DNA from: a bacterium
Lineage (GTDB): Bacteria; Desulfobacterota; Desulfobulbia; Desulfobulbales; Desulfobulbaceae
Direction: 5' to 3'
Assembly (NCBI GenBank): GCA_030538155.1
Contig: JAUNUN010000003.1
Span: 1 to 64,000, forward strand
Length of the DNA stretch: 64,000 nt
Positions 1 to 64,000 of the stretch are shown one piece after another. How positions within the stretch are numbered: the stretch's first letter is position 1; each line of letters opens with the position of its first letter. The translations under genes were made by a program, and so were the position numbers. The notes beneath the pieces were generated by a model. That model was not told the DNA's origin and did not search any database. It saw only the letters and a program-made list of their open reading frames with translations.

Positions 1-464
1 ATAAGAATCAAGGGGGACAGTAATTTTCTATTGACACTGTCAACCATATCAACGGATTGGAGAGTTATATTCCCACGCTGGAGCGTGGGAACAATCAAAC
101 GGTAGCTGTTTCAGTTGTGTTCAGATGCGGCTTTGCCACATTACCGGTAGCGGCAACATGCCCGTGGAATGGGGCAGCAGAATACAGTCAAGTTTGTAGA
201 CAACTCCTTGTGCGGAAGTGCAATCGATCTGGATAGTTCCAACAAATCAAGTCAAATTGAGGACCTATACCACGGGGATGCAGGTGTCCGCGCCTCAGGT
301 TTTGTGCAACCTGTACGAGTATGCGGCCCGGTAGAGAATGATTCGCAAAAACAAGGCTCCCTTTTGTCGTTATGGTCGGATAAGCTACCCACATTGCGGC
401 GGGTTGAGCTGTCGGACTGTCGGCAGCCCGTCTTTATCCCCAATCAGCTTTAGGGAGGAACAAA
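1..464. other. Leader region without a convincing gene
   Basis: This stretch holds one perfect palindrome (70-91) and otherwise no reading frame I can support. An open frame of 94 codons at 169-453 and two antisense frames exist, but none has a ribosome-binding site or a recognisable protein motif. The first 30 bases resemble sequence found near REP-type repeats, which is only an impression. The right end carries the strong ribosome-binding site (GGGAGGAAC) of the cytochrome gene. Confidence 0.4.
70..91. repeat. Perfect palindrome, copy 1
   Basis: The 22-base arm pair TTCCCACGCT / AGCGTGGGAA around a central GG forms a near-perfect hairpin. The same core recurs at 1138-1161, so it is a dispersed repeat. 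Palindromes of this exact type occur scattered in many proteobacterial genomes. It has no T-run and so is not a classic terminator. Confidence 0.75.
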
Positions 465-929
465 ATGACAAAACGGATTGCCTTGACCCTGATGGCGTTG
501 ATGCTGGTGCCGGCCATGCCGGCCCTGGCCCAGGAGCGCACTTGGCGCAATGACGTCAAGCCGCTCTTTGATGCCAAATGTATCCAGTGCCACGAAGCAA
601 CTGCCCCGGAGTACAATGATTGGGAACTGCTCGGCGATGCCAAGGATGAAACCCCGCCACGCATGGATACCTATCCCCACTTCATGAGTTATGTGGTCTG
701 GCCGGCTACGGGCGCCATGATGCGGCGGCTGGATGACGGCAAAGCCAGCGGCAAGGTCGGCAACATGTATGAGCACCTTGGTGCCGACGACGAGGAGCGC
801 GGTAAAAATCTGCAGGTCATCAAGGACTGGCTTGGCGAAGGTGCCTGGAATATGAACCGCTGGCAGGCCCGCAATGAAGTGCCCGGCGTCAGCAAGGAAC
901 AACTGGAAAAGATTAAGGCGAAATATTGA
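465..929 (+). CDS. Periplasmic monohaem c-type cytochrome
   Basis: The 154-residue product begins with a typical Sec signal peptide (MTKR, a hydrophobic core to about residue 20, cleavage after LAQ near residue 23). A single CxxCH haem-binding motif follows at C39, C42 and H43. The spacing NDVKPLFDAKCIQCH is like that of small class I cytochromes and of the haem domain that precedes some planctomycete-type proteins. It should be exported and carry one covalent haem. It sits alone, with a GGGAGGAAC ribosome-binding site ahead of the ATG and a hairpin beyond the stop. No partner oxidoreductase is adjacent, so its electron donor and acceptor are unknown. Confidence 0.8.
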   Translation: MTKRIALTLMALMLVPAMPALAQERTWRNDVKPLFDAKCIQCHEATAPEYNDWELLGDAKDETPPRMDTYPHFMSYVVWPATGAMMRRLDDGKASGKVGNMYEHLGADDEERGKNLQVIKDWLGEGAWNMNRWQARNEVPGVSKEQLEKIKAKY

Positions 930-975
930 TGAAAACCGGGAATTGATAAGAACCGGGATCTGAGCATAAACAAAC

Positions 976-1006
976 AGGGCGAGATGATCTCTCACCTCGC
1001 CCTTTG
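976..1006 (+). terminator. Probable terminator of the cytochrome gene
   Basis: An 8-bp stem (AGGGCGAG / CTCGCCCT) with a 12-base loop lies about 45 bases after the cytochrome stop. The following T-run is short, so termination strength is uncertain. Confidence 0.45.
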
Positions 1007-1137
1007 ACTTGAGCCGTTTTGTTGCTTGTTCTGCAAGCGCAAAAAATGTAGGTGCAGTTATTGGGCTTCACCCTTTTGGTGAGGCCCAATCTGTTGTGTC
1101 ATTCCAGTTTCTGATCAAAGCCCTATTATATTACATC

Positions 1138-1161
1138 GTTCCCACGCTGGAGCGTGGGAAC
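1138..1161. repeat. Perfect palindrome, copy 2
   Basis: This is a 24-base copy of the element at 70-91, here extended by one matching base on each side (GTTCCC...GGGAAC). It lies between the convergent ends of the cytochrome and glutamate dehydrogenase genes. Bases 3' of both copies are also similar (CAATCAAAC versus CGATCAAAG), suggesting that the repeat unit is larger than the palindrome. Confidence 0.75.
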
Positions 1162-1224
1162 GATCAAAGAGCAGTAAATGCTTGCAGGCATACCTGGGGG
1201 CACGTTCTGCGAGCACTTGCCGGA

Positions 1225-2502
1225 TTACAGGAAGATGCCGCGCAGATCCTCGACATCGGCAACGCGCTGAATCGCGGCCATAAAGGCAGCGCGGCGCATG
1301 TCGACGTTCTTAGTCTGGGCATAGTCCCAGACTCTCTTGAAGTTGCCCTTCATAACGTGCATCAGGCGAGAGTTGTGTTCCTCTTCAGCCCAGAAAAAGC
1401 CCTGCAGGTTTTGCACCCACTCGAAGTAGGAGCCGATAACCCCGCCGGAGTTTGCCAGGAAGTCGGGGACGATGATAACGCCCTTGTCGGCTAAAATTTT
1501 GTCTGCGTCAGGCGTGATGGGGCCGTTGGCGCCTTCAACAATGTATTTCGCCTTGACCTTGTTCGCGTTCTCGTTGTTGAGTACGCCTTCCAGGGCACAG
1601 GGGAAGAGCATGTCGCAATCCACGAGCAGGACATCTTCAAGGCCCAGTTTCTCGCAGCCATCCTCTGCAAAACATTCAAGCATCCTCTTGGGGTGGGACT
1701 GGATCTGCGCGAAGGCCTTATCGATGTCGATACCCTTGGGGGAGTAGTAGGTGCCGGTCACGTCGCTGATTGCCACGATTTTGGCTCCGGCCTCTACCAG
1801 GGTCTTTGCCGTGTAACTGCCGACATTGCCGAAGCCCTGAATGGCGACGCGCACGTCTTCGGGCTTTACTCCCAGGGCCTTCAGAAGCTCCAGACCGCAG
1901 GTCGCCACACCACGACCCGTAGCCTCGGTGCGCCCTTGGGAGCCCCAGTACAGGGGAGGTTTACCTGTGAAGATGCCGGGCTCGATTTGTCCACGCAACT
2001 TGGCCAAAGTATCGGTGAACCAGACCATCTCCTGCTCACCGGTGCCCACGTCAGGGGCGGGAACATCCTGCCAGGTACCGACGATGGGGGCAATGCGGGC
2101 CGCATAGGTACGGGCCAGACGCTCTTTTTCCTTCTTGGAGAGGGTCAGGGGATCGCAACTGATGCCGCCCTTGCCGCCGCCATAGGGAACACCGGCTAAA
2201 GAACACTTCCAGGTCATCAGCATCGACAGGGCTTCGCAACCGTCTGCGTCCACGTCGGGGTGGAAACGGATGCCGCCCTTTGCCGGCCCAAGGGCCGTTG
2301 AGTGTTGGATCCGGAAGCCCTTGAAAACCTGGACAGATCCGTCGTCCATCTCAACAGGAACAGAGACCTCAAGCCTGCGTTCGGAGTGACTCAGCAGGGT
2401 CATGAGTTTCTCCGGCAACCCCATTTCCTCGGCTGCGCCATAAAAGTTCTTCAGCGCGCTATCCAGCAGCTCGTTCGCAGCCGTCCTTCTCGTAACCGAC
2501 AT
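1225..2502 (-). CDS. Glutamate dehydrogenase (Glu/Leu/Phe/Val family)
   Basis: The 425-residue protein has the full length and layout of hexameric glutamate dehydrogenases. The N-terminal dimerisation domain contains GPAKGGIRFHPDV and the catalytic-lysine segment GVPYGGGKGG. The C-terminal Rossmann domain carries GFGNVGS and then VEGANGPITPDAD. It interconverts glutamate with 2-oxoglutarate and ammonia in the cytoplasm. The longest frame starts 23 codons earlier, but MSVTRRTAANE at 2502 has a GGAGGTG ribosome-binding site and matches the usual family start. It appears monocistronic. Cofactor preference (NAD or NADP) cannot be read safely from the sequence. Confidence 0.93.
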   Translation of the reverse strand: MSVTRRTAANELLDSALKNFYGAAEEMGLPEKLMTLLSHSERRLEVSVPVEMDDGSVQVFKGFRIQHSTALGPAKGGIRFHPDVDADGCEALSMLMTWKCSLAGVPYGGGKGGISCDPLTLSKKEKERLARTYAARIAPIVGTWQDVPAPDVGTGEQEMVWFTDTLAKLRGQIEPGIFTGKPPLYWGSQGRTEATGRGVATCGLELLKALGVKPEDVRVAIQGFGNVGSYTAKTLVEAGAKIVAISDVTGTYYSPKGIDIDKAFAQIQSHPKRMLECFAEDGCEKLGLEDVLLVDCDMLFPCALEGVLNNENANKVKAKYIVEGANGPITPDADKILADKGVIIVPDFLANSGGVIGSYFEWVQNLQGFFWAEEEHNSRLMHVMKGNFKRVWDYAQTKNVDMRRAAFMAAIQRVADVEDLRGIFL

Positions 2503-2657
2503 TACAGACACCTCCACAAGTGTTGTTTGATCAAAGATTGTGCATGGAAAAAACAAAAAGAAGTACAACATACTAAGACAACGGAATAAATCAACCAGGA
2601 TACGGCACGGCTATGTTTTCATGGTCATCCTTTTCGTTTCGGGCATAGGAGGAGAAC

Positions 2658-3368
2658 TCACTCCTCTTGATACGACCAGCCGCAATCGTTGTGGTAGACC
2701 ATCAACTTGGTCATGCCGCCATCAACGGTGAGGTTCTGGCCGGTAATGAAGCTGGTTTTCGGGTCACACAAAAAAAGGACCGCATTGACAATGTCTGCCG
2801 GTACACCAACGCGGCGAGCCGGGTGCTGGCAGGCATCAGAGCCTGTGAACACGCTTCCTGTAGTGTCGATCCAACCTGGAGAAATGGAGTTAACCCGCAC
2901 TTTTCCGGCCAGAGTGACGGCCATGGCATGGGTAAGGGCAGTGATGCCGCCCTTGGCAGCGGTGTAGCTTTCCGTGTCTGCCTGGCTCATCAGCCGGCGG
3001 GTGGAGGAGATATTAACAATGCTTGCTTGCGGCCTGAAATGGTCGCGCAAGAGCTTCGTTAAAAGAAAGGGTGCTGCCACGCCGACCCGCAACACATAGT
3101 TGAAATCCTTATAGGAACAGGTGTTGAGGCCCCCGCGAGAAAGACAAGCATTGTTGATGAGATAATCGACCCCGCCATGCTCGGCAATTACCTTGGCGGC
3201 AAAGGCTCGCAGTGTCTTTTCATCGGCAATATCGCCAACAAAGCAGTTGTTCTCCTGCACATCAATGGTACAGACCGCGACACCTTGCGCACGAAAAGCC
3301 TCACATATCGCTCTGCCGATGCCTTGTGCGCCACCAGTTACAACCGCCACCTTTGTCTGATCTGCCAT
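2658..3368 (-). CDS. Short-chain dehydrogenase/reductase (SDR)
   Basis: A 236-residue classical SDR. The cofactor motif TGGAQGIG lies near residue 12, NNA follows after the fourth strand, and the catalytic Ser (NISSTRR) and YxxxK (SYTAAK) are present. The C-terminal half has the usual PGWIDT and the terminal DGG. It is expected to be an NAD(P)H-dependent soluble oxidoreductase. Nothing in the sequence or neighbours fixes the substrate. The start at 3368 (MADQTKVAVVTGG) was chosen because it places the Rossmann motif at the family's usual distance from the N terminus. Confidence 0.88.
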   Translation of the reverse strand: MADQTKVAVVTGGAQGIGRAICEAFRAQGVAVCTIDVQENNCFVGDIADEKTLRAFAAKVIAEHGGVDYLINNACLSRGGLNTCSYKDFNYVLRVGVAAPFLLTKLLRDHFRPQASIVNISSTRRLMSQADTESYTAAKGGITALTHAMAVTLAGKVRVNSISPGWIDTTGSVFTGSDACQHPARRVGVPADIVNAVLFLCDPKTSFITGQNLTVDGGMTKLMVYHNDCGWSYQEE

Positions 3369-3449
3369 TAGATACCTGCACTCTTTGTTATGTGCATGCC
3401 GCTTTAGCTGTTTGGAGCAAGCAGGCATACAATCAGACTACAGACAGAC

Positions 3450-4265
3450 TCATTGACCTTGAACGGCAATTGCCTCAAAGCCATACTCTTTCAAGGTGTT
3501 TTGCCCTTCAGGAGACAGGATGTATAGAGCCAAGCGCCAGGCATCCTCAGCGGCATCTTTTTTTACTATAAGTGCATAGTCTGCACCTACTGAAAGATCA
3601 GTCGGTATGCGAACCACTTGAAGCTTTGAGCTTTTTTCCTGGGCTGCAAGGGCATTGGTACAGTAGGTCAGAAAAACGTCGGCTTTCTTCTGGTCCATAA
3701 CCCAGGCATACTGGTTGTATCCTGCGGGTGCTTTTTCACTGTCTGCACCACCGGTGAGTTTGAGTGCCTTATCAGACAATGTTGAGAAACTCCCTTTTTC
3801 TACCTGTTCCGCTTTTTCAAAGAGTTTCCAGGCATAATCACCACTTGGATCTGCCTTTGGTGTGGAGGTTCCAAGTTTGAGGTTTTCATCTTTAATGCTC
3901 TGTAAAAACGTATCTGTAGTAATTTTAACCTCCGACTGAGCTATGGCACAGAGTTGATTGCGTGTGAACAGAACTACAGGAGATCCCCAGCCGGATGCTG
4001 CCAACTGTTCTGGATGGCTCATATTCGCTGAGGCAAAGACATCCACCTTGGCCCCGTCTTCAATTTCTTGCCTGAGAAGACCACTTGGGCCAAATTTTGA
4101 GACAACTTTAGTGCCGTACTTTTGCTCGTAGCTGGTCGCTACACTCTCCAACGCCTTGTTCAGGCTGCCGGCAGCATACAGGGTGACCGCATCGGCTTGC
4201 GCGAGTGCAGGAGTAAGGACAAGGGCGGCAATAAACAGCAATACAACCGGGGCGTATCTTTTCAT
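3450..4265 (-). CDS. modA: Molybdate-type ABC transporter substrate-binding protein
   Basis: A 271-residue periplasmic binding protein of the ModA family. A signal peptide (MKRYAPVVLLF to ALAQA) is followed by the hallmark YAAGSLNKALE, which contacts the oxyanion, then FGPSGLLRQEI and DVFASAN. It should bind molybdate or tungstate for import. The start at 4265 has an AAGGA ribosome-binding site and gives a proper signal peptide, unlike the longer frame. No permease or ATPase gene (modB, modC) is adjacent, so its transporter must be elsewhere. Close relatives bind other anions, so molybdate specificity is inferred from family only. Confidence 0.87.
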   Translation of the reverse strand: MKRYAPVVLLFIAALVLTPALAQADAVTLYAAGSLNKALESVATSYEQKYGTKVVSKFGPSGLLRQEIEDGAKVDVFASANMSHPEQLAASGWGSPVVLFTRNQLCAIAQSEVKITTDTFLQSIKDENLKLGTSTPKADPSGDYAWKLFEKAEQVEKGSFSTLSDKALKLTGGADSEKAPAGYNQYAWVMDQKKADVFLTYCTNALAAQEKSSKLQVVRIPTDLSVGADYALIVKKDAAEDAWRLALYILSPEGQNTLKEYGFEAIAVQGQ

Positions 4266-4357
4266 TCCAGAATCCTTGGTATTGAGTATTAAGGAATTGA
4301 GGTTCATTTTTTTATGCATCAAAAAAGAGCAACTGCCATGAACCAAAGCCATCATAC

Positions 4358-4392
4358 AAAAAAGCACAGGGCCGATTCGGCCCTGTGCTTTT
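4358..4392 (-). terminator. Rho-independent terminator after the thioredoxin gene
   Basis: A 13-14 bp stem (AAAAGCACAGGGCCG with its complement) and a short loop, followed on the minus strand by a run of six T. It lies about 45 bases past the thioredoxin stop and separates that operon from modA. Confidence 0.85.
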
Positions 4393-4434
4393 CTCTTCCC
4401 TGCGGCGTCAGGAAGAACGCCGGATTACACTACA

Positions 4435-4749
4435 TCAGGCTTCGTTGAGCATCTGCTGAACTTTCGGCTTCTGCTGCAGGCCCTTCACGCGCTTTACTTC
4501 CTCGCCCTTCTTGAACAGCAACAGGGTGGGATAGCTTTCCACCTTGTATTTGGCAGTTGCATCCTTGTTGGCGTCAAAGTCGATTTCGCCGATGCTGACG
4601 CCGTCGACGTCCTTGGCAAGATCCTTCAAAACAAAGCGCAGCATCTTGCAGGGGCCGCAGGTCTTGGAATAGAAAACCACCAGGGCCTTGTCGGCTTTGA
4701 CGACTTCATCGAGTTGTGCGCTATCGAGTTCCAGTACTTCTGTTGCCAT
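4435..4749 (-). CDS. trxA: Thioredoxin
   Basis: A 104-residue single-domain thioredoxin. The active site is the canonical CGPC (SKTCGPCKML, around residues 30-34), with the cis-proline segment YPTLLLFKKG near residue 75. It has no signal peptide, so it is cytoplasmic. It follows thioredoxin reductase by 26 bases in the same direction, so the pair forms a redox operon. The usual WCGPC tryptophan is replaced (TCGPC), a known variation. A strong terminator follows. Confidence 0.93.
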   Translation of the reverse strand: MATEVLELDSAQLDEVVKADKALVVFYSKTCGPCKMLRFVLKDLAKDVDGVSIGEIDFDANKDATAKYKVESYPTLLLFKKGEEVKRVKGLQQKPKVQQMLNEA

Positions 4750-4775
4750 GCAACACCTCCTTGTAATGAGTAAGA

Positions 4776-5708
4776 TTACTTTGTCAGGGATTTCATATAC
4801 CTGGATGCAGCCTGGGCAGCCAAGGCACCGTCACTGCAGGCAGTGACGATCTGACGCAAGACCTTGCTGTTGATATCGCCCGCGCCAAAGATACCGGGCA
4901 CCTTGGTGGCCATCCACTCGTCTGTTTCAATATAACCGAATTTGTTGAGAATGCCCAGCGATTCAAAGGCCTGCGCAGTCGGCTCAAGACCGATGTATTC
5001 AAAGGCGCCGTCTGTTTCCACCACGATTTCCTCGCCGGTCTTGGAGGATTTGGCCCGCACCTTCTCCATGCGCTCGCCGCCGGTGAACTCGATGATATCG
5101 TGCCACTCGTAGATTTTCACATTGGGCATGGCGCGCAGTTTGTCGCAGGCGCTCGGGTCGGCGGTGAGATCCAGCATGGTGATAACCGTCAGCTGCGTGG
5201 CGATGCCGGCCAGGTAGAGGGATTCCTCCACGGCCGAGTTGCCGCCGCCGATAACCACCACCCGCTTGTCGCGATACTGAGCGCCGTCGCAGATGGCGCA
5301 CCAGCTCAGGCTGCCGCCGGCAAAATCTTCTTCGCCCGGTACGCCCAGGCGGCGCGGCATGGTGCCGGTGGCGATAATGACTGTCTTGCAACGAAAGCTC
5401 TGGCCTTCTTCGCAGTGCAGGATCTTGTCGTCGCCGTCCAGCTCAATGCGGTCGACCGTGCCGTAGTCGAACTCCACGCCCATTTCCTGGGTGTGTTCAA
5501 ACATCTTGATCGCAAGCTCAGCGCCGTTGATGGTGCCGGTGGCCGGGTAGTTCTGTACTTCCAGGGTATTGACTACCTGGCCGCCGGGGGCGAGTTTATC
5601 CAGCAGCAAAAGATTGAGATTGGCCCGCTTTGCATAAATTGCAGCGGTCATGCCTGCAGGTCCTGCGCCGATAATCACCAAATCATAGGTTTTGGTTGCA
5701 TCACTCAT
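4776..5708 (-). CDS. trxB: Thioredoxin-disulfide reductase
   Basis: A 310-residue flavoenzyme of standard TrxB length. The N-terminal FAD motif is GAGPAGMTAA, the redox-active disulfide lies in SWCAICDGA, the NADPH site is GGGNSAVEES, and the C-terminal FAD motif GIFGAGDI is present. It passes electrons from NADPH through FAD to the thioredoxin encoded immediately downstream. The gene follows the aryl-sulfate sulfotransferase gene by 74 bases in the same direction, which may be coincidence or co-transcription. Confidence 0.95.
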   Translation of the reverse strand: MSDATKTYDLVIIGAGPAGMTAAIYAKRANLNLLLLDKLAPGGQVVNTLEVQNYPATGTINGAELAIKMFEHTQEMGVEFDYGTVDRIELDGDDKILHCEEGQSFRCKTVIIATGTMPRRLGVPGEEDFAGGSLSWCAICDGAQYRDKRVVVIGGGNSAVEESLYLAGIATQLTVITMLDLTADPSACDKLRAMPNVKIYEWHDIIEFTGGERMEKVRAKSSKTGEEIVVETDGAFEYIGLEPTAQAFESLGILNKFGYIETDEWMATKVPGIFGAGDINSKVLRQIVTACSDGALAAQAASRYMKSLTK

Positions 5709-5782
5709 GCCTTGCCTCTTTGTCCGTTACTATGAATGAAGGGGGAAAACGATCGCCTTCCCCCATGAAATGATGATGTCGA

Positions 5783-7657
5783 TTACAGAGCCACTTTTAC
5801 CCCGGTTTCATACTTTTTGTCATCAACAATCAGCTTTAAGGCATAGTCGCCGGCCAGACCCTTGCGGCTGACCGGGAATTCCACCGCCCGCTCGTCGGCC
5901 TCCTGGAAGGTGCCCACGCACATGGCCAAGAAGGGGCGCTTGGTGGTGGGTACGTAGTAGCCGATGGTGTCTGCGCCCTCTAAAAGCAGCATAACCAGCT
6001 GCCCCTTTTCAAAGGTGGCTTTGAGGATGATGCGGTCTTCTTCCAGGCCGATCTTCACGTTGTACTGTGCCGGCACCGTGCCGCCGTCTTCAGTTTCCGG
6101 AATGGTGAGGAACTGTTCCGTCTCGCCCAGGTCGCCCAAAAGCTCGCCCTTACCGAAGCTGAGCACATCTTCCTTGCAGTAGGGTTGCAGCTTTTCGGCG
6201 CGGTAGTAGTTGGCGGGCAGGTGCATCTCATAGAGGATGACATCGTCCTTGAGTTCAACCGTTACCGAGTTGAGCACCAGGTCTTTTTCATCGTCGCCGC
6301 GAACCTGCGCCGGCGGCTTGTTCAAGGTTTCGCCCTTGAAACGGCCGATGCCGCCGGAGTGCACCATGTAGTGGCCTTCGCCGTAGTATTCCACGTTGCA
6401 GATATAGGTGGAGAAAAAATCTTCGCCGCGCTCCTTGCCGAACTGCCAGACCTGCTCGATTTCCATCTTGTCGGTATCGATGCGGTAGCGCACCCCGCGC
6501 GAAAAGTTGTCCTTGGCAGGCACGTAGTTTCCCTTGCGTTTGGCGCGCCAGTGGCCGTTGTCAAAGCACATGATATCGCCGTCGGGGCAGACCACGCAGG
6601 CATGCTGTTCGTACTGCCAGTCGAAGTTTTTTACATCGCCCACGGGCTTGAAAAAGTACTTGTCCACCATGTCCTGGGGCCAGTTGTCCGGGTCGCCGAT
6701 GATCCAGTTGAGCTTGCCGGAATCGTAGTCAATATTGATGACAGCATCCTGGTGACGGCCGGAGAGCGTTAAGCTGTGGGTCTTCTTGTCGTACCAGACC
6801 GCGTTGTTGTGAAACCAGTCGTGCGCGTCCTGAGAGCCTGAGCCGCCCACATCCAGACGGTTCAGCATGGACTCCTGGTAATCCCAGGTTTTGAGGATGT
6901 CGCCGCTCTTGCGGTCTACCAGCACGCACATGTCTTCCACCGTACCCCGGGGCGGATCCTGGGTGAGGATGAGCAGGTTGCCGTCCTCCATTTCAAACTG
7001 GTCGTGGTGATAGCCGCCCGGTATCCGGAACTCCTTGTAGATCTTGCCGATCATACCCATCTCGTAGATGCCGGTGGTGTGGTAGGGCGGCATGAGCAGA
7101 CGATGGGTGCCCACCAGCAGACGACCGTTTTTCACCCGCTTGATGTCAAAGGCGAGGTTGAGGGTGCAGTACCAGCGCGGATCGCCCTTGTAGTCGTATG
7201 CGGCCACTAGGGCAGCGGTGGTGGGGCCGACAAACATGAGGTTGTCTTTGAAGTAATCGGCCGTGGTTTCAACCTTGGTGGGCAGTTTTACGGTGTCGGG
7301 CAGGGCTTCGGTCTTGATGCTGATGGATTTTTTCGCCCCGCTGCCCAGGCTCAGCTCAACCGTGTTGTCGTGGTTGGCGTAGAGCCCGTAGACCGGCACC
7401 ACATGCTCGCCTGCGGCAGGGAAGTCAAAGCACATGTCGCCATCCGCCTCTTTGCCCTTGACGGTAATGCTCAAGGTTTCCGGCTTGTCGGTCTTGAACA
7501 GGATCAGCGCGGTGAGTGGCGCGATCAGATACGGATTGAGTTTGACCAGCGGTTTGTCAAAGCTGTAGCCGCCTTTTTTGTATTCGGCGAGAAAGGCCTC
7601 TTCCGTCTGGTGCTGTTCAGTGATGATGTGGTCGAACTGCTTGAATTTAACGCTCAT
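5783..7657 (-). CDS. assT: Aryl-sulfate sulfotransferase (ASST), no signal peptide
   Basis: A 624-residue protein of the bacterial arylsulfotransferase family, a six-bladed propeller enzyme that moves sulfuryl groups between phenolic donors and acceptors without PAPS. Typical histidine segments are visible: HHDQ near 217, HDWFHNN near 279-285, QHAC at 351-354 and the candidate nucleophile region YMVHSGG near 430-435. Known enzymes such as E. coli AssT are periplasmic and need a disulfide. Here the N terminus (MSVKFKQFDHI) shows no signal sequence, although C354, C357 and C364 cluster near the active site. The family's beta-sandwich N-terminal domain occupies about residues 1-130. Neighbours are anion permeases upstream and trxB-trxA downstream. 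It could act on sulfated aromatics imported by the permeases. Confidence 0.88.
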   Translation of the reverse strand: MSVKFKQFDHIITEQHQTEEAFLAEYKKGGYSFDKPLVKLNPYLIAPLTALILFKTDKPETLSITVKGKEADGDMCFDFPAAGEHVVPVYGLYANHDNTVELSLGSGAKKSISIKTEALPDTVKLPTKVETTADYFKDNLMFVGPTTAALVAAYDYKGDPRWYCTLNLAFDIKRVKNGRLLVGTHRLLMPPYHTTGIYEMGMIGKIYKEFRIPGGYHHDQFEMEDGNLLILTQDPPRGTVEDMCVLVDRKSGDILKTWDYQESMLNRLDVGGSGSQDAHDWFHNNAVWYDKKTHSLTLSGRHQDAVINIDYDSGKLNWIIGDPDNWPQDMVDKYFFKPVGDVKNFDWQYEQHACVVCPDGDIMCFDNGHWRAKRKGNYVPAKDNFSRGVRYRIDTDKMEIEQVWQFGKERGEDFFSTYICNVEYYGEGHYMVHSGGIGRFKGETLNKPPAQVRGDDEKDLVLNSVTVELKDDVILYEMHLPANYYRAEKLQPYCKEDVLSFGKGELLGDLGETEQFLTIPETEDGGTVPAQYNVKIGLEEDRIILKATFEKGQLVMLLLEGADTIGYYVPTTKRPFLAMCVGTFQEADERAVEFPVSRKGLAGDYALKLIVDDKKYETGVKVAL

Positions 7658-7706
7658 AATGTCCTCCTGTTGACGTTGATGGCTGTGAAGAAAAGCAAGA
7701 AAAGAA

Positions 7707-9194
7707 CTAGAAGAAGAGTTGCGATACCGGGTAGCCGAGCACCATGTACAAAACGATGCTCATGGCAACGATGATCAGGCCGTAACGGAAGATATCGCCC
7801 GGATCGACCCATTCCTTGTTGCCGTAGAGAACCGCTGCATAGGGCGAGGCTGCCGGGGTAAGAATGGCGATGTGCAGGGCAAAGGCCATGACCGTGGCTG
7901 CTGCAGCCGGATTGACGCCGTTTTGCCGGCTGAAGGCATAGACTATGGGCATGAGCAAAACGCCCATGACCGCGTTGTTGGCAAACTGGGTAATGACAAC
8001 CGAGGCGCCGACTATGACCAGGATGAAAACAAAGGGGCTCTGTCCGCCCAGAATCGGGCTCAGGGATTCGGTGAGAAAGGGGGCGATGCCGGTGGCCGGG
8101 CTGGTAAGGGCATCGGAAACCACCATGGCCATGCAGACCAGAAAGTATACATCCCAGACAATGTAGCGGCCGGCAATGTCTTTGAAATTGATCACCGGCC
8201 GGCCGTCTTCAACCTTGATGAAGCACAGGATCGCCACAAAGCCGATAACCACGCCCCAGGGGCCCATCTTGTTGAGCAGGGCGACAAAGCCGATGGTTTT
8301 GGGCAGGATGCTGGGCAGGAGCACCAGGGTAAGGTAGCCGAAGAGCGAGGCAAAGAGGATCTTCTGGCGCAGATCCATGGCCGGCAGTTTGTCTTGCTTG
8401 AAGCGCTCGATGCTGATGTCGGCTATCTTGCTCATATCCGGGCGGAACACGAACCTGATCAATAAAGTGAAGAGGACAAGACTTGCCACCGACATGACCG
8501 CGCCAAAACCCATGTAGGGGAGATAATCGAGCCCCTGCTTGGCTGCCTTTTCATACGCGCCCACCATCATCAGGGCGCTGCCGGTAAAGGGCTTGGCCGC
8601 TTGGCCCGAAATGGCCGCGAACATGGTGCCGATGATCATGACCGTGGTGTACTTGTCGCCCTTCTTGTAGCCCACATCGCCCAGCACGCCGTAGAGAATG
8701 GCCCACATGAAGAGCAGGGCAGGCAAAATATTGGCCGAAAGCGCGGCCAGCACATAGGTGGTGAAGAGGAATATAAAACTGAAGATGAGCGGGCGGCCGT
8801 TGATCATCTTACGGGTGAGGAACCAGCGGCTGATGTAGTTGGTCACCTTGTGGTGCTGGATTGCGCCGAAGAGCACCATGGCAAAAAAGACCAGCACCGG
8901 CACTACATCGCCAAAGGCACTCAGGATGACCTTGCGCATGGGCGCATAGTCGGAAAGCCCCAGGGCAATGATGCCCAAAAGGCTGGGCCAGAGCACGCTG
9001 ACAAAGCTCCACAAATAGATCATGCCCGCAAAAATGCCCAGTACCTGCATGCCCACCGGAGTTACCGTGCCGAAAGGCGGCAGATGGCCGAAACCGAAGA
9101 TGAGCAGCAGACCAATAAAGCTGTGCATGTAGTAGAGGGTGTTGCCTTTTTTGACCGGCGGTGGCGGTGGCGGGGTAGGGGCTGCGGCTGACAT
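7707..9194 (-). CDS. DASS/SLC13-family anion permease (copy 1)
   Basis: A 495-residue membrane protein with about 12-14 hydrophobic segments. It has the SLC13/DASS pattern of two inverted halves: SANILPALLF and SGQAAKPFTGSA in the first, TQFANNAVMG and ILTPAASPYAA in the second. These NxxT/SNxA-like hairpins form the anion and sodium site in relatives that carry dicarboxylates, sulfate or related anions. A proline-rich tail (PTPPPPPPVKK) precedes the first helix. It lies 49 bases upstream of the sulfotransferase in the same operon, so transport of a sulfated or organic anion used by that enzyme is a reasonable inference. It is closely similar to the next permease. Confidence 0.88.
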   Translation of the reverse strand: MSAAAPTPPPPPPVKKGNTLYYMHSFIGLLLIFGFGHLPPFGTVTPVGMQVLGIFAGMIYLWSFVSVLWPSLLGIIALGLSDYAPMRKVILSAFGDVVPVLVFFAMVLFGAIQHHKVTNYISRWFLTRKMINGRPLIFSFIFLFTTYVLAALSANILPALLFMWAILYGVLGDVGYKKGDKYTTVMIIGTMFAAISGQAAKPFTGSALMMVGAYEKAAKQGLDYLPYMGFGAVMSVASLVLFTLLIRFVFRPDMSKIADISIERFKQDKLPAMDLRQKILFASLFGYLTLVLLPSILPKTIGFVALLNKMGPWGVVIGFVAILCFIKVEDGRPVINFKDIAGRYIVWDVYFLVCMAMVVSDALTSPATGIAPFLTESLSPILGGQSPFVFILVIVGASVVITQFANNAVMGVLLMPIVYAFSRQNGVNPAAAATVMAFALHIAILTPAASPYAAVLYGNKEWVDPGDIFRYGLIIVAMSIVLYMVLGYPVSQLFF

Positions 9195-9567
9195 TTGGGG
9201 ACCTCCTTTCTGCGTGGGTAGGCAATTCTAATTCATGAATACATCGGTCAATTTGGATGAACGGTTCATTTATTTTGATAACGATACCTAATTGACTCAT
9301 TTTTCGGAATAAAACAAAACAATAATAGTTAAGTTGAATTAAGTTTTTCTTAACTTGATCGAGCGGTTAAAGAAAAATAAGGCAGGCAGGAGGTGGCGGA
9401 AAACCGCTTGAGGAAGGGGAAAAGAGAAATAAGGGTAATGCTTGTGAAGGTCTGGAAGCGGTGGAGCGTTTCAGTGCCGGATCAGGAAGATGAGGGAAAA
9501 AAGAGGGGAAATGCGCTGCAGGCGTGCCCGGCAATATCCTGCAGCGCATCTCCCCAAGCGGCTTCGG
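9195..9567. other. Intergenic region between the two permease genes
   Basis: These 373 bases separate two same-direction paralogues. The only structure I can point to is the A+T-rich motif at 9308-9345, which also occurs upstream of the second permease. It probably holds the promoter of the leftward permease-sulfotransferase operon. Nothing else is recognisable. Confidence 0.5.
9308..9345 (-). promoter_or_regulatory. Shared upstream motif, copy 1
   Basis: On the minus strand this segment reads AACTTAATTCAACTTAACTA and continues into TTATTGTTTTGTTTTATT. The same 38-base layout occurs at 11122-11159 with about 30 identical positions. It contains two AACTTAA half-sites, with a third, inverted one just upstream (9346-9358). 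It lies about 115 bases before the start codon. A transcription-factor operator or promoter element is likely, identity unknown. Confidence 0.5.
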
Positions 9568-11037
9568 CTAAAAGAACAGTTGTGCCAGCGGATAACCCAG
9601 CACGATGTAGAGAAGAATGGTCATGACAACAATGACCAGACCGTAGCGGAGGATATCTTTGGCTTCCACCCACTGCCGGTTGCTGTAGAGGATGGCGGCA
9701 TAGGGCGAACAGCCCGGCGTGAGGATGGCTATGTGCAGGGCAAAGGCCAAAAGGGTGCCGCTGATGGCTGGGTTGGCCCCGTTTTCCAGGCTGAAGGCAT
9801 AGACTATAGGCATGAGCAAAACCCCCATGACCCCGTTTTGGGCGACTTGGCCGATAGCGACCGAAAAGGCGACCATCACCACGGTGAACATGAAGGGGGA
9901 TTTATTCCCGAAAAGCGGGTTCATGGTGCTGGTGAGGAAGGCGGCTATGCCGGTTGTCGGATCGGTAAGGGCAGCGGAAATGACCATGGCCATGCAGACC
10001 AGGAAGAAGACATCCCAAATCACATATTGCCCGGCAATCTCCTTGAAATCAATCACCGGCCGGCCCTCTATCTTGAAGAAGCAGAGCGCGGTGACCAGGG
10101 CAATGACAATGCCCCAGGCCCCCATGGTGTGGAGCAGGGCAATGATCGCGATGGAATGCGGCAGCATGCTGGGCAAAAGAATGAGGATCAGATAGCCGAA
10201 GAGCGAAACAAAAAGAATCTTCTGACGCAAATCCATGGGCGGCAGTTTGTCTTCTTGAAAGCGTTCGATGCTGATATTGGCGATTTTCGACATGTCCGGT
10301 CGGAACAGGTATTTGATCAGCAGGGTAAAAAGCAGGATGCTGATGCTCGACATGATAAAGCCGAATCCCATGTAGCGCAGATAGTCCAGGCCCTGGCCCG
10401 CAGCCTTCTCGTAAGCCCCGGCAAGCATCGAAGCGCTGCCGGTAAAGGGCTTGGCCGCCTGGCCGGAAATAGCTGCGAACATGGTGCCGACGATCATAAC
10501 CTTGGTGTAGGTCTCGCCCTTTTTGTAACCCACATCGTTCAACACGCCGTAGAGGATGGCCCACATGAAGAGCAGGGCGGGCAGGATGTTGGCCGAGAGC
10601 GCGGCCAGCACATAGGTGGTGTAGAGGAAAATAAAGCTGAAGATGAGCGGGCGGCCGTTGATCATCCTGCGGGTGAGGAACCAGCGGCTGATGTAGTTGG
10701 TCACCCTGTGGTGCTGGATCGCGCCGAAGAGCACCATGGCAAAGAAGACCAGAACCGGCACCACATCGCCGAAGGCATTTAATATCACCGTGCGCATGGG
10801 CGCGTAATCGGACAGCCCCAGGGCGATGATGCCCAAAAGGCTGGGCCAGAGCACGCTGACAAAGCTCCACAGATAGATCATGCCTGCAAAGATGCCCAGC
10901 ACCTGCATGCCCACCGGCGTCACCGGGCCAAAGGGCGGCAGATGGGCAAAGCCGAAGACCAGGAGCAGGCCGATAGCGCTGTGCAGGTAGTAGAGGGTAT
11001 TCCCCTTTTTGATGGAAGCTGCGGTTGTGGCGCTCAT
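9568..11037 (-). CDS. DASS/SLC13-family anion permease (copy 2)
   Basis: A 489-residue paralogue of the permease at 7707-9194. Long segments are identical (for example PVGMQVLGIFAGMIYLWSF and APMR-VIL-AFGDVVPVLVFF), so this is a recent tandem duplication or a pair kept by selection. Differences concentrate in the second half, including the substrate hairpins: GQVAQNGVMG replaces TQFANNAVMG and ILTPGCSPYAA replaces ILTPAASPYAA. That suggests altered ion or substrate preference. The start is supported by an AGGA-type site upstream. It has its own upstream motif copy and may be a separate transcription unit. Confidence 0.88.
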   Translation of the reverse strand: MSATTAASIKKGNTLYYLHSAIGLLLVFGFAHLPPFGPVTPVGMQVLGIFAGMIYLWSFVSVLWPSLLGIIALGLSDYAPMRTVILNAFGDVVPVLVFFAMVLFGAIQHHRVTNYISRWFLTRRMINGRPLIFSFIFLYTTYVLAALSANILPALLFMWAILYGVLNDVGYKKGETYTKVMIVGTMFAAISGQAAKPFTGSASMLAGAYEKAAGQGLDYLRYMGFGFIMSSISILLFTLLIKYLFRPDMSKIANISIERFQEDKLPPMDLRQKILFVSLFGYLILILLPSMLPHSIAIIALLHTMGAWGIVIALVTALCFFKIEGRPVIDFKEIAGQYVIWDVFFLVCMAMVISAALTDPTTGIAAFLTSTMNPLFGNKSPFMFTVVMVAFSVAIGQVAQNGVMGVLLMPIVYAFSLENGANPAISGTLLAFALHIAILTPGCSPYAAILYSNRQWVEAKDILRYGLVIVVMTILLYIVLGYPLAQLFF

Positions 11038-11387
11038 GGTGGATATTCCTTTCTGCAGGTTGTGCTTGTTTGTTTATGCCGGTCAATATGGGGTTATGGC
11101 TTTAATTTGCTCTTTTTACTCAATAAAACAAAATATTAATAGTTAAGATCCATTAAGTTCGGCTGAACAGGCAGGCTGTGCAGGGAGGGCGAGTACAAGC
11201 GCGGCTCCGGGCAGGTGCGGCCTCAGCGTGTTTCCTGAGCAGCTTCAAAACGTACTCATTACCGGGCCTTGAGTGGAGGCTCTTTTGCTCTCTCTTTGCT
11301 CTATCAAGCCGCTAATTTGTCTTGAAGAACGGCAGCAGGCCAAGTACGGTGCCGGGGCAAAAAACGTATGAATGCAGAGGGTTTGAT
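11038..11387. other. Divergent intergenic region between permease 2 and the peptide cluster
   Basis: 350 bases between a leftward permease and the rightward peptide-modification cluster. It holds the shared motif at 11122-11159 serving the permease. The rightward promoter of the peptide cluster must lie in the remaining 200 bases, but I could not assign clear -35 and -10 boxes. Confidence 0.45.
11122..11159 (-). promoter_or_regulatory. Shared upstream motif, copy 2
   Basis: The minus strand reads AACTTAATGGATCTTAACTA and then TTAATATTTTGTTTTATT, matching the motif at 9308-9345 in order and spacing. It lies about 85 bases upstream of the second permease start. Conservation in non-coding sequence beside both paralogues suggests either an operator under selection or a recent duplication that included the promoter. 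Confidence 0.5.
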
Positions 11388-11693
11388 ATGGAAGTGAAAA
11401 TCAGTAAAGATAGTGTCTTTCAGGTGGCTGAAGAGGTTTCCTGGCGGGATATCAAGGGTGAGTTGATCGTGCTGCAACTCAGCTCGGGCGAGTATTTTTC
11501 TTTTAACGAAATCGGCAGATTAGCCTGGATTTCTCTGGCCGAGCACAAGTCCATCGGCCAGGTGATCGAGGCGGTGCTGGCCGAGTACGATGTTTCTCTT
11601 GCGCAGGCTGAAGCCGATGTGTTAGCTTTTGTACAAGGTTTACTGGGAAATAAACTGCTTATCCAACAACCGGTTCAGGAGATACAACCATGA
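11388..11693 (+). CDS. PqqD-like leader-peptide-binding protein (RRE)
   Basis: A 101-residue PqqD-family protein. PqqD domains bind the leader of a ribosomal peptide and present it to modifying enzymes. Typical features are the strand pair LIVLQLSSGEYFSFNEIGRLAW (residues 27-48) and the helical second half ending in LLGNKLL. The start at 11388 follows a GAGGG site and excludes 22 unlikely upstream codons. Its stop overlaps the ATG of the precursor peptide (ATGA), so the two are translationally coupled. It is equivalent in size and fold to the lasso-peptide B1 protein. Confidence 0.88.
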   Translation: MEVKISKDSVFQVAEEVSWRDIKGELIVLQLSSGEYFSFNEIGRLAWISLAEHKSIGQVIEAVLAEYDVSLAQAEADVLAFVQGLLGNKLLIQQPVQEIQP

Positions 11694-11779
11694 AGAAAAG
11701 CTATGTCGCACCGCAGTTTTTCAAGCATAATCCGCTGGAATCCGTCAGCTCGACCTACTATTACTACTACTACTATTGA
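11690..11779 (+). CDS. Predicted RiPP precursor with a heptatyrosine C terminus
   Basis: A 29-codon frame that starts at the ATGA overlap with the PqqD-like gene. It begins MKKSYVAPQFF and ends in seven consecutive tyrosines (residues 23-29; codons TAC TAT TAC TAC TAC TAC TAT), then TGA. The leader resembles lasso-type leaders, with Y5, P8, hydrophobic F10, N14 in the glycine position and T22 near the cleavage site. If a lasso-B2-like protease cuts two residues after that threonine's register, the core would be about six tyrosines. The position between an RRE protein and a set of maturases is what makes it a precursor. The sequence repeat is close to a trinucleotide microsatellite, so its length may vary between strains. 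I know of no described RiPP with such a core. Confidence 0.8.
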   Translation: MKKSYVAPQFFKHNPLESVSSTYYYYYYY

Positions 11780-11905
11780 TCGTTATTGAGCACATTCGAC
11801 TGATCAGCTGTTCAGGCGCGCCTTCTCCTGGAAGCGCACATTACAGGGAGAACAGGAAAAACAGGGCAAAAACGGCTGTTGAGCGCCCAAGACGAGGATT
11901 TTTTG

Positions 11906-11940
11906 AAACAGGAGCCGGATGTTCGGCTCCTGTTTTTTTT
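11906..11940 (+). terminator. Strong intrinsic terminator inside the peptide cluster
   Basis: A 12-bp stem (AAACAGGAGCCG / CGGCTCCTGTTT) with a 6-base loop and eight Ts follows the precursor gene and precedes the kinase-like gene. It should raise the precursor-to-maturase ratio, with read-through feeding the downstream genes. This arrangement is common in RiPP operons. Confidence 0.88.
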
Positions 11941-11966
11941 AACCCTTTTTCCGGCAAGTTGGATTC

Positions 11967-13007
11967 GTGATCGATTGTGTGTATATCTGCGGCGTAGCCA
12001 TGCGCCTTGCAGGCGACAGCTCGCCTGCCCGTGCGGCGGTGGAGGAGATGCTGGCCTGCCTGCAGGCCTGTGATCCATCTTCCACTTCCGGTCTGAGTTC
12101 TCTATCTTCTCTGGATACGCCGGTTCTCACCCTGAGTGTGCACCAGCTTGGCCCGGATGCGGCCCTGGATGAACTTGTGCCGGGGTGGCTCCTTGCCCAA
12201 ATTGAACGCCTGGCGGCAAGTCAGGAGGTGGCGCTTTTCTATGGCTCGAACGGTGATTGCGCAGCACTCGCGGGCAACAACCAAGCCCTGTACTGTGCTT
12301 GGCTGAGTGCGGATGCAAGGCATATCTCCTACCTGGCCCAGAAACGGACGCAGGGCCTGACCCCGCTCTCTGTTTCCTCGGTGCTGGTGCCCATTTTACG
12401 CGAATTTTTTGCTGTGCAGGCTAAAGCCCTTGTGCATGCGGCCGGGCTGCAGAGCCCATCCGGCCGGGGCATTTTGCTCATGGCTGAAAGCGGCGGCGGC
12501 AAAACTACCAGCGCCCTTTCCCTGGTTCGTGCCGGGGCGCGGCTTCTGGCCGATGACCTGGTGGCGCTGATACAAAAGGGTGATCAGGTATATATGGAGG
12601 GCATCCCCGAGGCCCTCAACCTGACGCCGCAGACCATCGCTTTTTTTCCGGAACTGGCTACAACCTGTAGCAATCTACCCGAAAAAAGCCTTCTCCCCAA
12701 CGGCAAGCGCATCCTCAGGGCGGACGCGGTCTATGAAAAGGCCTATCAGTATAAGCCTTGCCGCCTGCATGCCCTCTGCCTGATCGAAGTGGGCGGCACA
12801 GCACCCGCATTGCAGCCGATTGGTGTGCAGCAGGCCTTTGGCCATCTCCTCCATGCCCACACCTTTGCCCGCGGGCAAAAGCCTTCACCCGGCGCCATCG
12901 CAGCCCTGAGTGCGGCCTTGGATTCGGTTCCGGCCTTTATCCTGCAAACCGGGCCGCACCCGGCCGGCCTTGGCCCCTGGCTCATCCAGGCGGTGGCGGA
13001 GTTATAG
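11967..13007 (+). CDS. HPr-kinase-like ATPase of the peptide cluster
   Basis: A 346-residue protein related to HPr(Ser) kinase. The C-terminal half has a P-loop, AESGGGKTTSA at 173-183 with K179, and an acidic LLADDLVAL at 193-201. The first 160 residues are variable. HprK-like proteins next to lasso precursors (paeninodin type) phosphorylate the precursor, and no HPr or PTS genes are nearby. Here the acceptor could be a serine/threonine (S18, S20, S21, T22) or a tyrosine of the precursor. The start is a GTG at 11967 with only a weak ribosome-binding site. An ATG at 12000 is the alternative. Confidence 0.75.
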   Translation: MIDCVYICGVAMRLAGDSSPARAAVEEMLACLQACDPSSTSGLSSLSSLDTPVLTLSVHQLGPDAALDELVPGWLLAQIERLAASQEVALFYGSNGDCAALAGNNQALYCAWLSADARHISYLAQKRTQGLTPLSVSSVLVPILREFFAVQAKALVHAAGLQSPSGRGILLMAESGGGKTTSALSLVRAGARLLADDLVALIQKGDQVYMEGIPEALNLTPQTIAFFPELATTCSNLPEKSLLPNGKRILRADAVYEKAYQYKPCRLHALCLIEVGGTAPALQPIGVQQAFGHLLHAHTFARGQKPSPGAIAALSAALDSVPAFILQTGPHPAGLGPWLIQAVAEL

Positions 13008-13054
13008 CCCACAGCCGGAATTTGATTGTATGATGCAAAAATCCTGAATCAGCC

Positions 13055-14557
13055 ATGAGTCAACCAGCCTCAGTACAAAGGAATATGCGCCACGATATGG
13101 AAACCATGGCCGCCCTGGTCGCCATGGAACGGCTTATGGCAGAGCGCAGCGCCGCCATTCCCCGGCTGCTGGAAGTCGTGGCTGATGGCCATGCGGTGCT
13201 GGCGGGCGCGGCCATGCGTTCGCTCTTTGCCCTCCTGCCCCTGGCGGCCCTGCCCAAGCGCCGGCAGGCAGGAGCCTGTGAACACCTCCCGCCGGCTTCT
13301 GCAAGCGTGCATGCCTTACCCGCCTGGATAACGGAAAACCCCTTCAACCTGGACGATCACGCCGCCTTCTGCCGTCTCTCTAGCGAGCAGTTGCAACGCC
13401 TGCCCGATACGGCCGGCCGGAGCGGTTTTCTGCGCCATCTTGCGGTCTTGCCTGGAGCTGTTGACGAACTTGCAACCTCGTTCCTAGCCGATGGGTTAAA
13501 GGCCGAGGCAGATGAACTGCGTCGCCATGTGGCTGATTTGGCCCGGCAGCAGTACCCGGAGCAGATTTCCTTTTCTCCGGCCATGCACTGCCAGTTGCAC
13601 TGCCCCTACTGTATTGCCGGTGCGGATAAGGGGGCAAATTTTGAAAAAGAGGCGCACGGCGAGCAGGTTCAGGCCCTGCTTGCCTGGATGCAAAAACACC
13701 GGCTCAAGCGCCTGGGTCTGACCGGCGGTGAACCATCGCTCTACAGCGGTTTTGCCCAATTGCTTAGCCAGGTACGGGCAAAGGGGATGGAATACTACAT
13801 GGCCAGTAACGGCCTCATGCCGGCGGATGCGCTTGCCGCCATCCTGGCCAATCCGCCCCTGTGCCTGACCCTGCACCTGACGCCGGAGGTGCTCTATTCG
13901 GATAAACTCGCGCCTTTTATGAAGACGGCAGAGCAACTGCGCCGGGCCGGAATCTATGCCATCCTGCGCTGCAATTTCGCGAGTCCGGATGATAATGCCC
14001 TGGCCTTTCTCAAGGTGGCACAAAATTGCGGTATCAGGGAGTTGCGCATTGCTATTCCCATGCCCAACAGCCAAAGGGGCAATAGTTTTGTCGATGTGGA
14101 CAGGCTTGCGGCCTTTGCCCCGCTTTTGCAGCAACTGGTAGAGAAAGCCGAGGGCCAGGCCATGCAGATCCAGCTTTCCAAGCCCTATCCGCTCTGCTTC
14201 ATGCCTGAAGAGGTGGCCTGGCATTTTTTGAAAAACGGTTCCCTGGCCTGCGTGTGCCCGAATCATCTGCTGGGTTTTTCCAACAACCTCATTGTCTACC
14301 CGGATCTGCGCTTTTCCGCCTGCCTGGGTCTGAACAGCCGCTCGACCATGCCCATTACCGCCTGCGCAGGCCCACAGGATGCGGCCCGCGTTTTCAGCAA
14401 CAATATTTCGCGGCGCATGCACCAGCCCCTGATGGCCCAGTGCCGTACCTGCCCGCTTGGAATCTGCGGTCAGTGCATCGGGGCCTGCCTCAGTTACCGG
14501 CCGGATGCGAATGAGGAAGCAGCCGCGCTCAGGTTTAGGCCCACAGGTGCGGCATGA
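13055..14557 (+). CDS. Radical SAM peptide-modifying enzyme with C-terminal cysteine cluster
   Basis: A 500-residue radical SAM protein. About 170 N-terminal residues of unknown fold precede the catalytic domain, whose CxxxCxxC motif is C179, C183, C186 (MHCQLHCPYC). The GGEP motif (LTGGEPSLYS) follows near 225. The C terminus has a compact cysteine group, C463, C466, C471, C474 and C478, the usual sign of an auxiliary iron-sulfur cluster in SPASM/twitch enzymes that modify peptides. It overlaps the next gene by ATGA. Reaction unknown. Cross-linking or other C-H chemistry on the tyrosine core is a reasonable inference. Confidence 0.85.
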   Translation: MSQPASVQRNMRHDMETMAALVAMERLMAERSAAIPRLLEVVADGHAVLAGAAMRSLFALLPLAALPKRRQAGACEHLPPASASVHALPAWITENPFNLDDHAAFCRLSSEQLQRLPDTAGRSGFLRHLAVLPGAVDELATSFLADGLKAEADELRRHVADLARQQYPEQISFSPAMHCQLHCPYCIAGADKGANFEKEAHGEQVQALLAWMQKHRLKRLGLTGGEPSLYSGFAQLLSQVRAKGMEYYMASNGLMPADALAAILANPPLCLTLHLTPEVLYSDKLAPFMKTAEQLRRAGIYAILRCNFASPDDNALAFLKVAQNCGIRELRIAIPMPNSQRGNSFVDVDRLAAFAPLLQQLVEKAEGQAMQIQLSKPYPLCFMPEEVAWHFLKNGSLACVCPNHLLGFSNNLIVYPDLRFSACLGLNSRSTMPITACAGPQDAARVFSNNISRRMHQPLMAQCRTCPLGICGQCIGACLSYRPDANEEAAALRFRPTGAA

Positions 14558-15594
14558 ACAAGCTTGAACAGCAAACGCATCTCTGGCTGCGCCGGAGCCT
14601 GGGCGCATATGCCCGCAGCCGCACAGCCATGGCGCACATTCCGGCTGATATCGAACCACAGACCCTAAGCCGCTGGGTGGAGGCGCACGGTCTGGAAGGC
14701 TTGTTTTACCAGACCCAGGATGCAGGCGGCGGCTTGGCTGATATTTTGCCGCGCTGGCGGCACAAGGCCATGACAGAGCTTCTGGCCAATCTGCGCGCCC
14801 TTAAAGCAACGGTTCAGCTCTTTGAGCTCTTGGATCAGGCGGGCATCGAGGCCGTGGCCATGCGCGGGGTGGTGCTAGCCAACCGCGACTATGCCTCGCC
14901 CGAGGAACGCAGCATGCGCGATGTGGATATTCTATTGCAGCCGGATGCGCGCCCGGCAGTACTGCGCCATCTGGAACTCGCCGGACACCGGCCCAGCGAG
15001 CGCCTGCGCAGTCAGGAGGTCTATAGTATTGACGGCGTGGTGCTGGAGCTGCACTGGTCGCTTTTAACCTCCAAGCGCTACCGGAACTGTATTGACGAGG
15101 TAAATTGGCTCAGGCAGCGCAGCCCGCTCCAGACCCCGGATGGCCGCCTCTATGCGCTGCCTGTGGAATATGAGCTCATCGGCCTGATCTTGCATGCCTT
15201 TATTCACCACGAACTGGGTATATTAAAACAACTGCTTGATATTGCGCTCTTAATGGATGATGAAAAGCTTGACTGGCCCTGGATTGCAGCGTGGTGCCGC
15301 GAAAATCATTTGAGCAGGATGTTTACCCTGAGCCTGCACCTGGTCAATGAGCTGTTCTTTCTTGAGGCCAAGGCCTTTTGCCGGCATTTTCCTGTACCCG
15401 CTTCTGGCGCAAGACGCGTACAGGCCTGGATCGATCCCTTTTTCAGCCGGGTGGGTGTACGCAACTATCTGCAGGTGAAAGGCAATATGCTCCATGCCGC
15501 AGAAACGCCGGAACGCTTGTTCAGGCAGGCAATCGGCTTTTTCTCTGCCTCGGAGCTGCGCGATATGCGAAGGCGTTATTTCAGGAGTGCATGA
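14554..15594 (+). CDS. NTP_transf_5-type nucleotidyltransferase
   Basis: A 346-residue protein of the uncharacterised nucleotidyltransferase family (NTP_transf_5). The signature lies at AMRGVVLANRDY (102-113) and SMRDVDILL (120-128), where D123 and D125 would bind metal. Members occur beside lasso, kinase-containing and other RiPP loci, but their substrate is unsettled. Overlaps with both neighbours (ATGA upstream, TGA/ATG downstream) show tight translational coupling. It might attach a nucleotide or sugar-phosphate to a group made by the kinase-like protein, which is speculative. Confidence 0.78.
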   Translation: MNKLEQQTHLWLRRSLGAYARSRTAMAHIPADIEPQTLSRWVEAHGLEGLFYQTQDAGGGLADILPRWRHKAMTELLANLRALKATVQLFELLDQAGIEAVAMRGVVLANRDYASPEERSMRDVDILLQPDARPAVLRHLELAGHRPSERLRSQEVYSIDGVVLELHWSLLTSKRYRNCIDEVNWLRQRSPLQTPDGRLYALPVEYELIGLILHAFIHHELGILKQLLDIALLMDDEKLDWPWIAAWCRENHLSRMFTLSLHLVNELFFLEAKAFCRHFPVPASGARRVQAWIDPFFSRVGVRNYLQVKGNMLHAAETPERLFRQAIGFFSASELRDMRRRYFRSA

Positions 15595-17810
15595 TGCCGG
15601 GCGAATTGCTTGCAACAAAGAACCACAGCAACCGGCAGCATCTGGACCTGTCCCACGAAGACGCCGTCTGGGCGCTCAATCAGGCGGATAGCCGCAGGCG
15701 TGTGCTTTTGGTGGCGCTCAATATGCCCGGCTACTACAGCTTGGCGGTGCGCCTCTTGGCCCTAGTAGTAGCGCAGGACAGCAGCCTGGCGGCCCAGGTG
15801 GATATCCGCTATGTGGAGGCGGACAACAACGCAGACCTGGCCAAGTTGGTCGAGCGTCTGGCCGGTTGGCGGCCCGATCTCATTGCCTGGACGGTCAATA
15901 TCTGGAACCGCTTGCCGGTGCAAGACCTGCTCAGGCGGCTCAGGCCAAGCCTGCCGCAGACGCTCTTTCTCTTCGGCGGCCAGGAGGTGACCAGTTCGGC
16001 CGTGGATTTCCTTAACCTGCTGCCTGAACTGGATTACATCATCGAAGGGGAGGGCGAGCTGGCCTTTGCCCAGTTTGTGCAGAGCTGGTTGCAGACAGAA
16101 GGTCGCGAACTGACTGATCCTGCCATGGTTTCCGGGCTCCGTTTCCGTAGGCAGGGGCAATCCGAACTCACCCGGCCTGCAGACCTGGTGCAGGATCTCG
16201 ATAGCCTGCCCTCGGTGATTCTTGCCGGGCTGGTGCAGCCGGATCAGCGCAATCTGCTCGGGGTGATGCTGGAGGGCTCGCGCGGCTGCCCCAACCGCTG
16301 CAGCTTCTGCTTTGAAGGCGGCCGCAGCGGCAGGGTGCGCAGTGCCTCGGTGACCCGTCTTGCCGAGGAGGCAGCCTTCATGGCCGGTCAGGGTGCGGGT
16401 TATTTCCACATCCTTGATCCCATCCTCTGCAACAGCAACCCGGCCCGGCTGCGCGAGTTGGCGGCAGTGCTGGCAGAGTTGCAGGAGCGCAACCCGCGCA
16501 CCGTCATTTCCGTTGAAATCTACGCCCACCAGGTCAGCGAAGAGCTGGCCGCCTGTTTGCAGAGCTGCACCATTGTCGATGTGGGCCTGCAGAGCACGCA
16601 CGAGCCTACGGCCCGCGCCATCCACCGCGCCTGGCAGCCCCAGCGCTTCCAGGCAGGGCTCGCCCGTTTGCGCCGGGCCCAGGTGCCCTTCAACATCTAC
16701 CTCATCTGCGGCCTGCCCGAGGAAACGCTTGCCACCTATCTGCAGGGCATCTCTGCCATTATGGCGGAACAGCCCACCCGCATTTTCTGCAATGAACTCT
16801 GTCTGCTGAACGGCACTGAACTGCGCCATCGTGCTCTGGAATACGGCTACCACTTTGACCAGAACCCGCCTTACCGGGCCTGGTCGAACCGCTGGATGAG
16901 CGCTGCTGATTTCCGTCTGGCCCAGGCGGCCTCCAAGGTGGTGGAAAAATACTATAACCTCACCAGCCGCGCCATCTACACCAAGGCCCCCTGGCTGCCC
17001 GGCCATGCACCGGAATACGGCGGGACGAGCCGCATTTCCCTGATGAGCCCCTGCAGCAGGCAATGCCCCGGCTGTGTGCGGGCAAAGGCGGTAACCACCA
17101 GTATGCCGCCGGACCTTGCCCATACCTTGACTGAGCTGGAAGACGATGATGTGGAGATTTTTGCGGGCGACCTTGTTGACCGAGAAGCCCTGGTGCAACT
17201 CATGGGCCGTCTGCAGCTCCACGCCCCGGCACGGCTGCGCCTGGTGGGGCCGCCCGAACTGTTTGATGATGCCGACTGGGTGCAGTGGCTGGTGCAGCGC
17301 GGAGTCTGGCATTTCCGCAGCTTTGCCGAAGCTGGTGAGGCGAGGCAGCCCGATTTGACTGCCCTCAGCCAGACCTGTCGCTTGACCGGCTTTGCCGTGG
17401 TTCGACCCTTCAGCGATATTGTGCTCCTGCTACCGCAGGAGCCGGATGCTGATGCGGATGCACAAACCTGTGTTTCCCTTCTTAATAATCTTGCCGAACA
17501 GGGCCTGACCATGCTGACCGTGCCAGCAGAGGCAATGGACATGCCTGCCTCCCGGCAGCAGGAGGTGGCGCTGCAACTGCAACCGCTGGTTGAACAACTC
17601 TCTTGGCTGCGCCTGCCCAAAACCATGCTGAAGATGGCGCTTGAACCTTATCTTTCCGGCCGTGGCGAGGAGCTTGACCAGATCTGCCGGAGCCTGCAGG
17701 CCCTTGGCTTGAGTAGCAGCGCCGTAAACCAACCACCCTGTTATCTGCCGGAAGATGCGGCCTCCATCAGCCGCAGCGCGCCCAGGCATCCGCATATACC
17801 CGTACTGTAA
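15594..17810 (+). CDS. B12-binding radical SAM protein with a second CxxxCxxC domain
   Basis: A 738-residue protein. Residues about 35-180 form a cobalamin-binding Rossmann-like domain (RRVLLVALNMPGYYSLAVR, IIEGEGELAF). The radical SAM domain has C232, C236, C239 (GSRGCPNRCSFC). Unusually, a further domain begins near residue 480 with SPCSRQCPGC, giving C487, C491, C494 in perfect CxxxCxxC spacing, and RLVGPPELF where GGEP would sit. That looks like a degenerate or second radical SAM domain fused at the C terminus. B12 radical SAM enzymes often methylate unactivated carbons. ATG 15591 is an alternative start, but AGGAG at 15583 favours 15594. Membership in the cluster is supported by coupling to the previous gene. 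Confidence 0.8.
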   Translation: MPGELLATKNHSNRQHLDLSHEDAVWALNQADSRRRVLLVALNMPGYYSLAVRLLALVVAQDSSLAAQVDIRYVEADNNADLAKLVERLAGWRPDLIAWTVNIWNRLPVQDLLRRLRPSLPQTLFLFGGQEVTSSAVDFLNLLPELDYIIEGEGELAFAQFVQSWLQTEGRELTDPAMVSGLRFRRQGQSELTRPADLVQDLDSLPSVILAGLVQPDQRNLLGVMLEGSRGCPNRCSFCFEGGRSGRVRSASVTRLAEEAAFMAGQGAGYFHILDPILCNSNPARLRELAAVLAELQERNPRTVISVEIYAHQVSEELAACLQSCTIVDVGLQSTHEPTARAIHRAWQPQRFQAGLARLRRAQVPFNIYLICGLPEETLATYLQGISAIMAEQPTRIFCNELCLLNGTELRHRALEYGYHFDQNPPYRAWSNRWMSAADFRLAQAASKVVEKYYNLTSRAIYTKAPWLPGHAPEYGGTSRISLMSPCSRQCPGCVRAKAVTTSMPPDLAHTLTELEDDDVEIFAGDLVDREALVQLMGRLQLHAPARLRLVGPPELFDDADWVQWLVQRGVWHFRSFAEAGEARQPDLTALSQTCRLTGFAVVRPFSDIVLLLPQEPDADADAQTCVSLLNNLAEQGLTMLTVPAEAMDMPASRQQEVALQLQPLVEQLSWLRLPKTMLKMALEPYLSGRGEELDQICRSLQALGLSSSAVNQPPCYLPEDAASISRSAPRHPHIPVL

Positions 17811-17819
17811 AGCCCTGCC

Positions 17820-18794
17820 ATGAATCTGCTCATCACCAACTATTGCAGCCGCAAGTGTTCCTTTTGTTTTGCTCGCTCCAAAATCGGCCAGGTGGAGAAT
17901 GCCGCTGCCGGTCGGCATATGAGTCTTGATCAGCTTGAACAGGTCATGGATTTTCTGGAACGCTCAGGCGACAAGAAGCTGCGCCTTTTAGGCGGCGAAC
18001 CGACCCTGCACCCGCAGCTTGAGGCCATGGTCAAACGGGCCCTGGAGCGCGGCTTTCATGTGCACCTTTTCTCCAACTGCATGATGCCGCAGCAGGTGGC
18101 CGATTTTCTTGCCGACCTGCCCCAAGAACAGGTGTCGCTTTTGGCCAATGTCTCCCTCAACAGGGAGGACAGCGCTCAACAGAAAAAGCGGGTGGAATAC
18201 GCCCTGGCAGCCCTAGGCCCACGGGTGCAGCCCGGCATTACCGTGACTTCGCCCGAATTTGAATATGCCTACCTGATCGAGCTGATCAACCGTTATAACT
18301 TTCGCCGCCGCATCCGCGTAGGCATTGCCCAGCCCATAGTCGGCCACGATAACGAGTACCTGCACCCGAGCCGATACCGCGCCACCGGCCGTGCCCTGGC
18401 AGCCATGGCCCTGGTCTGCGAGCGCGAGGATATTTTGATCGGCTTTGACTGCGGCCTGACCATGTGCATGTTTGAGGATGAGGAATTCGCCATCTTGGCG
18501 CGCTGCAGCGAGGGCTTTAAGACCGTCTGCCGGCCCATCCTGGACTTGGGGCCGGATTTTCAGGCCTGGCACTGCTTTCCACTCTCAGATGTGATGAATG
18601 TTTCTTTTGAAGCCTACCCGGACCGCACCGCAATGGTGCGGGATTTTCAAAGTAAAACAGCGCCCTACAAGAGTTTTGGCTGCATGCCCGAGTGCATGCG
18701 CTGCGTGTATCTGCGCCGGGGCCAGTGCACCGGCGGCTGCCTGGCCCATGCCATGCAGAGCTTTCATAAGCCGTCCGGAAACGCCGGCAACTGA
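17820..18794 (+). CDS. Radical SAM/SPASM-like protein
   Basis: A 324-residue radical SAM protein with the iron-sulfur motif almost at the N terminus: C9, C13, C16 (NYCSRKCSFCF). LGGEPTLHP follows near residue 58. The C-terminal segment has C288, C292, C295, C303 and C307, consistent with one auxiliary cluster. The start-proximal motif NYCSRKC resembles the second motif of the preceding protein (SPCSRQC), so the upstream C-terminal domain may derive from a gene like this one. It follows the B12 enzyme by 9 bases. Substrate is presumably the precursor peptide. Confidence 0.83.
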   Translation: MNLLITNYCSRKCSFCFARSKIGQVENAAAGRHMSLDQLEQVMDFLERSGDKKLRLLGGEPTLHPQLEAMVKRALERGFHVHLFSNCMMPQQVADFLADLPQEQVSLLANVSLNREDSAQQKKRVEYALAALGPRVQPGITVTSPEFEYAYLIELINRYNFRRRIRVGIAQPIVGHDNEYLHPSRYRATGRALAAMALVCEREDILIGFDCGLTMCMFEDEEFAILARCSEGFKTVCRPILDLGPDFQAWHCFPLSDVMNVSFEAYPDRTAMVRDFQSKTAPYKSFGCMPECMRCVYLRRGQCTGGCLAHAMQSFHKPSGNAGN

Positions 18795-18829
18795 TGCTGC
18801 ACTAATGCGTCCTGTTTGTCTGCTTGCAC

Positions 18830-19276
18830 ATGCCCCTGCTCTTCTTTGAAACCCTTATCCTACTCGTTAAGGCCGTGTTCATCCGGCGGCGTGGCAGTGC
18901 CTGCTTGCGTCTGCCCACAGTCGCCAAGGCCGCCATCTCAGCGGATAAACGGCAATCCCTTGTCGCGCACGTAAACCGACTGACCAACTTGGTGGCAGGC
19001 AAAAGCCGCCATGCCTGCTGGTATCGCTGCTATCCCCTGGTGGTACTGCTTAGGAAAAGAGGCGTGGCAGCCCAACTCAATATCGGCCTTATGGGCCTGC
19101 AACCCAGGCAGGAACTGCGCGGGCACTGCTGGCTGAGCCTTGAGAGCCAAGTTTTCAATGAGCTTGACGATGTTTCCAGTGCAGCCTACCCGGAATTTCT
19201 GGGAGATAACGGTTTTGGTGCGGCATACTGGGTCAAGGCGGGGCAGGGGCAGTATGTGAGCCGCAAATTTGGGTAA
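18830..19276 (+). CDS. Lasso-B2-like leader protease (transglutaminase-core fold)
   Basis: A 148-residue protein matching the lasso-peptide B2 family (Transglut_core3). The catalytic cysteine region CYPLVVLLRKRG (Cys at about residue 67), then AQLNIGL, then GHCWLSLE with the catalytic His (about residue 99) and an acidic patch NELDD behind it fit a Cys-His-Asp protease. B2 proteins cut lasso precursors two residues after a conserved threonine, so T22 of the precursor is the predicted guide. TTG at 18824 is an alternative start, and neither start has a strong ribosome-binding site. The final 20 residues are variable. Confidence 0.78.
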   Translation: MPLLFFETLILLVKAVFIRRRGSACLRLPTVAKAAISADKRQSLVAHVNRLTNLVAGKSRHACWYRCYPLVVLLRKRGVAAQLNIGLMGLQPRQELRGHCWLSLESQVFNELDDVSSAAYPEFLGDNGFGAAYWVKAGQGQYVSRKFG

Positions 19277-19393
19277 TAATGCTGCTTCGTCCGGCAAACA
19301 TTGCAAGGGTCACAGTGCCATGACGGGTAAGTGCATATTTTGAGATGCGTTTGAGTAGATTTGGTTGAGGAGCGGTTGAAAGGAGAGCACGGC

Positions 19394-20104
19394 ATGACTT
19401 CAGAAAGGCAGTGCGCAGTTGCCCGCACCGGCAGCGCGAGTTCTCAACCCGGCCACATTTTATGGCTGTGGCTGGAGTTTGCGCTTCTTTTTACCGGTTT
19501 GCCTCTTTTTCTCTTTTATTTGCAGCAGGGCTGGATCTTACCGTTTTTGTGGATCGCAGCCCTGGGCTGCCTGCTCTGTTTGTGGCGCGACCCCGTCTTT
19601 GACCGCTCCTGCCTTTGGCGGCATGGGGCTTTGCGCCAAGCCGGCCTGGCCTTCTATGGCCGGATCCTGGCTGCAAACCTGGCTCTTGCAACACTCTTGT
19701 ACCTGCTGGCGCCGCACCTGCTCTTCAGTTTGCCGCAGCAGCGTCCAGGGCTGTGGCTCATGGTGATGCTGTTCTATCCCATACTTTCAGTCTATCCGCA
19801 GGAGTTGATCTATAGAGCCTTTTTCTTTTATCGTTATGCGCCGCTATTTCCCGGGGTTCACTGCCGCATTGCAGTCAGCGCTCTGAGTTTCGGTTTCATG
19901 CACATCATCTTCCACAACTGGATTGCAGTGATCCTCACCACAATCGGCGGTATCCTCTTTGCCCGCAGTTATGTGCGCAGTCGCTCCATCGCCTTATCAT
20001 CCTGGGAACACACTCTCTACGGCTGCCTGCTTTTCACTCTGGGATTGGGGCCTTTTTTCTACAGTGGCGGCCTTGCTGAAATTCCCGGTCTTTTACGTTT
20101 TTAA
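19394..20104 (+). CDS. CPBP-family intramembrane protease
   Basis: A 236-residue membrane protein with about seven hydrophobic segments and the CPBP (CAAX protease / bacteriocin-processing) motifs: PQELIYR (residues 135-141), GFMHIIFHNW (H170) and WEHTLYG (H206). The first motif normally reads EExxxR; here it is Q136-E137. Members process or protect against modified peptides. It ends the peptide cluster, 117 bases after the B2-like gene. Start at 19394 is set by an AGGAGA site. It may remove remaining leader, aid export or give immunity. No ABC transporter is encoded in the cluster. Confidence 0.78.
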   Translation: MTSERQCAVARTGSASSQPGHILWLWLEFALLFTGLPLFLFYLQQGWILPFLWIAALGCLLCLWRDPVFDRSCLWRHGALRQAGLAFYGRILAANLALATLLYLLAPHLLFSLPQQRPGLWLMVMLFYPILSVYPQELIYRAFFFYRYAPLFPGVHCRIAVSALSFGFMHIIFHNWIAVILTTIGGILFARSYVRSRSIALSSWEHTLYGCLLFTLGLGPFFYSGGLAEIPGLLRF

Positions 20105-20275
20105 GAAATGCTCTGAGTAATTCTTGTAGTTGCAGTATACAAACGGTTTTTTCAAGGAAGAGGGCTCCACAATATCCGGCTTGACATTTTGGCTTGACTT
20201 GATCAAAGGCAAAGAACAAGCTGCCGGTAGATAGTTTCCGCCATTTCTCCGATATCCTGCACACGGGGTTGACCA

Positions 20276-20905
20276 ATGAATGATCCAATGACCAATACAC
20301 AAGAAGCCGCTTGCGGCCCAATGGACATCTCGGATGCTGATGTCATCTCGGCCATGAAGGAAATACAGGGGTATATCGACATCACCCCCAGTGATTTCAG
20401 GGAGATCTTCCATATTGCCTATACCCATGCCATGCGCAGAATCATGCAGTCGCGCACGGCAAGAGACATCATGACCTCGCCCGTGGCCAGCGTTCAGGCC
20501 GGCATGAACATGGCCGATGCAGTTCATTTCCTGGCCGACAAACATTACTCGGGCGTTCCTGTTGTTGACGAAGCAGGCAAGATCGTGGGCGTGCTTTCAG
20601 AGAAAGATTTTCTCAGAAGAATGGGCCTGAGCAGACCCACCTCCTTTATGGAGATCGTATCCTACTGTTTGAACAACAAAGGCTGTCTGGTTTCTGAACT
20701 GCACAACCATACAGTGGCAGAGATCATGAGTTCACCACCCATTACCGGAGGGCCGGAGATGACCATGGACCTCATCTCCTCCCTGTTTTTGGAAGTGCAG
20801 ATCAACCGTTTGCCCATTGTCGACGACGAGGGCAAGCCCATCGGCATCGTTACCCGCACCAACTTGGTGCAGTCCTACTGCGCGCTGCCGGGAGGCAAGT
20901 CATGA
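20276..20905 (+). CDS. Two-CBS-domain protein
   Basis: A 209-residue soluble protein. After about 55 N-terminal residues come two CBS domains (residues about 60-130 and 140-205), seen in ARDIMTSPVASV...GVPVVDEAGKIVGVLSEKD and AEIMSSPPI...RLPIVDDEGKPIGIVTRTN. CBS pairs bind adenine nucleotides and regulate a partner protein. It overlaps the next gene by ATGA, and fused or paired CBS-HPP proteins are known, so it probably controls the HPP membrane protein. The start at 20276 is weakly supported. Confidence 0.85.
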   Translation: MNDPMTNTQEAACGPMDISDADVISAMKEIQGYIDITPSDFREIFHIAYTHAMRRIMQSRTARDIMTSPVASVQAGMNMADAVHFLADKHYSGVPVVDEAGKIVGVLSEKDFLRRMGLSRPTSFMEIVSYCLNNKGCLVSELHNHTVAEIMSSPPITGGPEMTMDLISSLFLEVQINRLPIVDDEGKPIGIVTRTNLVQSYCALPGGKS

Positions 20906-21438
20906 AATACTGGGAGAAGATGCGTGGCAAGGGGCAAAGCCCGCCCGGGGTGAGTCTGAGTGAGGTCTTCTGGTCGTGGTTGGGCGCTTTTTCAGGCATT
21001 GCCCTAGTGGCCCTGCTCCACTACAAACTGCTCGACCAGTTGGGCATGCAACTGCTCATGGCCTCGTTGGGTGCATCGGCGGTGTTGCTGTACGGCGCAA
21101 TCCGCAGCCCGCTTGCGCAACCAAGAAACGTGCTGGGCGGCCATGTGCTTTCCGCCATTGTCGGCGTGAGCGCCTATCAGTTACTGGGGGCCTATCCCTG
21201 GCTGGCTGCAGCCATGGCTGTTTCCCTTGCCATTGCCCTGATGCACCTGACCCGCACCCTGCATCCACCTGGCGGGGCCACTGCGTTGATTGCGGTTATC
21301 GGCGGCGAGAGCGTACACAACCTGGGCTACTGGTTCGTGCTCATGCCGGTTGGCTTGGGAGCTCTGGTAATGGTGATTGTTGCTGTTTTGGTGAACAACC
21401 TGGCCGAAAACAGAAAATATCCCGAATTTTGGCTTTAA
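20902..21438 (+). CDS. HPP-family membrane protein
   Basis: A 178-residue integral membrane protein with four or five helices and the family signature LHPPGGATAL near residue 120, preceded by ASLGASAVLLYGA and PRNVLGGH. HPP proteins are proposed anion (nitrite) carriers in plastids and cyanobacteria. In other bacteria their substrate is unknown. Translational coupling to the CBS protein suggests nucleotide-sensitive transport. No nitrate or nitrite genes are visible nearby. Confidence 0.85.
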   Translation: MKYWEKMRGKGQSPPGVSLSEVFWSWLGAFSGIALVALLHYKLLDQLGMQLLMASLGASAVLLYGAIRSPLAQPRNVLGGHVLSAIVGVSAYQLLGAYPWLAAAMAVSLAIALMHLTRTLHPPGGATALIAVIGGESVHNLGYWFVLMPVGLGALVMVIVAVLVNNLAENRKYPEFWL

Positions 21439-21528
21439 AAAAGGAGTACACTAACAAGGGACTGCGTCAAGTTATGCAACATATTCAACAAGCCGGATGA
21501 CATTGGCAAGACATTTGGAACTAAGATT

Positions 21529-21846
21529 ATGCAGATAACCATGATTGTTACCCAGGCCGTTCCGGAAGTGCTGTGGAACAGCTTTCGACTGGCCAATATG
21601 ATGCTGGAGGGCATGGATGATGTCAGCATCTTCCTGAACGGCCCTTCCGTTGCCTACGAATCTTTTGATTCATCCCAATTCCCCCTGAAGGAACTGGCCA
21701 GGGTGTTCACCCTTTCAGAAGGGCAACTCTACGCCTGAGGCAAACTCCTGGACCTTCACGGCGTGAAGGAAGGATTGCACCAACGCGGCACCCAGAAACT
21801 GCTCTATGACCTCATCAAGGCAAGCGATAAAGTCCTTACCTTTTGA
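21529..21846 (+). CDS. DsrE-like selenoprotein with in-frame TGA (Sec70)
   Basis: A 105-residue DsrE/YchN-type protein if the TGA at 21736-21738 is read as selenocysteine (residue 70). Reading on gives GKLLDLHGVKEGLH and the family C terminus ASDKVLTF, which matches E. coli YchN (ADKVLTF). The TGA falls in LYA-U-GK, where the family has its conserved ACG cysteine. A perfect 7-bp hairpin with a GG-bearing loop lies 14-31 bases beyond the TGA (21753-21769), as expected for a bacterial SECIS. DsrE-like selenoproteins are known from deltaproteobacteria. The role would be sulfur or selenium transfer. Its alternative, a nonsense mutation, is less likely because the downstream frame is intact. Confidence 0.82.
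21753..21769 (+). promoter_or_regulatory. SECIS-like RNA hairpin
   Basis: CCTTCAC GGC GTGAAGG forms a perfect 7-bp stem and a G-rich apical loop that begins 22 bases after the TGA. Bacterial SECIS elements normally place their loop, with a G near its start, about 16-37 bases from the UGA. It would recruit SelB with Sec-tRNA. selB and selC are not in this window. Confidence 0.7.
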
Positions 21847-21912
21847 AATGGCGGCAAACAGCCAAGTGCTGTTCTACTACTGAGCAGCGCCATCACTCAC
21901 TGAAGCATAGGT

Positions 21913-22344
21913 ATGAGCACCCTCGAACGAGCCATCGCCATTGCCCTGCAGGCCCATGCGGGCCAAAAGGACAAGGGCGGCGAACCCTATATTTTACATC
22001 CCCTGCGGGTGATGTTGGCCATGCAGGATGAAACCGGGCGCATTGCCGCTGTTCTGCACGATGTAGCTGAAGATTCGGACATAACTTTGGATGTTTTGCG
22101 TGCTGAAGGCTTTTCTGAAGAGATCATTCAGGCCCTTAAGCACCTGAGCAAAGCACCGGGAGAAAGCAGGCTGGATGCGGCCGAACGCGCCGCAAAACAT
22201 CCGCTCGCGCGGGCGGTGAAACTGGCCGATAATAGCGACAATGCAGACATCAGCCGCATTCCTGAGCCTACGGTAAAAGACTATGCCCGCCTGGAAGAAT
22301 ACCGCCAGGTGCGGGCACTGCTGGAACGCGCAGACGCTGCCTGA
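21913..22344 (+). CDS. Small HD-domain (p)ppGpp hydrolase-like protein
   Basis: A 143-residue HD-domain protein like the hydrolase half of SpoT/RelA and the stand-alone MESH1 type. It shows HAGQKDKGGEPYILHPLRV (residues 15-33), the metal motif AVLHDVAEDSDIT with HDxxED, and VKLADNSDN. It lacks the synthetase domain. Expected substrate is an alarmone or related nucleotide, inferred from family only. The ribosome-binding site is weak. It lies alone between the selenoprotein and the zinc-ribbon gene. Confidence 0.8.
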   Translation: MSTLERAIAIALQAHAGQKDKGGEPYILHPLRVMLAMQDETGRIAAVLHDVAEDSDITLDVLRAEGFSEEIIQALKHLSKAPGESRLDAAERAAKHPLARAVKLADNSDNADISRIPEPTVKDYARLEEYRQVRALLERADAA

Positions 22345-22500
22345 AAAATATCCCCGCCGGTGTTATTGCGGGCAAGCAGGCAGTGATGATTTTTTGGAGA
22401 TAAAGCTTGCAGCTTGGACTGTTGTTTGCTTTTTTTAAAGAGGTTGTTCACGAGGGAATGACGATCCCATCCGATTCAGCATGGCCAGAGGAGGCGTGTA

Positions 22501-22665
22501 ATGGAAGACAAGATCATTGAAGTGAGCTGTCCTAAATGCGGAATCAAGATAACAAATCCCATGAGCTGGTTTGCCAAGCCGGGCAACTGCTGCCCCGGCT
22601 GCCAGTTGCGCCTTTCGACCGAGCGCTTCAAAAGAGCGGTGGAAGAGGCCGCCAAAAAGGCCTGA
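22501..22665 (+). CDS. 54-residue zinc-ribbon protein
   Basis: This short gene has a perfect ribosome-binding site (GAGGAGG, 7 bases before the ATG). The product MEDKIIEVSCPKCGIK... has CPKC (C10, C13) and CCPGC (C30/C31, C34), a likely four-cysteine zinc site. A basic helix ERFKRAVEEAAKKA follows. The intrinsic terminator at 22711 closes the unit. Function unknown. Confidence 0.75.
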   Translation: MEDKIIEVSCPKCGIKITNPMSWFAKPGNCCPGCQLRLSTERFKRAVEEAAKKA

Positions 22666-22710
22666 TACTATCCACACCCCTTTTTCTCCGTTTTGTATTC
22701 ATTCCCTTGC

Positions 22711-22737
22711 AGGCAGCCGTTTCCGGCTGCCTTTTTT
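22711..22737 (+). terminator. Rho-independent terminator
   Basis: An 8-bp stem (GGCAGCCG / CGGCTGCC), 4-base loop and six Ts, 46 bases after the zinc-ribbon stop. Confidence 0.88.
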
Positions 22738-23080
22738 CGCATCCGCGACTCCGGCAGAATACTATGCCGCCATGTTTCTTGGCACTTCCCGGAACGGCAG
22801 AGCGGCGTTGCAAACTGTTTTTTCATGCCGTCTTTGCAAAAATACAGTGATACGCGTATAATAAGACGTTTGCAGGCAGAAACGAGCCTCCTGCCTGCCG
22901 GGTTCCTGGCAGCACCCGCCCAAAGGTAAGACTTTATCCTATTTAAAGACATATAAACACAGGCTTGCATTCACCTGTCCGTCCAGCATCGCTTTTTGCA
23001 TGGCATGCTGTAGCGGCCGGTTTTTGCACCGCGAGAGATCATTGCTCCCACCTACCATCAAACAACTTGGAGGAAAATTT

Positions 23081-23818
23081 ATGAAGAAAATCATGCTGGT
23101 AACTGCAGTCGCGGCCCTTCTCTCCGCCCCTGCCGCATTTGCTGCACAAGGAGTGCAGTGGGGTTACACTGGGAAAGAAAGCCCTGAAAACTGGGCTACG
23201 CTCAGCCCCGAGTTTGCCGCCTGTGCCGGCAAGAATCAATCGCCCATCAACCTGACTGAATTTATTGAGGCAGAACTCGCGCCCCTGAGCTTTGAGTACA
23301 AGCCCGGCGGTTTTGAGGTGATCAATAACGGTCACACCATTCAGGTGAACTACGAGGCAGGCAGTGTCTTCAAGGTAGACGGTAAAGACTTTGTCTTGAA
23401 GCAATTCCATTTCCACGCCCCGAGCGAAAACCTCATCAATGGCCAATCCTTCCCCTTTGAGGCCCACTTGGTACATGTGAACGATGCAGGCGAGATTGCG
23501 GTGGTAACGGTGATGTATAAGGAAGGCGAGGCCAACAAGACCCTGGCCTCTTTTTGGCCGCAGATGCCTGTAATGGCAGGTGGAAGCGAAAAGCTGAGCA
23601 ACACCGTGAATGCGCTTGATCTGATGCCGGAAAACCAGGACTACTTCCGCTTCAACGGTTCGCTCACCACACCGCCCTGCACTGAAGGTGTGCGCTGGTT
23701 TGTCTTCAAGGAGCCTGTGTCCATTGCCAAAGAGCAGGTCGAGGCCTTTAGCAAGATCATGGGTGGAGACAACAACCGCCCGGTGCAGCCGGTAAATGCC
23801 CGGCCTGTACTGCAGTAA
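23081..23818 (+). CDS. Periplasmic alpha-type carbonic anhydrase
   Basis: A 245-residue alpha-carbonic anhydrase. The signal peptide (MKKIMLVTAVAALLSAPAAFA) is removed near residue 22. Zinc ligands lie in QFHFHAPSEN and EAHLVHV (two His in the first, one in the second). The active-site wall is YFRFNGSLTTPPCTEGVRWF. It hydrates CO2 in the periplasm. The start at 23081 has a TTGGAGGAAAA ribosome-binding site, and the longer frame has no signal sequence. A cysteine pair for the usual disulfide is present (C51-ish and the TPPC cysteine). It stands alone with its own terminator. Confidence 0.95.
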   Translation: MKKIMLVTAVAALLSAPAAFAAQGVQWGYTGKESPENWATLSPEFAACAGKNQSPINLTEFIEAELAPLSFEYKPGGFEVINNGHTIQVNYEAGSVFKVDGKDFVLKQFHFHAPSENLINGQSFPFEAHLVHVNDAGEIAVVTVMYKEGEANKTLASFWPQMPVMAGGSEKLSNTVNALDLMPENQDYFRFNGSLTTPPCTEGVRWFVFKEPVSIAKEQVEAFSKIMGGDNNRPVQPVNARPVLQ

Positions 23819-23842
23819 AGAAAAAAGCCGGATTTCTACTGA

Positions 23843-23878
23843 AAACAGGCTGCCGCCATGTGCGGTAGCCTGTTTTTT
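23843..23878 (+). terminator. Rho-independent terminator
   Basis: A long stem (AAACAGGCT-CCGC with its complement, one internal mismatch) and T-run after the carbonic anhydrase gene. The hairpin also has several Ts on the other strand and could serve the convergent hydrolase gene. Confidence 0.83.
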
Positions 23879-23986
23879 ATTTGATGAGTGGTTGATGAGT
23901 GCGGGGCAGAGGCGGGATGGCCTCTTACTGCTTTTTCAGGGCAGAAACGGATAACGATTTGAATTGGAATTTGAATTGCTTTGGCT

Positions 23987-24709
23987 TCAACTATCCAGCG
24001 CCTCGCCAAGCGCGGTCAGCAAGCGCGCGCCATCACCCTGCCAGGCGCTGCCGTGCATGCAGGCAAGGATTTTAGGCTCGGTTGCGGCAAGCCTGGTCAT
24101 AATCTCCCGTACATTTTTGGTGTGGGAATAATAGTCCAGCTTGCTGCGCAACTCTTCGCTCGGACCAAGGATGTCTTCCGTGGTCAGGGGCGGGTGATCA
24201 CTGCCGCCCTGGCTGAAGAGATCGCCGCAGAACAGGGTGGCGGTGGTCTCCTCAAAGAGATAGCCGCATTCCCAGCCATGGGGCAGGTGCGGCGCATCGA
24301 TCCAGCGCACCTTATGCTTGCCCAGGCTTAAGCTTTCACCATCGGCCAAGGCCTTGGCGCTGCGATCAAAGTAATCGGCATTCACGCGTGCGTTCACCGC
24401 GCCGCACAGGGGCAGGGCCTCGGGCGCAAGACGCAGGAAATCGTTGATCGAGCCGCACTCGTCGTTCTCAAAATGGGAAAAGCCGATGTAGCGCAGTTTT
24501 TCCACCGGCATAATGGTGGCAATGGCCTCGCACACCAGGGGCAGCATCTTCCTTGGCCCAGTGTGGAAAAGCAGCGGCTGCTCATCGACCAGCAGATACT
24601 GGTTGAAGGAAAAACCGCCGTGGAACTTCCCTACCGGGGTGTTGATCCGGTAGATGTTCTCGATAATCGCATCGATACTGGTGCGTGATTCTGTGTTGGT
24701 GATTGCCAT
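23987..24709 (-). CDS. ODP-type metallo-beta-lactamase-fold protein
   Basis: A 240-residue protein like the lactamase domain of flavodiiron proteins. The metal motif is SHFENDECG (H79, E81, D83, with C85 where many relatives have His), followed by HLPHGWECG, FCGDLFSQGG and a late CMHGS. The fold supports a di-iron or di-zinc site. Members without flavodoxin domains are poorly characterised and may reduce or sense oxygen or NO. The start at 24709 has a GGAGAC site. Cysteine in place of a ligand His is shared by many members, so activity is not excluded. Confidence 0.8.
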   Translation of the reverse strand: MAITNTESRTSIDAIIENIYRINTPVGKFHGGFSFNQYLLVDEQPLLFHTGPRKMLPLVCEAIATIMPVEKLRYIGFSHFENDECGSINDFLRLAPEALPLCGAVNARVNADYFDRSAKALADGESLSLGKHKVRWIDAPHLPHGWECGYLFEETTATLFCGDLFSQGGSDHPPLTTEDILGPSEELRSKLDYYSHTKNVREIMTRLAATEPKILACMHGSAWQGDGARLLTALGEALDS

Positions 24710-25281
24710 CTGCTTGTCTCCAATGGGTGTTTCATCCTGACTGTTGCCACCTGTGTGCACAGGCGGCCCGGTATTCTGCAACTGGTCGTACACAGCTACA
24801 CACCGGTCTTCACAAGAAGAGTTGCGGGGAAGGGATAGGCGGCTTGGCCCCGGTCACGCAGGCAGCGCATCGGCAAGGGGAGATGGGCTCAACCTTATTG
24901 CGCAACGTGTACAACGCTGATTCCCAAGCCCTGTGCACACGAATCACTGTACCTGTGACAGACTTCTGCGGCAACATTCCTGTTTGCCGGGGCATGAAAA
25001 AAGTATTGTCCAATTTCCTGCGTACTGCACCGGCAAAGTCGGTTAACCCAAACCAGTGCTTTTACCCCCGGCCAGTTACAGACCTGCTCGGCCTGAAGTA
25101 TGTGTTCAAAAGATTTCAAAGTAATTAAACAATTGCTTTTAAAGAATCGCTTATTATAATAGCAAAAATGCTCGTGCAAAAGCGTATTGCCGCCCATATC
25201 GCAGCCTAAAAGAGGCTGATGGTGAATGGTTCGGCAGAATAGATGCACCTGATTTTCATCATCATACAAAAGGAGGTACAC
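24710..25281. other. Divergent intergenic region
   Basis: 572 bases between the ODP protein and the metal operon. A good sigma-70-like promoter (25133-25160) points to the operon on the right. The rest contains no reading frame I can support; the open frames present are without ribosome-binding sites or motifs. Confidence 0.5.
25133..25160 (+). promoter_or_regulatory. Predicted sigma-70 promoter
   Basis: TTGCTT at 25133 and a perfect TATAAT at 25155 with a 16-base spacer, in a locally A+T-rich tract, 120 bases upstream of the first gene of the metal operon. Confidence 0.55.
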
Positions 25282-25584
25282 ATGGCAGAGAAGAAATCGT
25301 TTGAAGAACTGAAGGAACTGTACCTGGCCAGGCTGACCCAGTATGTACCGATTGTTGACCGCGTTCACGGCAACAGTCATCCCGAATTTCATGACGTCTT
25401 TAGCGTCTATAAAACCATGAACCAAAAGATCAACGAGGCTGGCGCTGAACAAGCCGATCTGACAGGAGAATTCTCCAGGCTGCGTGAAATAACTTCCAAT
25501 TACACCCTGCCTGGTGATGTATGCGAAACCTATGCGGCTGTTTATACAATGCTGTCCGAACTTGACAAGGCCTACGAAAACTGA
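25282..25584 (+). CDS. Small hemerythrin/RIC-like protein of the metal operon
   Basis: A 100-residue soluble helical protein with an ideal AGGAGG ribosome-binding site. The segment YVPIVDRVHGNSHPEFHDVFSVYK (residues about 21-44) matches the HG-HPE motif seen in iron-sulfur-cluster-repair (RIC/YtfE) proteins and other di-iron helical proteins. It has too few His residues for a full hemerythrin. It precedes a metal-exporting ATPase by 47 bases. A metal-sensing or accessory role is inferred; function unproved. Confidence 0.6.
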   Translation: MAEKKSFEELKELYLARLTQYVPIVDRVHGNSHPEFHDVFSVYKTMNQKINEAGAEQADLTGEFSRLREITSNYTLPGDVCETYAAVYTMLSELDKAYEN

Positions 25585-25631
25585 ATCCGCCTCTTTTTAT
25601 CTGATTAAAACACAAAGAATGCAGGTGGTCC

Positions 25632-27482
25632 ATGCAGGGATTGATCCTGAGTAAAAAGAACCAGATAGCACTGGCTAGTGCCATCCTCATCACCATTGCC
25701 TTTATTGCCAAGTTAGGGTTCAAGATCGAGGCAATAGCTGTCTGGTCTTTGATGATCGCTTCTGTTATTGGTGTAGCGCCCATTGCCATTCAAGCCTATC
25801 AGGCCTTGAGAGTCAGAGTGGTAAGTATTGATGTTTTGGTGACTATTGCCGTAATCGGTGCTTTTATCATCCAAAACTTCGAGGAATCCGCCATTGTTAC
25901 CTTTCTTTTCCTCTTTGGCGCGTATCTGGAGCAGCGCACCCTGAACAAGACCCGTGCCGCCATCAAGGAACTTACCGAAATGGCGCCCGAAAGCGCCCTC
26001 AAACAGATGGGAAACGGTGAGTTTGTTGAGGTTGGGGTTGAAGAGGTGGATGTCGGCGATATTCTGCTGGTTAAAACCGGCGCCAAAATCCCTGTGGATG
26101 GCAAGGTGCTCTCCGGAGCGGGCAGTATCAATGAAGCCAGCATTACCGGTGAATCGCTGCCTGTGGAAAAGGAGCTTGGCTCCGGCGTCTATGCAGGCAC
26201 CATTTTAGACAACGGCACCCTGCAAATTTCGGCAGACCGGGTGGGCGAAGACACCACCTTCGGTAAGATCATTGAACTGGTTGAGGAGGCCCAAGATTCC
26301 AAATCAGAGGCCGAGCGCTTTATCGATCGCTTTTCCAAGTACTACACTCCGGCGGTTTTGGGCCTGGGCGTTTTAGTGTGGCTGATCACCAGAGATTTTG
26401 AATTGGCCATCACCATCCTTGTTTTGGGTTGTCCGGGGGCATTGGTTATCGGCGTGCCGGTCTCGCATGTGGCCGGTATCGGCAATGGGGCCCGCCATGG
26501 CATCCTGCTGAAAGGCAGCGAGGTTATTAGTGATTTCAGCCGCCTGGACACCATGGTGTTCGACAAAACAGGCACGCTCACGGTCGGCAATCCATCGGTC
26601 GCGGAAAAGATTTTTTACGCAGATGACCACGAAAAAGCGCTGAGCTATCTGGCCAGTATCGAGGCTGAATCTGATCATCCGCTGGCAAAGGCCGTACTGA
26701 CAGAAATTGGCGCAACTGCTTTCTTGCCGGTTGCAGACACCGAAGTGGTTAAGGGCGGCGGTGTTGTGGCCACCGTTGCAGGCCACAGGGTGGCGGTGGG
26801 CAATGCAGCGCTGATGGAACGAGAGAATGTTCCTCTACATGCCCAGGCCAGGGCCGATCTTGCCCGCCTTGCAGGCAGCGGCAACTCGCTTGTGCTGACT
26901 GCGGTTGATGGAGAACTCCACATACTGATGGGCGTACGCGATCAAATTCGCCCAGGCGTGGTCAACGACCTGCACAGGCTCAAGAAGTTGGGGGTAAAAA
27001 ACCTGGTCATGCTTTCAGGCGACAACCAGGGCACTGTGGATGCAGTGAGCAGGGAACTGGGCGTGACCGAAGCCCACGGCAACATGCTTCCTGAAGACAA
27101 ATCCGCCTATATCAGAAAGCTGATTGAGGAACAGAAACAGATTGTGGCTTTTGTGGGCGATGGCGTCAATGACAGCCCCTCCCTGGCCCTGGCGAATATC
27201 GGCATTGCCATGGGCAGCGGCACAGATGTTGCCATCGAAACCTCCGACGTGGTGCTGATGAATTCCGACTTCAGCCGTCTGCCCCATGCGCTTGGTCTGG
27301 TGAAGGCCACAGCCCGGAACATGAAGCAGAACATCGTCATTGCCATCGGAGTGGTGTTATTTTTGTTGGCCAGTGTTTTCTTGAGCGAGTGGATGAATAT
27401 GTCGATCGGGATGTTGGCCCATGAGGCCAGTATTTTGGTTGTTATCCTGAATGGCATGAGGCTCTTGCGGTATAGGCTGTAA
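25632..27482 (+). CDS. P1B-type heavy-metal ATPase with a CPG motif
   Basis: A 616-residue P-type ATPase. The actuator motif TGESLPV, phosphorylation site DKTGTLT (D311), SDHPLAK nucleotide-binding motif and GDGVNDSPSLA hinge are intact. The intramembrane metal motif is CPG (C267-P268-G269, LGCPGALVIG) rather than the common CPC, SPC or TPC, so the metal cannot be named from family rules. It has no N-terminal HMA domain. The missing HMA is encoded separately just downstream. Cytoplasmic export of iron, cobalt, zinc or a similar metal is likely. It has an AGGTGG ribosome-binding site. Confidence 0.88.
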   Translation: MQGLILSKKNQIALASAILITIAFIAKLGFKIEAIAVWSLMIASVIGVAPIAIQAYQALRVRVVSIDVLVTIAVIGAFIIQNFEESAIVTFLFLFGAYLEQRTLNKTRAAIKELTEMAPESALKQMGNGEFVEVGVEEVDVGDILLVKTGAKIPVDGKVLSGAGSINEASITGESLPVEKELGSGVYAGTILDNGTLQISADRVGEDTTFGKIIELVEEAQDSKSEAERFIDRFSKYYTPAVLGLGVLVWLITRDFELAITILVLGCPGALVIGVPVSHVAGIGNGARHGILLKGSEVISDFSRLDTMVFDKTGTLTVGNPSVAEKIFYADDHEKALSYLASIEAESDHPLAKAVLTEIGATAFLPVADTEVVKGGGVVATVAGHRVAVGNAALMERENVPLHAQARADLARLAGSGNSLVLTAVDGELHILMGVRDQIRPGVVNDLHRLKKLGVKNLVMLSGDNQGTVDAVSRELGVTEAHGNMLPEDKSAYIRKLIEEQKQIVAFVGDGVNDSPSLALANIGIAMGSGTDVAIETSDVVLMNSDFSRLPHALGLVKATARNMKQNIVIAIGVVLFLLASVFLSEWMNMSIGMLAHEASILVVILNGMRLLRYRL

Positions 27483-27508
27483 TACTAAAAACAGAATGGA
27501 GAATGAAG

Positions 27509-27748
27509 ATGCAACTGAAGATGCAAAAGGCGACGATTCAATTGGAGACTTTGACGTGCCCATCTTGTGTGCTGAAAATTGAAAGCGCGGTCAAGGGCCT
27601 TGAAGGTGTGGATAAAGACAGTTTACAAGTCCTCTTCAATGCGAGCCGAGTTAAAGTTGATTTTCACCAGGAGAAAGTTTCTGTGCAAGACGTTGAAACA
27701 GCTATTTCAAAACTTGGCTACCAGGTTAAAAAATCGACAGTTAAGTAA
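27509..27748 (+). CDS. Stand-alone HMA-domain metallochaperone-like protein
   Basis: A 79-residue ferredoxin-like HMA domain with the metal-binding motif TCPSC (LETLTCPSCVLKIESAVKGLEGV). ATG 27503 is also possible but GGAG spacing favours 27509. It follows the ATPase by 26 bases and probably delivers or senses its metal. HMA domains normally fused to such ATPases appear here as a separate protein. A bidirectional terminator follows. Confidence 0.82.
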   Translation: MQLKMQKATIQLETLTCPSCVLKIESAVKGLEGVDKDSLQVLFNASRVKVDFHQEKVSVQDVETAISKLGYQVKKSTVK

Positions 27749-27757
27749 AATGTCTAT

Positions 27758-27794
27758 AAAAAAAGCCAGGCAGCTAGAGAGCCCGGCTTTTTTT
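27758..27794. terminator. Bidirectional terminator
   Basis: An A-rich/T-rich hairpin (AAAAAAAGCC with GGCTTTTTT) lies between the convergent HMA and inositol-phosphate synthase genes. U-runs form on both strands. Confidence 0.75.
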
Positions 27795-27819
27795 GAATTG
27801 TTGTCGTTACGTGTAGTCG

Positions 27820-28902
27820 TTAGTTCTTGCCGTACTGTTCGATAAAGGCCTCGGTTTTTCGGCGGCATTCATCATCGTAGTACTGCTCGGGCGGTGATTT
27901 GAAAAAGTAGGATGAAGGTGCAGTGATGGCCCCGGACAAACCGTTTTCCAGGGCGAGCTTGGCGCAGCGCACTGCATCGATGATGACGCCGGCCGAGTTG
28001 GGGCTGTCGTGCACCTCGAGCTTCCCTTCAAAATGCAGGCTGACATCACCAAAGGTGGTGCCTTCCATGCGGATATAGCACCACTTGCGGTCATCCAGCC
28101 ACTCGATGTAGTCAGAAGGGCCGATGTGCACGTTTTTCGGTTTCATACCGCCGGTAATCTGGCTGGTGACCGCATCGGTCTTGGAGATTTTCTTGCTCTC
28201 CAGGCGCTCCCGCTCCAGCATGTTGAGAAAATCCGTATTGCCGCCCACATTGAGCTGGTAGGTGCGATCCAGGCGCACACCCCGGTCTTCAAACAGTCGG
28301 GCCAAAACCCGGTGCAGGATGGTGGCCCCCACCTGGCTCTTGATGTCATCCCCCAGGCAGGGCAGACCCTTATCCTGGAAGCGTTGCTGCCACTGCGGCT
28401 CACGGGCAATGAAGACCGGAATGGCATTGACCAGGGCGCAACCTGCCTCAAGGATCTGCTCCACATACCATTCCGTGGCCTTTCCGCTGCCCACGGGCAG
28501 GTAGTTGATCACCACATCGGTTTTGGTCTCCCGCAGGATGGAAACCACGTCAACCGCCTCGCCCGGCGCTTCCTGCAGCACCGGCGCTACATATTTGCCG
28601 ATGCCGTCCAGGGTCTTGCCGCGGTGTACCGGCACGCCCAGGTTGGGCACTTCACAGAATTTGACCGCGCAGTTCGGTTCCGCAAAGATGGCCTCGCTCA
28701 AGTCCTTGCCCACCTTGGTGGTATTGATGTCAAAGGCGGCGGAGAATTCGACGTCGCGAATGTGCAAACCACCCAGGTTGACGTGCATCAAACCCGGCAC
28801 CTGGTCGCTATCCTGGGCATTCTTGTAGTACTCGACGCCCTGAACCAGGGCATTGGCGCAGTTGCCCACGCCGATGATCGCCACTCTCACTGTGCGTGCC
28901 AT
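27820..28902 (-). CDS. ino1: Inositol-3-phosphate synthase
   Basis: A 360-residue bacterial-type Ino1, about the length of the mycobacterial enzyme. The NAD motif is [12 protein letters not shown] near residue 10, and the family segment [15 protein letters not shown] is present in the middle. It converts glucose 6-phosphate to inositol 3-phosphate, the first step to inositol compounds. The start at 28902 has a CAGGAGG site. The preceding gene of the operon, a CDP-alcohol phosphatidyltransferase, makes an inositol phospholipid the likely product. Confidence 0.92.
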
Positions 28903-28945
28903 GGATGAAACCTCCTGTTTTTTGACATCATAGCCTGTGGCCAGA

Positions 28946-29542
28946 CTATGGTAGCTTTGCTCTGAAGACGGTGAGCAGGCGCTGCACGGCCGTGGCCCAG
29001 GCACCGAGGGCAACCAGCGCACAGGCAAGCAACAGCGCAATGCTTCCCACCATATCTGCCAAAAAAAGAGCGGCAATCATGGCGATAAGCCGCTCCATGC
29101 GGGTAAAAAAACCGACCTCGCAGGGAATGCCCAAGCCCTCTGCCCGCGCCCGCACGTAACTCACCATAAAAGAACCGGTCAGGGCCAGCGGTGCGGCGTA
29201 GAGCAGGGCAGGGTGCTCCGTGCCGGCAGTTCCTGCCAGAAGAGCGGTGAACAGTGCGGCCTCTGCCACCCGGTCCAAGCTGGAATCAAGGGCTGCGCCT
29301 GCCTTGGAAACGGTTCCGGTCAATCTGGCCACGCCGCCGTCAAGGGCATCAAAAAGACTGCCGATGGTAAAAACCAGACCTGCCTGCCAGTAGTGACCTG
29401 TCCAGGCAATGATGGAGGCAAGAAGGCAGAGTAAAAAACCGGCAATGCTTATGGTTGCGGGCTTGACAGACAGGGATGCCAGCAGTTTGACGAAGGGGTG
29501 GAGCAGCTTCCTGCCCTGATCGTGGATGAAGTTGAGAAGCAT
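28946..29542 (-). CDS. CDP-alcohol phosphatidyltransferase, probable PI(P) synthase
   Basis: A 198-residue membrane enzyme with about five or six helices. The catalytic signature is intact: [12 protein letters not shown] then [10 protein letters not shown], that is DG-x2-AR-x8-G-x3-D-x3-D. It joins CDP-diacylglycerol to an alcohol. The neighbour ino1 (43 bases downstream) points to inositol or inositol phosphate, as in actinobacterial PIP synthase, but the family also makes other phospholipids. The ribosome-binding site is weak. Confidence 0.83.
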
Positions 29543-29992
29543 GGTACAGGCTGTGGGGATTGTGCTCTGCTCTTGCCGCCTCTATGTTTTCAGGCCTCTG
29601 TGTCTCTGCTCCCGACCGGCATCGGGTTTTCCTGTATTCTCTTGCGCAGGTCTGGAACAGCGGGCCGGCGGGCAAGAAAGAAGGGGCTCAAGCTCATAAT
29701 TCGTGCCCTTTGCCTGTGTGCCCGGCCAGAAAATAAATTTTATTTTTTCACCAAAACAGCAAGTTAGATTGTAGTATCAGTAAAACTTACATTTTTTCAG
29801 AACGTCTACGCAGGTTAAGCCAAATGCCTGTTGAGTGCAACTGATTTTGATGGCGCCCGGGTGCGGACGCAAGAGAGCATACGAATGGATAAACCCGCGC
29901 CATAGTTGCGGATTTGCGGCATGGCGCGGGCAAGGTGACGGCTCTGGTCGAGCTGGTACTAGACTGAAGGAAAGGCGGGAAAAAAGATGGAA
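29543..29992. other. Intergenic region between the phospholipid and ferritin-like genes
   Basis: 450 bases between two leftward genes. It contains an A+T-rich tract near 29735-29815 that probably holds the promoter for the leftward phosphatidyltransferase-ino1 unit. I see no gene, repeat or clear terminator. Confidence 0.45.
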
Positions 29993-30463
29993 TTAGAGCA
30001 GCCCGGCCAAGAGACGCAGGTGGGCGCGTTCCTCCTCGATGCAGTCCTGAATATACTTTTTCTCACCTTCGGGCACAAATTCACGCATTTCCGTGAAAAA
30101 AAGGATGGTATCCTTTTCAAAGCCCATGGCCGTATTGATGGCTTCTTCACGGCTACCGCTGAAACCCTTGATCTTGTCCACATCACCCAAGCGAAACAGG
30201 GTGTGGGAATCAATCAGATAGGTGAGGTAGCCGGCGTATTCGTCCTCTTCGGCCCAGGCCGGCAGTTCTACCTGACCCAGCCGCTCGTAGAGCTTGCGGA
30301 AGATTTCGCGGTGCTTGGTTTCTTCAGCCGCCAGAAAACGAAAGGTTTCTTTTAATTTCTCATCAGTCGAGGTTTCCACCAGGCGATTGTAAAAAACCTC
30401 GCCCCTGGTTTCCACTTCTTGGGCAGCCAGCAAGATATCGGTTGCCTTAAAAATTCCAGCCAT
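29993..30463 (-). CDS. Rubrerythrin/ferritin-like di-iron protein
   Basis: A 156-residue four-helix protein. Repeated E...ExxH patterns are visible (EVETRGEVFYNRL, FLAAEETKHREIF, EKDTILFFTEMREFV, CIEEERAHLRLL), the di-iron ligands of the rubrerythrin-type domain. It has no rubredoxin domain. It follows floxA by 8 bases in the same direction, so it may be the last gene of the flox-hdr operon and handle peroxide or iron. Confidence 0.85.
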   Translation of the reverse strand: MAGIFKATDILLAAQEVETRGEVFYNRLVETSTDEKLKETFRFLAAEETKHREIFRKLYERLGQVELPAWAEEDEYAGYLTYLIDSHTLFRLGDVDKIKGFSGSREEAINTAMGFEKDTILFFTEMREFVPEGEKKYIQDCIEEERAHLRLLAGLL

Positions 30464-30471
30464 AATCGCTC

Positions 30472-31302
30472 CTACAGTTCAGAGGGCAGTTCTTTGAGTT
30501 GGGCATAGGTAAAGACCGGGCCATCCTGGCAGACATATTTGGTGCCGATATTGCAGCGGCCGCAGATGCCGACTCCACATTTCATGCGTTTTTCCAGGGT
30601 GGTGATGATCTGCTCATCTTCAAAGCCCAACTTCTTCAAGGCCTGCAAGGTGAATTTGATCATGATCGGCGGGCCGCAGGTGATGGCCACCGTGTTTTCC
30701 GGGGATGGATTCATCTCCAAAAGGATATTGGGGATCAGGCCCACCTTGTGTTCCCAGCCGGGATATTCGTTGTCGATACAGAGCACGGTGTTGACGTCAT
30801 CCCGGCCCAGCCAGTCCGGCAGTTCTGCCTGATAGGTGAGGTCATTCGGCGTACGGGCCCCGTAGAGCAGGGTGATGTCTTTAAAATCTTCCCGTTTATC
30901 GAGCATATAGGTGAAGAGGGTGCGCAAAGGGGCCATGCCGATGCCGCCGCCGATGAAGAGGATGTTCTTGCCCTTCATGTCCTCAACCGGAAAGGCCTTG
31001 CCCAAAGGCGCGCGCACACCCACCTGATCACCGGGTCTGAGCTGGTGCAAACGGGTGGTGACCTCGCCCACGCGCATGACGCTGAACTGGAGATAGTCCA
31101 TGCGGGTGGGTGAGGAGTTGATGACAAAGGTGGATTCGCCTGCGCCAAAGAGCGAAAGCTGGCCCACCTGACCGGGCTGAAAGGAAAAGGTCTGCATCTT
31201 GGCCTCGTCATTGAGCACCAGCCTAAATGATTTGATATTCGGCGTTTCCTCAATAACTTCAACCACGGTCGCCATATCGGGAAGGTAGGGATTAGCGCTC
31301 AT
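30472..31302 (-). CDS. floxA: FAD/NAD-binding subunit of the Flox complex
   Basis: A 276-residue ferredoxin-reductase-like protein. An FAD domain (MTRxx-type RMDYLQFSVMRVG), NAD domain with IGGGIGMAPLRTLF, and a C-terminal cysteine cluster KCGVGICGRCNIG...CQDG for a [2Fe-2S] centre, as in PyrK and AsrB. In sulfate reducers the Flox complex passes NADH electrons to Hdr with flavin bifurcation. The start at 31302 is preferred over 31308 because AGGAG lies 7 bases upstream. It overlaps floxB by 11 bases. Confidence 0.88.
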   Translation of the reverse strand: MSANPYLPDMATVVEVIEETPNIKSFRLVLNDEAKMQTFSFQPGQVGQLSLFGAGESTFVINSSPTRMDYLQFSVMRVGEVTTRLHQLRPGDQVGVRAPLGKAFPVEDMKGKNILFIGGGIGMAPLRTLFTYMLDKREDFKDITLLYGARTPNDLTYQAELPDWLGRDDVNTVLCIDNEYPGWEHKVGLIPNILLEMNPSPENTVAITCGPPIMIKFTLQALKKLGFEDEQIITTLEKRMKCGVGICGRCNIGTKYVCQDGPVFTYAQLKELPSEL

Positions 31303-32329
31303 CGACATGCTCCTGTGCTGCCATCACGACCTGGCGGATATCGACCCCGGCCGGACATTGTTTGATACAGCGACCGCATCCGCAGCAGGCAATATGCCCT
31401 TGGTGCAGATCCGGATAGTAGCTGAACTTGTGACCAACCCTGTTCTTGAGACGGTGTGCCTTGGTGGCGCGCGGGTTGTGGCCGCTGCCCTCCAGGGTGA
31501 AGGTGTGGGACATGCAGTTGTCCCAGGAACGCAGGCGACGGCTGGTCAGTCCTGCCTCGTCATCGGTGATGTTGAAGCAGTAGCAGGTGGGGCACATATA
31601 GGTGCAGGCCCCGCAGGAGATGCACTTGGCAGACTGCATCTGCCAGAAGTCCATGTCGTCAAAGCGCTCCAGAAGCTTTTTCGCGGCAGAGGCATAGTCA
31701 TGGGCCTCGCCCATCAACTCCCTTGCCTTGGCATGGTTGGCCGCAGCTTCCTCTGCCTTGGCTCCGGCATCTTCAAAGAGGCTGTCGCCAAGCAGTTGTT
31801 CACCCTTGTCAGTAACGGCTTTGGCAACAAAACCGCCTTCCACTGCGGTAAGCAGGATGTCTGAACCCGTTTCATCTGCCGGGCCGCTGCCCACGCTGTG
31901 GCAGAAGCAGGTCGTTTCCGGCCGCGCGCAGGCCAGAGTGATGAAGGTGGCCCCATCGCGCCGCCGGATATAGTAGGGATCTTTAATAGTCTCGGTTTCA
32001 TAAACCGGGTCAAAAATAAGCTTGCCGCGCGCGCCGCAGGGGCGACAGCCGATAACCACGATCTCGCCCTCGGGCAGGTGCTCCTTCAGCTCCAGCCTCT
32101 TGCCGGATTCTTCCGGATAGCGCTGCACCGTGAGCAGGGTTTCGTTGCGGGGAAAGGTGGCATCCTTGGGCGAAATAACGGCCATGCGGGAAAAATCCAA
32201 CTGCATGCCGGGCCGCAAACGGCGGAAGGTGGTGGTGCCGCCGGAGGCCACCGGGGCCAGCACACTCGATTTTTCCGCCAGGGCCTGCGCAAGACGCTCC
32301 AAATTGGCCTGAGTGATGAATCGTTCCAT
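31292..32329 (-). CDS. floxB: Flox iron-sulfur subunit B (AsrA-like)
   Basis: A 345-residue protein with two [4Fe-4S] motifs near the C terminus: CISCGACTYMCPTC and CCGCGRCIKQCP. The first 200 residues resemble the N-terminal half of anaerobic sulfite reductase subunit A. The name Flox follows the Desulfovibrio flox-hdr cluster, where B and C are iron-sulfur electron-transfer subunits. Its ATG overlaps the stop of the upstream gene (TAATG). It likely relays electrons between FloxA and FloxC/D. Confidence 0.85.
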   Translation of the reverse strand: MERFITQANLERLAQALAEKSSVLAPVASGGTTTFRRLRPGMQLDFSRMAVISPKDATFPRNETLLTVQRYPEESGKRLELKEHLPEGEIVVIGCRPCGARGKLIFDPVYETETIKDPYYIRRRDGATFITLACARPETTCFCHSVGSGPADETGSDILLTAVEGGFVAKAVTDKGEQLLGDSLFEDAGAKAEEAAANHAKARELMGEAHDYASAAKKLLERFDDMDFWQMQSAKCISCGACTYMCPTCYCFNITDDEAGLTSRRLRSWDNCMSHTFTLEGSGHNPRATKAHRLKNRVGHKFSYYPDLHQGHIACCGCGRCIKQCPAGVDIRQVVMAAQEHVDER

Positions 32330-33288
32330 TACCAGTCTCGCTCCTTGATGCGGGCCTCTTCCACCTGAAAGGTGAGAAGCGGCGGGGTCTTGTCCAGCGT
32401 GATTCCTGCCTGATGGCCAAAGACTTCCCGCACCTGTTTGTTCATGTAGCGGCGCAGCAGCATCAGTGGGATGTCCACCGGGCAGGCGCGCTCGCACTCA
32501 CCGCATTCGGTGCAGCGGCCGGTCAGGTGGGAGACATGAATCATCTGGAACATGAAGTTTTCAGCCGGGGTGTTTTCCTGGCTCATCCACAGCGGGTCGC
32601 GGCTGCCGGCGATGCAGTAGTCCTGGCATACGCACATGGGGCAGACATTGCGGCAGGCATAGCAGCGGATGCAGCGGCTCATGGTGTCCTGCCAGAAGGC
32701 GAGCTTTTCGGCACCTGATTTGGCTTCAAAGTCATCCTGACAGGCAAGGCCGACGTCATTTGGCCGTTCAGCATGCTTTTCGCCGATGAGCACATCCGCA
32801 AGCAGCGGGTCGGGATAGGCGCAGATCCGGCACTTGTCGGCCAGCACGTCCTGCACCTTCAGTGTGGTCTTCTCACCGGCAATCGTGATCTCTAACTCAT
32901 CCGCGCCGATTTCCACGGCCTCGACAAAGCCCGGATCTGCCGGCAGGGCCGCGCGGATTTTGCGCTGGCTGACCACGCCGTCGCAGCAGAGCCCAAAGAG
33001 CACCACCTCATCCCGCTCAATCAGCTTTTCGGTGAGCAGTTCAATAATGCTGCGGCTATGACAACCCCGCACCACAATGCCGATTTTCGTCCCCTTGAAG
33101 CCGGTGGCATAGGTGGCCAGGTTGTGCACGGCCAAGGGGCTGATGTTCAGCCTGTCCAGATCCGCCTCGGTGTGGATGAACAGCGGGGTAGCATGCAGGG
33201 GGTCATAGCCCTCTTCCCAGCCGATCACACAATCGAGTGAGTCCAAATGCCCCCGGATGGCGGCCTTTAACTCTTCCAATTGGGACAT
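32329..33288 (-). CDS. floxC: Flox iron-sulfur subunit C (FrhB-like)
   Basis: A 319-residue protein with two clusters, CIRCYACRNVCPMC and CTECGECERACPVD, and an N-terminal region like the coenzyme F420 hydrogenase beta family (FCCDG/VVSQRK segment GLCCDGVV). A strong GGGAGGAGAA site fixes the start at 33288. It sits between floxB and the MvhD-like gene, completing the flox set. The letters B and C are assigned by gene order and could be swapped in another nomenclature. Confidence 0.83.
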   Translation of the reverse strand: MSQLEELKAAIRGHLDSLDCVIGWEEGYDPLHATPLFIHTEADLDRLNISPLAVHNLATYATGFKGTKIGIVVRGCHSRSIIELLTEKLIERDEVVLFGLCCDGVVSQRKIRAALPADPGFVEAVEIGADELEITIAGEKTTLKVQDVLADKCRICAYPDPLLADVLIGEKHAERPNDVGLACQDDFEAKSGAEKLAFWQDTMSRCIRCYACRNVCPMCVCQDYCIAGSRDPLWMSQENTPAENFMFQMIHVSHLTGRCTECGECERACPVDIPLMLLRRYMNKQVREVFGHQAGITLDKTPPLLTFQVEEARIKERDW

Positions 33289-33357
33289 TTCTCCTCCCTT
33301 TGATAACAAATTCGTCTGTTCGCTGGTGCTGATCCCTTGCGGCAGCCCTTATGCGCC

Positions 33358-33855
33358 TTATGCGCCATGGCAGGGGCAGGTCTCGCCTTTCGTTGCCTCG
33401 TGCAGGGCCAGGTTGGCCCACTCTTCCGCCGAACTCGGGTTGAAAGAGGGCGCGGGGCCCAGCTCGTGGATGCGGCGGGTAAACTCGGTCACCACATGCT
33501 GCCAGCGCTGGCCTTCGGATGCGGACACCCAGGTATACTCGAAGCGGCGCTCGTCGATGCCGGTGATGGGCAAAAAGCGCTTGAGCATCTCCAGCCGCCT
33601 GCGGGCGTAGAAGTTACCCTCGGCATAGTGGCAGTCGCGCGGATGGCAGCCGGAAACCAGCACCCCATCAGCCCCGTTCAGGAGGGCGCGCGCCACAAAG
33701 AGCGGGTCGATGCGACCGGAACAGGGCACACGGATGATGCGCAGGTCTGTGGGCTGAGTAAAACGCGCCACGCCTGCCGTATCCGCCCCGCCGTACGAGC
33801 ACCAGTTACACAAAAAACCAACTATTCGAAGTTCACGTACATCTTCGGCGGACAT
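33358..33855 (-). CDS. floxD: MvhD-like iron-sulfur subunit
   Basis: A 165-residue protein of the hydrogenase-delta (MvhD) family with conserved cysteines in FLCNWCSYGGAD, PCSGRID and GCHPRDCHY for a [2Fe-2S] centre. MvhD links an electron donor to HdrA in the bifurcating complex. The stop end is followed by floxC, and its first 34 bases overlap hdrA. The start has an AGAGGTG site. Confidence 0.88.
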   Translation of the reverse strand: MSAEDVRELRIVGFLCNWCSYGGADTAGVARFTQPTDLRIIRVPCSGRIDPLFVARALLNGADGVLVSGCHPRDCHYAEGNFYARRRLEMLKRFLPITGIDERRFEYTWVSASEGQRWQHVVTEFTRRIHELGPAPSFNPSSAEEWANLALHEATKGETCPCHGA

Positions 33856-35804
33856 AGGGCGTTCACCTCTGCAAGGATTTGATTATCGGTAAAATGTTCC
33901 AGTTGAATCGCCCCCTGCGGACAGGTGACCGTACAGATGCCGCAACCCTGGCACACGGTTTCAATCACCTCGGCTTTGAGGTTGCCGAAGCGGTCGGTAA
34001 CCGCCTTGATCGCGCCAAAGGGGCAAGTACTGATACACTTTTGGCAGCCCACGCAGCGGCTGAGATTCACCTTGGAAACAGCCGGGTCGGATTCCAGTTG
34101 CGCCTTGGAGAGCAGGCCCAGGGCCTTGGCTGCCGCCGCACTGCCCTGACCGACCGAGGTGGGGATGTCTTTCGGCCCCTGACAGGCCCCGGCCAGATAG
34201 ACGCCGGCGGTATTGGTTTCAACCGGTTTCAGCTTGGGATGGCTCTCCACAAAAAAGCCATACTGATCCGGCACCACCCTGAGGGTTTCACCCAGCTTGA
34301 CCGCGCCCTGGGCCGCTTCCACCCCGGTTGCCAGCACCACCAGATCAGCCGGAACTTCGACCTGGGTACCGGCGAGGGTATCTGCGCCGCGCACTATGAG
34401 CCGATCGCCTTTGGGATAGATCATGGCCACCCGACCCCGCACGTACTGGGCCCCGTATTCCTCCATGGCCCGGCGGGTAAACTCGTCGTAGCCCTTGCCC
34501 GGCGCGCGGATGTCCATATAAAAGACAAAGGACTGGGAATCCGGAATATGGTCTTTGGTCAGGATGGCCTGCTTGGCGGTATACATACAGCAGAAGCCCG
34601 AACAGTAGGGCCGATCCACCGAGCGGTCGCGTGAGCCCACACACTGGATGAAGACCACGTTTTTCGGCTCCTTGCCGTCGGATGGCCGCTTGATATGGCC
34701 GCCGGTGGGGCCCGAGGCAGAGAGCAGGCGCTCGTACTGCAGGGCGGTGATCACATCCGGATAACGGCCTTCACCGTACTGGGGGTACTTGTGCCAGTCA
34801 AAGAGATCGTAGCCGGTGGCCACCACAATAGCGCCCACATCCACGTTAATCAGCTCATCCTGCTGCTCGTAGTCGATACAGCCCACCGGGCAAACTTTGG
34901 CACAGATACCGCACTTGCCTTTTTGCAGCTTCATGCAGGTGTCTGGGTTGATGGCCGCCTTTTTCGGAATAGCCTGGGGAAAGGGGATGTTGATGGAGGT
35001 GGTGGTGCCCATGAACTCGTTGAAGGTATCCGGGCTACGCTTACTCGGGCATTTTTCCGTGCAGATGCCGCAACCGGTGCACCTGGTCCAGTCCACATAG
35101 GTGGCCCGGCGGCGAATGGTCACCGAGAAGTTGCCCACATAGCCGCTCACCGACTCGATCTCCGCACAGGTGTGCAGGGTGATCTTGTCGTGCTGGGCAA
35201 TATCCACCATCTTCGGGCCCAGCACGCAGGAAGAGCAGTCAATGGTGGGAAAGGTCTTGTCGAGCTTGGCCATCTTGCCGCCGATGCTCTGGTCGCGCTC
35301 CACCATAACCACATCGATGCCGCCGTCGGCGCAGTCCAAAGCCGCCTGAATACCGGCCACGCCGCCACCGATCACCAGCACCCGCTTGACGGTCTCAAAG
35401 CTCTTGGCAACCAGGGGGCGGTTGCGGCGCAGCTTTTCTACGGCCATCAGTACCAGGTCGGCAGACTTGCGGGTATTGTGCTCCTTGTCCTTACCGATCC
35501 AGGAAACATGCTCCCGGATATTGGCCATTTCAAACATGTAACGGTTCAGTCCGGCCCGCTCCACGGCCCGGCGGAAGGTGGGCTCGTGCATGCGCGGAGT
35601 ACAGGAGGCCACCACCACACCGTCCAAGTTGTGCTCGTGAATGGCACTGATGATGCCGTCCTGGCCCGGCTCTGAACAGGTGTACATGGAATCTGTGGCA
35701 AAAACCACCTCCGGAAAACCAGAGGCAATTTCCACCACCGACTCACAGTCAACCGTGCCGGCTATATTGCTGCCGCAATGGCAGATAAAAACGCCAATTC
35801 GCAT
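33822..35804 (-). CDS. hdrA: Heterodisulfide-reductase-like subunit A
   Basis: A 660-residue HdrA. The FAD motif GGGVAGIQAALD lies near residue 148, followed by several [4Fe-4S] motifs: CTGCGICTEKCP, CGICAKVCPVGC, CVGCQKCISTCP and CQGCGICTVTCP. The N terminus has ICHCGSN. HdrA carries the bifurcating flavin. In the absence of methanogenic CoM/CoB chemistry the complex probably reduces a thiol-disulfide pair such as DsrC and exchanges electrons with ferredoxin. Cysteine, not selenocysteine, is used at MYTCSEPGQ. Confidence 0.93.
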   Translation of the reverse strand: MRIGVFICHCGSNIAGTVDCESVVEIASGFPEVVFATDSMYTCSEPGQDGIISAIHEHNLDGVVVASCTPRMHEPTFRRAVERAGLNRYMFEMANIREHVSWIGKDKEHNTRKSADLVLMAVEKLRRNRPLVAKSFETVKRVLVIGGGVAGIQAALDCADGGIDVVMVERDQSIGGKMAKLDKTFPTIDCSSCVLGPKMVDIAQHDKITLHTCAEIESVSGYVGNFSVTIRRRATYVDWTRCTGCGICTEKCPSKRSPDTFNEFMGTTTSINIPFPQAIPKKAAINPDTCMKLQKGKCGICAKVCPVGCIDYEQQDELINVDVGAIVVATGYDLFDWHKYPQYGEGRYPDVITALQYERLLSASGPTGGHIKRPSDGKEPKNVVFIQCVGSRDRSVDRPYCSGFCCMYTAKQAILTKDHIPDSQSFVFYMDIRAPGKGYDEFTRRAMEEYGAQYVRGRVAMIYPKGDRLIVRGADTLAGTQVEVPADLVVLATGVEAAQGAVKLGETLRVVPDQYGFFVESHPKLKPVETNTAGVYLAGACQGPKDIPTSVGQGSAAAAKALGLLSKAQLESDPAVSKVNLSRCVGCQKCISTCPFGAIKAVTDRFGNLKAEVIETVCQGCGICTVTCPQGAIQLEHFTDNQILAEVNALCPPKMYVNFE

Positions 35805-35813
35805 TGCTTCCTC

Positions 35814-36698
35814 CTAGCTGGCCTGGGCCGCTTCTTTCAGCTTGTCGAAAACGGGCCTGGGGTTGACACAGAGCTTTTTGAACCCGAGTTCCTTGTCGTC
35901 AATGCCCAGGGCATAGCCAAGGAGCTGGGTATAGTAAAAGACCGGTATACGGAAATTTTCCTTGAGGGCCGAATTGATCTGGCCCTGGCGCATGTCCAAG
36001 TTCATCTGGCAGAGCGGGCAGGCCGTGACAAAGGCGTCTGCCTCCAGTTCGCGGCCCGCATCCAGAAGCTTGCCTGATAGTTTGGTGACAATATCCACCC
36101 TGGGCACGCCGTAAGAAGCGCCGCAACATTCTACCTTCAAGGGATAGGGCACCACCTCTGCCCCCAAAAGCTCCATCAGCTTGTCCATGGCCATGGGGTT
36201 TTCATGGTGGTCAAACTGCATCAACTCGGGCGGCCGACTCATGATACAGCCGTAGTAACAGGCCACCTTCAGGCCTTTAAGCGGCTTTACCACCTTGGCA
36301 CGGATCGTTTCCGGATCAACCTGTTCGCTTAAAATCTGAAGCACAGACTGGGTTTGGACGTTCTTGGTACAGGGCGTATCCAGAAGGGCATTGGCCTGTT
36401 CCCGGAAGCTCGCATCTTCCATCTTGTGGGCGGCGGTGCGCAGGTTGCTCAGACAACTGGGACAGGGGGTGGTAACCATGTCCATGCCCTGCTGTTCGGC
36501 CAGGGCTAGGTTGCGGGCCGAGAGTGCGGCCGACAGCACATGGTTGACCGTGTGCGCCGGGGTGGAGCCGCAGCAGCTCCAATCTTCAAGATCGACCAGT
36601 TCCAGGCCCAGGGTCCGGCAGACGGCCCTGGTGGAGAGGTCGTACTCCAGCGAGGTGCTCTGCCCTGAGCAGCCTGGATAATAGGCAATTTTCGCCAT
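35814..36698 (-). CDS. hdrB: Heterodisulfide-reductase-like subunit B
   Basis: A 294-residue HdrB with two CCG-type domains. The cysteine patterns GCSGQSTSLEYD, WSCCGSTPAHT in the first half and CYYGCIMSRP with VECCGASYGV in the second bind the non-cubane [4Fe-4S] clusters of the disulfide-reducing site. It lies 9 bases upstream of hdrA and 2 bases downstream of hdrC, as in flox-hdr loci. Confidence 0.93.
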   Translation of the reverse strand: MAKIAYYPGCSGQSTSLEYDLSTRAVCRTLGLELVDLEDWSCCGSTPAHTVNHVLSAALSARNLALAEQQGMDMVTTPCPSCLSNLRTAAHKMEDASFREQANALLDTPCTKNVQTQSVLQILSEQVDPETIRAKVVKPLKGLKVACYYGCIMSRPPELMQFDHHENPMAMDKLMELLGAEVVPYPLKVECCGASYGVPRVDIVTKLSGKLLDAGRELEADAFVTACPLCQMNLDMRQGQINSALKENFRIPVFYYTQLLGYALGIDDKELGFKKLCVNPRPVFDKLKEAAQAS

Positions 36699-36700
36699 GC

Positions 36701-37252
36701 TTATTCTCCTTTGCGGAAGCGTTCAAAAATACGGGCAACCTGGTCTTTCCCCTGGATGCTGTGCGGCTTGAACGAGAGTTTGTTGCGCATAAGCGCAGGC
36801 GGGCCAACGGCTATGTTATCAAAAAAGCGCCCGGATTTGAGGGTGTACTGGGCCATCAGGCCCAGCTCAAAGGCCCGGCCATGCTCCTCCACCGATTTGA
36901 GGAAGGCGTCGACAAAGAGCTTGCTGGTGCGTTCGCTCACGCAACCGTTCTCCCGCGCCATATGGCGGCACACATCCATTACCCTGGCCACATCGATCTG
37001 GTTGGGGCAGCGGGTGGTGCAGGACTGGCAGGAGGCACAGAGCCACAGAGACTTGCTGTTGAGCACGGTTTCCCGCTGACCTGCCTGGATGAGCCGCATA
37101 ATCCGGCTGACCGGGATATCGTAGGCAAAGGTGTAGGGGCAACCGGCGGTGCAGTTGCCGCACTGGTAGCAGGTATTCAGCTTCTGCTCGCTGCGGGCTT
37201 CGACTTCCGCCAGAAAGCCGGGATCACCCTCGGAAAGATCAATAATATTCAT
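36701..37252 (-). CDS. hdrC: Heterodisulfide-reductase-like subunit C
   Basis: A 183-residue HdrC with two ferredoxin-type motifs, CYQCGNCTAGCPY and CASCQSCTTRCPNQID. It passes electrons between HdrA and HdrB. It is the first gene of the leftward operon hdrC-hdrB-hdrA-floxD-floxC-floxB-floxA, possibly with the ferritin-like gene at the end. The 12-bp inverted repeat 196 bases upstream may control it. Confidence 0.93.
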   Translation of the reverse strand: MNIIDLSEGDPGFLAEVEARSEQKLNTCYQCGNCTAGCPYTFAYDIPVSRIMRLIQAGQRETVLNSKSLWLCASCQSCTTRCPNQIDVARVMDVCRHMARENGCVSERTSKLFVDAFLKSVEEHGRAFELGLMAQYTLKSGRFFDNIAVGPPALMRNKLSFKPHSIQGKDQVARIFERFRKGE

Positions 37253-37803
37253 GAAACACCTCCAAAAAAGGAGAAACAGTGCCGGCCAAGAACAACACGA
37301 ACGAGACTGTAAGGAAAAACAGATATATATCCGTCTGCCTGCGGCCTTAAGCCTGAAATCATTCAGGAATCAACGGTACACCCGGCGCGTGGTCGGCAGG
37401 TTGTGCACCCGTTCTTGATCAGATATTCCTAGGCAATTATCATTATCGTCTGATTTAGTAAAGCATAATTGTTATTTGCACACAACTAAATCAGACCTGA
37501 TTAATAAGTATTGTTGATGTGTTGATTCCGAAAAACTGATAGATAAGCCATCCGTTTTGGTGGCCTTTTATATACTGAAGCAAGCAGAGCACCTTTGTTT
37601 GGCGATGCCAGGGAGCAGCTCAGGAACAGTCTGAGCGCTGGGCCGATTCTTTGCCCGCTCAGGTCGGCCGCAGCGCTTTGCCTGCCTCCTGGAGCCCGGA
37701 TAAAGCGACAAAGTATCCTTTGCCTGCACCTGCTTTGTGGTATATTGCCGCAATAGTGTCATCATCCTGAAAGATCCCTACGTCCTCAACCCGGGAGCGC
37801 ACC
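37253..37803. other. Divergent promoter region (hdr operon / hydantoinase)
   Basis: 551 bases between two divergent units. The left two thirds is A+T-rich, unlike the flanking genes, and contains the inverted repeat at 37448-37496. No gene is visible. Promoters for both directions are expected here but boxes could not be assigned with confidence. Confidence 0.5.
37448..37496. promoter_or_regulatory. 12-bp inverted repeat, candidate operator
   Basis: GTCTGATTTAGT and ACTAAATCAGAC are perfect inverted copies separated by 25 bases. They sit in the A+T-rich region upstream of hdrC. They could be paired binding sites for a regulator of the flox-hdr operon, perhaps redox-dependent, or the stem of an RNA hairpin. 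Confidence 0.5.
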
Positions 37804-39558
37804 ATGCAATCCACCCGCAATTCCATTCCAGCCGCGCAAGGCATGTCGGCCATGCCACCAATGCGGATAGGCATCGATATCGGCGGCACTCACAGCGACG
37901 GCGTACTCATGCAGGGTGCCAAGCTCTTGGCAGCGGCCAAGGGCCGCACCCGCCACGACGATCTGCTCGCCTCCATCAACCTGCTTTTGGAGCATTTGCT
38001 GGCAGGCCGGGACGCAAGCCTAGTGCAGTACATCAACCTCAGCACCACCCTTACCACCAATGCCATCATCACCGACAAGGTCGCGCCTGTGGCGGTGCTG
38101 GTAAGCGCAGGCCCCGGCATTGCCGTTGAAAACTACAACATCGGCGATCAGTTTTACCACGTGGCAGGCAGCCTCAACCATGTGGGCTTGGAAACCAGCC
38201 CCACCGAGCCGGACGAACTTGCCGCCGTGCTTGGCAGGTGCCGAGGTCAGGGCATCAGCCATTTTGCCGTTGTCGGCAAATTTTCGCCGAGAAATCCGGA
38301 ACATGAACTGCAAATGGCAACGGCGGTCAAGGTTGGAGCTACTGTGGTCTGCTGCGGCCACCAGCTCTCGGGCCGGCTCAACTTCGGCCGCCGTATCAAC
38401 TCCACCTACTTCAATGCCGCAGTCTGGGGCATTGCCCGCTCCTTTGCAGAAGCCCTGCAACAGAGCCTGCACAAGTTCGGCCTCGCCCATGCCGAGGTCA
38501 ATATCCTCAAGGCGGATGGCGGCACTCTGCCTCTCTCCCGCGCGCTCGATGCACCGGTGCAGTCCATCTTGTCCGGCCCGGCCGCCTCGGTCATGGGCAT
38601 CCTGGCCACTATGCCGGTACAGGAAGATGTGGTGCTTTTGGATATCGGCGGCACCACCACGGATATCGCTCTTTTTGCCGGGGGCCAGCCGCTTCTGGAG
38701 CGGGAGGGCATTGTTATTGCGGGCCGTCCTACCCTGGTGCGGGCCCTGCGCGTTACCTCAATCGGCATCGGCGGCGATTCGCTTATTCATATTGATGCAG
38801 ATGGCGCGGTGCGCTGCGGCCCGCAACGCCTCGGCCCCTGCATGGCGGCAGGCGGGAGCGTGCCTGCCCTGATGGATGCCTTCAACCTGCTTGGTCACGC
38901 GAATTTTGCCGATGCGGCTGCCTCCAAGGCCGGGCTGGCGGCCTTTGCGGCCCAGCACAACGTGAACCCCGAGGCCCTGGCTCAGGCTACGCTGAACGCG
39001 GCTGCCGACGCCATTGACACTGCCGTTTCCGAACTGATTGACCAGGTGAACAGCAAGCCGGTCTATACCATCCACGAAATCCTGGAAGAGCGCCGCATCG
39101 AGCCCAAACAAATGCTCCTCATCGGCGGCCCGGCCGAGGCCTTTCAGCCGCTGCTTGGTCAGAAAACCGGCATGGAAACCTGCTGCCCGCCCCATGCCGG
39201 CGTCACCAATGCCATTGGCGCGGCCCTGTGCCGCAGCACCAGCGCCCTGGTTCTGCATGCGGATACCTCGCGCGGCAGCCTGAATGTGCCCACCTTGGAG
39301 GTCTCCAAGCGCATTGCTCGCAATTTCACCCTTGAAGATGCGGTCAGCGAGGCGAAAAACCTGCTCTACAGCGATATGGCCGCGCTGGGCCTGGAGCTTG
39401 ACGAGGCGGATGTGCAGATCACCCAGGCAGACAGCTTCAACATGGTGGAAAGCGGCTACACCATGGGCAAGAACATCCGGGTAAGTGTGCAGGTTAAGCC
39501 TGCGGTTCTGGCCCAGGCAGAGGCGGCGGCTGGGCTTGAAGTGATCCTTGCCGGATGA
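37804..39558 (+). CDS. Hydantoinase/oxoprolinase-family protein
   Basis: A 584-residue protein of the hydantoinase A / oxoprolinase family, an ATP-dependent ring-opening class with an actin-like fold. Features are GIDIGGTHSDGV near residue 23, TTNAI near 85, SGPAASVMG, and the second phosphate motif LLDIGGTTTDIAL near 280. Only the A-type subunit is present, without a HyuB partner, and substrate is unknown. A GGGAG site precedes the ATG. It is followed 208 bases later by the deacetylase-like gene; a small-molecule amide pathway is only a guess. Confidence 0.85.
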   Translation: MQSTRNSIPAAQGMSAMPPMRIGIDIGGTHSDGVLMQGAKLLAAAKGRTRHDDLLASINLLLEHLLAGRDASLVQYINLSTTLTTNAIITDKVAPVAVLVSAGPGIAVENYNIGDQFYHVAGSLNHVGLETSPTEPDELAAVLGRCRGQGISHFAVVGKFSPRNPEHELQMATAVKVGATVVCCGHQLSGRLNFGRRINSTYFNAAVWGIARSFAEALQQSLHKFGLAHAEVNILKADGGTLPLSRALDAPVQSILSGPAASVMGILATMPVQEDVVLLDIGGTTTDIALFAGGQPLLEREGIVIAGRPTLVRALRVTSIGIGGDSLIHIDADGAVRCGPQRLGPCMAAGGSVPALMDAFNLLGHANFADAAASKAGLAAFAAQHNVNPEALAQATLNAAADAIDTAVSELIDQVNSKPVYTIHEILEERRIEPKQMLLIGGPAEAFQPLLGQKTGMETCCPPHAGVTNAIGAALCRSTSALVLHADTSRGSLNVPTLEVSKRIARNFTLEDAVSEAKNLLYSDMAALGLELDEADVQITQADSFNMVESGYTMGKNIRVSVQVKPAVLAQAEAAAGLEVILAG

Positions 39559-39766
39559 CTCCGCTGCCCGAGCAAGGCACTCTCTACCTTGTCGACTGCA
39601 TCCCGGCCGCAAAAAATGCTTCTCGGAGTACCTTGGTGTACGCCTGCGGCGCATTTTCCCTGCCTTCTTGACAGCGTCTTTGCTCTGGAACCGGAATGCA
39701 ATCAACAATACAATCATGGCATAGCGGTGCCGCTGTGCCGGCCATTTCCCAAATATGGAGGCTTCC

Positions 39767-41074
39767 ATGCTGACAGCACCAACTTCGCTGGGCATTATCT
39801 TTTTTCCGGCCTATGACTGGGCCATTTCTCCCACCCATCCCGAGCGGGAAGAGCGCCTGCTCTACACTCAAGATCAATTTCGGGAAGAGGGCTTGTTTGA
39901 TATCGAAGGCATCAGCGAACACCGGCCCCTGCGCGCGGAAAATGTGGATATTATGCGTACCCACTTCTGCTTTCCAACGGTAGAGGCGGTGTGCACCGAA
40001 TCGCACCGCATCTCGGCGGGCGGGGCCATCCGCGCGGCTCAGCTGGTGATGCAAAAAGAGAGCCAACGCGCCTTTGCCCTGGTGCGCCCGCCCGGCCACC
40101 ACGCCATGAAGGTGGTGCACGGCAACCGCGGCTTCTGCAACATCAATATCGAGGCGGTGATGGTGGAATGGATTCGCAGCCACTACGGCATCCGCCGCAT
40201 TGCCGTTGTGGATACCGATTGCCACCACGGCGACGGCAGCCAAGATGTATTCTGGCACGACCCGGAAGTGCTCTTCATCTCCCTGCATCAGGATGGTCGC
40301 ACCCTGTATCCGGGCTCCGGCTTTCTGCACGAAAACGGCGGGCCCAAGGCGGCAGGCCGCACCATCAATATTCCGCTGCCACCGCAAACCGGGGATCAGG
40401 GCTATCTGCAGGTTATCGAAGAGGCGGTGCTGCCCATTCTGGAGCATTTTAAGCCGGAGCTTATTATCAACTCCGCCGGGCAAGACAACCACTACTCAGA
40501 CCCCATCACCAACATGCACTTTTCGGCCCAAGGCTATGCCCGCTTAAACGAACTGCTCAAGCCGGATATTGCGGTGCTGGAGGGCGGCTATTCCATCAAA
40601 AGCGCGCTGCCCTATGTGAATTTGGGGATTTGCCTGGCCATGGCGGGCTGCGATTACAGCGCGGTGCGCGAGCCGGATTTTGTGCCCGGCCGGCTCAAGG
40701 AAACAGCCGATACCCTTGCCTATATCGACGAACTCTGCGGCCAGGTGCGGGATGCCTATTTCCATCCGAGCATGCCGCCAGCCAAAAAGGAAGGCCTTTT
40801 TTATGTGCGGGAGCGCCGCATCTTTTACGACACCGACAATATCTTGGAGAAACAGCGGGAAGAACTGAAAGACTGCGACAAGTGCCGGGGCTACCGGCTC
40901 ATCAAGACGGAAAGCAGCAGCATCCTGCCCTGCCTCGGGGTGGAACTCTTTGCCGATTGCTGCCCGGAATGTGAAAGCGAGGCCCATGCTGCCTTTGCCA
41001 ACAAGCACGATAATTATCTGATTGCCCAACTCATGGACCACAAGAACAGGGAGTATGGGTATCGGAAGAAATGA
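39767..41074 (+). CDS. Histone-deacetylase-family hydrolase with a Cys-rich tail
   Basis: A 435-residue zinc hydrolase of the HDAC/AcuC/acetylpolyamine amidohydrolase fold. It has RPPGHHA, the metal site DTDCHHGDGSQ (D149-D156) and the loop EGGYS. Beyond about residue 360 there is an unusual tail with CDKC and CCPEC, a probable zinc ribbon. Start 39767 is chosen because GGAGG lies 6 bases upstream. The last codon before the stop is followed directly by the IS3 end, which provides TGA, so the natural C terminus may have been changed. Confidence 0.85.
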   Translation: MLTAPTSLGIIFFPAYDWAISPTHPEREERLLYTQDQFREEGLFDIEGISEHRPLRAENVDIMRTHFCFPTVEAVCTESHRISAGGAIRAAQLVMQKESQRAFALVRPPGHHAMKVVHGNRGFCNINIEAVMVEWIRSHYGIRRIAVVDTDCHHGDGSQDVFWHDPEVLFISLHQDGRTLYPGSGFLHENGGPKAAGRTINIPLPPQTGDQGYLQVIEEAVLPILEHFKPELIINSAGQDNHYSDPITNMHFSAQGYARLNELLKPDIAVLEGGYSIKSALPYVNLGICLAMAGCDYSAVREPDFVPGRLKETADTLAYIDELCGQVRDAYFHPSMPPAKKEGLFYVRERRIFYDTDNILEKQREELKDCDKCRGYRLIKTESSSILPCLGVELFADCCPECESEAHAAFANKHDNYLIAQLMDHKNREYGYRKK

Positions 41075-41135
41075 TCCTGCCCGTTGTTGGAGGACATTTC
41101 GTTAAGCGAGTATATTCCCTTAACGAAAGTGTTCG

Positions 41136-41396
41136 ATGACAATAAAAACAAAATCAGGCAAGATCAGGCAACGGTATTCACAGCAGTACAAGGCAGAAAC
41201 ACCGGCTCTGGCGGAAAAGATCGGGGTCGCGGCAGCAGCCAGGCAATTGGGGCCTCATGAAAGCCAACTATATAGCTGGCGGAGCAAGGCTCGTCTCTCA
41301 CAAGACAAAAGCGCGGCTGAAGAGCAGCTTCTGGTGGAAAATGCCCGCCTCAAGCGTCAGGTGGCTGAGCAGGCCGAGGAGTTTTGGCCATCATAA
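41136..41396 (+). CDS. IS3-type OrfA (HTH protein)
   Basis: An 86-residue transposase OrfA. The helix-turn-helix region is RYSQQYKAE...KIGVAAAARQLG...LYSWR, followed by a heptad-like helix (LLVENARLKRQVAEQ). It ends in TCA TAA next to the A-rich run ATAAAAAAG, the usual site of programmed -1 frameshifting into orfB in this family. Confidence 0.85.
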   Translation: MTIKTKSGKIRQRYSQQYKAETPALAEKIGVAAAARQLGPHESQLYSWRSKARLSQDKSAAEEQLLVENARLKRQVAEQAEEFWPS

Positions 41397-42043
41397 AAAA
41401 GCCGCAGCGTACTTCGCGAAAAGCCTGAAGTGAAGTACGCCTTTATGCAAACCCATTTGAGCGAATTCAAGATCACCACCATGAGCTGGGTGCTTGGTGT
41501 CTCTCGCTGCGGATTTTACCGCTTTCGACAGCGAACAGGACAGCCGACGAAACGGCAGCAAAAGCGCATGGTTCTGGACAAACTGGTAGTTGAAGCCTTT
41601 ACTACCCGGAAGATACGGGCAGGCTCGCCTTGTTCTTGATCTGCTCGATCAGGGCCACAGGTATATGGCTGAGCGCATGACGGCCGGGCTTGTGTGAGGC
41701 CTTGCAGACGGCACTTTGGCGGCGCAACATGCCTACGGGGGTCACCCTGCATTCGGATCGCGGCAGTCAGTACTACTGCTCCAACGCATATCAAAATCTT
41801 ATGACAAAACACCACGTTATCTGCAGCATGAGCGGCAAGGGCAACTGCTACGATAATGCCTGCGCTGAAAGCTTCTTCCACAGCTTGAAGGTGGAGGCCA
41901 CCCACGGCGAACGCTTTCTCACGCGTGAAGAGATGCCCCAGGCCGTGTTCGAATATATTGAAGTTGACTACAACCGTATGCGCCGTCATAGTGTCAATGG
42001 CTCTATCAGCCCTATGGCGTTTGAAGCTCTCAAAAGTGCTTAA
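41397..42043 (+). pseudogene. Broken IS3-type OrfB (integrase core)
   Basis: Fragments in several frames resemble an IS3 OrfB: VKYAFMQTHLSEFKITTMS...VLGVSRCGFYRF, then a shifted [13 protein letters not shown], then [14 protein letters not shown] and [16 protein letters not shown]. The part holding the first catalytic aspartate (about 50-60 residues) is missing between 41639 and 41690, and at least one frameshift occurs near 41620. The remaining D and E of the DDE triad are visible. The element cannot make an active transposase. Confidence 0.85.
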
Positions 42044-42084
42044 CTCAGTTTCCACTCAGAACGGGCAGAATCACTCGATGCAAT

Positions 42085-42130
42085 CAACAAACCCGCTTCC
42101 AGGCTAGGGAAGCGGGTTTGTTGTTTCAAC
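42085..42130 (+). terminator. Terminator between IS3 and the symporter gene
   Basis: A 16-bp stem CAACAAACCCGCTTCC with its exact complement and a 7-base loop, then a T-rich tract. It probably once terminated the deacetylase-like gene, now displaced by the insertion. It may also act on the convergent symporter transcript. Confidence 0.75.
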
Positions 42131-42147
42131 TTTTCTTTTTTGCACTA

Positions 42148-43554
42148 TCAGTGCTGTTCAGATCTGCCGATGGCAGCTCGTTTCATGGTGTTGATTTCAA
42201 TCACCGGGTCGTCTGAATCTGCCTCCAGGTTGTTGTTCCACAGGTACTTCTTGGTTTCCTGGACAATAACGCCATGGAGCAGGAGAAGCGAGATGAGGTT
42301 GGGAATGGCCATGAGCCCGTTGGCCAGATCGGCAAAATCCCACACCACATTGAGGGAAAAGATCGCGCCCACAAAGATGAGGGCAATAAAAACAAGACGG
42401 TAGGGGAGGATGGCGATTTTACCGAACAGGTATTCAACCGCCTTTTCGGCGTAGTACGACCAGCCCAGGATGGTTGAAAAGACAAAGGTCAGTAAGCCGA
42501 CAGTCAAAATAATCTGGCCAATGCTGAAGGGCAGGTGGCCAAAGGCTGCGTGGGTGAGGTGGTTGCCATCCAGGCCCTGGTCCCAGAGACCGGAATTGAC
42601 AATAACAATGCCGGTCAGGGCGCAGATAATAACCGTATCCCAAAAGGTGCCGGTGGAGGAGACCAGCGCCTGTTTGACGCTGTTTCTGGTTTGTGCCGCC
42701 GCAGCCACGATCGGCGCGCTTCCCAGGCCGGATTCGTTGGAAAAAAGACCACGGGCAACACCGTAGCGCATGGCCATCATCATGGTTGAGCCGGCAAAAC
42801 CACCGCTTGCCGCCTGACCGTTAAAGGCTGAATCAAGAATGAGCATAATGGTGGCAGGGATGGTGTCTGCAGTCAGAATCAGGATAAGCAGACAACCCAG
42901 CACGTAAAACACGGCCATGAACGGCACCAGTTTGTTGCACACCCGGGCAATGCTCTTGATTCCGCCCACGATGACCGCTCCAGCAAGCAGCATCAAGACA
43001 ATGCCGGTTGCCCAAGTAGGTATATTGAACTGCTTCTCCACCATGGATGCAATGGAGTTGGCCTGCACCATGCAGCCGATGCCAAAGGCGGCTATTGCCG
43101 TGAACAGGGCAAAAAGAACAGCCAGCCATTTTTGTTTGAGCCCATATTCAAGCACATACATGGGGCCGCCGGCCATGGTTCCATCCTCGGTGCGCACCCG
43201 GTATTTTACGGCTAGAAGGCTTTCCGCATACTTGGTGGCAATGCCGAAAACACCGGTCAGCCACATCCAAAAGACAGCGCCAGGCCCGCCAAGCGCCACT
43301 GCAGTGGAGACGCCGACGATATTGCCGGTGCCGATGGTGGCGGCAAGGGCTGTAGTCAGAGCGCTGAACTGGCTGACATCGCCGGCGGCACAATCATCTT
43401 GGCAAACGGAAAGCTTGATGGCCTTGGGGATGTAGCGCTGAATAAATTTCAGCCGGATGGTCAGGAACAGGTGCGTTCCCATGAGCAGGATCAAAAGCGG
43501 CCAGCCCCAGATAATACTGTCTATCTTGCTGATAAGACTTGCGATGGTTTCCAT
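42148..43554 (-). CDS. Sodium:alanine/glycine symporter (AGCS family)
   Basis: A 468-residue membrane protein with about eleven hydrophobic segments. The family signature GTGNIVGVSTAVALGGPGAVFWMW (residues about 70-93) and NESGLGSAPI are present, marking the AGCS amino-acid carrier family that couples alanine or glycine uptake to sodium. Substrate cannot be fixed further. The ribosome-binding site is weak. It is not clearly in an operon with its neighbours. Confidence 0.9.
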   Translation of the reverse strand: METIASLISKIDSIIWGWPLLILLMGTHLFLTIRLKFIQRYIPKAIKLSVCQDDCAAGDVSQFSALTTALAATIGTGNIVGVSTAVALGGPGAVFWMWLTGVFGIATKYAESLLAVKYRVRTEDGTMAGGPMYVLEYGLKQKWLAVLFALFTAIAAFGIGCMVQANSIASMVEKQFNIPTWATGIVLMLLAGAVIVGGIKSIARVCNKLVPFMAVFYVLGCLLILILTADTIPATIMLILDSAFNGQAASGGFAGSTMMMAMRYGVARGLFSNESGLGSAPIVAAAAQTRNSVKQALVSSTGTFWDTVIICALTGIVIVNSGLWDQGLDGNHLTHAAFGHLPFSIGQIILTVGLLTFVFSTILGWSYYAEKAVEYLFGKIAILPYRLVFIALIFVGAIFSLNVVWDFADLANGLMAIPNLISLLLLHGVIVQETKKYLWNNNLEADSDDPVIEINTMKRAAIGRSEQH

Positions 43555-43614
43555 GTTTTTCGTTGTTTTCGTTGCTGTGCCTGATCTGCCTGAAAAGTAA
43601 AAGAGCCGGATGGA

Positions 43615-43869
43615 TTACAAATCGGCCTCATCGGCAGCTGCTATGGCAACAATGTGCAGCACCCTGTCGTGCACAGCTACCAGATCACCAGGGTAGAGCT
43701 TTCTCCGTTTGCGCAGTTCAGGCTCGCCGTTGACCTGCACCAGTCCGTCTGCGATCATCCAGCGGGCTTCGCCGCCACTGGCCGCGATATTTTCCCTTTT
43801 GAGCAGCTTGTCCAGTTCGATGAAAGGGGTACTGATGCCTACTGTGGCCTCATGGTCCGGCATAGGCAT
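43615..43869 (-). CDS. S4-domain RNA-binding protein
   Basis: An 84-residue protein made of one S4 domain. The pattern FIELDKLLKRENIAASGGEARWMIADGLVQVNG (about residues 14-46) is the S4 fold's two helices and loop, with a short strand region RKLYPGDLVAVHD. YbcJ-like proteins of this size bind RNA, often ribosomal. It follows the dCMP deaminase by 1 base. The start at 43869 is approximate; 43863 is the alternative. Confidence 0.83.
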   Translation of the reverse strand: MPMPDHEATVGISTPFIELDKLLKRENIAASGGEARWMIADGLVQVNGEPELRKRRKLYPGDLVAVHDRVLHIVAIAAADEADL

Positions 43870-43870
43870 T

Positions 43871-44365
43871 TCAATCCAGTTGAAAATTAATATGCAGAGA
43901 ACCGCGGTCCGGCACAAACTGCCGGTAGCCGGTATTCGACATATCAAGCATCAGTTTTGCCGCGCGCACCGAGTCGGTGTGGCTGTATTTGTCTGAAAGA
44001 TAGACAATCTCGCTGATACCGGCCTGGATGATGAGTTTGGTGCACTCGTTGCAAGGAAAGAGGCCCACATAAATTCTGCAGCCGCGCAGATCGCGGGTAA
44101 TGGAGTTGAGGATGGCGTTGACCTCTGCATGACAGACATACGGATACTTGGTGTCCAGATATTCGCCCTCCCGCGCCCAGGGCAGTTCATCATCCGAGCA
44201 GCCCCTGGGAAAGCCGTTGTATCCCACGCCCACGATCCTGTTCTGGCTGTTGGCCAAACAGGCGCCTACCTGGGTGTTCGGATCCTTGGAACGGCCGGCT
44301 GAAAGCAGGGCTACGGCCATGAAGTATTCGTCCCAAGAAAGGACGTCACTGCGCTTTGTGCTCAT
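43871..44365 (-). CDS. dCMP deaminase (deoxycytidylate deaminase-like)
   Basis: A 164-residue zinc deaminase of the dCMP deaminase family. The zinc motif is CHAEVNAILNS and FPCNECTKLI. The N-terminal segment SKDPNTQVGACLAN is the nucleotide-binding part. It converts dCMP to dUMP for thymidylate supply. Its ATG shares one base with the upstream hydrolase stop. ComEB-like members also exist; nucleotide function is likely here, and ndk lies two genes upstream. Confidence 0.9.
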   Translation of the reverse strand: MSTKRSDVLSWDEYFMAVALLSAGRSKDPNTQVGACLANSQNRIVGVGYNGFPRGCSDDELPWAREGEYLDTKYPYVCHAEVNAILNSITRDLRGCRIYVGLFPCNECTKLIIQAGISEIVYLSDKYSHTDSVRAAKLMLDMSNTGYRQFVPDRGSLHINFQLD

Positions 44366-45357
44366 TACTGGTCTTGTTTGTTGTCGGCCTGCCTGCCGGC
44401 CTTGTGTGCCTGACGCCGTTGCCGCCAGTCTGGGGCGGTGCCGGTGGCCTTTTCAATAAAAACACGGATGGCTTCAAAATAGCGTTTGCCGGCCACGGCA
44501 ATAAGCGAATTGTGGTCCGCACCGGGCACAATCTGCAATTCTTTCTGCTGGGCGCCACTCTCTGCATGCAGAGTTTCCGCCTGCCAGATGGGAATGAGTT
44601 GATCGTACTGGCCGTGGAGAATAAAGGTGGGTTTAGTGAATTTGACGATTTTTACGCTGTTGTTGAACGTGTCCTCTTCGCGGATACCCAGTCTTTCCAG
44701 ATCAATGCCCAACACCTTGGCCAGCGGCAGGGTCTTGGCAAAGCCGGATTCAATAACCAACCCGCTGACGGCATCGCTGTGGTTGGCGGCAATGTCAATG
44801 GCACAGGCGCTGCCCAGGGAGCGGCCCATGACAAAAAGCGGGCCGGTGTACTGGTGTTCGGTCAACCAGGTGCGCAGATGAAGAAAGGCTGCCTCTGCAT
44901 CGGTAAGAAAGGTGCTCACCCTGGGCGAGCCGTCACTCCAGCCGTAACCCCGGTAGTCGCAGATCGCGAAATTCAGACCTTCAGCCAAGTAAAACGGAGC
45001 GATACCGTCGTAATCCGGCACTATTTCACCATTGCCGTGGAAAAAGATGATGGTGGTGGCAGCGGTGCTGTGGGTGAACAGGCGGCAGCCAATGTGTACG
45101 CCGTCTGCAACAGGCGCATCAATATTGACCGCATTGGCCGGCGGGTCGGTTTTTCTGCTTTTCCGCGGGTAAAAGATTACCTGCAGGATATCCTCGTGAT
45201 CCATGATGTGTTGTTGCCCGGTATGTTGAGTGTTTTGATTGTGGCGCTGGGGAGATGACTCCCGGCAGCCTGCGGCGGTTCCCAGGAGCAGGGCAGGCAA
45301 TGCCCACAGCAGGATGACTAAAAAAAACCGTGCGGTTCGCTGGTTGCGCATTGCCAT
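44365..45357 (-). CDS. Lipoprotein alpha/beta hydrolase
   Basis: A 330-residue alpha/beta-hydrolase-fold protein. The N terminus is a lipoprotein signal (FFLVILLWALPALLLGTAAGC, lipobox AAGC), so it is membrane anchored outside the cytoplasm. The nucleophile elbow is GRSLGS, the oxyanion region FFHGNGE, and HGQYDQLIP and DHNS supply the acid and histidine. It resembles the BEM46/YqiK-type hydrolases. Substrate unknown. The final 30 residues are basic. The start at 45357 was chosen because it gives the signal peptide. Confidence 0.82.
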   Translation of the reverse strand: MAMRNQRTARFFLVILLWALPALLLGTAAGCRESSPQRHNQNTQHTGQQHIMDHEDILQVIFYPRKSRKTDPPANAVNIDAPVADGVHIGCRLFTHSTAATTIIFFHGNGEIVPDYDGIAPFYLAEGLNFAICDYRGYGWSDGSPRVSTFLTDAEAAFLHLRTWLTEHQYTGPLFVMGRSLGSACAIDIAANHSDAVSGLVIESGFAKTLPLAKVLGIDLERLGIREEDTFNNSVKIVKFTKPTFILHGQYDQLIPIWQAETLHAESGAQQKELQIVPGADHNSLIAVAGKRYFEAIRVFIEKATGTAPDWRQRRQAHKAGRQADNKQDQ

Positions 45358-45421
45358 ACCCGTAAATGGTGGAATGTTTTCTGCGCAAAGACCTTTTGCT
45401 GGGCCTTGCGCAGAAATTTTT

Positions 45422-45838
45422 TTACATGAGCAGTTCCAGGCCGGAAAAGAAATACCCGATCTCAAAAGCTGCGGTTTCAGGCGCATCCGAGCCGTGGGTG
45501 GCGTTGGCTTCAAGAGAGTCGCCAAATTCTTTGCGCAGGGTGCCTTCGGCAGCTTCGGCCGGGTTGGTTGCCCCCATCAGATCTCGCCACTTCTTGATAG
45601 CATCCTCAGCCTCAAGCACCATGACAATGCACGGCCCGCTGGACATAAAATCCGTCAGTTCGCCGAAAAAAGGACGGCTTTTGTGTACATAATAAAAGCC
45701 CTCGGCTTCTTTTTTGCTGAGGTACAGTTTCTTCATGCCCACCACCTTGAAACCCTCGGCATAGATGCGGCTGAGGATTTTTCCGGCATTGTCCGCCTGA
45801 AAGGCATTGGGTTTGATAATAGCAAAGGTACGCTCCAT
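45422..45838 (-). CDS. ndk: Nucleoside diphosphate kinase
   Basis: A 138-residue NDK with catalytic His115 in [10 protein letters not shown], and the N-terminal [12 protein letters not shown]. It transfers phosphate between nucleoside di- and triphosphates. It is preceded by an AAGGAGCA ribosome-binding site. It is the first gene of a leftward run with the hydrolase and dCMP deaminase. Confidence 0.96.
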
Positions 45839-46147
45839 GGTGACTGCTCCTTAAGTGATTGGATAAGTTTGATGGAAAAAGTATGCATTATACCATAGTC
45901 GAGTACAATCGTCTCGTCCTTGAAAGCGAAATCAGGGTGCTCAGATGCAGAAGGGGTGTTTTTCCGGCTCTATAGCGCTATCTCCCTGTGATTCAAGGCA
46001 AGGACACAGAAATCAGTTTGCAAATTAACATTTTCACTCTATCCTATACAGTTCTACTGTTATAGGGGTGATTTCTGCCTTGTTGGCGGATCTGCTTGTC
46101 ACTTTATTCCGGCTTGTGCGCAGCATGGCCGGCACGGGATTACATCC
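45839..46147. other. Divergent promoter region (ndk / lysC)
   Basis: 309 bases between ndk (leftward) and lysC (rightward). Promoters for both are expected. The right part is A+T-rich near 46020-46070. No gene, leader peptide or riboswitch could be recognised. The lysC ATG lacks a strong ribosome-binding site, which is a weak point of the start call. Confidence 0.4.
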
Positions 46148-47386
46148 ATGGCCCTCATTGTACAGAAATTCGGCGGCACTTCGGTGGGCACCATCGAAAA
46201 AATTGCAGCGGTCGCCAAACGGGTGATTGAAAGGCAACAAGAAGGAAACCGCATGATCGTGGTGCTGTCTGCCATGGCCGGCGAGACTGACCGGCTCATC
46301 GGCATGGCCAACAGTATTCAGCGCATTCCGGATCTGCGGGAGATGGACATGCTCATTTCCTCGGGCGAACAGGTGAGTGTGGCCCTCTTTGCCATGGCGG
46401 TCAAGGCGGCCAGCTACGATGCGGTTTCACTTTTGGGCGATCAGGTCGCCATTCGCACCGACCAGAAACACACTAGGGCGCGTATTGGCTCAATCGGGGC
46501 AGAGCGCATCCAGGCCTATCTGGATCAGGGCAAGATTGTCACTGTGGCTGGTTTTCAAGGTGTGACCGATCAGGGAGACATCACCACCCTGGGCAGAGGC
46601 GGCTCCGATACCACGGCCGTTGCCCTAGCTGCGGCTTTAAAGGCCGATGCCTGCGAGATTTTTACCGACGTGGAAGGGGTTTTTACCACTGATCCGGGCG
46701 TTTGCTCCAAGGCCCGCAAGATTGACTATATCAGCTACGACGAAATGCTTGAACTGGCGAGTCTGGGCGCCAAGGTGCTGGATATCCGTGCGGTGAGCAT
46801 GGCCAAGCGCTTCAAGGTGCCTGTGCACGTTCGTTCAACCTTTACCAATACCATCGGCACCTGGGTTGTTGACGAGGAGAAAATTATGGAATCCATGCTG
46901 GTTTCCGGCATCACCTACAGCAAGAAAGAAGCACGCATCACCGTTAAGAAAGTGCCGGATCAGCCTGGAACTGCGGCCAAAATATTCCTTCCTATATCAG
47001 ATGCCGGCATTCTGGTGGATATGATCATCCAGAACACCCACGATGGCGGCCTCACCGACATGACCTTTACCGTGCCCAAGAGCGACTATGACCGGGCCAT
47101 GGACATTCTGAACAAGGTGGCGGTGGAAATCCAGGCCGAGGAAGTAACCGGAGATCAGGAAATCGCCAAGGTGTCGATCGTAGGCGTGGGCATGCGCAAT
47201 CATTCAGGCATTGCCTCAACTATGTTCCAGATCATGTCGAAAGAAGGCATCAATATGATGATGGTCTCCACCTCGGAGATTAAGGTGTCGGTTGTGATTG
47301 CAGAAAAATACACCGAGCTTGCTGTCCGGGCACTGCACGATGCCTTTGCCCTGGACAAGAACAATATGCCCCAGGAAGTGGACTAA
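46148..47386 (+). CDS. lysC: Aspartate kinase
   Basis: A 412-residue aspartate kinase. The N terminus IVQKFGGTSVG is the kinase signature, then RGGSDTTAVALAAAL (ATP site), and two ACT domains follow from about residue 270 (SKKEARITVKKVPDQPGTAAKIF and VSIVGVGMRNHSGIASTMF). It commits aspartate to lysine, threonine and methionine synthesis and is probably feedback-regulated through the ACT domains. cimA follows 4 bases later, linking it to isoleucine synthesis. Confidence 0.95.
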   Translation: MALIVQKFGGTSVGTIEKIAAVAKRVIERQQEGNRMIVVLSAMAGETDRLIGMANSIQRIPDLREMDMLISSGEQVSVALFAMAVKAASYDAVSLLGDQVAIRTDQKHTRARIGSIGAERIQAYLDQGKIVTVAGFQGVTDQGDITTLGRGGSDTTAVALAAALKADACEIFTDVEGVFTTDPGVCSKARKIDYISYDEMLELASLGAKVLDIRAVSMAKRFKVPVHVRSTFTNTIGTWVVDEEKIMESMLVSGITYSKKEARITVKKVPDQPGTAAKIFLPISDAGILVDMIIQNTHDGGLTDMTFTVPKSDYDRAMDILNKVAVEIQAEEVTGDQEIAKVSIVGVGMRNHSGIASTMFQIMSKEGINMMMVSTSEIKVSVVIAEKYTELAVRALHDAFALDKNNMPQEVD

Positions 47387-47390
47387 GCGC

Positions 47391-48989
47391 ATGAGCCGCA
47401 GCATAGAGATATACGATACCACCCTGCGTGACGGTACCCAGGCGGAAAACTTCAACCTTTCCCTGGAAGATAAGATCAAGGTCTGCCGTGAGTTGGACAA
47501 CTTCGGGGTGGATTTTATTGAAGGCGGCTGGCCCGGTTCCAACCCGCTTGCAGTTGATTTTTTTGAGCGCATGCAGGGCATTGGTCTGCGCCATGCCAAG
47601 CTGGCGGCCTTTGGCTCTACCCGCCATTTTCAGCATGCGCCTGAAAAAGATGCCAATTTGGCAGCGCTTCTGGCCGCCAAAACCCGGGCGATTACCATCT
47701 TCGGCAAGAGCTGGGATATCCAAGTAACCGATGCGCTCCGCATCGGGCTTGAGGACAATCTCACCATTATTGAAGATTCACTCGCTTATCTACGGCCCCA
47801 GGTGGAGCACCTGTTCTACGATGCCGAGCATTTTTTCGACGGCTTCAAGGCCAACCGGGACTATTGCCTGTCTGCCTTGGAACGCGCCTTGGCCGGTGGT
47901 GCGGAAACTCTCGTCCTCTGCGATACCAACGGCGGCACCCTAACCCATGAACTGGCGGAAATTATCCGGGCTGTGCAGGAGTTCTTCCAGCAGAAGGGGC
48001 AAGAGGTGCGCCTGGGCATCCATGCCCACAATGACTCTGAATGTGCGGTGGCCAACTCGCTTATGGCCATTCACCTAGGCGCAGTACAGGTACAGGGTAC
48101 CATGAACGGCTATGGCGAGCGCTGCGGCAATGCCAACCTGACTTCCATCATACCTGCGGTGGAACTGAAATTGGGTTTGCACAGCCAGGCCGGCTCGCGG
48201 CTGCAGCAACTCTACGCCACCACCAGACTCATCAACGAACTGGCCAATCTGCCCCACAACCGCTACCAGCCCTATGTGGGCAACTCCGCCTTTGCCCACA
48301 AGGGTGGGGTACATGTGAGCGCGGTGCAGCGCAACCCCGTTACCTACGAGCACATCGACCCGGAACGGGTGGGCAATGAGCGCCGGGTTCTCATCTCCGA
48401 TCAATCCGGACGGGCCAACGTGGTCTTGAAGGCGGAACGCTACGGCCTGCCGTTGCGTTCAGATGATCCCCTGATGGCCTCCATCATCAGCCAACTCAAG
48501 GAGATGGAGAACCAGGGCTATCAGTATGAGGCGGCTGAGGCGAGTTTTGAACTGCTGATGCGCAGCGCCCTTGGTCTGCGCCGTAAGTTCTTCAACCTGG
48601 AAGCCTTCAAGGTGATGAACCACAAGTACAGCATGAACAAGGAGCCCTTTACCGAAGCCACCATCCAGCTCAGTGTGGGCGGTATCGAGGCCCATACCGC
48701 AGCCATGGGAGATGGCCCGGTCAATGCGCTCGACCTGGCCCTACGCAAGGCGCTGACTCAGTTTTATCCGAACCTGGAAGATATGGAACTGGCCGACTAC
48801 AAGGTGCGGGTGCTGACGGGTCAGCACGGCACCGGCGCCAAGGTGCGAGTTTTGATTGAAAGTCGTGACTCCACCAGCTCCTGGGGCACGGTCGGGGTGT
48901 CGTACAACATCATCGAGGCGAGTTGGCAGGCCCTGGTGGACAGCATCAACTACAAACTGATGAAGGATGAGCAGAACCGGGAGCATTGA
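47391..48989 (+). CDS. cimA: (R)-citramalate synthase
   Basis: A 532-residue enzyme of the isopropylmalate/citramalate synthase family. The TIM barrel has YDTTLRDGTQAENF, GWPGSNPLAVDFF and HAHNDSECAVANSL, and the C terminus is a LeuA-like allosteric domain. The length and the AENFNLSLEDK signature match the citramalate (Geobacter-type) group, which makes isoleucine precursors from pyruvate and acetyl-CoA without threonine deaminase. The gene overlaps the next by 23 bases. Confidence 0.92.
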   Translation: MSRSIEIYDTTLRDGTQAENFNLSLEDKIKVCRELDNFGVDFIEGGWPGSNPLAVDFFERMQGIGLRHAKLAAFGSTRHFQHAPEKDANLAALLAAKTRAITIFGKSWDIQVTDALRIGLEDNLTIIEDSLAYLRPQVEHLFYDAEHFFDGFKANRDYCLSALERALAGGAETLVLCDTNGGTLTHELAEIIRAVQEFFQQKGQEVRLGIHAHNDSECAVANSLMAIHLGAVQVQGTMNGYGERCGNANLTSIIPAVELKLGLHSQAGSRLQQLYATTRLINELANLPHNRYQPYVGNSAFAHKGGVHVSAVQRNPVTYEHIDPERVGNERRVLISDQSGRANVVLKAERYGLPLRSDDPLMASIISQLKEMENQGYQYEAAEASFELLMRSALGLRRKFFNLEAFKVMNHKYSMNKEPFTEATIQLSVGGIEAHTAAMGDGPVNALDLALRKALTQFYPNLEDMELADYKVRVLTGQHGTGAKVRVLIESRDSTSSWGTVGVSYNIIEASWQALVDSINYKLMKDEQNREH

Positions 48990-49458
48990 AGAAAACAGCC
49001 ATGCCTGGCTGGTGGAGCGTAACCTGCGTCAACGTGCCATTCTCCTGTCTCTTTTTGCAGCCTTGCTGCTCTTTGTTGATTTCTATCCGTTTTTTCAGAG
49101 CATTAGTTCAAAGCCCTCGGCTATTTTGAGCCTTGATCTGGCCGGGGGCAATACTCCCCGGTTGCGGCTGGTGGAACCCCCAGCGGCGGCGGTTGGCACT
49201 GCACATACGGTGCTCTTGCCTGATGATTGCAGCGTTCCGCCGCAATTTGCTCCGTTTTTTGCCCTAGCCATGGATATCAACCGTGCGCAAGTAAAAGATT
49301 TGACGTTTTTGCCCGGTATTGGCCCGGCCCTTGGCCGGCGCATCGTTGCTGAACGGGAGAAAAACGGCCCCTACGAAAACACGCAAGCTCTCCTGCGGGT
49401 AAGCGGTATCGGCCCGCAAACCCTTGCAGGCCTTGCACCGCGAATCTGTACCCGATGA
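48967..49458 (+). CDS. ComEA-like helix-hairpin-helix protein
   Basis: A 163-residue protein. A single hydrophobic segment (RQRAILLSLFAALLLFVDF, about residues 22-40) anchors it, and the C-terminal domain has two helix-hairpin-helix motifs (LPGIGPALGRRIV, VSGIGPQTLAG). ComEA proteins bind DNA during uptake. No other competence gene is near, so the role is uncertain. It overlaps cimA by 23 bases and miaA by ATGA. Confidence 0.8.
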   Translation: MSRTGSIEENSHAWLVERNLRQRAILLSLFAALLLFVDFYPFFQSISSKPSAILSLDLAGGNTPRLRLVEPPAAAVGTAHTVLLPDDCSVPPQFAPFFALAMDINRAQVKDLTFLPGIGPALGRRIVAEREKNGPYENTQALLRVSGIGPQTLAGLAPRICTR

Positions 49459-50423
49459 GCGCGCCTGTCCTTGTCCTAGTTGGCCCGACCGCAATCGGCA
49501 AAACCGAACTGTCGCTGCGTATTGCCTCTGTTTTCGGCTGTGAAATCATCTCCATGGATTCCATGCAGGTGTACCGTCACATGGATATCGGTACAGCCAA
49601 GGCGAGCAGGGAGGAGCAAGCCCTTGTCCGGCACCATCTCATTGATATTGTCAATCCGGATGAGCAATACCATGCGGCCCACTTTGTCCGCGACGCCCTG
49701 GCCGCTGTTGAGGACATACGCAAGCGCGGCAAGGTTCCTCTGATCACCGGAGGGACGGGTTTATATTTATCATCCTTAAACAAGGGGTTGTTTGACACTG
49801 TTCAGGTTCCACCTGAACTGCGGGAAGAACTGCGTCGGCGGCTGAAGGAAGAGGGCAGGGAGACGCTCTATCGGGAACTGCAGACCTGCGACCCTGAAAC
49901 AGCCGCGAGAATCCACCCCAACGACACTCAGCGCCTGCTCAGGGGGCTGGAACTCTTTGCAGCCACAGGTATTCCTTGGTCGGAACATATTCGCAGGCAG
50001 GAAGAAGCGCCGCCGCCACTTGCGCAAGTACAACTGGAACAGCTGCAAATCAGCCTTTTTTGTGAGCGGCCCTTGCTCCATGAGCGCATCCGCATACGAA
50101 CAGAAGCTATGATGCAGATGCCTTTTCGCCGGGAAGTGGAGGACCTGCTGGCAGCGGGGTATGCACCTACACTCCCTTCCATGCAGTCTCTCGGTTACCG
50201 CCACATGAACCGGCACCTGCAGGGCGAGTGGAGTCTTGAACAGGCCTGTCAGGCCCTGGTGGTTGATACCAGGCGCTATGCCAAGCGCCAGTTCACCTGG
50301 TTTCGCGCCAACACAGATATCCACTGGATTGACCGGGCAGAAACAGAGCTGGTCTTCCCCCTGATAGAAGAGTTTTTGCGTACACACGAGACAGCGGCAA
50401 AAGGCCTGGCTGCACCGCACTGA
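49455..50423 (+). CDS. miaA: tRNA dimethylallyltransferase
   Basis: A 322-residue MiaA. The P-loop GPTAIGKTEL, SMDSMQVYRHMDIGTAK and the C-terminal RRYAKRQFTWFR are typical. It adds a dimethylallyl group to A37 of tRNAs reading UNN codons. miaB, the next enzyme on that base, lies about 3.7 kb downstream in another run of genes. Confidence 0.96.
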   Translation: MSAPVLVLVGPTAIGKTELSLRIASVFGCEIISMDSMQVYRHMDIGTAKASREEQALVRHHLIDIVNPDEQYHAAHFVRDALAAVEDIRKRGKVPLITGGTGLYLSSLNKGLFDTVQVPPELREELRRRLKEEGRETLYRELQTCDPETAARIHPNDTQRLLRGLELFAATGIPWSEHIRRQEEAPPPLAQVQLEQLQISLFCERPLLHERIRIRTEAMMQMPFRREVEDLLAAGYAPTLPSMQSLGYRHMNRHLQGEWSLEQACQALVVDTRRYAKRQFTWFRANTDIHWIDRAETELVFPLIEEFLRTHETAAKGLAAPH

Positions 50424-50427
50424 GTTT

Positions 50428-52179
50428 ATGGACTATTCCTACATTCCGCTCACAGATCCAGAGAAAGAGCAGGCTGGGCTTTTGGCCCGGCAACTGCATA
50501 TTTCTCCGGTCATTGCCGAAATTCTGTACCGGCGCGGTGTCAGCAGCCTGGAGGCCCTGCGGGAGTATCTCTATCCGCAGTTGGCCAGTCTCCCCGATCC
50601 TTTTACCATGCTGGGCATGAAGGAGGCGGTTACCAGGGTGGTGGAGGCGCGTCTTTCAGGGCATCCGCTATACATCCATGGCGATTATGATGTGGATGGC
50701 ATCAGCTCCACCGCGCTCTTGCAGGCCTTTTTCACCGAAGCAGGTATCCAGTCTTTCTATTATATTCCCAAGCGCACCGAGGAGCAGTACGGACTCTCGG
50801 AACATTCACTCGGCAAGCTGTTGCACAAGGTTTCAGCTTCGCTAAGGCCGGTGCTCATCACCGTGGACTGCGGCATCTCATCCTTTGCAGAAGTGCTGTT
50901 TGCCAGGGAACGCTTCGGTTGCGATGTAATTATTACCGACCACCATCTACCCGCACCGGAACTGCCGGAAGCCTTGGCCATCATCAATCCGAAACAGCCG
51001 GGCTGCACCTTTCCCTTTCAACACCTGGCCGGAGTAGGAGTGGCCTTCTTTTTCATCCTTGCCCTGCGGCGGGCCTTGGTTGAGGCGAGTATTTTCAGCA
51101 AGCAGACCATGCCCAACCTCAAGAACTATCTTGATTTGGTAGCCTTGGGCACCATTGCCGATGTGGTGCCGCTGATTGACGTCAACCGCACCTTGGTGCG
51201 TGCCGGGCTTGAGGTACTGGCCACCAGAAAAAGAACAGGCGTCTCTGCCTTGGCGGAAAGCGGCAATGTAATGACCGCAGCGATCACCGCAGAGGATGTG
51301 GCCTTTCGCCTGGCCCCTCGCATCAATGCCTGCGGCAGGTTGGGTCAGCCGGAGTTGGGCGTGCAGTTGCTCTTGGCCCAAGATCGCCGGCAGGCCAGAG
51401 AGTTGGCGGCGGAACTGGAAAACCTGAACACCCAGCGCAAGGCCCTTGAAAACGACATCATGCCCGAAATAGCGGCCGCCTGTGCCGACCAGGCTGAACA
51501 GGGCAGGGCCGCCCTTGCTGTGTACAATGCAGATTGTCACCCCGGTATTCTGGGTATTTTGGCTTCACGCATGGCTGAGCAGTTCAACCGGCCGGTGATC
51601 CTTTTTACCGATGACCATATGGGCAGCGAAGGACAGGTCCTCAAAGGTTCCGGCCGTTCAGTGGCCGAGGTGAATCTCCACGAGGCCTTGGCCCAGTGTC
51701 AGGATGCGCTTGAGCAATTCGGCGGCCATCCCATGGCAGCCGGGCTTACCATTCACCTGAATCAGTTGGAAGAATTTGCCAGGCTCTTTCATGAGAGTGT
51801 GCGGCAGCAAATGGCCATGCCAAGGAATCAGCAGGCGCAGATGCTGGTTGATTATCATCTTAAGGCAGAGCACTTGCTCCATCATAACTTTTTCCAGGCC
51901 GTGCAGCTGATGGAACCTTGCGGAGAAGGGAATCCGGAACCCGTCTTTCTCATGCAGGCCGAGCCACTTCGCCAAGTGCGCACGGTCGGCAACGATGAGC
52001 ATGTGGTGTTCCAGATACGGATCCAGGGGCGCACACTGCCTGGCGTGGGTTTTAATCTGGCGCAGCAGTATTCAGACTTTTCCGGTAACGAAAGCGCGCT
52101 GGTATTTAAACTGCGGCAGCGCTATGTTAACGGCAGGGAACACACCCAGATGCAGGTGATTGAATTTCTGCCCGATTAG
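50428..52179 (+). CDS. recJ: Single-stranded-DNA-specific exonuclease RecJ
   Basis: A 583-residue DHH/DHHA1 protein. Motifs: IHGDYDVDGISST, DCGISSFAE, IITDHHLP, LAPRINACGRLG, and the DHHA1 motif FGGHPMAAG. It degrades 5' single-stranded DNA in repair and recombination. It follows miaA by 4 bases and closes the lysC-cimA-miaA operon. About 170 bases of A+T-rich sequence follow. Confidence 0.95.
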   Translation: MDYSYIPLTDPEKEQAGLLARQLHISPVIAEILYRRGVSSLEALREYLYPQLASLPDPFTMLGMKEAVTRVVEARLSGHPLYIHGDYDVDGISSTALLQAFFTEAGIQSFYYIPKRTEEQYGLSEHSLGKLLHKVSASLRPVLITVDCGISSFAEVLFARERFGCDVIITDHHLPAPELPEALAIINPKQPGCTFPFQHLAGVGVAFFFILALRRALVEASIFSKQTMPNLKNYLDLVALGTIADVVPLIDVNRTLVRAGLEVLATRKRTGVSALAESGNVMTAAITAEDVAFRLAPRINACGRLGQPELGVQLLLAQDRRQARELAAELENLNTQRKALENDIMPEIAAACADQAEQGRAALAVYNADCHPGILGILASRMAEQFNRPVILFTDDHMGSEGQVLKGSGRSVAEVNLHEALAQCQDALEQFGGHPMAAGLTIHLNQLEEFARLFHESVRQQMAMPRNQQAQMLVDYHLKAEHLLHHNFFQAVQLMEPCGEGNPEPVFLMQAEPLRQVRTVGNDEHVVFQIRIQGRTLPGVGFNLAQQYSDFSGNESALVFKLRQRYVNGREHTQMQVIEFLPD

Positions 52180-52350
52180 CCCGGAGCCGAGTTTGCAGAT
52201 TACACCTAAATATAATTTTACATAATATACATTATGCGACATTTCGAATATCCCGTATAGATCTTCTTTTTACACAAACCGAGATTGTACACTGTTTTAA
52301 AGAGTCAGTATCTACCTGAACCTTCAACCAATAACTAACTTATAAGAGCC

Positions 52351-53799
52351 ATGTCACGCAACCGCGACGTTTACCAGGAACCGCTTGTCTCACGTTATAC
52401 CAGCCCAGAAATGCAGCAGCTCTTTTCAGAGCGCTACAAATTCACCCACTGGCGGCGTTGCTGGATTGCCCTGGCCGAAGCTCAGCATGAGATGGGCCTG
52501 AAGGCTGTGAGCAGCGAAATGATCACCGAGCTGAAGACCCATGCCGATGACGTCAACTATGAGGTTGCCGAGGCCAAGGAAAAAGAGATCCGCCACGATG
52601 TCATGGCCCATGTCTTTGCCTATGGTCAACAGTGTCCCCTGGCAGAGCCGATTATCCACCTGGGTGCTACCTCCCAGTTTGTTGTCTGCAATACCGATCT
52701 CATCGTGCAGAGAGAAGGCCTGAAGCTGATCCAGGCCGCTTTGTTGCGCACCATTGCAAACTTGTCCCGCTTTGCACGGCAATACGCGGCCTTGCCAACC
52801 CTGGGCTATACCCACTACCAGCCGGCCCAGCCCACCACCGTGGGCAAGCGCACCACGCTCTATATCCAAGATCTGCTGATGGATCTGGACTATGTCACCC
52901 ACCTGCGCACTCAGATCAAGGCGCGTGGAGCCAAGGGCACAGTCGGCACCCAGGCAACCTTTCTGGAGTTATTTGAAGGTGATCATGCCAAGGTGCGCGA
53001 GATGGACAGTCTAGTGGCCCGCAAACTCGGTTTTGATCACAGCTTTGCGGTCACCGCTCAGACCTATCCGCGCAAACTGGACATGAAAACTGCGGAAACA
53101 CTGGCAGGCATCGGTGCATCGGCCCACAAGTTTGCCGTTGATCTGCGCCTGCTCGCCAATCTGAAGGTGCAGGAAGAGCCCTTTGAGGCAAAACAGGTCG
53201 GCAGTTCGGCCATGGCCTATAAGCGTAACCCCATGCGCTCGGAGCGCATGACCGGCCTGGCCAGAAAGCTGATGGGCCTGCCCGCCAACTTTGCTGCCAC
53301 AGCCGCCAACCAGTGGTTTGAACGCACCCTGGATGATTCGGCCATCCGCAGGATGGATATTGCCCAGGCCTTTTTGCTCACCGACGCGGTCTTGCGGCTC
53401 TACAACAACATTACGGAAAACATGGTGGTCTACCCCAAGCAGATAGAAAAACATCTGCAGGAGGAACTCCCCTTCATGGCCACCGAAAAAATCCTCATGG
53501 CCTGTGTGGAGCGTGGCGAAAGTCGCCAGGCCATGCACGAAGTTATCCGCGAGCATTCCGTGGCGGCCGGCCTTGAAGTCAAGGAAAACGGCGGTAATAA
53601 CGACCTGCTCAGGCGTTTGGGTGGGGATGCGCGCATCCCCTTCTCCACCGACGAGCTTGAAGCGCTACTCACCGACTACCAGAGCTTTACCGGCCGGGCC
53701 GAAGCGCAAACGCTGGAATTTCTGGATGAAGTGGTGGAGCCGGTGCTTAAGGAGCATGCCGGAGAAATGTCCGCCCTGGACGTTTCCTTGCATGTGTAG
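52351..53799 (+). CDS. purB: Adenylosuccinate lyase
   Basis: A 482-residue lyase of the fumarase superfamily. The signature GSSAMAYKRNPMRSE (about residues 285-300) and HLGATSQFVVCNTD are present. It acts twice in purine synthesis (SAICAR to AICAR, adenylosuccinate to AMP). The C terminus is complete. It begins a rightward run with the DUF4911 gene, miaB and the PHP gene. Confidence 0.95.
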   Translation: MSRNRDVYQEPLVSRYTSPEMQQLFSERYKFTHWRRCWIALAEAQHEMGLKAVSSEMITELKTHADDVNYEVAEAKEKEIRHDVMAHVFAYGQQCPLAEPIIHLGATSQFVVCNTDLIVQREGLKLIQAALLRTIANLSRFARQYAALPTLGYTHYQPAQPTTVGKRTTLYIQDLLMDLDYVTHLRTQIKARGAKGTVGTQATFLELFEGDHAKVREMDSLVARKLGFDHSFAVTAQTYPRKLDMKTAETLAGIGASAHKFAVDLRLLANLKVQEEPFEAKQVGSSAMAYKRNPMRSERMTGLARKLMGLPANFAATAANQWFERTLDDSAIRRMDIAQAFLLTDAVLRLYNNITENMVVYPKQIEKHLQEELPFMATEKILMACVERGESRQAMHEVIREHSVAAGLEVKENGGNNDLLRRLGGDARIPFSTDELEALLTDYQSFTGRAEAQTLEFLDEVVEPVLKEHAGEMSALDVSLHV

Positions 53800-53833
53800 T
53801 GGGTGCCATCAGGGGGAGTTGGCCGGTATCCGG

Positions 53834-54043
53834 ATGATCAGCCTCTACTGCACAATCCGTCCGGCCCGTATTGTCTGGTTGCGTCATATTCTTGAGGGTT
53901 ACGACGGCCTGGCCATGTTAAGCACGGTTTCGGCCGAAAAAGGCCTGATCCGTCTGCAAACGCCCTCCTGTTCCTACATGGATCTCATGCTGCTCATGGA
54001 GTCGCTTGCACCAGGACTTTCTCCCTATCCTGTCCGCTCTTGA
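53834..54043 (+). CDS. DUF4911-like small protein
   Basis: A 69-residue protein resembling the DUF4911 family (IRPARIVWLRHILEGYDGLAMLSTV, then ESLAPGL). No function is known. An upstream ATG at 53792 overlaps the purB stop and would add 14 residues (MCSGC...). I prefer 53834 because GGGGGAG lies before it, though farther than ideal. In related genomes such genes sit next to miaB, as here. Confidence 0.6.
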   Translation: MISLYCTIRPARIVWLRHILEGYDGLAMLSTVSAEKGLIRLQTPSCSYMDLMLLMESLAPGLSPYPVRS

Positions 54044-54080
54044 AGTGAACTTTCAAGTTTTCGTCTTATCTTATTGATAT

Positions 54081-55445
54081 ATGGATAAAATTGTTCACAT
54101 TAAAACCTTCGGCTGCCAGATGAATGAGCGCGACTCCGAAATCATGGGGCAGCTCCTTGGCCGCAGCGGTTACGTCCGTGGCGATGAGCCTGAAACTGCG
54201 GATCTTATCCTGGTGAACACCTGCAGCATCCGCGACAAGGCCGAGCAAAAGGTGTACAGTCTCTTGGGCCAACTGCGCGATCTGAAAGCAAAAAAGAACA
54301 ATATCCGCATCGGGGTCTGCGGCTGTGTTGCCCAGCAGGAAGGCAGGAAGATTATCGAGCGCATGCCCCATGTGGACTTGGTTGTCGGCACCCAACAACT
54401 CTACCAACTCCCTGTCCTGCTCGACCGGCTTGAGAGCGGAGAGTTGAGCCGAGCTGTGGCGCTTGATCTGAATCCGGTATTTGCCATTCCGCCGTTTCAG
54501 CATTTGCTGCGTGAAGAGAATCTGCAAAAAAATGAGAAAAAACATACACCTGTGCAGCGGTACGTGAACATCATGCAGGGCTGCAACAATTTTTGCAGCT
54601 ACTGCGTGGTGCCCTATACCCGTGGCAGGGAAATCAGTAGGCCCCTTGCCGACATCCTTGAAGAGGTTCGTCTGCTGGCGGCACAGGGAGTGCGCGAAAT
54701 CACCCTGCTTGGGCAGAACGTCAACTCCTATGGCAAAACCAATGCCGTGGCTCCCCAGGTTACTAGCTTTCCGGATCTCCTCCGCGCCGTAGCGGAAATC
54801 GAGGGGCTCAAACGCCTGCGATTCACTACCTCCCATCCCAAAGACCTGGATCTGACCCTCATGCGCTGCTTTGCCGAACTGGAGGTGCTGTGCCCGCATT
54901 TTCACCTGCCCGTACAGTCGGGCTCAAGTGCGGTGCTGGCCCGTATGAACCGTGGCTATACTGCCGAGGCCTATCTGGACAAGGTGGAACAACTGCGAGG
55001 GATCCGGCCGGATATTGCCCTGGCCACTGATTTTATTGTCGGCTTTCCCGGAGAGACTGAAGAGGAATTCGTAGAGACCCTGCAATTACTCGAAAGCGTA
55101 CGCTTTCACAGTTCATTTTCCTTCAAATATTCAGACCGGCCACAGGCGCGTGCCACCGCTTTCCCAGACAAAATTGCAGAAGAGGTCAAGGGCGAGCGTC
55201 TTTCCCGCCTGCAATCCCTGCAGAACGAAATCAGTTTACAGTGGAACACCAACCTGATGCACAAAGAAGTTGAAGTGTTGGTTGAGCAGGTTCAAACCCA
55301 GGCAGGGCGTGGCAGAAGCAGCGCCAATCAGGTGGTGTATTTCCACTTGCAGGCAGATCAGGCCCTGCCTGTGGTTGGTGATCTCGTTCGGGTACAGATT
55401 GAGCATGCCGGTCCGCATTCCCTGCGCGGCGCGATGCTCTCATAA
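54081..55445 (+). CDS. miaB: tRNA-i6A37 methylthiotransferase
   Basis: A 454-residue MiaB. The N-terminal UPF0004 domain has FGCQMNERDSE, NTCSIRDKAEQK and GVCGCVAQQ. The radical SAM motif is CNNFCSYCVVPYTRG, and a TRAM domain ends the protein. It adds a methylthio group to the i6A37 made by MiaA. The start at 54081 follows an A+T-rich stretch with a weak ribosome-binding site. Confidence 0.95.
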   Translation: MDKIVHIKTFGCQMNERDSEIMGQLLGRSGYVRGDEPETADLILVNTCSIRDKAEQKVYSLLGQLRDLKAKKNNIRIGVCGCVAQQEGRKIIERMPHVDLVVGTQQLYQLPVLLDRLESGELSRAVALDLNPVFAIPPFQHLLREENLQKNEKKHTPVQRYVNIMQGCNNFCSYCVVPYTRGREISRPLADILEEVRLLAAQGVREITLLGQNVNSYGKTNAVAPQVTSFPDLLRAVAEIEGLKRLRFTTSHPKDLDLTLMRCFAELEVLCPHFHLPVQSGSSAVLARMNRGYTAEAYLDKVEQLRGIRPDIALATDFIVGFPGETEEEFVETLQLLESVRFHSSFSFKYSDRPQARATAFPDKIAEEVKGERLSRLQSLQNEISLQWNTNLMHKEVEVLVEQVQTQAGRGRSSANQVVYFHLQADQALPVVGDLVRVQIEHAGPHSLRGAMLS

Positions 55446-55498
55446 AACTGTTGTTGCAGACCTTTATTATTCCACCATCATCCCAATTCTTTTTTGCC

Positions 55499-56143
55499 AT
55501 GATTGATTTGCACAGCCATACCTTTTTTAGTGACGGAGCCCTGGTGCCTTCAGAGCATGTGCGCCGTTTTGAACAGCTGGGCTATGCTGCCGTTGCCGTA
55601 ACCGACCATGCGGATGCTTCCAACATCCACATCCTGATTCCCAACCTGCTCAAGGTTGCCGAGACGCTGAACGCTGTCAATACAACTAGGCTCATTGTCG
55701 GTGTGGAATTGACCCATGTGCCGCCGCCGCATATCCGGGACTTGGCGGCAGAGTGCCGTGCTTTAGGGGCGCAGATAATCGTTGTCCATGGAGAAAGCCC
55801 GGTAGAACCGGTTGCTCCCGGCACCAATCGGGCCGCGCTGGAGGCGGATGTGGATCTGCTCGCGCATCCTGGTTTTATAACGCTTGAAGAAGCGGAGATA
55901 GCCGCCGATAAACATATTCTTTTGGAACTCTCCGGCCGCAGAGGCCACAGTTTGACCAATGGTCACGTGGCGCAGGTGGCACGCCGCGCCGGTGCGCCCT
56001 TGGCCATCAATGCCGATGGACATGCACCAGGAGATTTTCTCAGCGCAGCCATGGCGGAAAAGGTGGGCCTGGGTGCAGGCCTCAGCAAGGAGGAGTACCT
56101 GCAGGTTCGGGAAAACATGCGATCCTTGGTGGAAAAACTCTAG
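55499..56143 (+). CDS. PHP-domain phosphoesterase-like protein
   Basis: A 214-residue PHP-family protein starting MIDLHSHTFFSDG. Metal-binding residues appear in LHSHT, VTDHAD, VHGES, AHPG and NADGHAPGD. Such stand-alone PHP proteins include histidinol-phosphatase and nucleotide phosphoesterases. Substrate unknown. The start at 55499 has no clear ribosome-binding site. A frame opens 16 codons earlier with TTG. Confidence 0.8.
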   Translation: MIDLHSHTFFSDGALVPSEHVRRFEQLGYAAVAVTDHADASNIHILIPNLLKVAETLNAVNTTRLIVGVELTHVPPPHIRDLAAECRALGAQIIVVHGESPVEPVAPGTNRAALEADVDLLAHPGFITLEEAEIAADKHILLELSGRRGHSLTNGHVAQVARRAGAPLAINADGHAPGDFLSAAMAEKVGLGAGLSKEEYLQVRENMRSLVEKL

Positions 56144-56345
56144 AAGCAACTCGCTGTACGTGTGTCGGGATCCAGGGTTTGAGGAGTGTTTTTTTGAATG
56201 CTTACCTACAAATAGCCGCCCTTGAAAAAGGCTCTTTTGGGTTTGCTGCTTGCGTCAAATCATAAGCTTGAAGGCAAGCAAGGCAGTTAACGAACCAGAA
56301 AAAGCCAATTTCAGCCTTCAAAAAGCCATGCAAGCATCCCGGCGC

Positions 56346-57085
56346 ACAAAAAAGCAACAGCTCCCTCAGTTTTCTCAGGATAAGCGAGATAAGCCGGATA
56401 TTATGCCCGGGCCTGCACAGTAGGGCGTGGATCTTGTCGCCCAAAGTGCCCAAAAGGTGGTTGCGGCCCAGCTTGCCGTCTGCCTTCATGTGGCCGATTA
56501 CCGGCTCGATCGCGTTTCGGCGGTCTTAACTCTGTTTTCATCTGCGGCGTATTGCTCTCGCTTGCTGCCGCTGATCAAGACCTGCGCGCTTTCAGTCTAT
56601 GACCACGATGCCGTGATCGGCAAATGTCCGCTTGATCTCACGCCGTACCCGTTTCGCCTGACTGGCGTGAAAATATCGACTAACCCATATTCAAGGCACG
56701 GGGCAAGCCGGTTGTAGTTCTGCCGCAGCCGCACACCATGCTTCCCGACATGCCGCACCAGCCGCTCACGGCTCATGTTGAACAGGCCGAGGGAGGGGTA
56801 GGTAACCGCCTTCTCCTGCGCAGTGGTTTCAATGGTGACTCGCTCAAGTTCAAGCAAGTCTGTCGGCCTTGACCTTCCACTGACCAAAACAGCCTGCACC
56901 GAGACCTGCAGAATCAGCTCACAATTCTCCTCACCAATGCGTTTGCGCAAACGGTTTAGCAAGGACGGATCAATGGGCGGTTCATCTACAGTTGCGGCTG
57001 AACAGCATGGCAGCAAATCCGGGGTGGATTTCACAACCTCTGCTGTGGTACCATACAAATACTGTGTACACCCGATACCTATCAA
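56346..57085 (-). pseudogene. Broken IS5-family transposase remnant
   Basis: Fragments in two or more frames match an IS5-type transposase: PIDPSLLNRLRKRIGEENCELIL, then ERVTIETTAQEKAVTYPSLGLFNMSRERLVRHVGKHGVRLRQNYNRL, and near the 5' end in the other frame MKADGKLGRNHLLGTLGDKIHALLC. The order is right for one gene on the minus strand with frameshifts and a lost middle. No terminal repeats could be defined. Confidence 0.8.
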
Positions 57086-57118
57086 ATATCTCTACCTTTC
57101 TTGACAATAAAACTTGAT

Positions 57119-58492
57119 ATGCAAAACCAAGTAGTCAACGCCCGCATCAGTCCAAACGGTCACCTCAACCTGCTTTCCCGTCAGGAGGTAAACGCTCTTT
57201 TACAGGTCACCCGGGGCAATCTCTACCCGGTCTTCCGCAGCAGTTCGCTGGCAGTACTCAACTATGGCGATTATCTGGACGATGGCGAAGAACTGCTACG
57301 CCGTTTTCCTGATTACGAGATTCGGGTCATTCAGGAGGAACGCGGCATCAAGCTCGATCTCTTCAATGCTCCGGCCAGCGCCTTTGTTGATGGTGAAATG
57401 ATTCGCGGCATCAATGAGCACCTGTTTTCCGTGCTGCGGGACATGCTCTTTATCGACAGCACCGTGCTGGGCAATACTGCCTTTGATCTGCACAGCTCCC
57501 ATGGCATCACCAATGTGGTCTTTCATATCCTGCGCAATGCCCGTGTGCTGAAACCTGATCTGCCGCCACGCATGGTGGTATGCTGGGGCGGTCATTCCAT
57601 CCCGCGTGAGGAGTACGATTACAGCAAAGAGGTGGGCCATCAGTTGGGTCTGCGCGACCTGGATATCTGCACCGGCTGTGGCGCCGGCGCGATGAAGGGC
57701 CCCATGAAAGGTGCGGCTGTTGGTCATGCCAAGCAGCGCAACTATACCGGTCAGTACCTGGGCATCACCGAACCGGGCATCATTGCCTCCGAGTCGCCCA
57801 ACCCCATTGTCAAGGACCTGGTCATCATGCCGGATATTGAAAAGCGGTTGGAGAGCTTTGTCCGCTTGGGCCATGCCATTGTTGTATTCCCCGGTGGGGT
57901 CGGCACTACCGAAGAAATTCTCTACATCCTCGGAATCCTGGTGGATCCGGCCAATAGCCATATCCCCTACCCGCTCATCTTTACCGGTCCTGTCGGCGCC
58001 AGGTCATACTTTGATCTGGTTGACCGTTTCATCACAGAAACCCTGGGGCCCGAGGTGCGGCGTTTGTACCGCATCATCATCGATGATCCGGAAGAGGTTG
58101 CCCGGCAGGTGGTGGCAGGCATTGCCGAGGTGCGGGATTTCCGACGGGTTACGGAAGACGCCAACTTCTACAACTGGCAGCTGCACATTCCACTGGATTT
58201 CCAGCAGCCCTTTGAAGCCACTCACGAAAACATGCGTACCCTTAACCTGCGCAGGGGGCTGCCGGTGAACCTGCTCGCCAGTGACCTGCGCCGGGCTTTT
58301 TCCGGCATTGTCAGCGGCAATGTCAAGGCAGCAGGTATCTGCGCCATTACGGAAAACGGCCCCTTTGAGTTGAGGGGCGATGCCGCCATCCTCAGGCCCA
58401 TGGACGAACTGCTGGCCGCTTTTGTCGAGCAGCAGCGGATGAAATTGCCCAACAAAGTCTACAATCCCTGCTACCGGCTGACTGCATCCTGA
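57119..58492 (+). CDS. ppnN: Nucleosidase PpnN (YgdH family)
   Basis: A 457-residue PpnN homologue. The N-terminal part ISPNGHLNLLSRQEV matches E. coli PpnN, and the LOG-type core has GCGAGAMKGPMKGAA and the nucleotide motif FPGGVGTTEEILY. In E. coli it cleaves purine and pyrimidine nucleotides to base and ribose 5-phosphate and is controlled by (p)ppGpp. The start at 57119 has no clear ribosome-binding site; TTG 57101 is an alternative. The broken transposase lies directly upstream. Confidence 0.9.
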   Translation: MQNQVVNARISPNGHLNLLSRQEVNALLQVTRGNLYPVFRSSSLAVLNYGDYLDDGEELLRRFPDYEIRVIQEERGIKLDLFNAPASAFVDGEMIRGINEHLFSVLRDMLFIDSTVLGNTAFDLHSSHGITNVVFHILRNARVLKPDLPPRMVVCWGGHSIPREEYDYSKEVGHQLGLRDLDICTGCGAGAMKGPMKGAAVGHAKQRNYTGQYLGITEPGIIASESPNPIVKDLVIMPDIEKRLESFVRLGHAIVVFPGGVGTTEEILYILGILVDPANSHIPYPLIFTGPVGARSYFDLVDRFITETLGPEVRRLYRIIIDDPEEVARQVVAGIAEVRDFRRVTEDANFYNWQLHIPLDFQQPFEATHENMRTLNLRRGLPVNLLASDLRRAFSGIVSGNVKAAGICAITENGPFELRGDAAILRPMDELLAAFVEQQRMKLPNKVYNPCYRLTAS

Positions 58493-58687
58493 GAGTTTTT
58501 CAGCACTGACGCGGAGACAGCGGCGAACATGATACAGAAATGTCCGGTTTTGCAGAGAAATATTGGACTCTGCCCTTGCTTTTTGCTATAACACCTGCAT
58601 AACAATAAACTCCAAGAACTATTATCGAATGTGCCATCTGTGCAGCACCGGTATTTCAACTGAAACCACGCCCTTTGGAGAAAAAAC

Positions 58688-59167
58688 ATGGCCTATATTA
58701 CCTGGAGCGACAGCTTCAACACCACCATTGATGAAATCGACAATCAGCACCGGCAAATTGTTGATTATATTAACAAGCTGGATGATGCTCGCCAGTCCGG
58801 CGACCGTACGGCTATCACCCAGATCATCGACGGGCTCACCGATTATACCATCTCCCATTTTGCCTTTGAAGAATGTCTGATGGAAGATGCCGGTTATTCC
58901 TTTGTCAAGCCGCACCAGAGCATTCACCAGGCCTTTATCAAACGAATCAGCAGCTTCAAAGATCGCTTCAAGGCCGGTGAAGAAATTGGCGAGGAGCTTC
59001 AGAACCTGCTGAAGGTTTGGCTGATCCAGCACATTCAGCGGGATGATGCTGCCTATGTCAAGGCGGTCAAGCCAAAGATGATGCAACTGCTTGAAAGCAA
59101 GGACGAGGAAGGCGGCAGTAAAGGCGGCTGGCTGGCCCGATCCATGAAGAAATTTTTTGGCAAGTGA
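58688..59167 (+). CDS. Bacteriohemerythrin
   Basis: A 159-residue hemerythrin. Di-iron ligands can be read in order: DNQHRQIVD, HFAFEE, HQSIHQAF and HIQRDD. It binds oxygen, probably for storage or sensing. A GGAG site precedes the ATG. The last 20 residues are basic and glycine-rich. Several hemerythrin-like and rubrerythrin-like proteins occur in this window, which suits an anaerobe exposed to oxygen. Confidence 0.92.
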   Translation: MAYITWSDSFNTTIDEIDNQHRQIVDYINKLDDARQSGDRTAITQIIDGLTDYTISHFAFEECLMEDAGYSFVKPHQSIHQAFIKRISSFKDRFKAGEEIGEELQNLLKVWLIQHIQRDDAAYVKAVKPKMMQLLESKDEEGGSKGGWLARSMKKFFGK

Positions 59168-59182
59168 GGCCATTCACAGCAG

Positions 59183-59425
59183 ATGGCGCAGCTCTTTTCC
59201 ACCCTAAGTCCTCTTGAACAGCGACAGCACGTTCACAGGAAATTCCGCCATGATCCGGCCGGCGGCTGGTGGAGTGCGGATGGCGTCTTTGCCGGCAAAA
59301 GCGAGGAGGATGTCATTGCCGCCCTGCTCGACCTGGAAGAGGCGGAGATTGCCGCCATTGGCGACTGCATGGGGGGCTGTTCCATGATCAGCCCAAAGCT
59401 GCAGGATTTTGTCCGCAAGGCCTAG
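59183..59425 (+). CDS. Small hypothetical protein
   Basis: An 80-residue frame 15 bases after the hemerythrin gene. It has a CMGGC motif near the end (IGDCMGGCSMISP) and an acidic helix EEDVIAALLDLEEAEI. The ribosome-binding site is weak. I do not recognise it. It could bind a metal or be an artefact, though its composition is protein-like. Confidence 0.5.
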   Translation: MAQLFSTLSPLEQRQHVHRKFRHDPAGGWWSADGVFAGKSEEDVIAALLDLEEAEIAAIGDCMGGCSMISPKLQDFVRKA

Positions 59426-59554
59426 CTAGCGTAGTGTTCACCTTTCCGCTCTGATGCACACGCCTGATACAGTCTCGCCTCCAGACGTATTGCGGTCTCT
59501 TCCGGGTCAGTTGCTGAAAGCATATTGCCTCAACTGATCCGGGCAGATCTTTCC

Positions 59555-60508
59555 ATGAACTTCGTCGCCATACCTGAATACACTGCCTGTGCAACAGAGC
59601 ATTTGGCACTGCCGAGCACCCTGCCCGCCTGTATCAGTGCCCAGGTTTCCCTTGATGAAATAGCTTTTGCAGGCCGCCATGGGCAAATTCAGCCTTTGTT
59701 GGCGGCTGACTCGGCGACACATAACGGCCACCTGCAGGTCTTGAGCGGGTTTTCCACTTTTCTTGCCCTGAAAAATGCGGGAGCCGGTCGGATTGTGTGC
59801 CGGATTCTGCCGCATGACCTGCCGCCTGCAACTGCCTTTGCCTTGCGTATTTTGCATGATCGTCAGGCATGTCTGCAGAGCCCCATCCTCCAGGCCTGGC
59901 TCTTAAAAGAAGCCCAGGCACAACTGCCTGTTCAGGATGTATTGCCCCTGCCGGCGCTCATGGGTTTGAAGGCACAACCACATGTGCTGCAAGAGCGCAT
60001 CCGGCTGCTGCTGCTGGATGACGTGGTACAGGAAGCGTTGCACAATCAGGAACTGCACGTAAAGAACTTGGTTCCTCTCCAGCGTCTGCCACTGGAAGAG
60101 CAAAAGCGTCTGATTGCACTGATCCGGCAGTACCGGCTTGGGGGCTCCAAACAACAAAAAATGGTGGAACTGGTGGTTGATCTGCACCTGCGTGAGGGCC
60201 GCTGTGTAGAAGATCTGCTGGCGCAGTGGCGGCACAGTGACCCACCCAGGGATAATCTGCCCCAGGAAAGCCAGAGTTTACTGGGCTTCCTCCACCTCCT
60301 CTTAAATCCCAGGCTTGTGCATGCAGAAGCGCGGTTTGAGGAACGCCTGCGACGTTTACAGGCACCGGCTCAGGTACGCATTGCCCATACCCCTGCCTTT
60401 GAAGATGAACAGCTCAGTGTGCAACTCAGCTATTCCAGTTGGAGCGCCCTGGAAAGGCACTGGCCGCAAATCCTCAAGGCTGTAGAAAAAGGGAATCCGG
60501 ATCTGTGA
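59555..60508 (+). CDS. ParB-like N-terminal-domain protein
   Basis: A 317-residue protein with a ParB/Spo0J-type pattern: FSTFLALKNAGAGRIVCRIL in the nuclease-like fold and a long helical region (PLPALMGLKAQPHVLQERIRLLLLDD, LVPLQRLPLEEQKRLIALI) that resembles the ParB helix-turn-helix segment. No parA is adjacent, so a partition role is unlikely. The C-terminal 35 bases overlap the convergent ribD. TTG 59525 is an alternative start. Confidence 0.6.
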   Translation: MNFVAIPEYTACATEHLALPSTLPACISAQVSLDEIAFAGRHGQIQPLLAADSATHNGHLQVLSGFSTFLALKNAGAGRIVCRILPHDLPPATAFALRILHDRQACLQSPILQAWLLKEAQAQLPVQDVLPLPALMGLKAQPHVLQERIRLLLLDDVVQEALHNQELHVKNLVPLQRLPLEEQKRLIALIRQYRLGGSKQQKMVELVVDLHLREGRCVEDLLAQWRHSDPPRDNLPQESQSLLGFLHLLLNPRLVHAEARFEERLRRLQAPAQVRIAHTPAFEDEQLSVQLSYSSWSALERHWPQILKAVEKGNPDL

Positions 60509-61628
60509 AATAGCCGTGCACGAGCAGATCCCTGCCCAAATGCTCCGTACGCAGGTGCGAAAGATTGGTCGGTTTTTTATCCGCAAAGCGGTTGTACCCC
60601 TGCACAAGCGAAGTGCCAGCCTCGCCAATGAAATAGGGCGCAACGATGAGGGCAACCTCATCGACCAGTTCCTCTGCCAGAAAGGAACCGTGCACCTGCG
60701 CACCGCCCTCCACCAACAGTGAAGTAATCCCAGCCTGGCCGAGATGCAGGAGTGTCCGGCTGAGGTTCAATCCGGTAGAACCCCCGCTCTCTCCAGCAAG
60801 CCGGACAACTTGGGCGCCAGCCTCTTGCAATCGTTTTTCCTTGTTCATATCCGCATCCTCGCGGCAGAAAATCCAGGTGTGGTTTGTGGATTGCTGCCTG
60901 AGCATGCGGCAGTCCGACGCAAGGCGCAGGCTGCTGTCCAGGACGATGCGCAGCGGATCGCGGCCCTCTTCGCCTGCATCTCCTAGGCGGGTGGTGAGGC
61001 TCGGGTCATCGATGACCGCAGTGCCCACTCCGATCAGGATGGCATCAAGCTGATTGCGCAAGCCGTGGACATAACGGCCGGCTTCGGGCCCGGTGATAGC
61101 GCCGCCCTGCCCCTTTTGCAGGGTAATTTTTGCATCCAGACTCATGCCTGCCTTCATCACTACCCAGGGCATGGCGCTGCGCTGGTGTTTGGCAAAAGGC
61201 AGGATCACCCGGCGGCACGCCTGTCGGCAGATATCAAGCACTACCTGCACCCCATTGGCCCTTAAAAATTCGGTTCCACCGCCGGTTACCTGTGCGTTTG
61301 GATCCCTGGTGCCGATATAGACCTCGCGAATGCCGGCAGCAAGGATGCTCTGGGTGCAGGGAGGCGTGCGGCCACTGTGGTTACAGGGTTCCAGGGTGAC
61401 GTACATGGCGGCCCCGCGCGGATCGTGGCCGTTAAGCCGCACATCTGCCAAGGCATTGACCTCGGCATGGGGGGTGCCGGCTTTCTTATGGTAGCCTCGG
61501 CCAAGGATGTGCCCATCTCTGACAACAAGTGCGCCTACCGCCGGATTGGGACTGGTGCGGCCCAGCCCCTTTTCGGCCTCTGCCAGGGCAAGGCGCATGT
61601 AGTTTTCATGCTGGTTTTCGTTAGTCAT
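60474..61628 (-). CDS. ribD: Bifunctional riboflavin deaminase/reductase RibD
   Basis: A 384-residue two-domain RibD. The N-terminal deaminase has HAEVNAL and EPCNHSGRTPPC; the C-terminal reductase has VVMKAGMSLDAKI and the NADPH segment near VEGGAQVHGSF. It performs the second and third steps of riboflavin synthesis. The start at 61628 places the deaminase at the proper distance; 61643 is the alternative. It is last in the acpP-fabF-rpiB-nrdR-ribD run. Confidence 0.93.
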   Translation of the reverse strand: MTNENQHENYMRLALAEAEKGLGRTSPNPAVGALVVRDGHILGRGYHKKAGTPHAEVNALADVRLNGHDPRGAAMYVTLEPCNHSGRTPPCTQSILAAGIREVYIGTRDPNAQVTGGGTEFLRANGVQVVLDICRQACRRVILPFAKHQRSAMPWVVMKAGMSLDAKITLQKGQGGAITGPEAGRYVHGLRNQLDAILIGVGTAVIDDPSLTTRLGDAGEEGRDPLRIVLDSSLRLASDCRMLRQQSTNHTWIFCREDADMNKEKRLQEAGAQVVRLAGESGGSTGLNLSRTLLHLGQAGITSLLVEGGAQVHGSFLAEELVDEVALIVAPYFIGEAGTSLVQGYNRFADKKPTNLSHLRTEHLGRDLLVHGYFTDPDSLFLQP

Positions 61629-61645
61629 GATCTGGACTTGCATCC

Positions 61646-62113
61646 TCAATGCCTGCCCTGTTGTTCGCCCAGGAAATTTTTCAGCTCTTCCATGAATTCG
61701 TTCACATCCCGGAACTGGCGGTATACCGAGGCAAAACGTACGTAGGCCACCTCGTTCAAGGAGGGCAGCGCCTCCATCACCCACTCCCCTATTTGCGCGG
61801 TGGAAACCTCCTTGCCGCCATGATCCTGCAGCTTTTGTTCAATAGCATCTACAAAGGAGTCTATCTCGCTGGTGCCGACCGCCAGCTTCTCGCAGGCCTT
61901 TTCCAGTCCGGCCACCATCTTGCGTCGATCCCAGGCCTCACGGCGGCCGTCTTTTTTGATCAAGAGCGGCATGGTCACCTCGATGCGCTCAAGCGTGGTA
62001 AAGCGACGGTCACAGCCTTCGCAGGCTCGCCGCCGTCGGATAATGGCCTTGTCCTTGCTGATGCGGGAATCAACGACCCGTGAGTTGATGTGACTGCAGT
62101 AGGGGCATTTCAT
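61646..62113 (-). CDS. nrdR: Transcriptional repressor NrdR
   Basis: A 155-residue NrdR. The zinc ribbon CPYCSHINSRVVDSR...CEGCDRRFTT is at the N terminus, then an ATP-cone (LIKKDGRREAWDRRKM). It represses ribonucleotide reductase genes in response to nucleotide pools. Start at 62113 follows an AGGAAT site. It precedes ribD by 17 bases. Confidence 0.95.
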   Translation of the reverse strand: MKCPYCSHINSRVVDSRISKDKAIIRRRRACEGCDRRFTTLERIEVTMPLLIKKDGRREAWDRRKMVAGLEKACEKLAVGTSEIDSFVDAIEQKLQDHGGKEVSTAQIGEWVMEALPSLNEVAYVRFASVYRQFRDVNEFMEELKNFLGEQQGRH

Positions 62114-62201
62114 GACCCAAATTCCTGGTTCAGATTCCACCAAAAAAGCCGGTTGCCAACAGGGGCATACCGGCCTTTTCTGCGATTATAATGAAGAGAA
62201 G

Positions 62202-62627
62202 TCAACAAAAACGCTCAATCCTGTTCTGGTGACGGCCTCCGGCAAATTCTGCGTGCAGCCAGGTATGCACTATATCCTTGGCCAGTTCCACACCCAGCAC
62301 CCGGCCGCCGAGACAAAGCACATTGGCATTGTTGTGTTCACGGCTCATGCGGGCGCTGAATGATTCATAACACAGGGCCGCCCTGATATGACGGTACCGG
62401 TTGGCCGCCATGGACATGCCAATGCCTGTGCCGCAGATAAGGATGCCGCGCTCAAAGTCGCCTGCTGCAATAGCTTCACAGAGTTTGTCGGCATAATCCG
62501 GGTAGTCGACAGAACTTTCACCATGATTACCCACATCAACCACTTCAAAACCTTCCCTGTTCAAGTGGGCGATGATCTGTGCCTTGAGGACAAAGCCTCC
62601 ATGATCTGAACCAATACCGATCTTCAT
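62202..62627 (-). CDS. rpiB: Ribose 5-phosphate isomerase B
   Basis: A 141-residue RpiB. GSDHGGFVLK, the catalytic-cysteine loop ILICGTGIGMSMAANR and SREHNNANVLCLGGR are typical. It interconverts ribose 5-phosphate and ribulose 5-phosphate. The start at 62627 is chosen over 62639 by alignment with MKIGIGSDHGG. Confidence 0.94.
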   Translation of the reverse strand: MKIGIGSDHGGFVLKAQIIAHLNREGFEVVDVGNHGESSVDYPDYADKLCEAIAAGDFERGILICGTGIGMSMAANRYRHIRAALCYESFSARMSREHNNANVLCLGGRVLGVELAKDIVHTWLHAEFAGGRHQNRIERFC

Positions 62628-62651
62628 GCTCTTTTCCACTGTACGCCTTGT

Positions 62652-63890
62652 TCAGGAGTAATGCCGCAACACGACAACACCATTGGTGCCGCCAAAACCA
62701 AAGGAGTTGGACATGGCGACCCGCACCTTTTGCTCCCGCGCGTTGAGCGGCACGTAGTCCAGATCACAGTCCGGATCAGGATTTTCCAGGTTGATAGTGG
62801 GTGGAATGATGCCATGAAAAACGGTAAGCGCAGTAAAGGCCGCTTCAATACCGCCGGCAGCGCCCAGCATGTGACCGGTCATGGATTTGGTGGAACTCAC
62901 GGCCAACTTATAGGCGTGATCGCCGAAAATCGTCTTGATGGCCCTGGTTTCGCAGATATCGTTCAGTGGGGTGGAGGTACCATGGGCATTGATATAATCC
63001 ACCTGCTCAGGAGCCAGTCCGGCATCACGCAAGGCCATTGCCATGCAGCGGGCCGCGCCCTCGCCATCTTCCGGCGGGGCAGCAATATGGAAGGCATCGC
63101 TGGTCTGACCGTAACCGATAATCTCCGCATAAATTTTTGCCCCACGGCTGCGTGCTGATTCCAGTTCCTCTAAGACGAGCATGCCGGAGCCTTCGGAGAT
63201 GACAAAGCCGTCCCGATCCCGGTCAAAAGGACGGGAGGCTGCCTGGGGGGCATCGTTACGGGTGGAAAGGGCCTTCATCGCGCTGAAACCGCCCACAGCC
63301 AAGGGGCAGATAACAGCCTCTGATCCGCCGGTGATAACCACATCACAATCACCATAGGCAATATGACGAAAGGCCTCCCCCACCGCATGGGTGCCTGCTG
63401 CGCAGGCTGTGGTTTGCGACAGGTTCGGGCCCTTACTGCCCAGCCGGATGGATATCTGGCCTGAGACCATGTTCGGAATAACCCGAGGAATAAAAAACGG
63501 GGTGATCTTGCGCGGGCCGCGCTCCACCACCACCTGATGGTATTCTTCAATGGTCGGCAGGCCACCCATGCCGCAGCCGGTGATTACCCCTACCCGATCA
63601 CTGTTTTCCTCGGTTATAGACAGGCCGCTGTCCTGCCAAGCCATCTCGGCCGCAGCTACCGCATACTGCACGAAATGATCGACATTTTTTGCCTGTTTTT
63701 TTTCAAACCAGGCTTCCACGTCAAACCCTTTCACCTCGGCGGCAATTTGCGAGGCATAAGCGCCGGCATCAAAACGGGTAATCGGCCCAACGCCGCTTCT
63801 CCCATTGATGAGTGCTTCCCATGTTGGCTCCAACCCAATGCCCAAGGGAGTGACGAGACCCACCCCGGTTACAACGACCCGTCTTTTCAC
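62652..63890 (-). CDS. fabF: Beta-ketoacyl-ACP synthase II
   Basis: A 412-residue KAS II. Active-site Cys in [14 protein letters not shown], His in [15 protein letters not shown] and His in [15 protein letters not shown]. It elongates fatty acids from malonyl-ACP. It lies immediately downstream of acpP, the usual order. Confidence 0.96.
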
Positions 63891-63904
63891 TGCTCTCTAT
63901 CCGT

Positions 63905-64000
63905 TTACTGCAGCTTGGCCACGTAATCGATGGCGTTCTGAACAGTGGTAATCTTTTCGGCTTCCTCGTCAGGAATTTCCACGTCAAACTCTTCTTCCAT
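63905..64000 (-). CDS. acpP: Acyl carrier protein, C-terminal part (window edge)
   Basis: The last 31 codons of a gene that runs off the right edge. [26 protein letters not shown] is the standard C-terminal half of acyl carrier protein. The phosphopantetheine serine lies outside the window. The gene reads leftward into fabF. Confidence 0.9.

Follow-up and report, generated by a model that had tools for sequence, protein, structure and literature searches.

A tyrosine-tract peptide gene beside lasso-type leader-processing and radical SAM genes: a candidate RiPP pathway in Desulfobulbaceae and other bacteria

The cores of RiPP precursors usually vary in sequence, since each chemistry is directed by a sequence of its own. 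Does a 29-codon gene that closes with seven tyrosine codons, located in a 64-kb window (the whole stretch of DNA analyzed) from a bacterium of the Desulfobulbaceae, encode such a precursor, and what would the neighboring enzymes make of it? The original prediction described this gene as joined by an ATGA overlap to a PqqD-like gene and followed by a kinase-like protein, three radical SAM enzymes, a nucleotidyltransferase, a lasso-B2-like protease and a CPBP protease, and we found all of them present on the (+) strand. The tight spacing that it reported is not uniform: between the peptide and kinase genes, a gap of 187 bp contains a strong intrinsic terminator. Besides this terminator, the lasso-type leader register, the K and N genes of paeninodin/pseudomycoidin type and the acid-free cores are observations that go beyond that prediction.

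A conserved leader and a tyrosine-rich tail

The precursor gene (11690–11779) encodes MKKSYVAPQFFKHNPLESVSSTYYYYYYY, a peptide of 29 residues with a leader of about residues 1–21 and a predicted core, TYYYYYYY, at residues 22–29; its start at 11690 lies within the overlapping end of the PqqD gene (11388–11693). In all six frames of the window, stretches of at least four consecutive tyrosines occur nowhere but in this ORF. A search for homologues beside the same enzymes, proposed earlier as a check, returned 13 genomes, the source included, in which the leader is conserved and the core is rich in tyrosine. Besides the source, 12 genomes of Desulfobulbales, Desulfobacterales, Nitrospirota and Geobacter have precursor homologues next to these enzymes, giving 14 genes and 13 distinct peptides with the leader consensus YxxPxF-xx-HxPLESVS (YxxP in 12 peptides and CxxPxF in one). 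Desulfamplus magnetovallimortis carries the locus, and a product from it would be based on TYYYYYYTYTYIW. The C-termini include YYYYYYY, YYYYTYYYY, WYYYYYYYWY, twelve Y, YYYYTYV and YYSRYW, the number of core tyrosines ranges from 3 to 12, and the distance from the leader proline to the tyrosine tract is 15 residues in 11 of the 13 peptides and 16 in the other two. As expected of a RiPP, a short encoded precursor with a shared leader and a separate tyrosine-rich core thus neighbors genes for an RRE, a protease and radical SAM enzymes.

We also considered whether the tract is a microsatellite and rejected this candidate: TAC and TAT are mixed in varying order, and both the frame and the amino acids are kept. 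The homologue in genome G045 encodes an identical peptide and differs from the window by 14 synonymous and 0 non-synonymous nucleotide changes (3 of the 14 within tyrosine codons), which argues against a microsatellite. The precursor of locus L029 differs from that of the window by 14 synonymous changes and 1 non-synonymous change, and across phyla the leader residues are kept with different codons. The two observations named beforehand as contrary to a RiPP precursor, i.e., orthologous loci without a precursor and out-of-frame microsatellite variation, were both looked for, and neither was seen. Genome G750 of Nitrospirota gave a weak match (E 0.008) that proved not to be a precursor. A shift of genomic site between congeners was upheld only in part, because the flank in G045 matches the window 23 kb further on.

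The gene family is rare and patchy. With the B12 radical SAM gene as a marker, it was found in 5 of the 258 genomes from the class; a sample of the phylum gave 2 of 395 and Nitrospirota gave 1 of 296. No full-length relative of the B12 radical SAM enzyme was present in plasmid records. PqqD, B2, radical SAM 3 (rSAM3) and a B12 radical SAM enzyme (B12-rSAM) occur in all precursor-bearing genomes whose cluster is uncut by a contig end. The enzyme set is nevertheless not fixed: a search of the Geobacter and Desulfamplus loci did not find radical SAM 1 (rSAM1), and identity to the B12 enzyme of Geobacter is only 27%. In Verrucomicrobia, locus L036 begins inside the kinase gene, and a precursor was not found in that genome; in a Lentisphaerae locus (L038; rSAM3 33% identical), no precursor was recognizable among the PqqD, B2-like and kinase-like genes.

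Leader-processing genes and modifying enzymes

The PqqD-like RiPP recognition element (11388–11693; PF05402, E 4e-15) resembles lasso B1. Its best NCBIfam matches are lasso PqqD models, with scores under their cut-offs, its nearest PDB sequences are the lasso B1 proteins 9x90, TbiB1 (5v1u/5v1v) and TfuB1 (6jx3), and its motif WRD...L...G.Y..N is conserved in 10 loci. The lasso B2-type leader peptidase (18830, ATG, to 19276; PF13471 and NF033537, 35.8 bits against a cut-off of 33) keeps its catalytic pair, C63 and H99, invariant in nine loci. In lasso leaders, YxxPxL occupies positions −17 to −12 and Thr position −2 (PMC10368454), and the same register applied to our precursors places Ser or Thr at −2 in 11 of the 13 distinct peptides. 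By analogy, B2 should therefore cut at S-x↓T-Y, two residues past the conserved Ser(−2), and release TYYYYYYY in the source genome. Both a B1-type RRE and a YxxPxL-type leader, the lasso pair, are present, and the prediction of a RiPP cluster with a tyrosine-tract precursor gains support from the fit of the leader to this RRE-binding motif and from the closeness of PqqD to lasso B1.

Two further genes have probable counterparts in lasso clusters. The putative HprK-type kinase (11967–13007; PF07475, E 7e-8), with a predicted PadeK/PsmK-like role, has a Pfam score of 32.7 against a gathering threshold of 33.3, and its P-loop and associated residues (S175, G176, G178, K179, T180, T181, D196 and D197) are invariant in nine loci. 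The NTP_transf_5 nucleotidyltransferase (14554–15594; PF14907, E 2e-39) takes a place like that of PsmN in lasso clusters. PadeK is known to phosphorylate lasso precursors and PsmN to attach a hexose to the phosphate (PMC9266682). An accessory CPBP/Rce1-like membrane protease (19394, ATG, to 20104; PF02517, E 7e-10) was found only in the loci of the window and of G045, with hits confined to L026/L030. An ABC exporter lies within the cluster in L027, L032, L034, L046, L047 and L057, and none lies beside the cluster in the window.

The first of the three radical SAM enzymes, rSAM1 (13055–14557; PF04055), is SPASM-like and has CxxxCxxC and eight further invariant cysteines in an alignment of six members. 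The B12-dependent enzyme (15591–17810; PF02310 and PF04055), whose start we placed at 15591 instead of the TTG at 15378 in the program-made ORF list, is a probable C-methyltransferase of the CysS/TokK kind; these two are its closest solved structures both by sequence and by fold, and its CxxxCxxC is invariant among the aligned homologues. It carries an extra C-terminal region of 280 residues, and the C-terminal cysteine motif occurs in five of eight aligned members, groups beyond Desulfobulbales included. The best-conserved member is rSAM3 (17820–18794; PF04055, E 2e-17), a SPASM-type peptide-modifying enzyme with C9, C13, C16 and eight further cysteines invariant in 10 homologues; like SPASM maturases, it combines CxxxCxxC with a C-terminal Cys-rich auxiliary cluster domain. 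The folds nearest to its model (pLDDT 80) are SuiB (Z 19.6) and anSMEcpe (Z 18.8), followed by SkfB, ChlB and PqqE, with a lower Z for the epimerase EpeE (13.7).

A proposed pathway and its alternatives

We put at roughly 0.8 the probability that the locus encodes a RiPP pathway in which lasso-type leader recognition and cutting serve a different, non-lasso product with a radical SAM-modified tyrosine tail. Its basis, read from sequence, consists of the precursor, the leader motif, their conservation, the enzyme families, the absence from the window of any lasso cyclase and the lack of acidic core residues; from these we infer the binding, the cutting site, each chemical step and the export. 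The PqqD-type RRE would bind the YxxPxF...HxPLESVS leader and present the tyrosine-rich tail to the radical SAM enzymes. The two SPASM-type enzymes and the B12 enzyme would modify several tyrosines, most likely through bonds between or onto tyrosine side chains and through C-methylation; Tyr-Tyr crosslinking is argued from family analogy only, because a homopolymer reveals no residue pairing. The kinase and the nucleotidyltransferase would probably phosphorylate and further decorate a core hydroxyl (Tyr or Thr), and release of the product would fall to an ABC exporter in most related loci. This product is most likely a tyrosine-modified, exported peptide. A more tentative and rather doubtful extension is that the tract becomes a ladder of phenols, linked to one another and methylated in part, i.e., a ribosome-templated oligophenol with a set length of 7 to 12 units whose homopolymer core would make it a new RiPP class; if so, its possible roles outside these anaerobes would include metal binding or charge transport.

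Alternatively, the tyrosines may merely anchor the peptide, with epimerization, backbone cleavage or spliceotide-like tyramine excision as the true change. SPASM enzymes catalyze such reactions too, spliceotides are known for tyramine excision from tyrosine (PMC8326336) and rSAM3 does align with EpeE, but the Tyr-Gly spliceotide motif is absent from all cores of the 13 distinct peptides, and we regard this reading as unlikely. It is distinctly improbable that the tract is trimmed to a small molecule and serves as a redox cofactor precursor of the PQQ/mycofactocin kind. The combination of PqqD, a SPASM radical SAM enzyme and a tyrosine substrate follows PQQ/mycofactocin logic (PMC8326336), and the host lineages are mostly anaerobic and redox-active; however, the distribution is very patchy, the core sequences have neither Glu-x3-Tyr nor a C-terminal Val-Tyr, the tyrosine number varies severalfold (3 to 12), most clusters hold exporters as for secreted peptides, and the NCBIfam PqqE and MftC models score far under their cut-offs (23.6 versus 381 bits and 20.3 versus 265 bits, respectively).

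The terminator raises the question of attenuation. It spans 11905–11942 on the (+) strand, with a perfect stem (about 11905–11936) and a T-run (RNA fold −25 kcal/mol, z −5.9). A promoter/terminator scan of the window reported no promoter-like site and also missed this terminator, later shown by direct folding, probably because the stem takes up part of the T-run; neither the Rfam scan nor the tRNA scan of the window gave a hit. A terminator occurs at the same position in L029 and, with mismatches, in L026; a similar one in L035 has a poor T-run, and none was found in L027, L028, L032, L034, L046, L047 or L057. Seven codons for the same amino acid and a strong terminator ~125 bases 3′ of the ORF, ahead of the enzyme genes and similar in three other loci, would suit an attenuator like hisL/pheL with a functionless peptide. 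We judge this very unlikely, as the leader keeps its amino acids from phylum to phylum despite codon change, the sequence separating the terminator from the ORF is unconserved even inside the genus, the terminator was not found in most loci, some tails read YYSRYW or YYYYTYV, and the downstream genes are not for tyrosine synthesis. Hardly credible at all is that the tyrosine-rich sequence is the tail of a lasso peptide or of a macrolactam derived from one. The leader motif, B1, B2, kinase and NTP_transf_5 gene are as in paeninodin/pseudomycoidin clusters, and an AsnB-like gene lies in the cluster of L034/L048 and of L035; yet the scores of these two AsnB proteins with the lasso-cyclase model (cut-off 525 bits) are 232 and 214 bits, and both proteins fit generic asparagine synthase, no AsnB gene occurs in the 64-kb window, and none of the 13 cores contains Asp or Glu, the ring acceptor of lasso peptides at core position 7–9. 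A lasso ring cannot form, since the window is without a lasso cyclase and the cores are without an acidic residue.

Novelty and relation to known systems

The original prediction knew of no described RiPP with a polytyrosine core and this enzyme set, in agreement with our search of open-licence papers, which returned no polytyrosine or consecutive-tyrosine RiPPs and no such gene set; this RiPP family is without earlier description in the literature searched. A core of nearly one amino acid, present in several phyla together with two SPASM-type and one B12 radical SAM enzymes, is a striking exception, and the polytyrosine precursor offers an easy test substrate. The locus suggests the rewiring of a lasso module for leader recognition and cutting, away from macrolactam formation and toward radical chemistry, with implications for the origin of RiPP classes.

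The phosphorylated lasso peptides paeninodin and pseudomycoidin share with this system a split B1/B2, an NTP_transf_5-type gene, the leader YxxPx[L/F], a small hydroxyl residue at −2 and, putatively, an HprK-type kinase. The system described here differs in its three radical SAM enzymes and its homopolymeric tyrosine core, in cores free of acidic residues and in a window that lacks a lasso cyclase. Among streptide-type C-C linked RiPPs, SuiB has a SPASM domain and the fold closest to that of rSAM3, but sequence identity is only about 12%; in SuiB the RRE is part of the enzyme, and the link formed is between Lys and Trp. The first 450 residues of B12-rSAM resemble the C-methyltransferases CysS, TokK and KedN5 in fold and sequence, but those enzymes act on small molecules, and B12-rSAM has the extra C-terminal region and scores far under the curated KedN5 cut-off. 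As in PQQ and mycofactocin biosynthesis, a PqqD-type RRE would guide a SPASM radical SAM enzyme acting on tyrosine, with differences in precursor, leader, tyrosine number, further enzymes, export and patchy distribution. Finally, the poly-cyclopropylglycine pathway likewise has a radical SAM enzyme acting repeatedly on one kind of residue in a single precursor, but with a different residue, different enzymes and no lasso parts (PMC9062424).

Gene set of the cluster

Analysis of the window confirmed the gene set named in the original prediction, with all genes on one strand. Specifically, a PqqD-like protein (11388–11693) is followed by the 29-residue peptide (11690–11779), whose gene begins at an ATGA overlap, and then by an HprK-type kinase, a radical SAM protein (rSAM1), an NTP_transf_5 protein, a B12-dependent radical SAM protein (B12-rSAM), another radical SAM protein of the non-B12 type (rSAM3), a lasso-B2-type protease (B2) and a CPBP membrane protein. 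Manual inspection of the sequence led to three revised gene starts, namely those of the B12-rSAM (15591, ATGA overlap), B2 (18830) and CPBP (19394, preceded by AAGGAG). The tyrosine heptad of the precursor is the sole run of at least four tyrosines in the six frames of the 64 kb. The tight spacing also ascribed to the cluster holds except at one place, where 187 bases containing a strong terminator separate the peptide from the kinase. A terminator lies in the matching position in two relatives (the same at L029, less perfect at L026), and such an element 3′ of the precursor would allow more peptide than enzyme to be produced. Attenuation, the reading that the terminator most invites, fails on the conservation of the leader and on the other loci.

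Elsewhere, the window carries two adjacent paralogous membrane proteins of ~490 residues (7707–11037, minus strand), only one of which passes the Pfam CitMHS model, a eukaryotic-type (alpha) carbonic anhydrase with a likely signal peptide (23000–23818) and an HdrABC-like block of iron-sulfur and CCG-domain proteins (33822–37252, minus strand).

Precursor family, leader register and conservation

The proposed search for homologues beside the same enzymes brought the total, the window included, to 14 precursor genes; they come from 13 genomes and encode 13 distinct peptides. Among 258 genomes of the class, 5 contain true relatives of the B12-rSAM, and precursors were located by reading the DNA upstream of them. 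The precursor of G045, a genome placed in the window's genus (Desulfobulbaceae MAG, JAAYIE010000080.1), is identical to that of the window; that of G046 has SATYYYYYYY, and that of G014 has MKKTYVAPMFECHEPLESVSATYYYYTYYYY. G089 hosts two tandem precursors, MSKLNYEAPQFTCHEPLESVSFTYYYYYYY and MAKLNCQAPQFTLHEPLEPAGYTYYSRYW (L028, 4750–4955), which share a leader and differ in core (YYYYYYY and YYSRYW) and so offer a natural experiment on core specificity inside a single genome. When species genomes were scanned with the rSAM3 alignment, further loci emerged in a Desulfobacterales MAG, two Nitrospirota MAGs, a Geobacter MAG, Desulfamplus magnetovallimortis and a Verrucomicrobia MAG, five of these genomes yielding precursors (...SQWYYYYYYYWY, ...ATVYYYYYYY, ...SAAYYYYYYYYYYYY, ...STTYYYYTYV and ...STTYYYYYYTYTYIW). 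The same scan returned a distant Lentisphaerae locus (L038, 9700–17700) with PqqD, B2-like, two HprK-like and several rSAM3/rSAM1-like proteins, at which no precursor was recognised. Searching Desulfobacterales with a profile added three precursors: ...STTYYYYTYV, whose leader differs slightly, ...STVTYYYYYY and ...STAYVYYYYNW. At L058 (106–3541, on a 3.9-kb contig), the divergent relative with core YVYYYYNW has as neighbours PqqD, a formyltransferase-like protein and an HprK-type protein. The family is rare: it occurs in 2 genomes of a sample of 395 from the phylum, in 1 of 277 from the Geobacter class, in 4 of 291 Desulfobacterales and, at a convincing score, in 1 of 296 Nitrospirota.

In lasso leaders, YxxPxL spans positions −17 to −12 and Thr is usual at −2 (PMC10368454). 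With the leader Tyr of our precursors likewise set to −17, position −2 is Ser or Thr in 11 of 13, with Gly and Ala in the remaining two. Counted from the leader Pro, the Tyr tract begins 15 residues on in 11 precursors and 16 residues on in two. The predicted cores comprise 7 to 13 residues: TYYYYYYY in the window, and otherwise TYYYYTYYYY, WYYYYYYYWY, VYYYYYYY, A plus twelve Y, TYYYYTYV, TYYYYYYTYTYIW, TYYSRYW, VTYYYYYY and YVYYYYNW. Asp and Glu are absent from the predicted cores of all 13 precursors, and the lasso isopeptide ring therefore cannot form.

Comparison of the window and G045 precursor genes revealed 14 base differences, all synonymous, three of them within Tyr codons; against G046 there are 14 synonymous differences and one non-synonymous. 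Since all but one of these differences are synonymous, TAT and TAC are intermixed in varying order in the tracts, and the alignment collapses between the stop codon and the terminator, what is kept is the amino-acid sequence of leader and tract.

Predicted modifying enzymes and variation between loci

The PqqD-like protein is nearest to lasso B1 proteins, TbiB1 and TfuB1 among them, and the B2 of the window passes the NCBIfam lasso B2 model, with Cys63 and His99 kept throughout. The P-loop of the kinase is invariant, but the Pfam score of the protein falls slightly below the cut-off. Clusters for phosphorylated lasso peptides encode a kinase, PadeK, that phosphorylates the precursor, and a nucleotidyltransferase homologue, PsmN, that puts a hexose on the phosphate (PMC9266682); by analogy, the kinase and NTP_transf_5 genes would occupy the same places. 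Of the two SPASM-type radical SAM proteins, rSAM1 has CxxxCxxC and eight additional invariant Cys, and rSAM3 also has eight additional invariant Cys. The predicted rSAM3 model (pLDDT 80) superposes best on SuiB (Z 19.6, 3.6 Å, 280 residues) and anSMEcpe, then on SkfB, ChlB and PqqE, so that its structural neighbours, as modelled, are peptide-modifying SPASM enzymes. Over its first 450 residues, the B12-rSAM model resembles CysS and TokK. Residues 460–739 have no Pfam domain match; in this C-terminal stretch of 280 residues (16960–17810), 5 of 8 members share a Cys motif at about residue 485, which in the window reads CSRQCPGC.

Wherever the contig extends, PqqD, B2, precursor, rSAM3 and a B12-rSAM are constant. 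MsbA-type ABC exporters lie within the cluster at six loci (L027, L032, L034, L046, L047 and L057), and a second kinase type, Kdo/WaaP-like, adjoins the exporter at L034 (5833–6696) and L046 (11–832); at L057, a protein of similar size (5318–6211) sits in the corresponding place. AsnB-like proteins are limited to L034/L048 and L035, and their best fit is to generic asparagine synthase rather than to the model for lasso cyclases. The kinase and NTP_transf_5 protein are fused at L031, and the CPBP protein is confined to the window and G045. The neighbourhood of the cluster is rearranged, because the counterpart in G045 of the window's block at 43377–51860 comes immediately after the cluster, whereas in the window this block sits 23 kb farther along.

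Proposed pathway and comparison with known RiPPs

The best-supported scheme is one in which the PqqD-like protein would guide radical modification of the Tyr tract, the kinase and NTP_transf_5 protein would decorate a hydroxyl, B2 would cut after the second position of S-x-T-Y, and the product would be exported. Leader recognition and cutting are proposed on close analogy with lasso peptides. Going by the enzyme families, the tyrosine chemistry would consist of links between tyrosines, methylation or both. We found no description of a polytyrosine RiPP or an equivalent gene set in the open-licence literature. Possibly a new RiPP class once its product is known, the system is new relative to known RiPPs in its homopolymer core and its lasso-to-radical rewiring.
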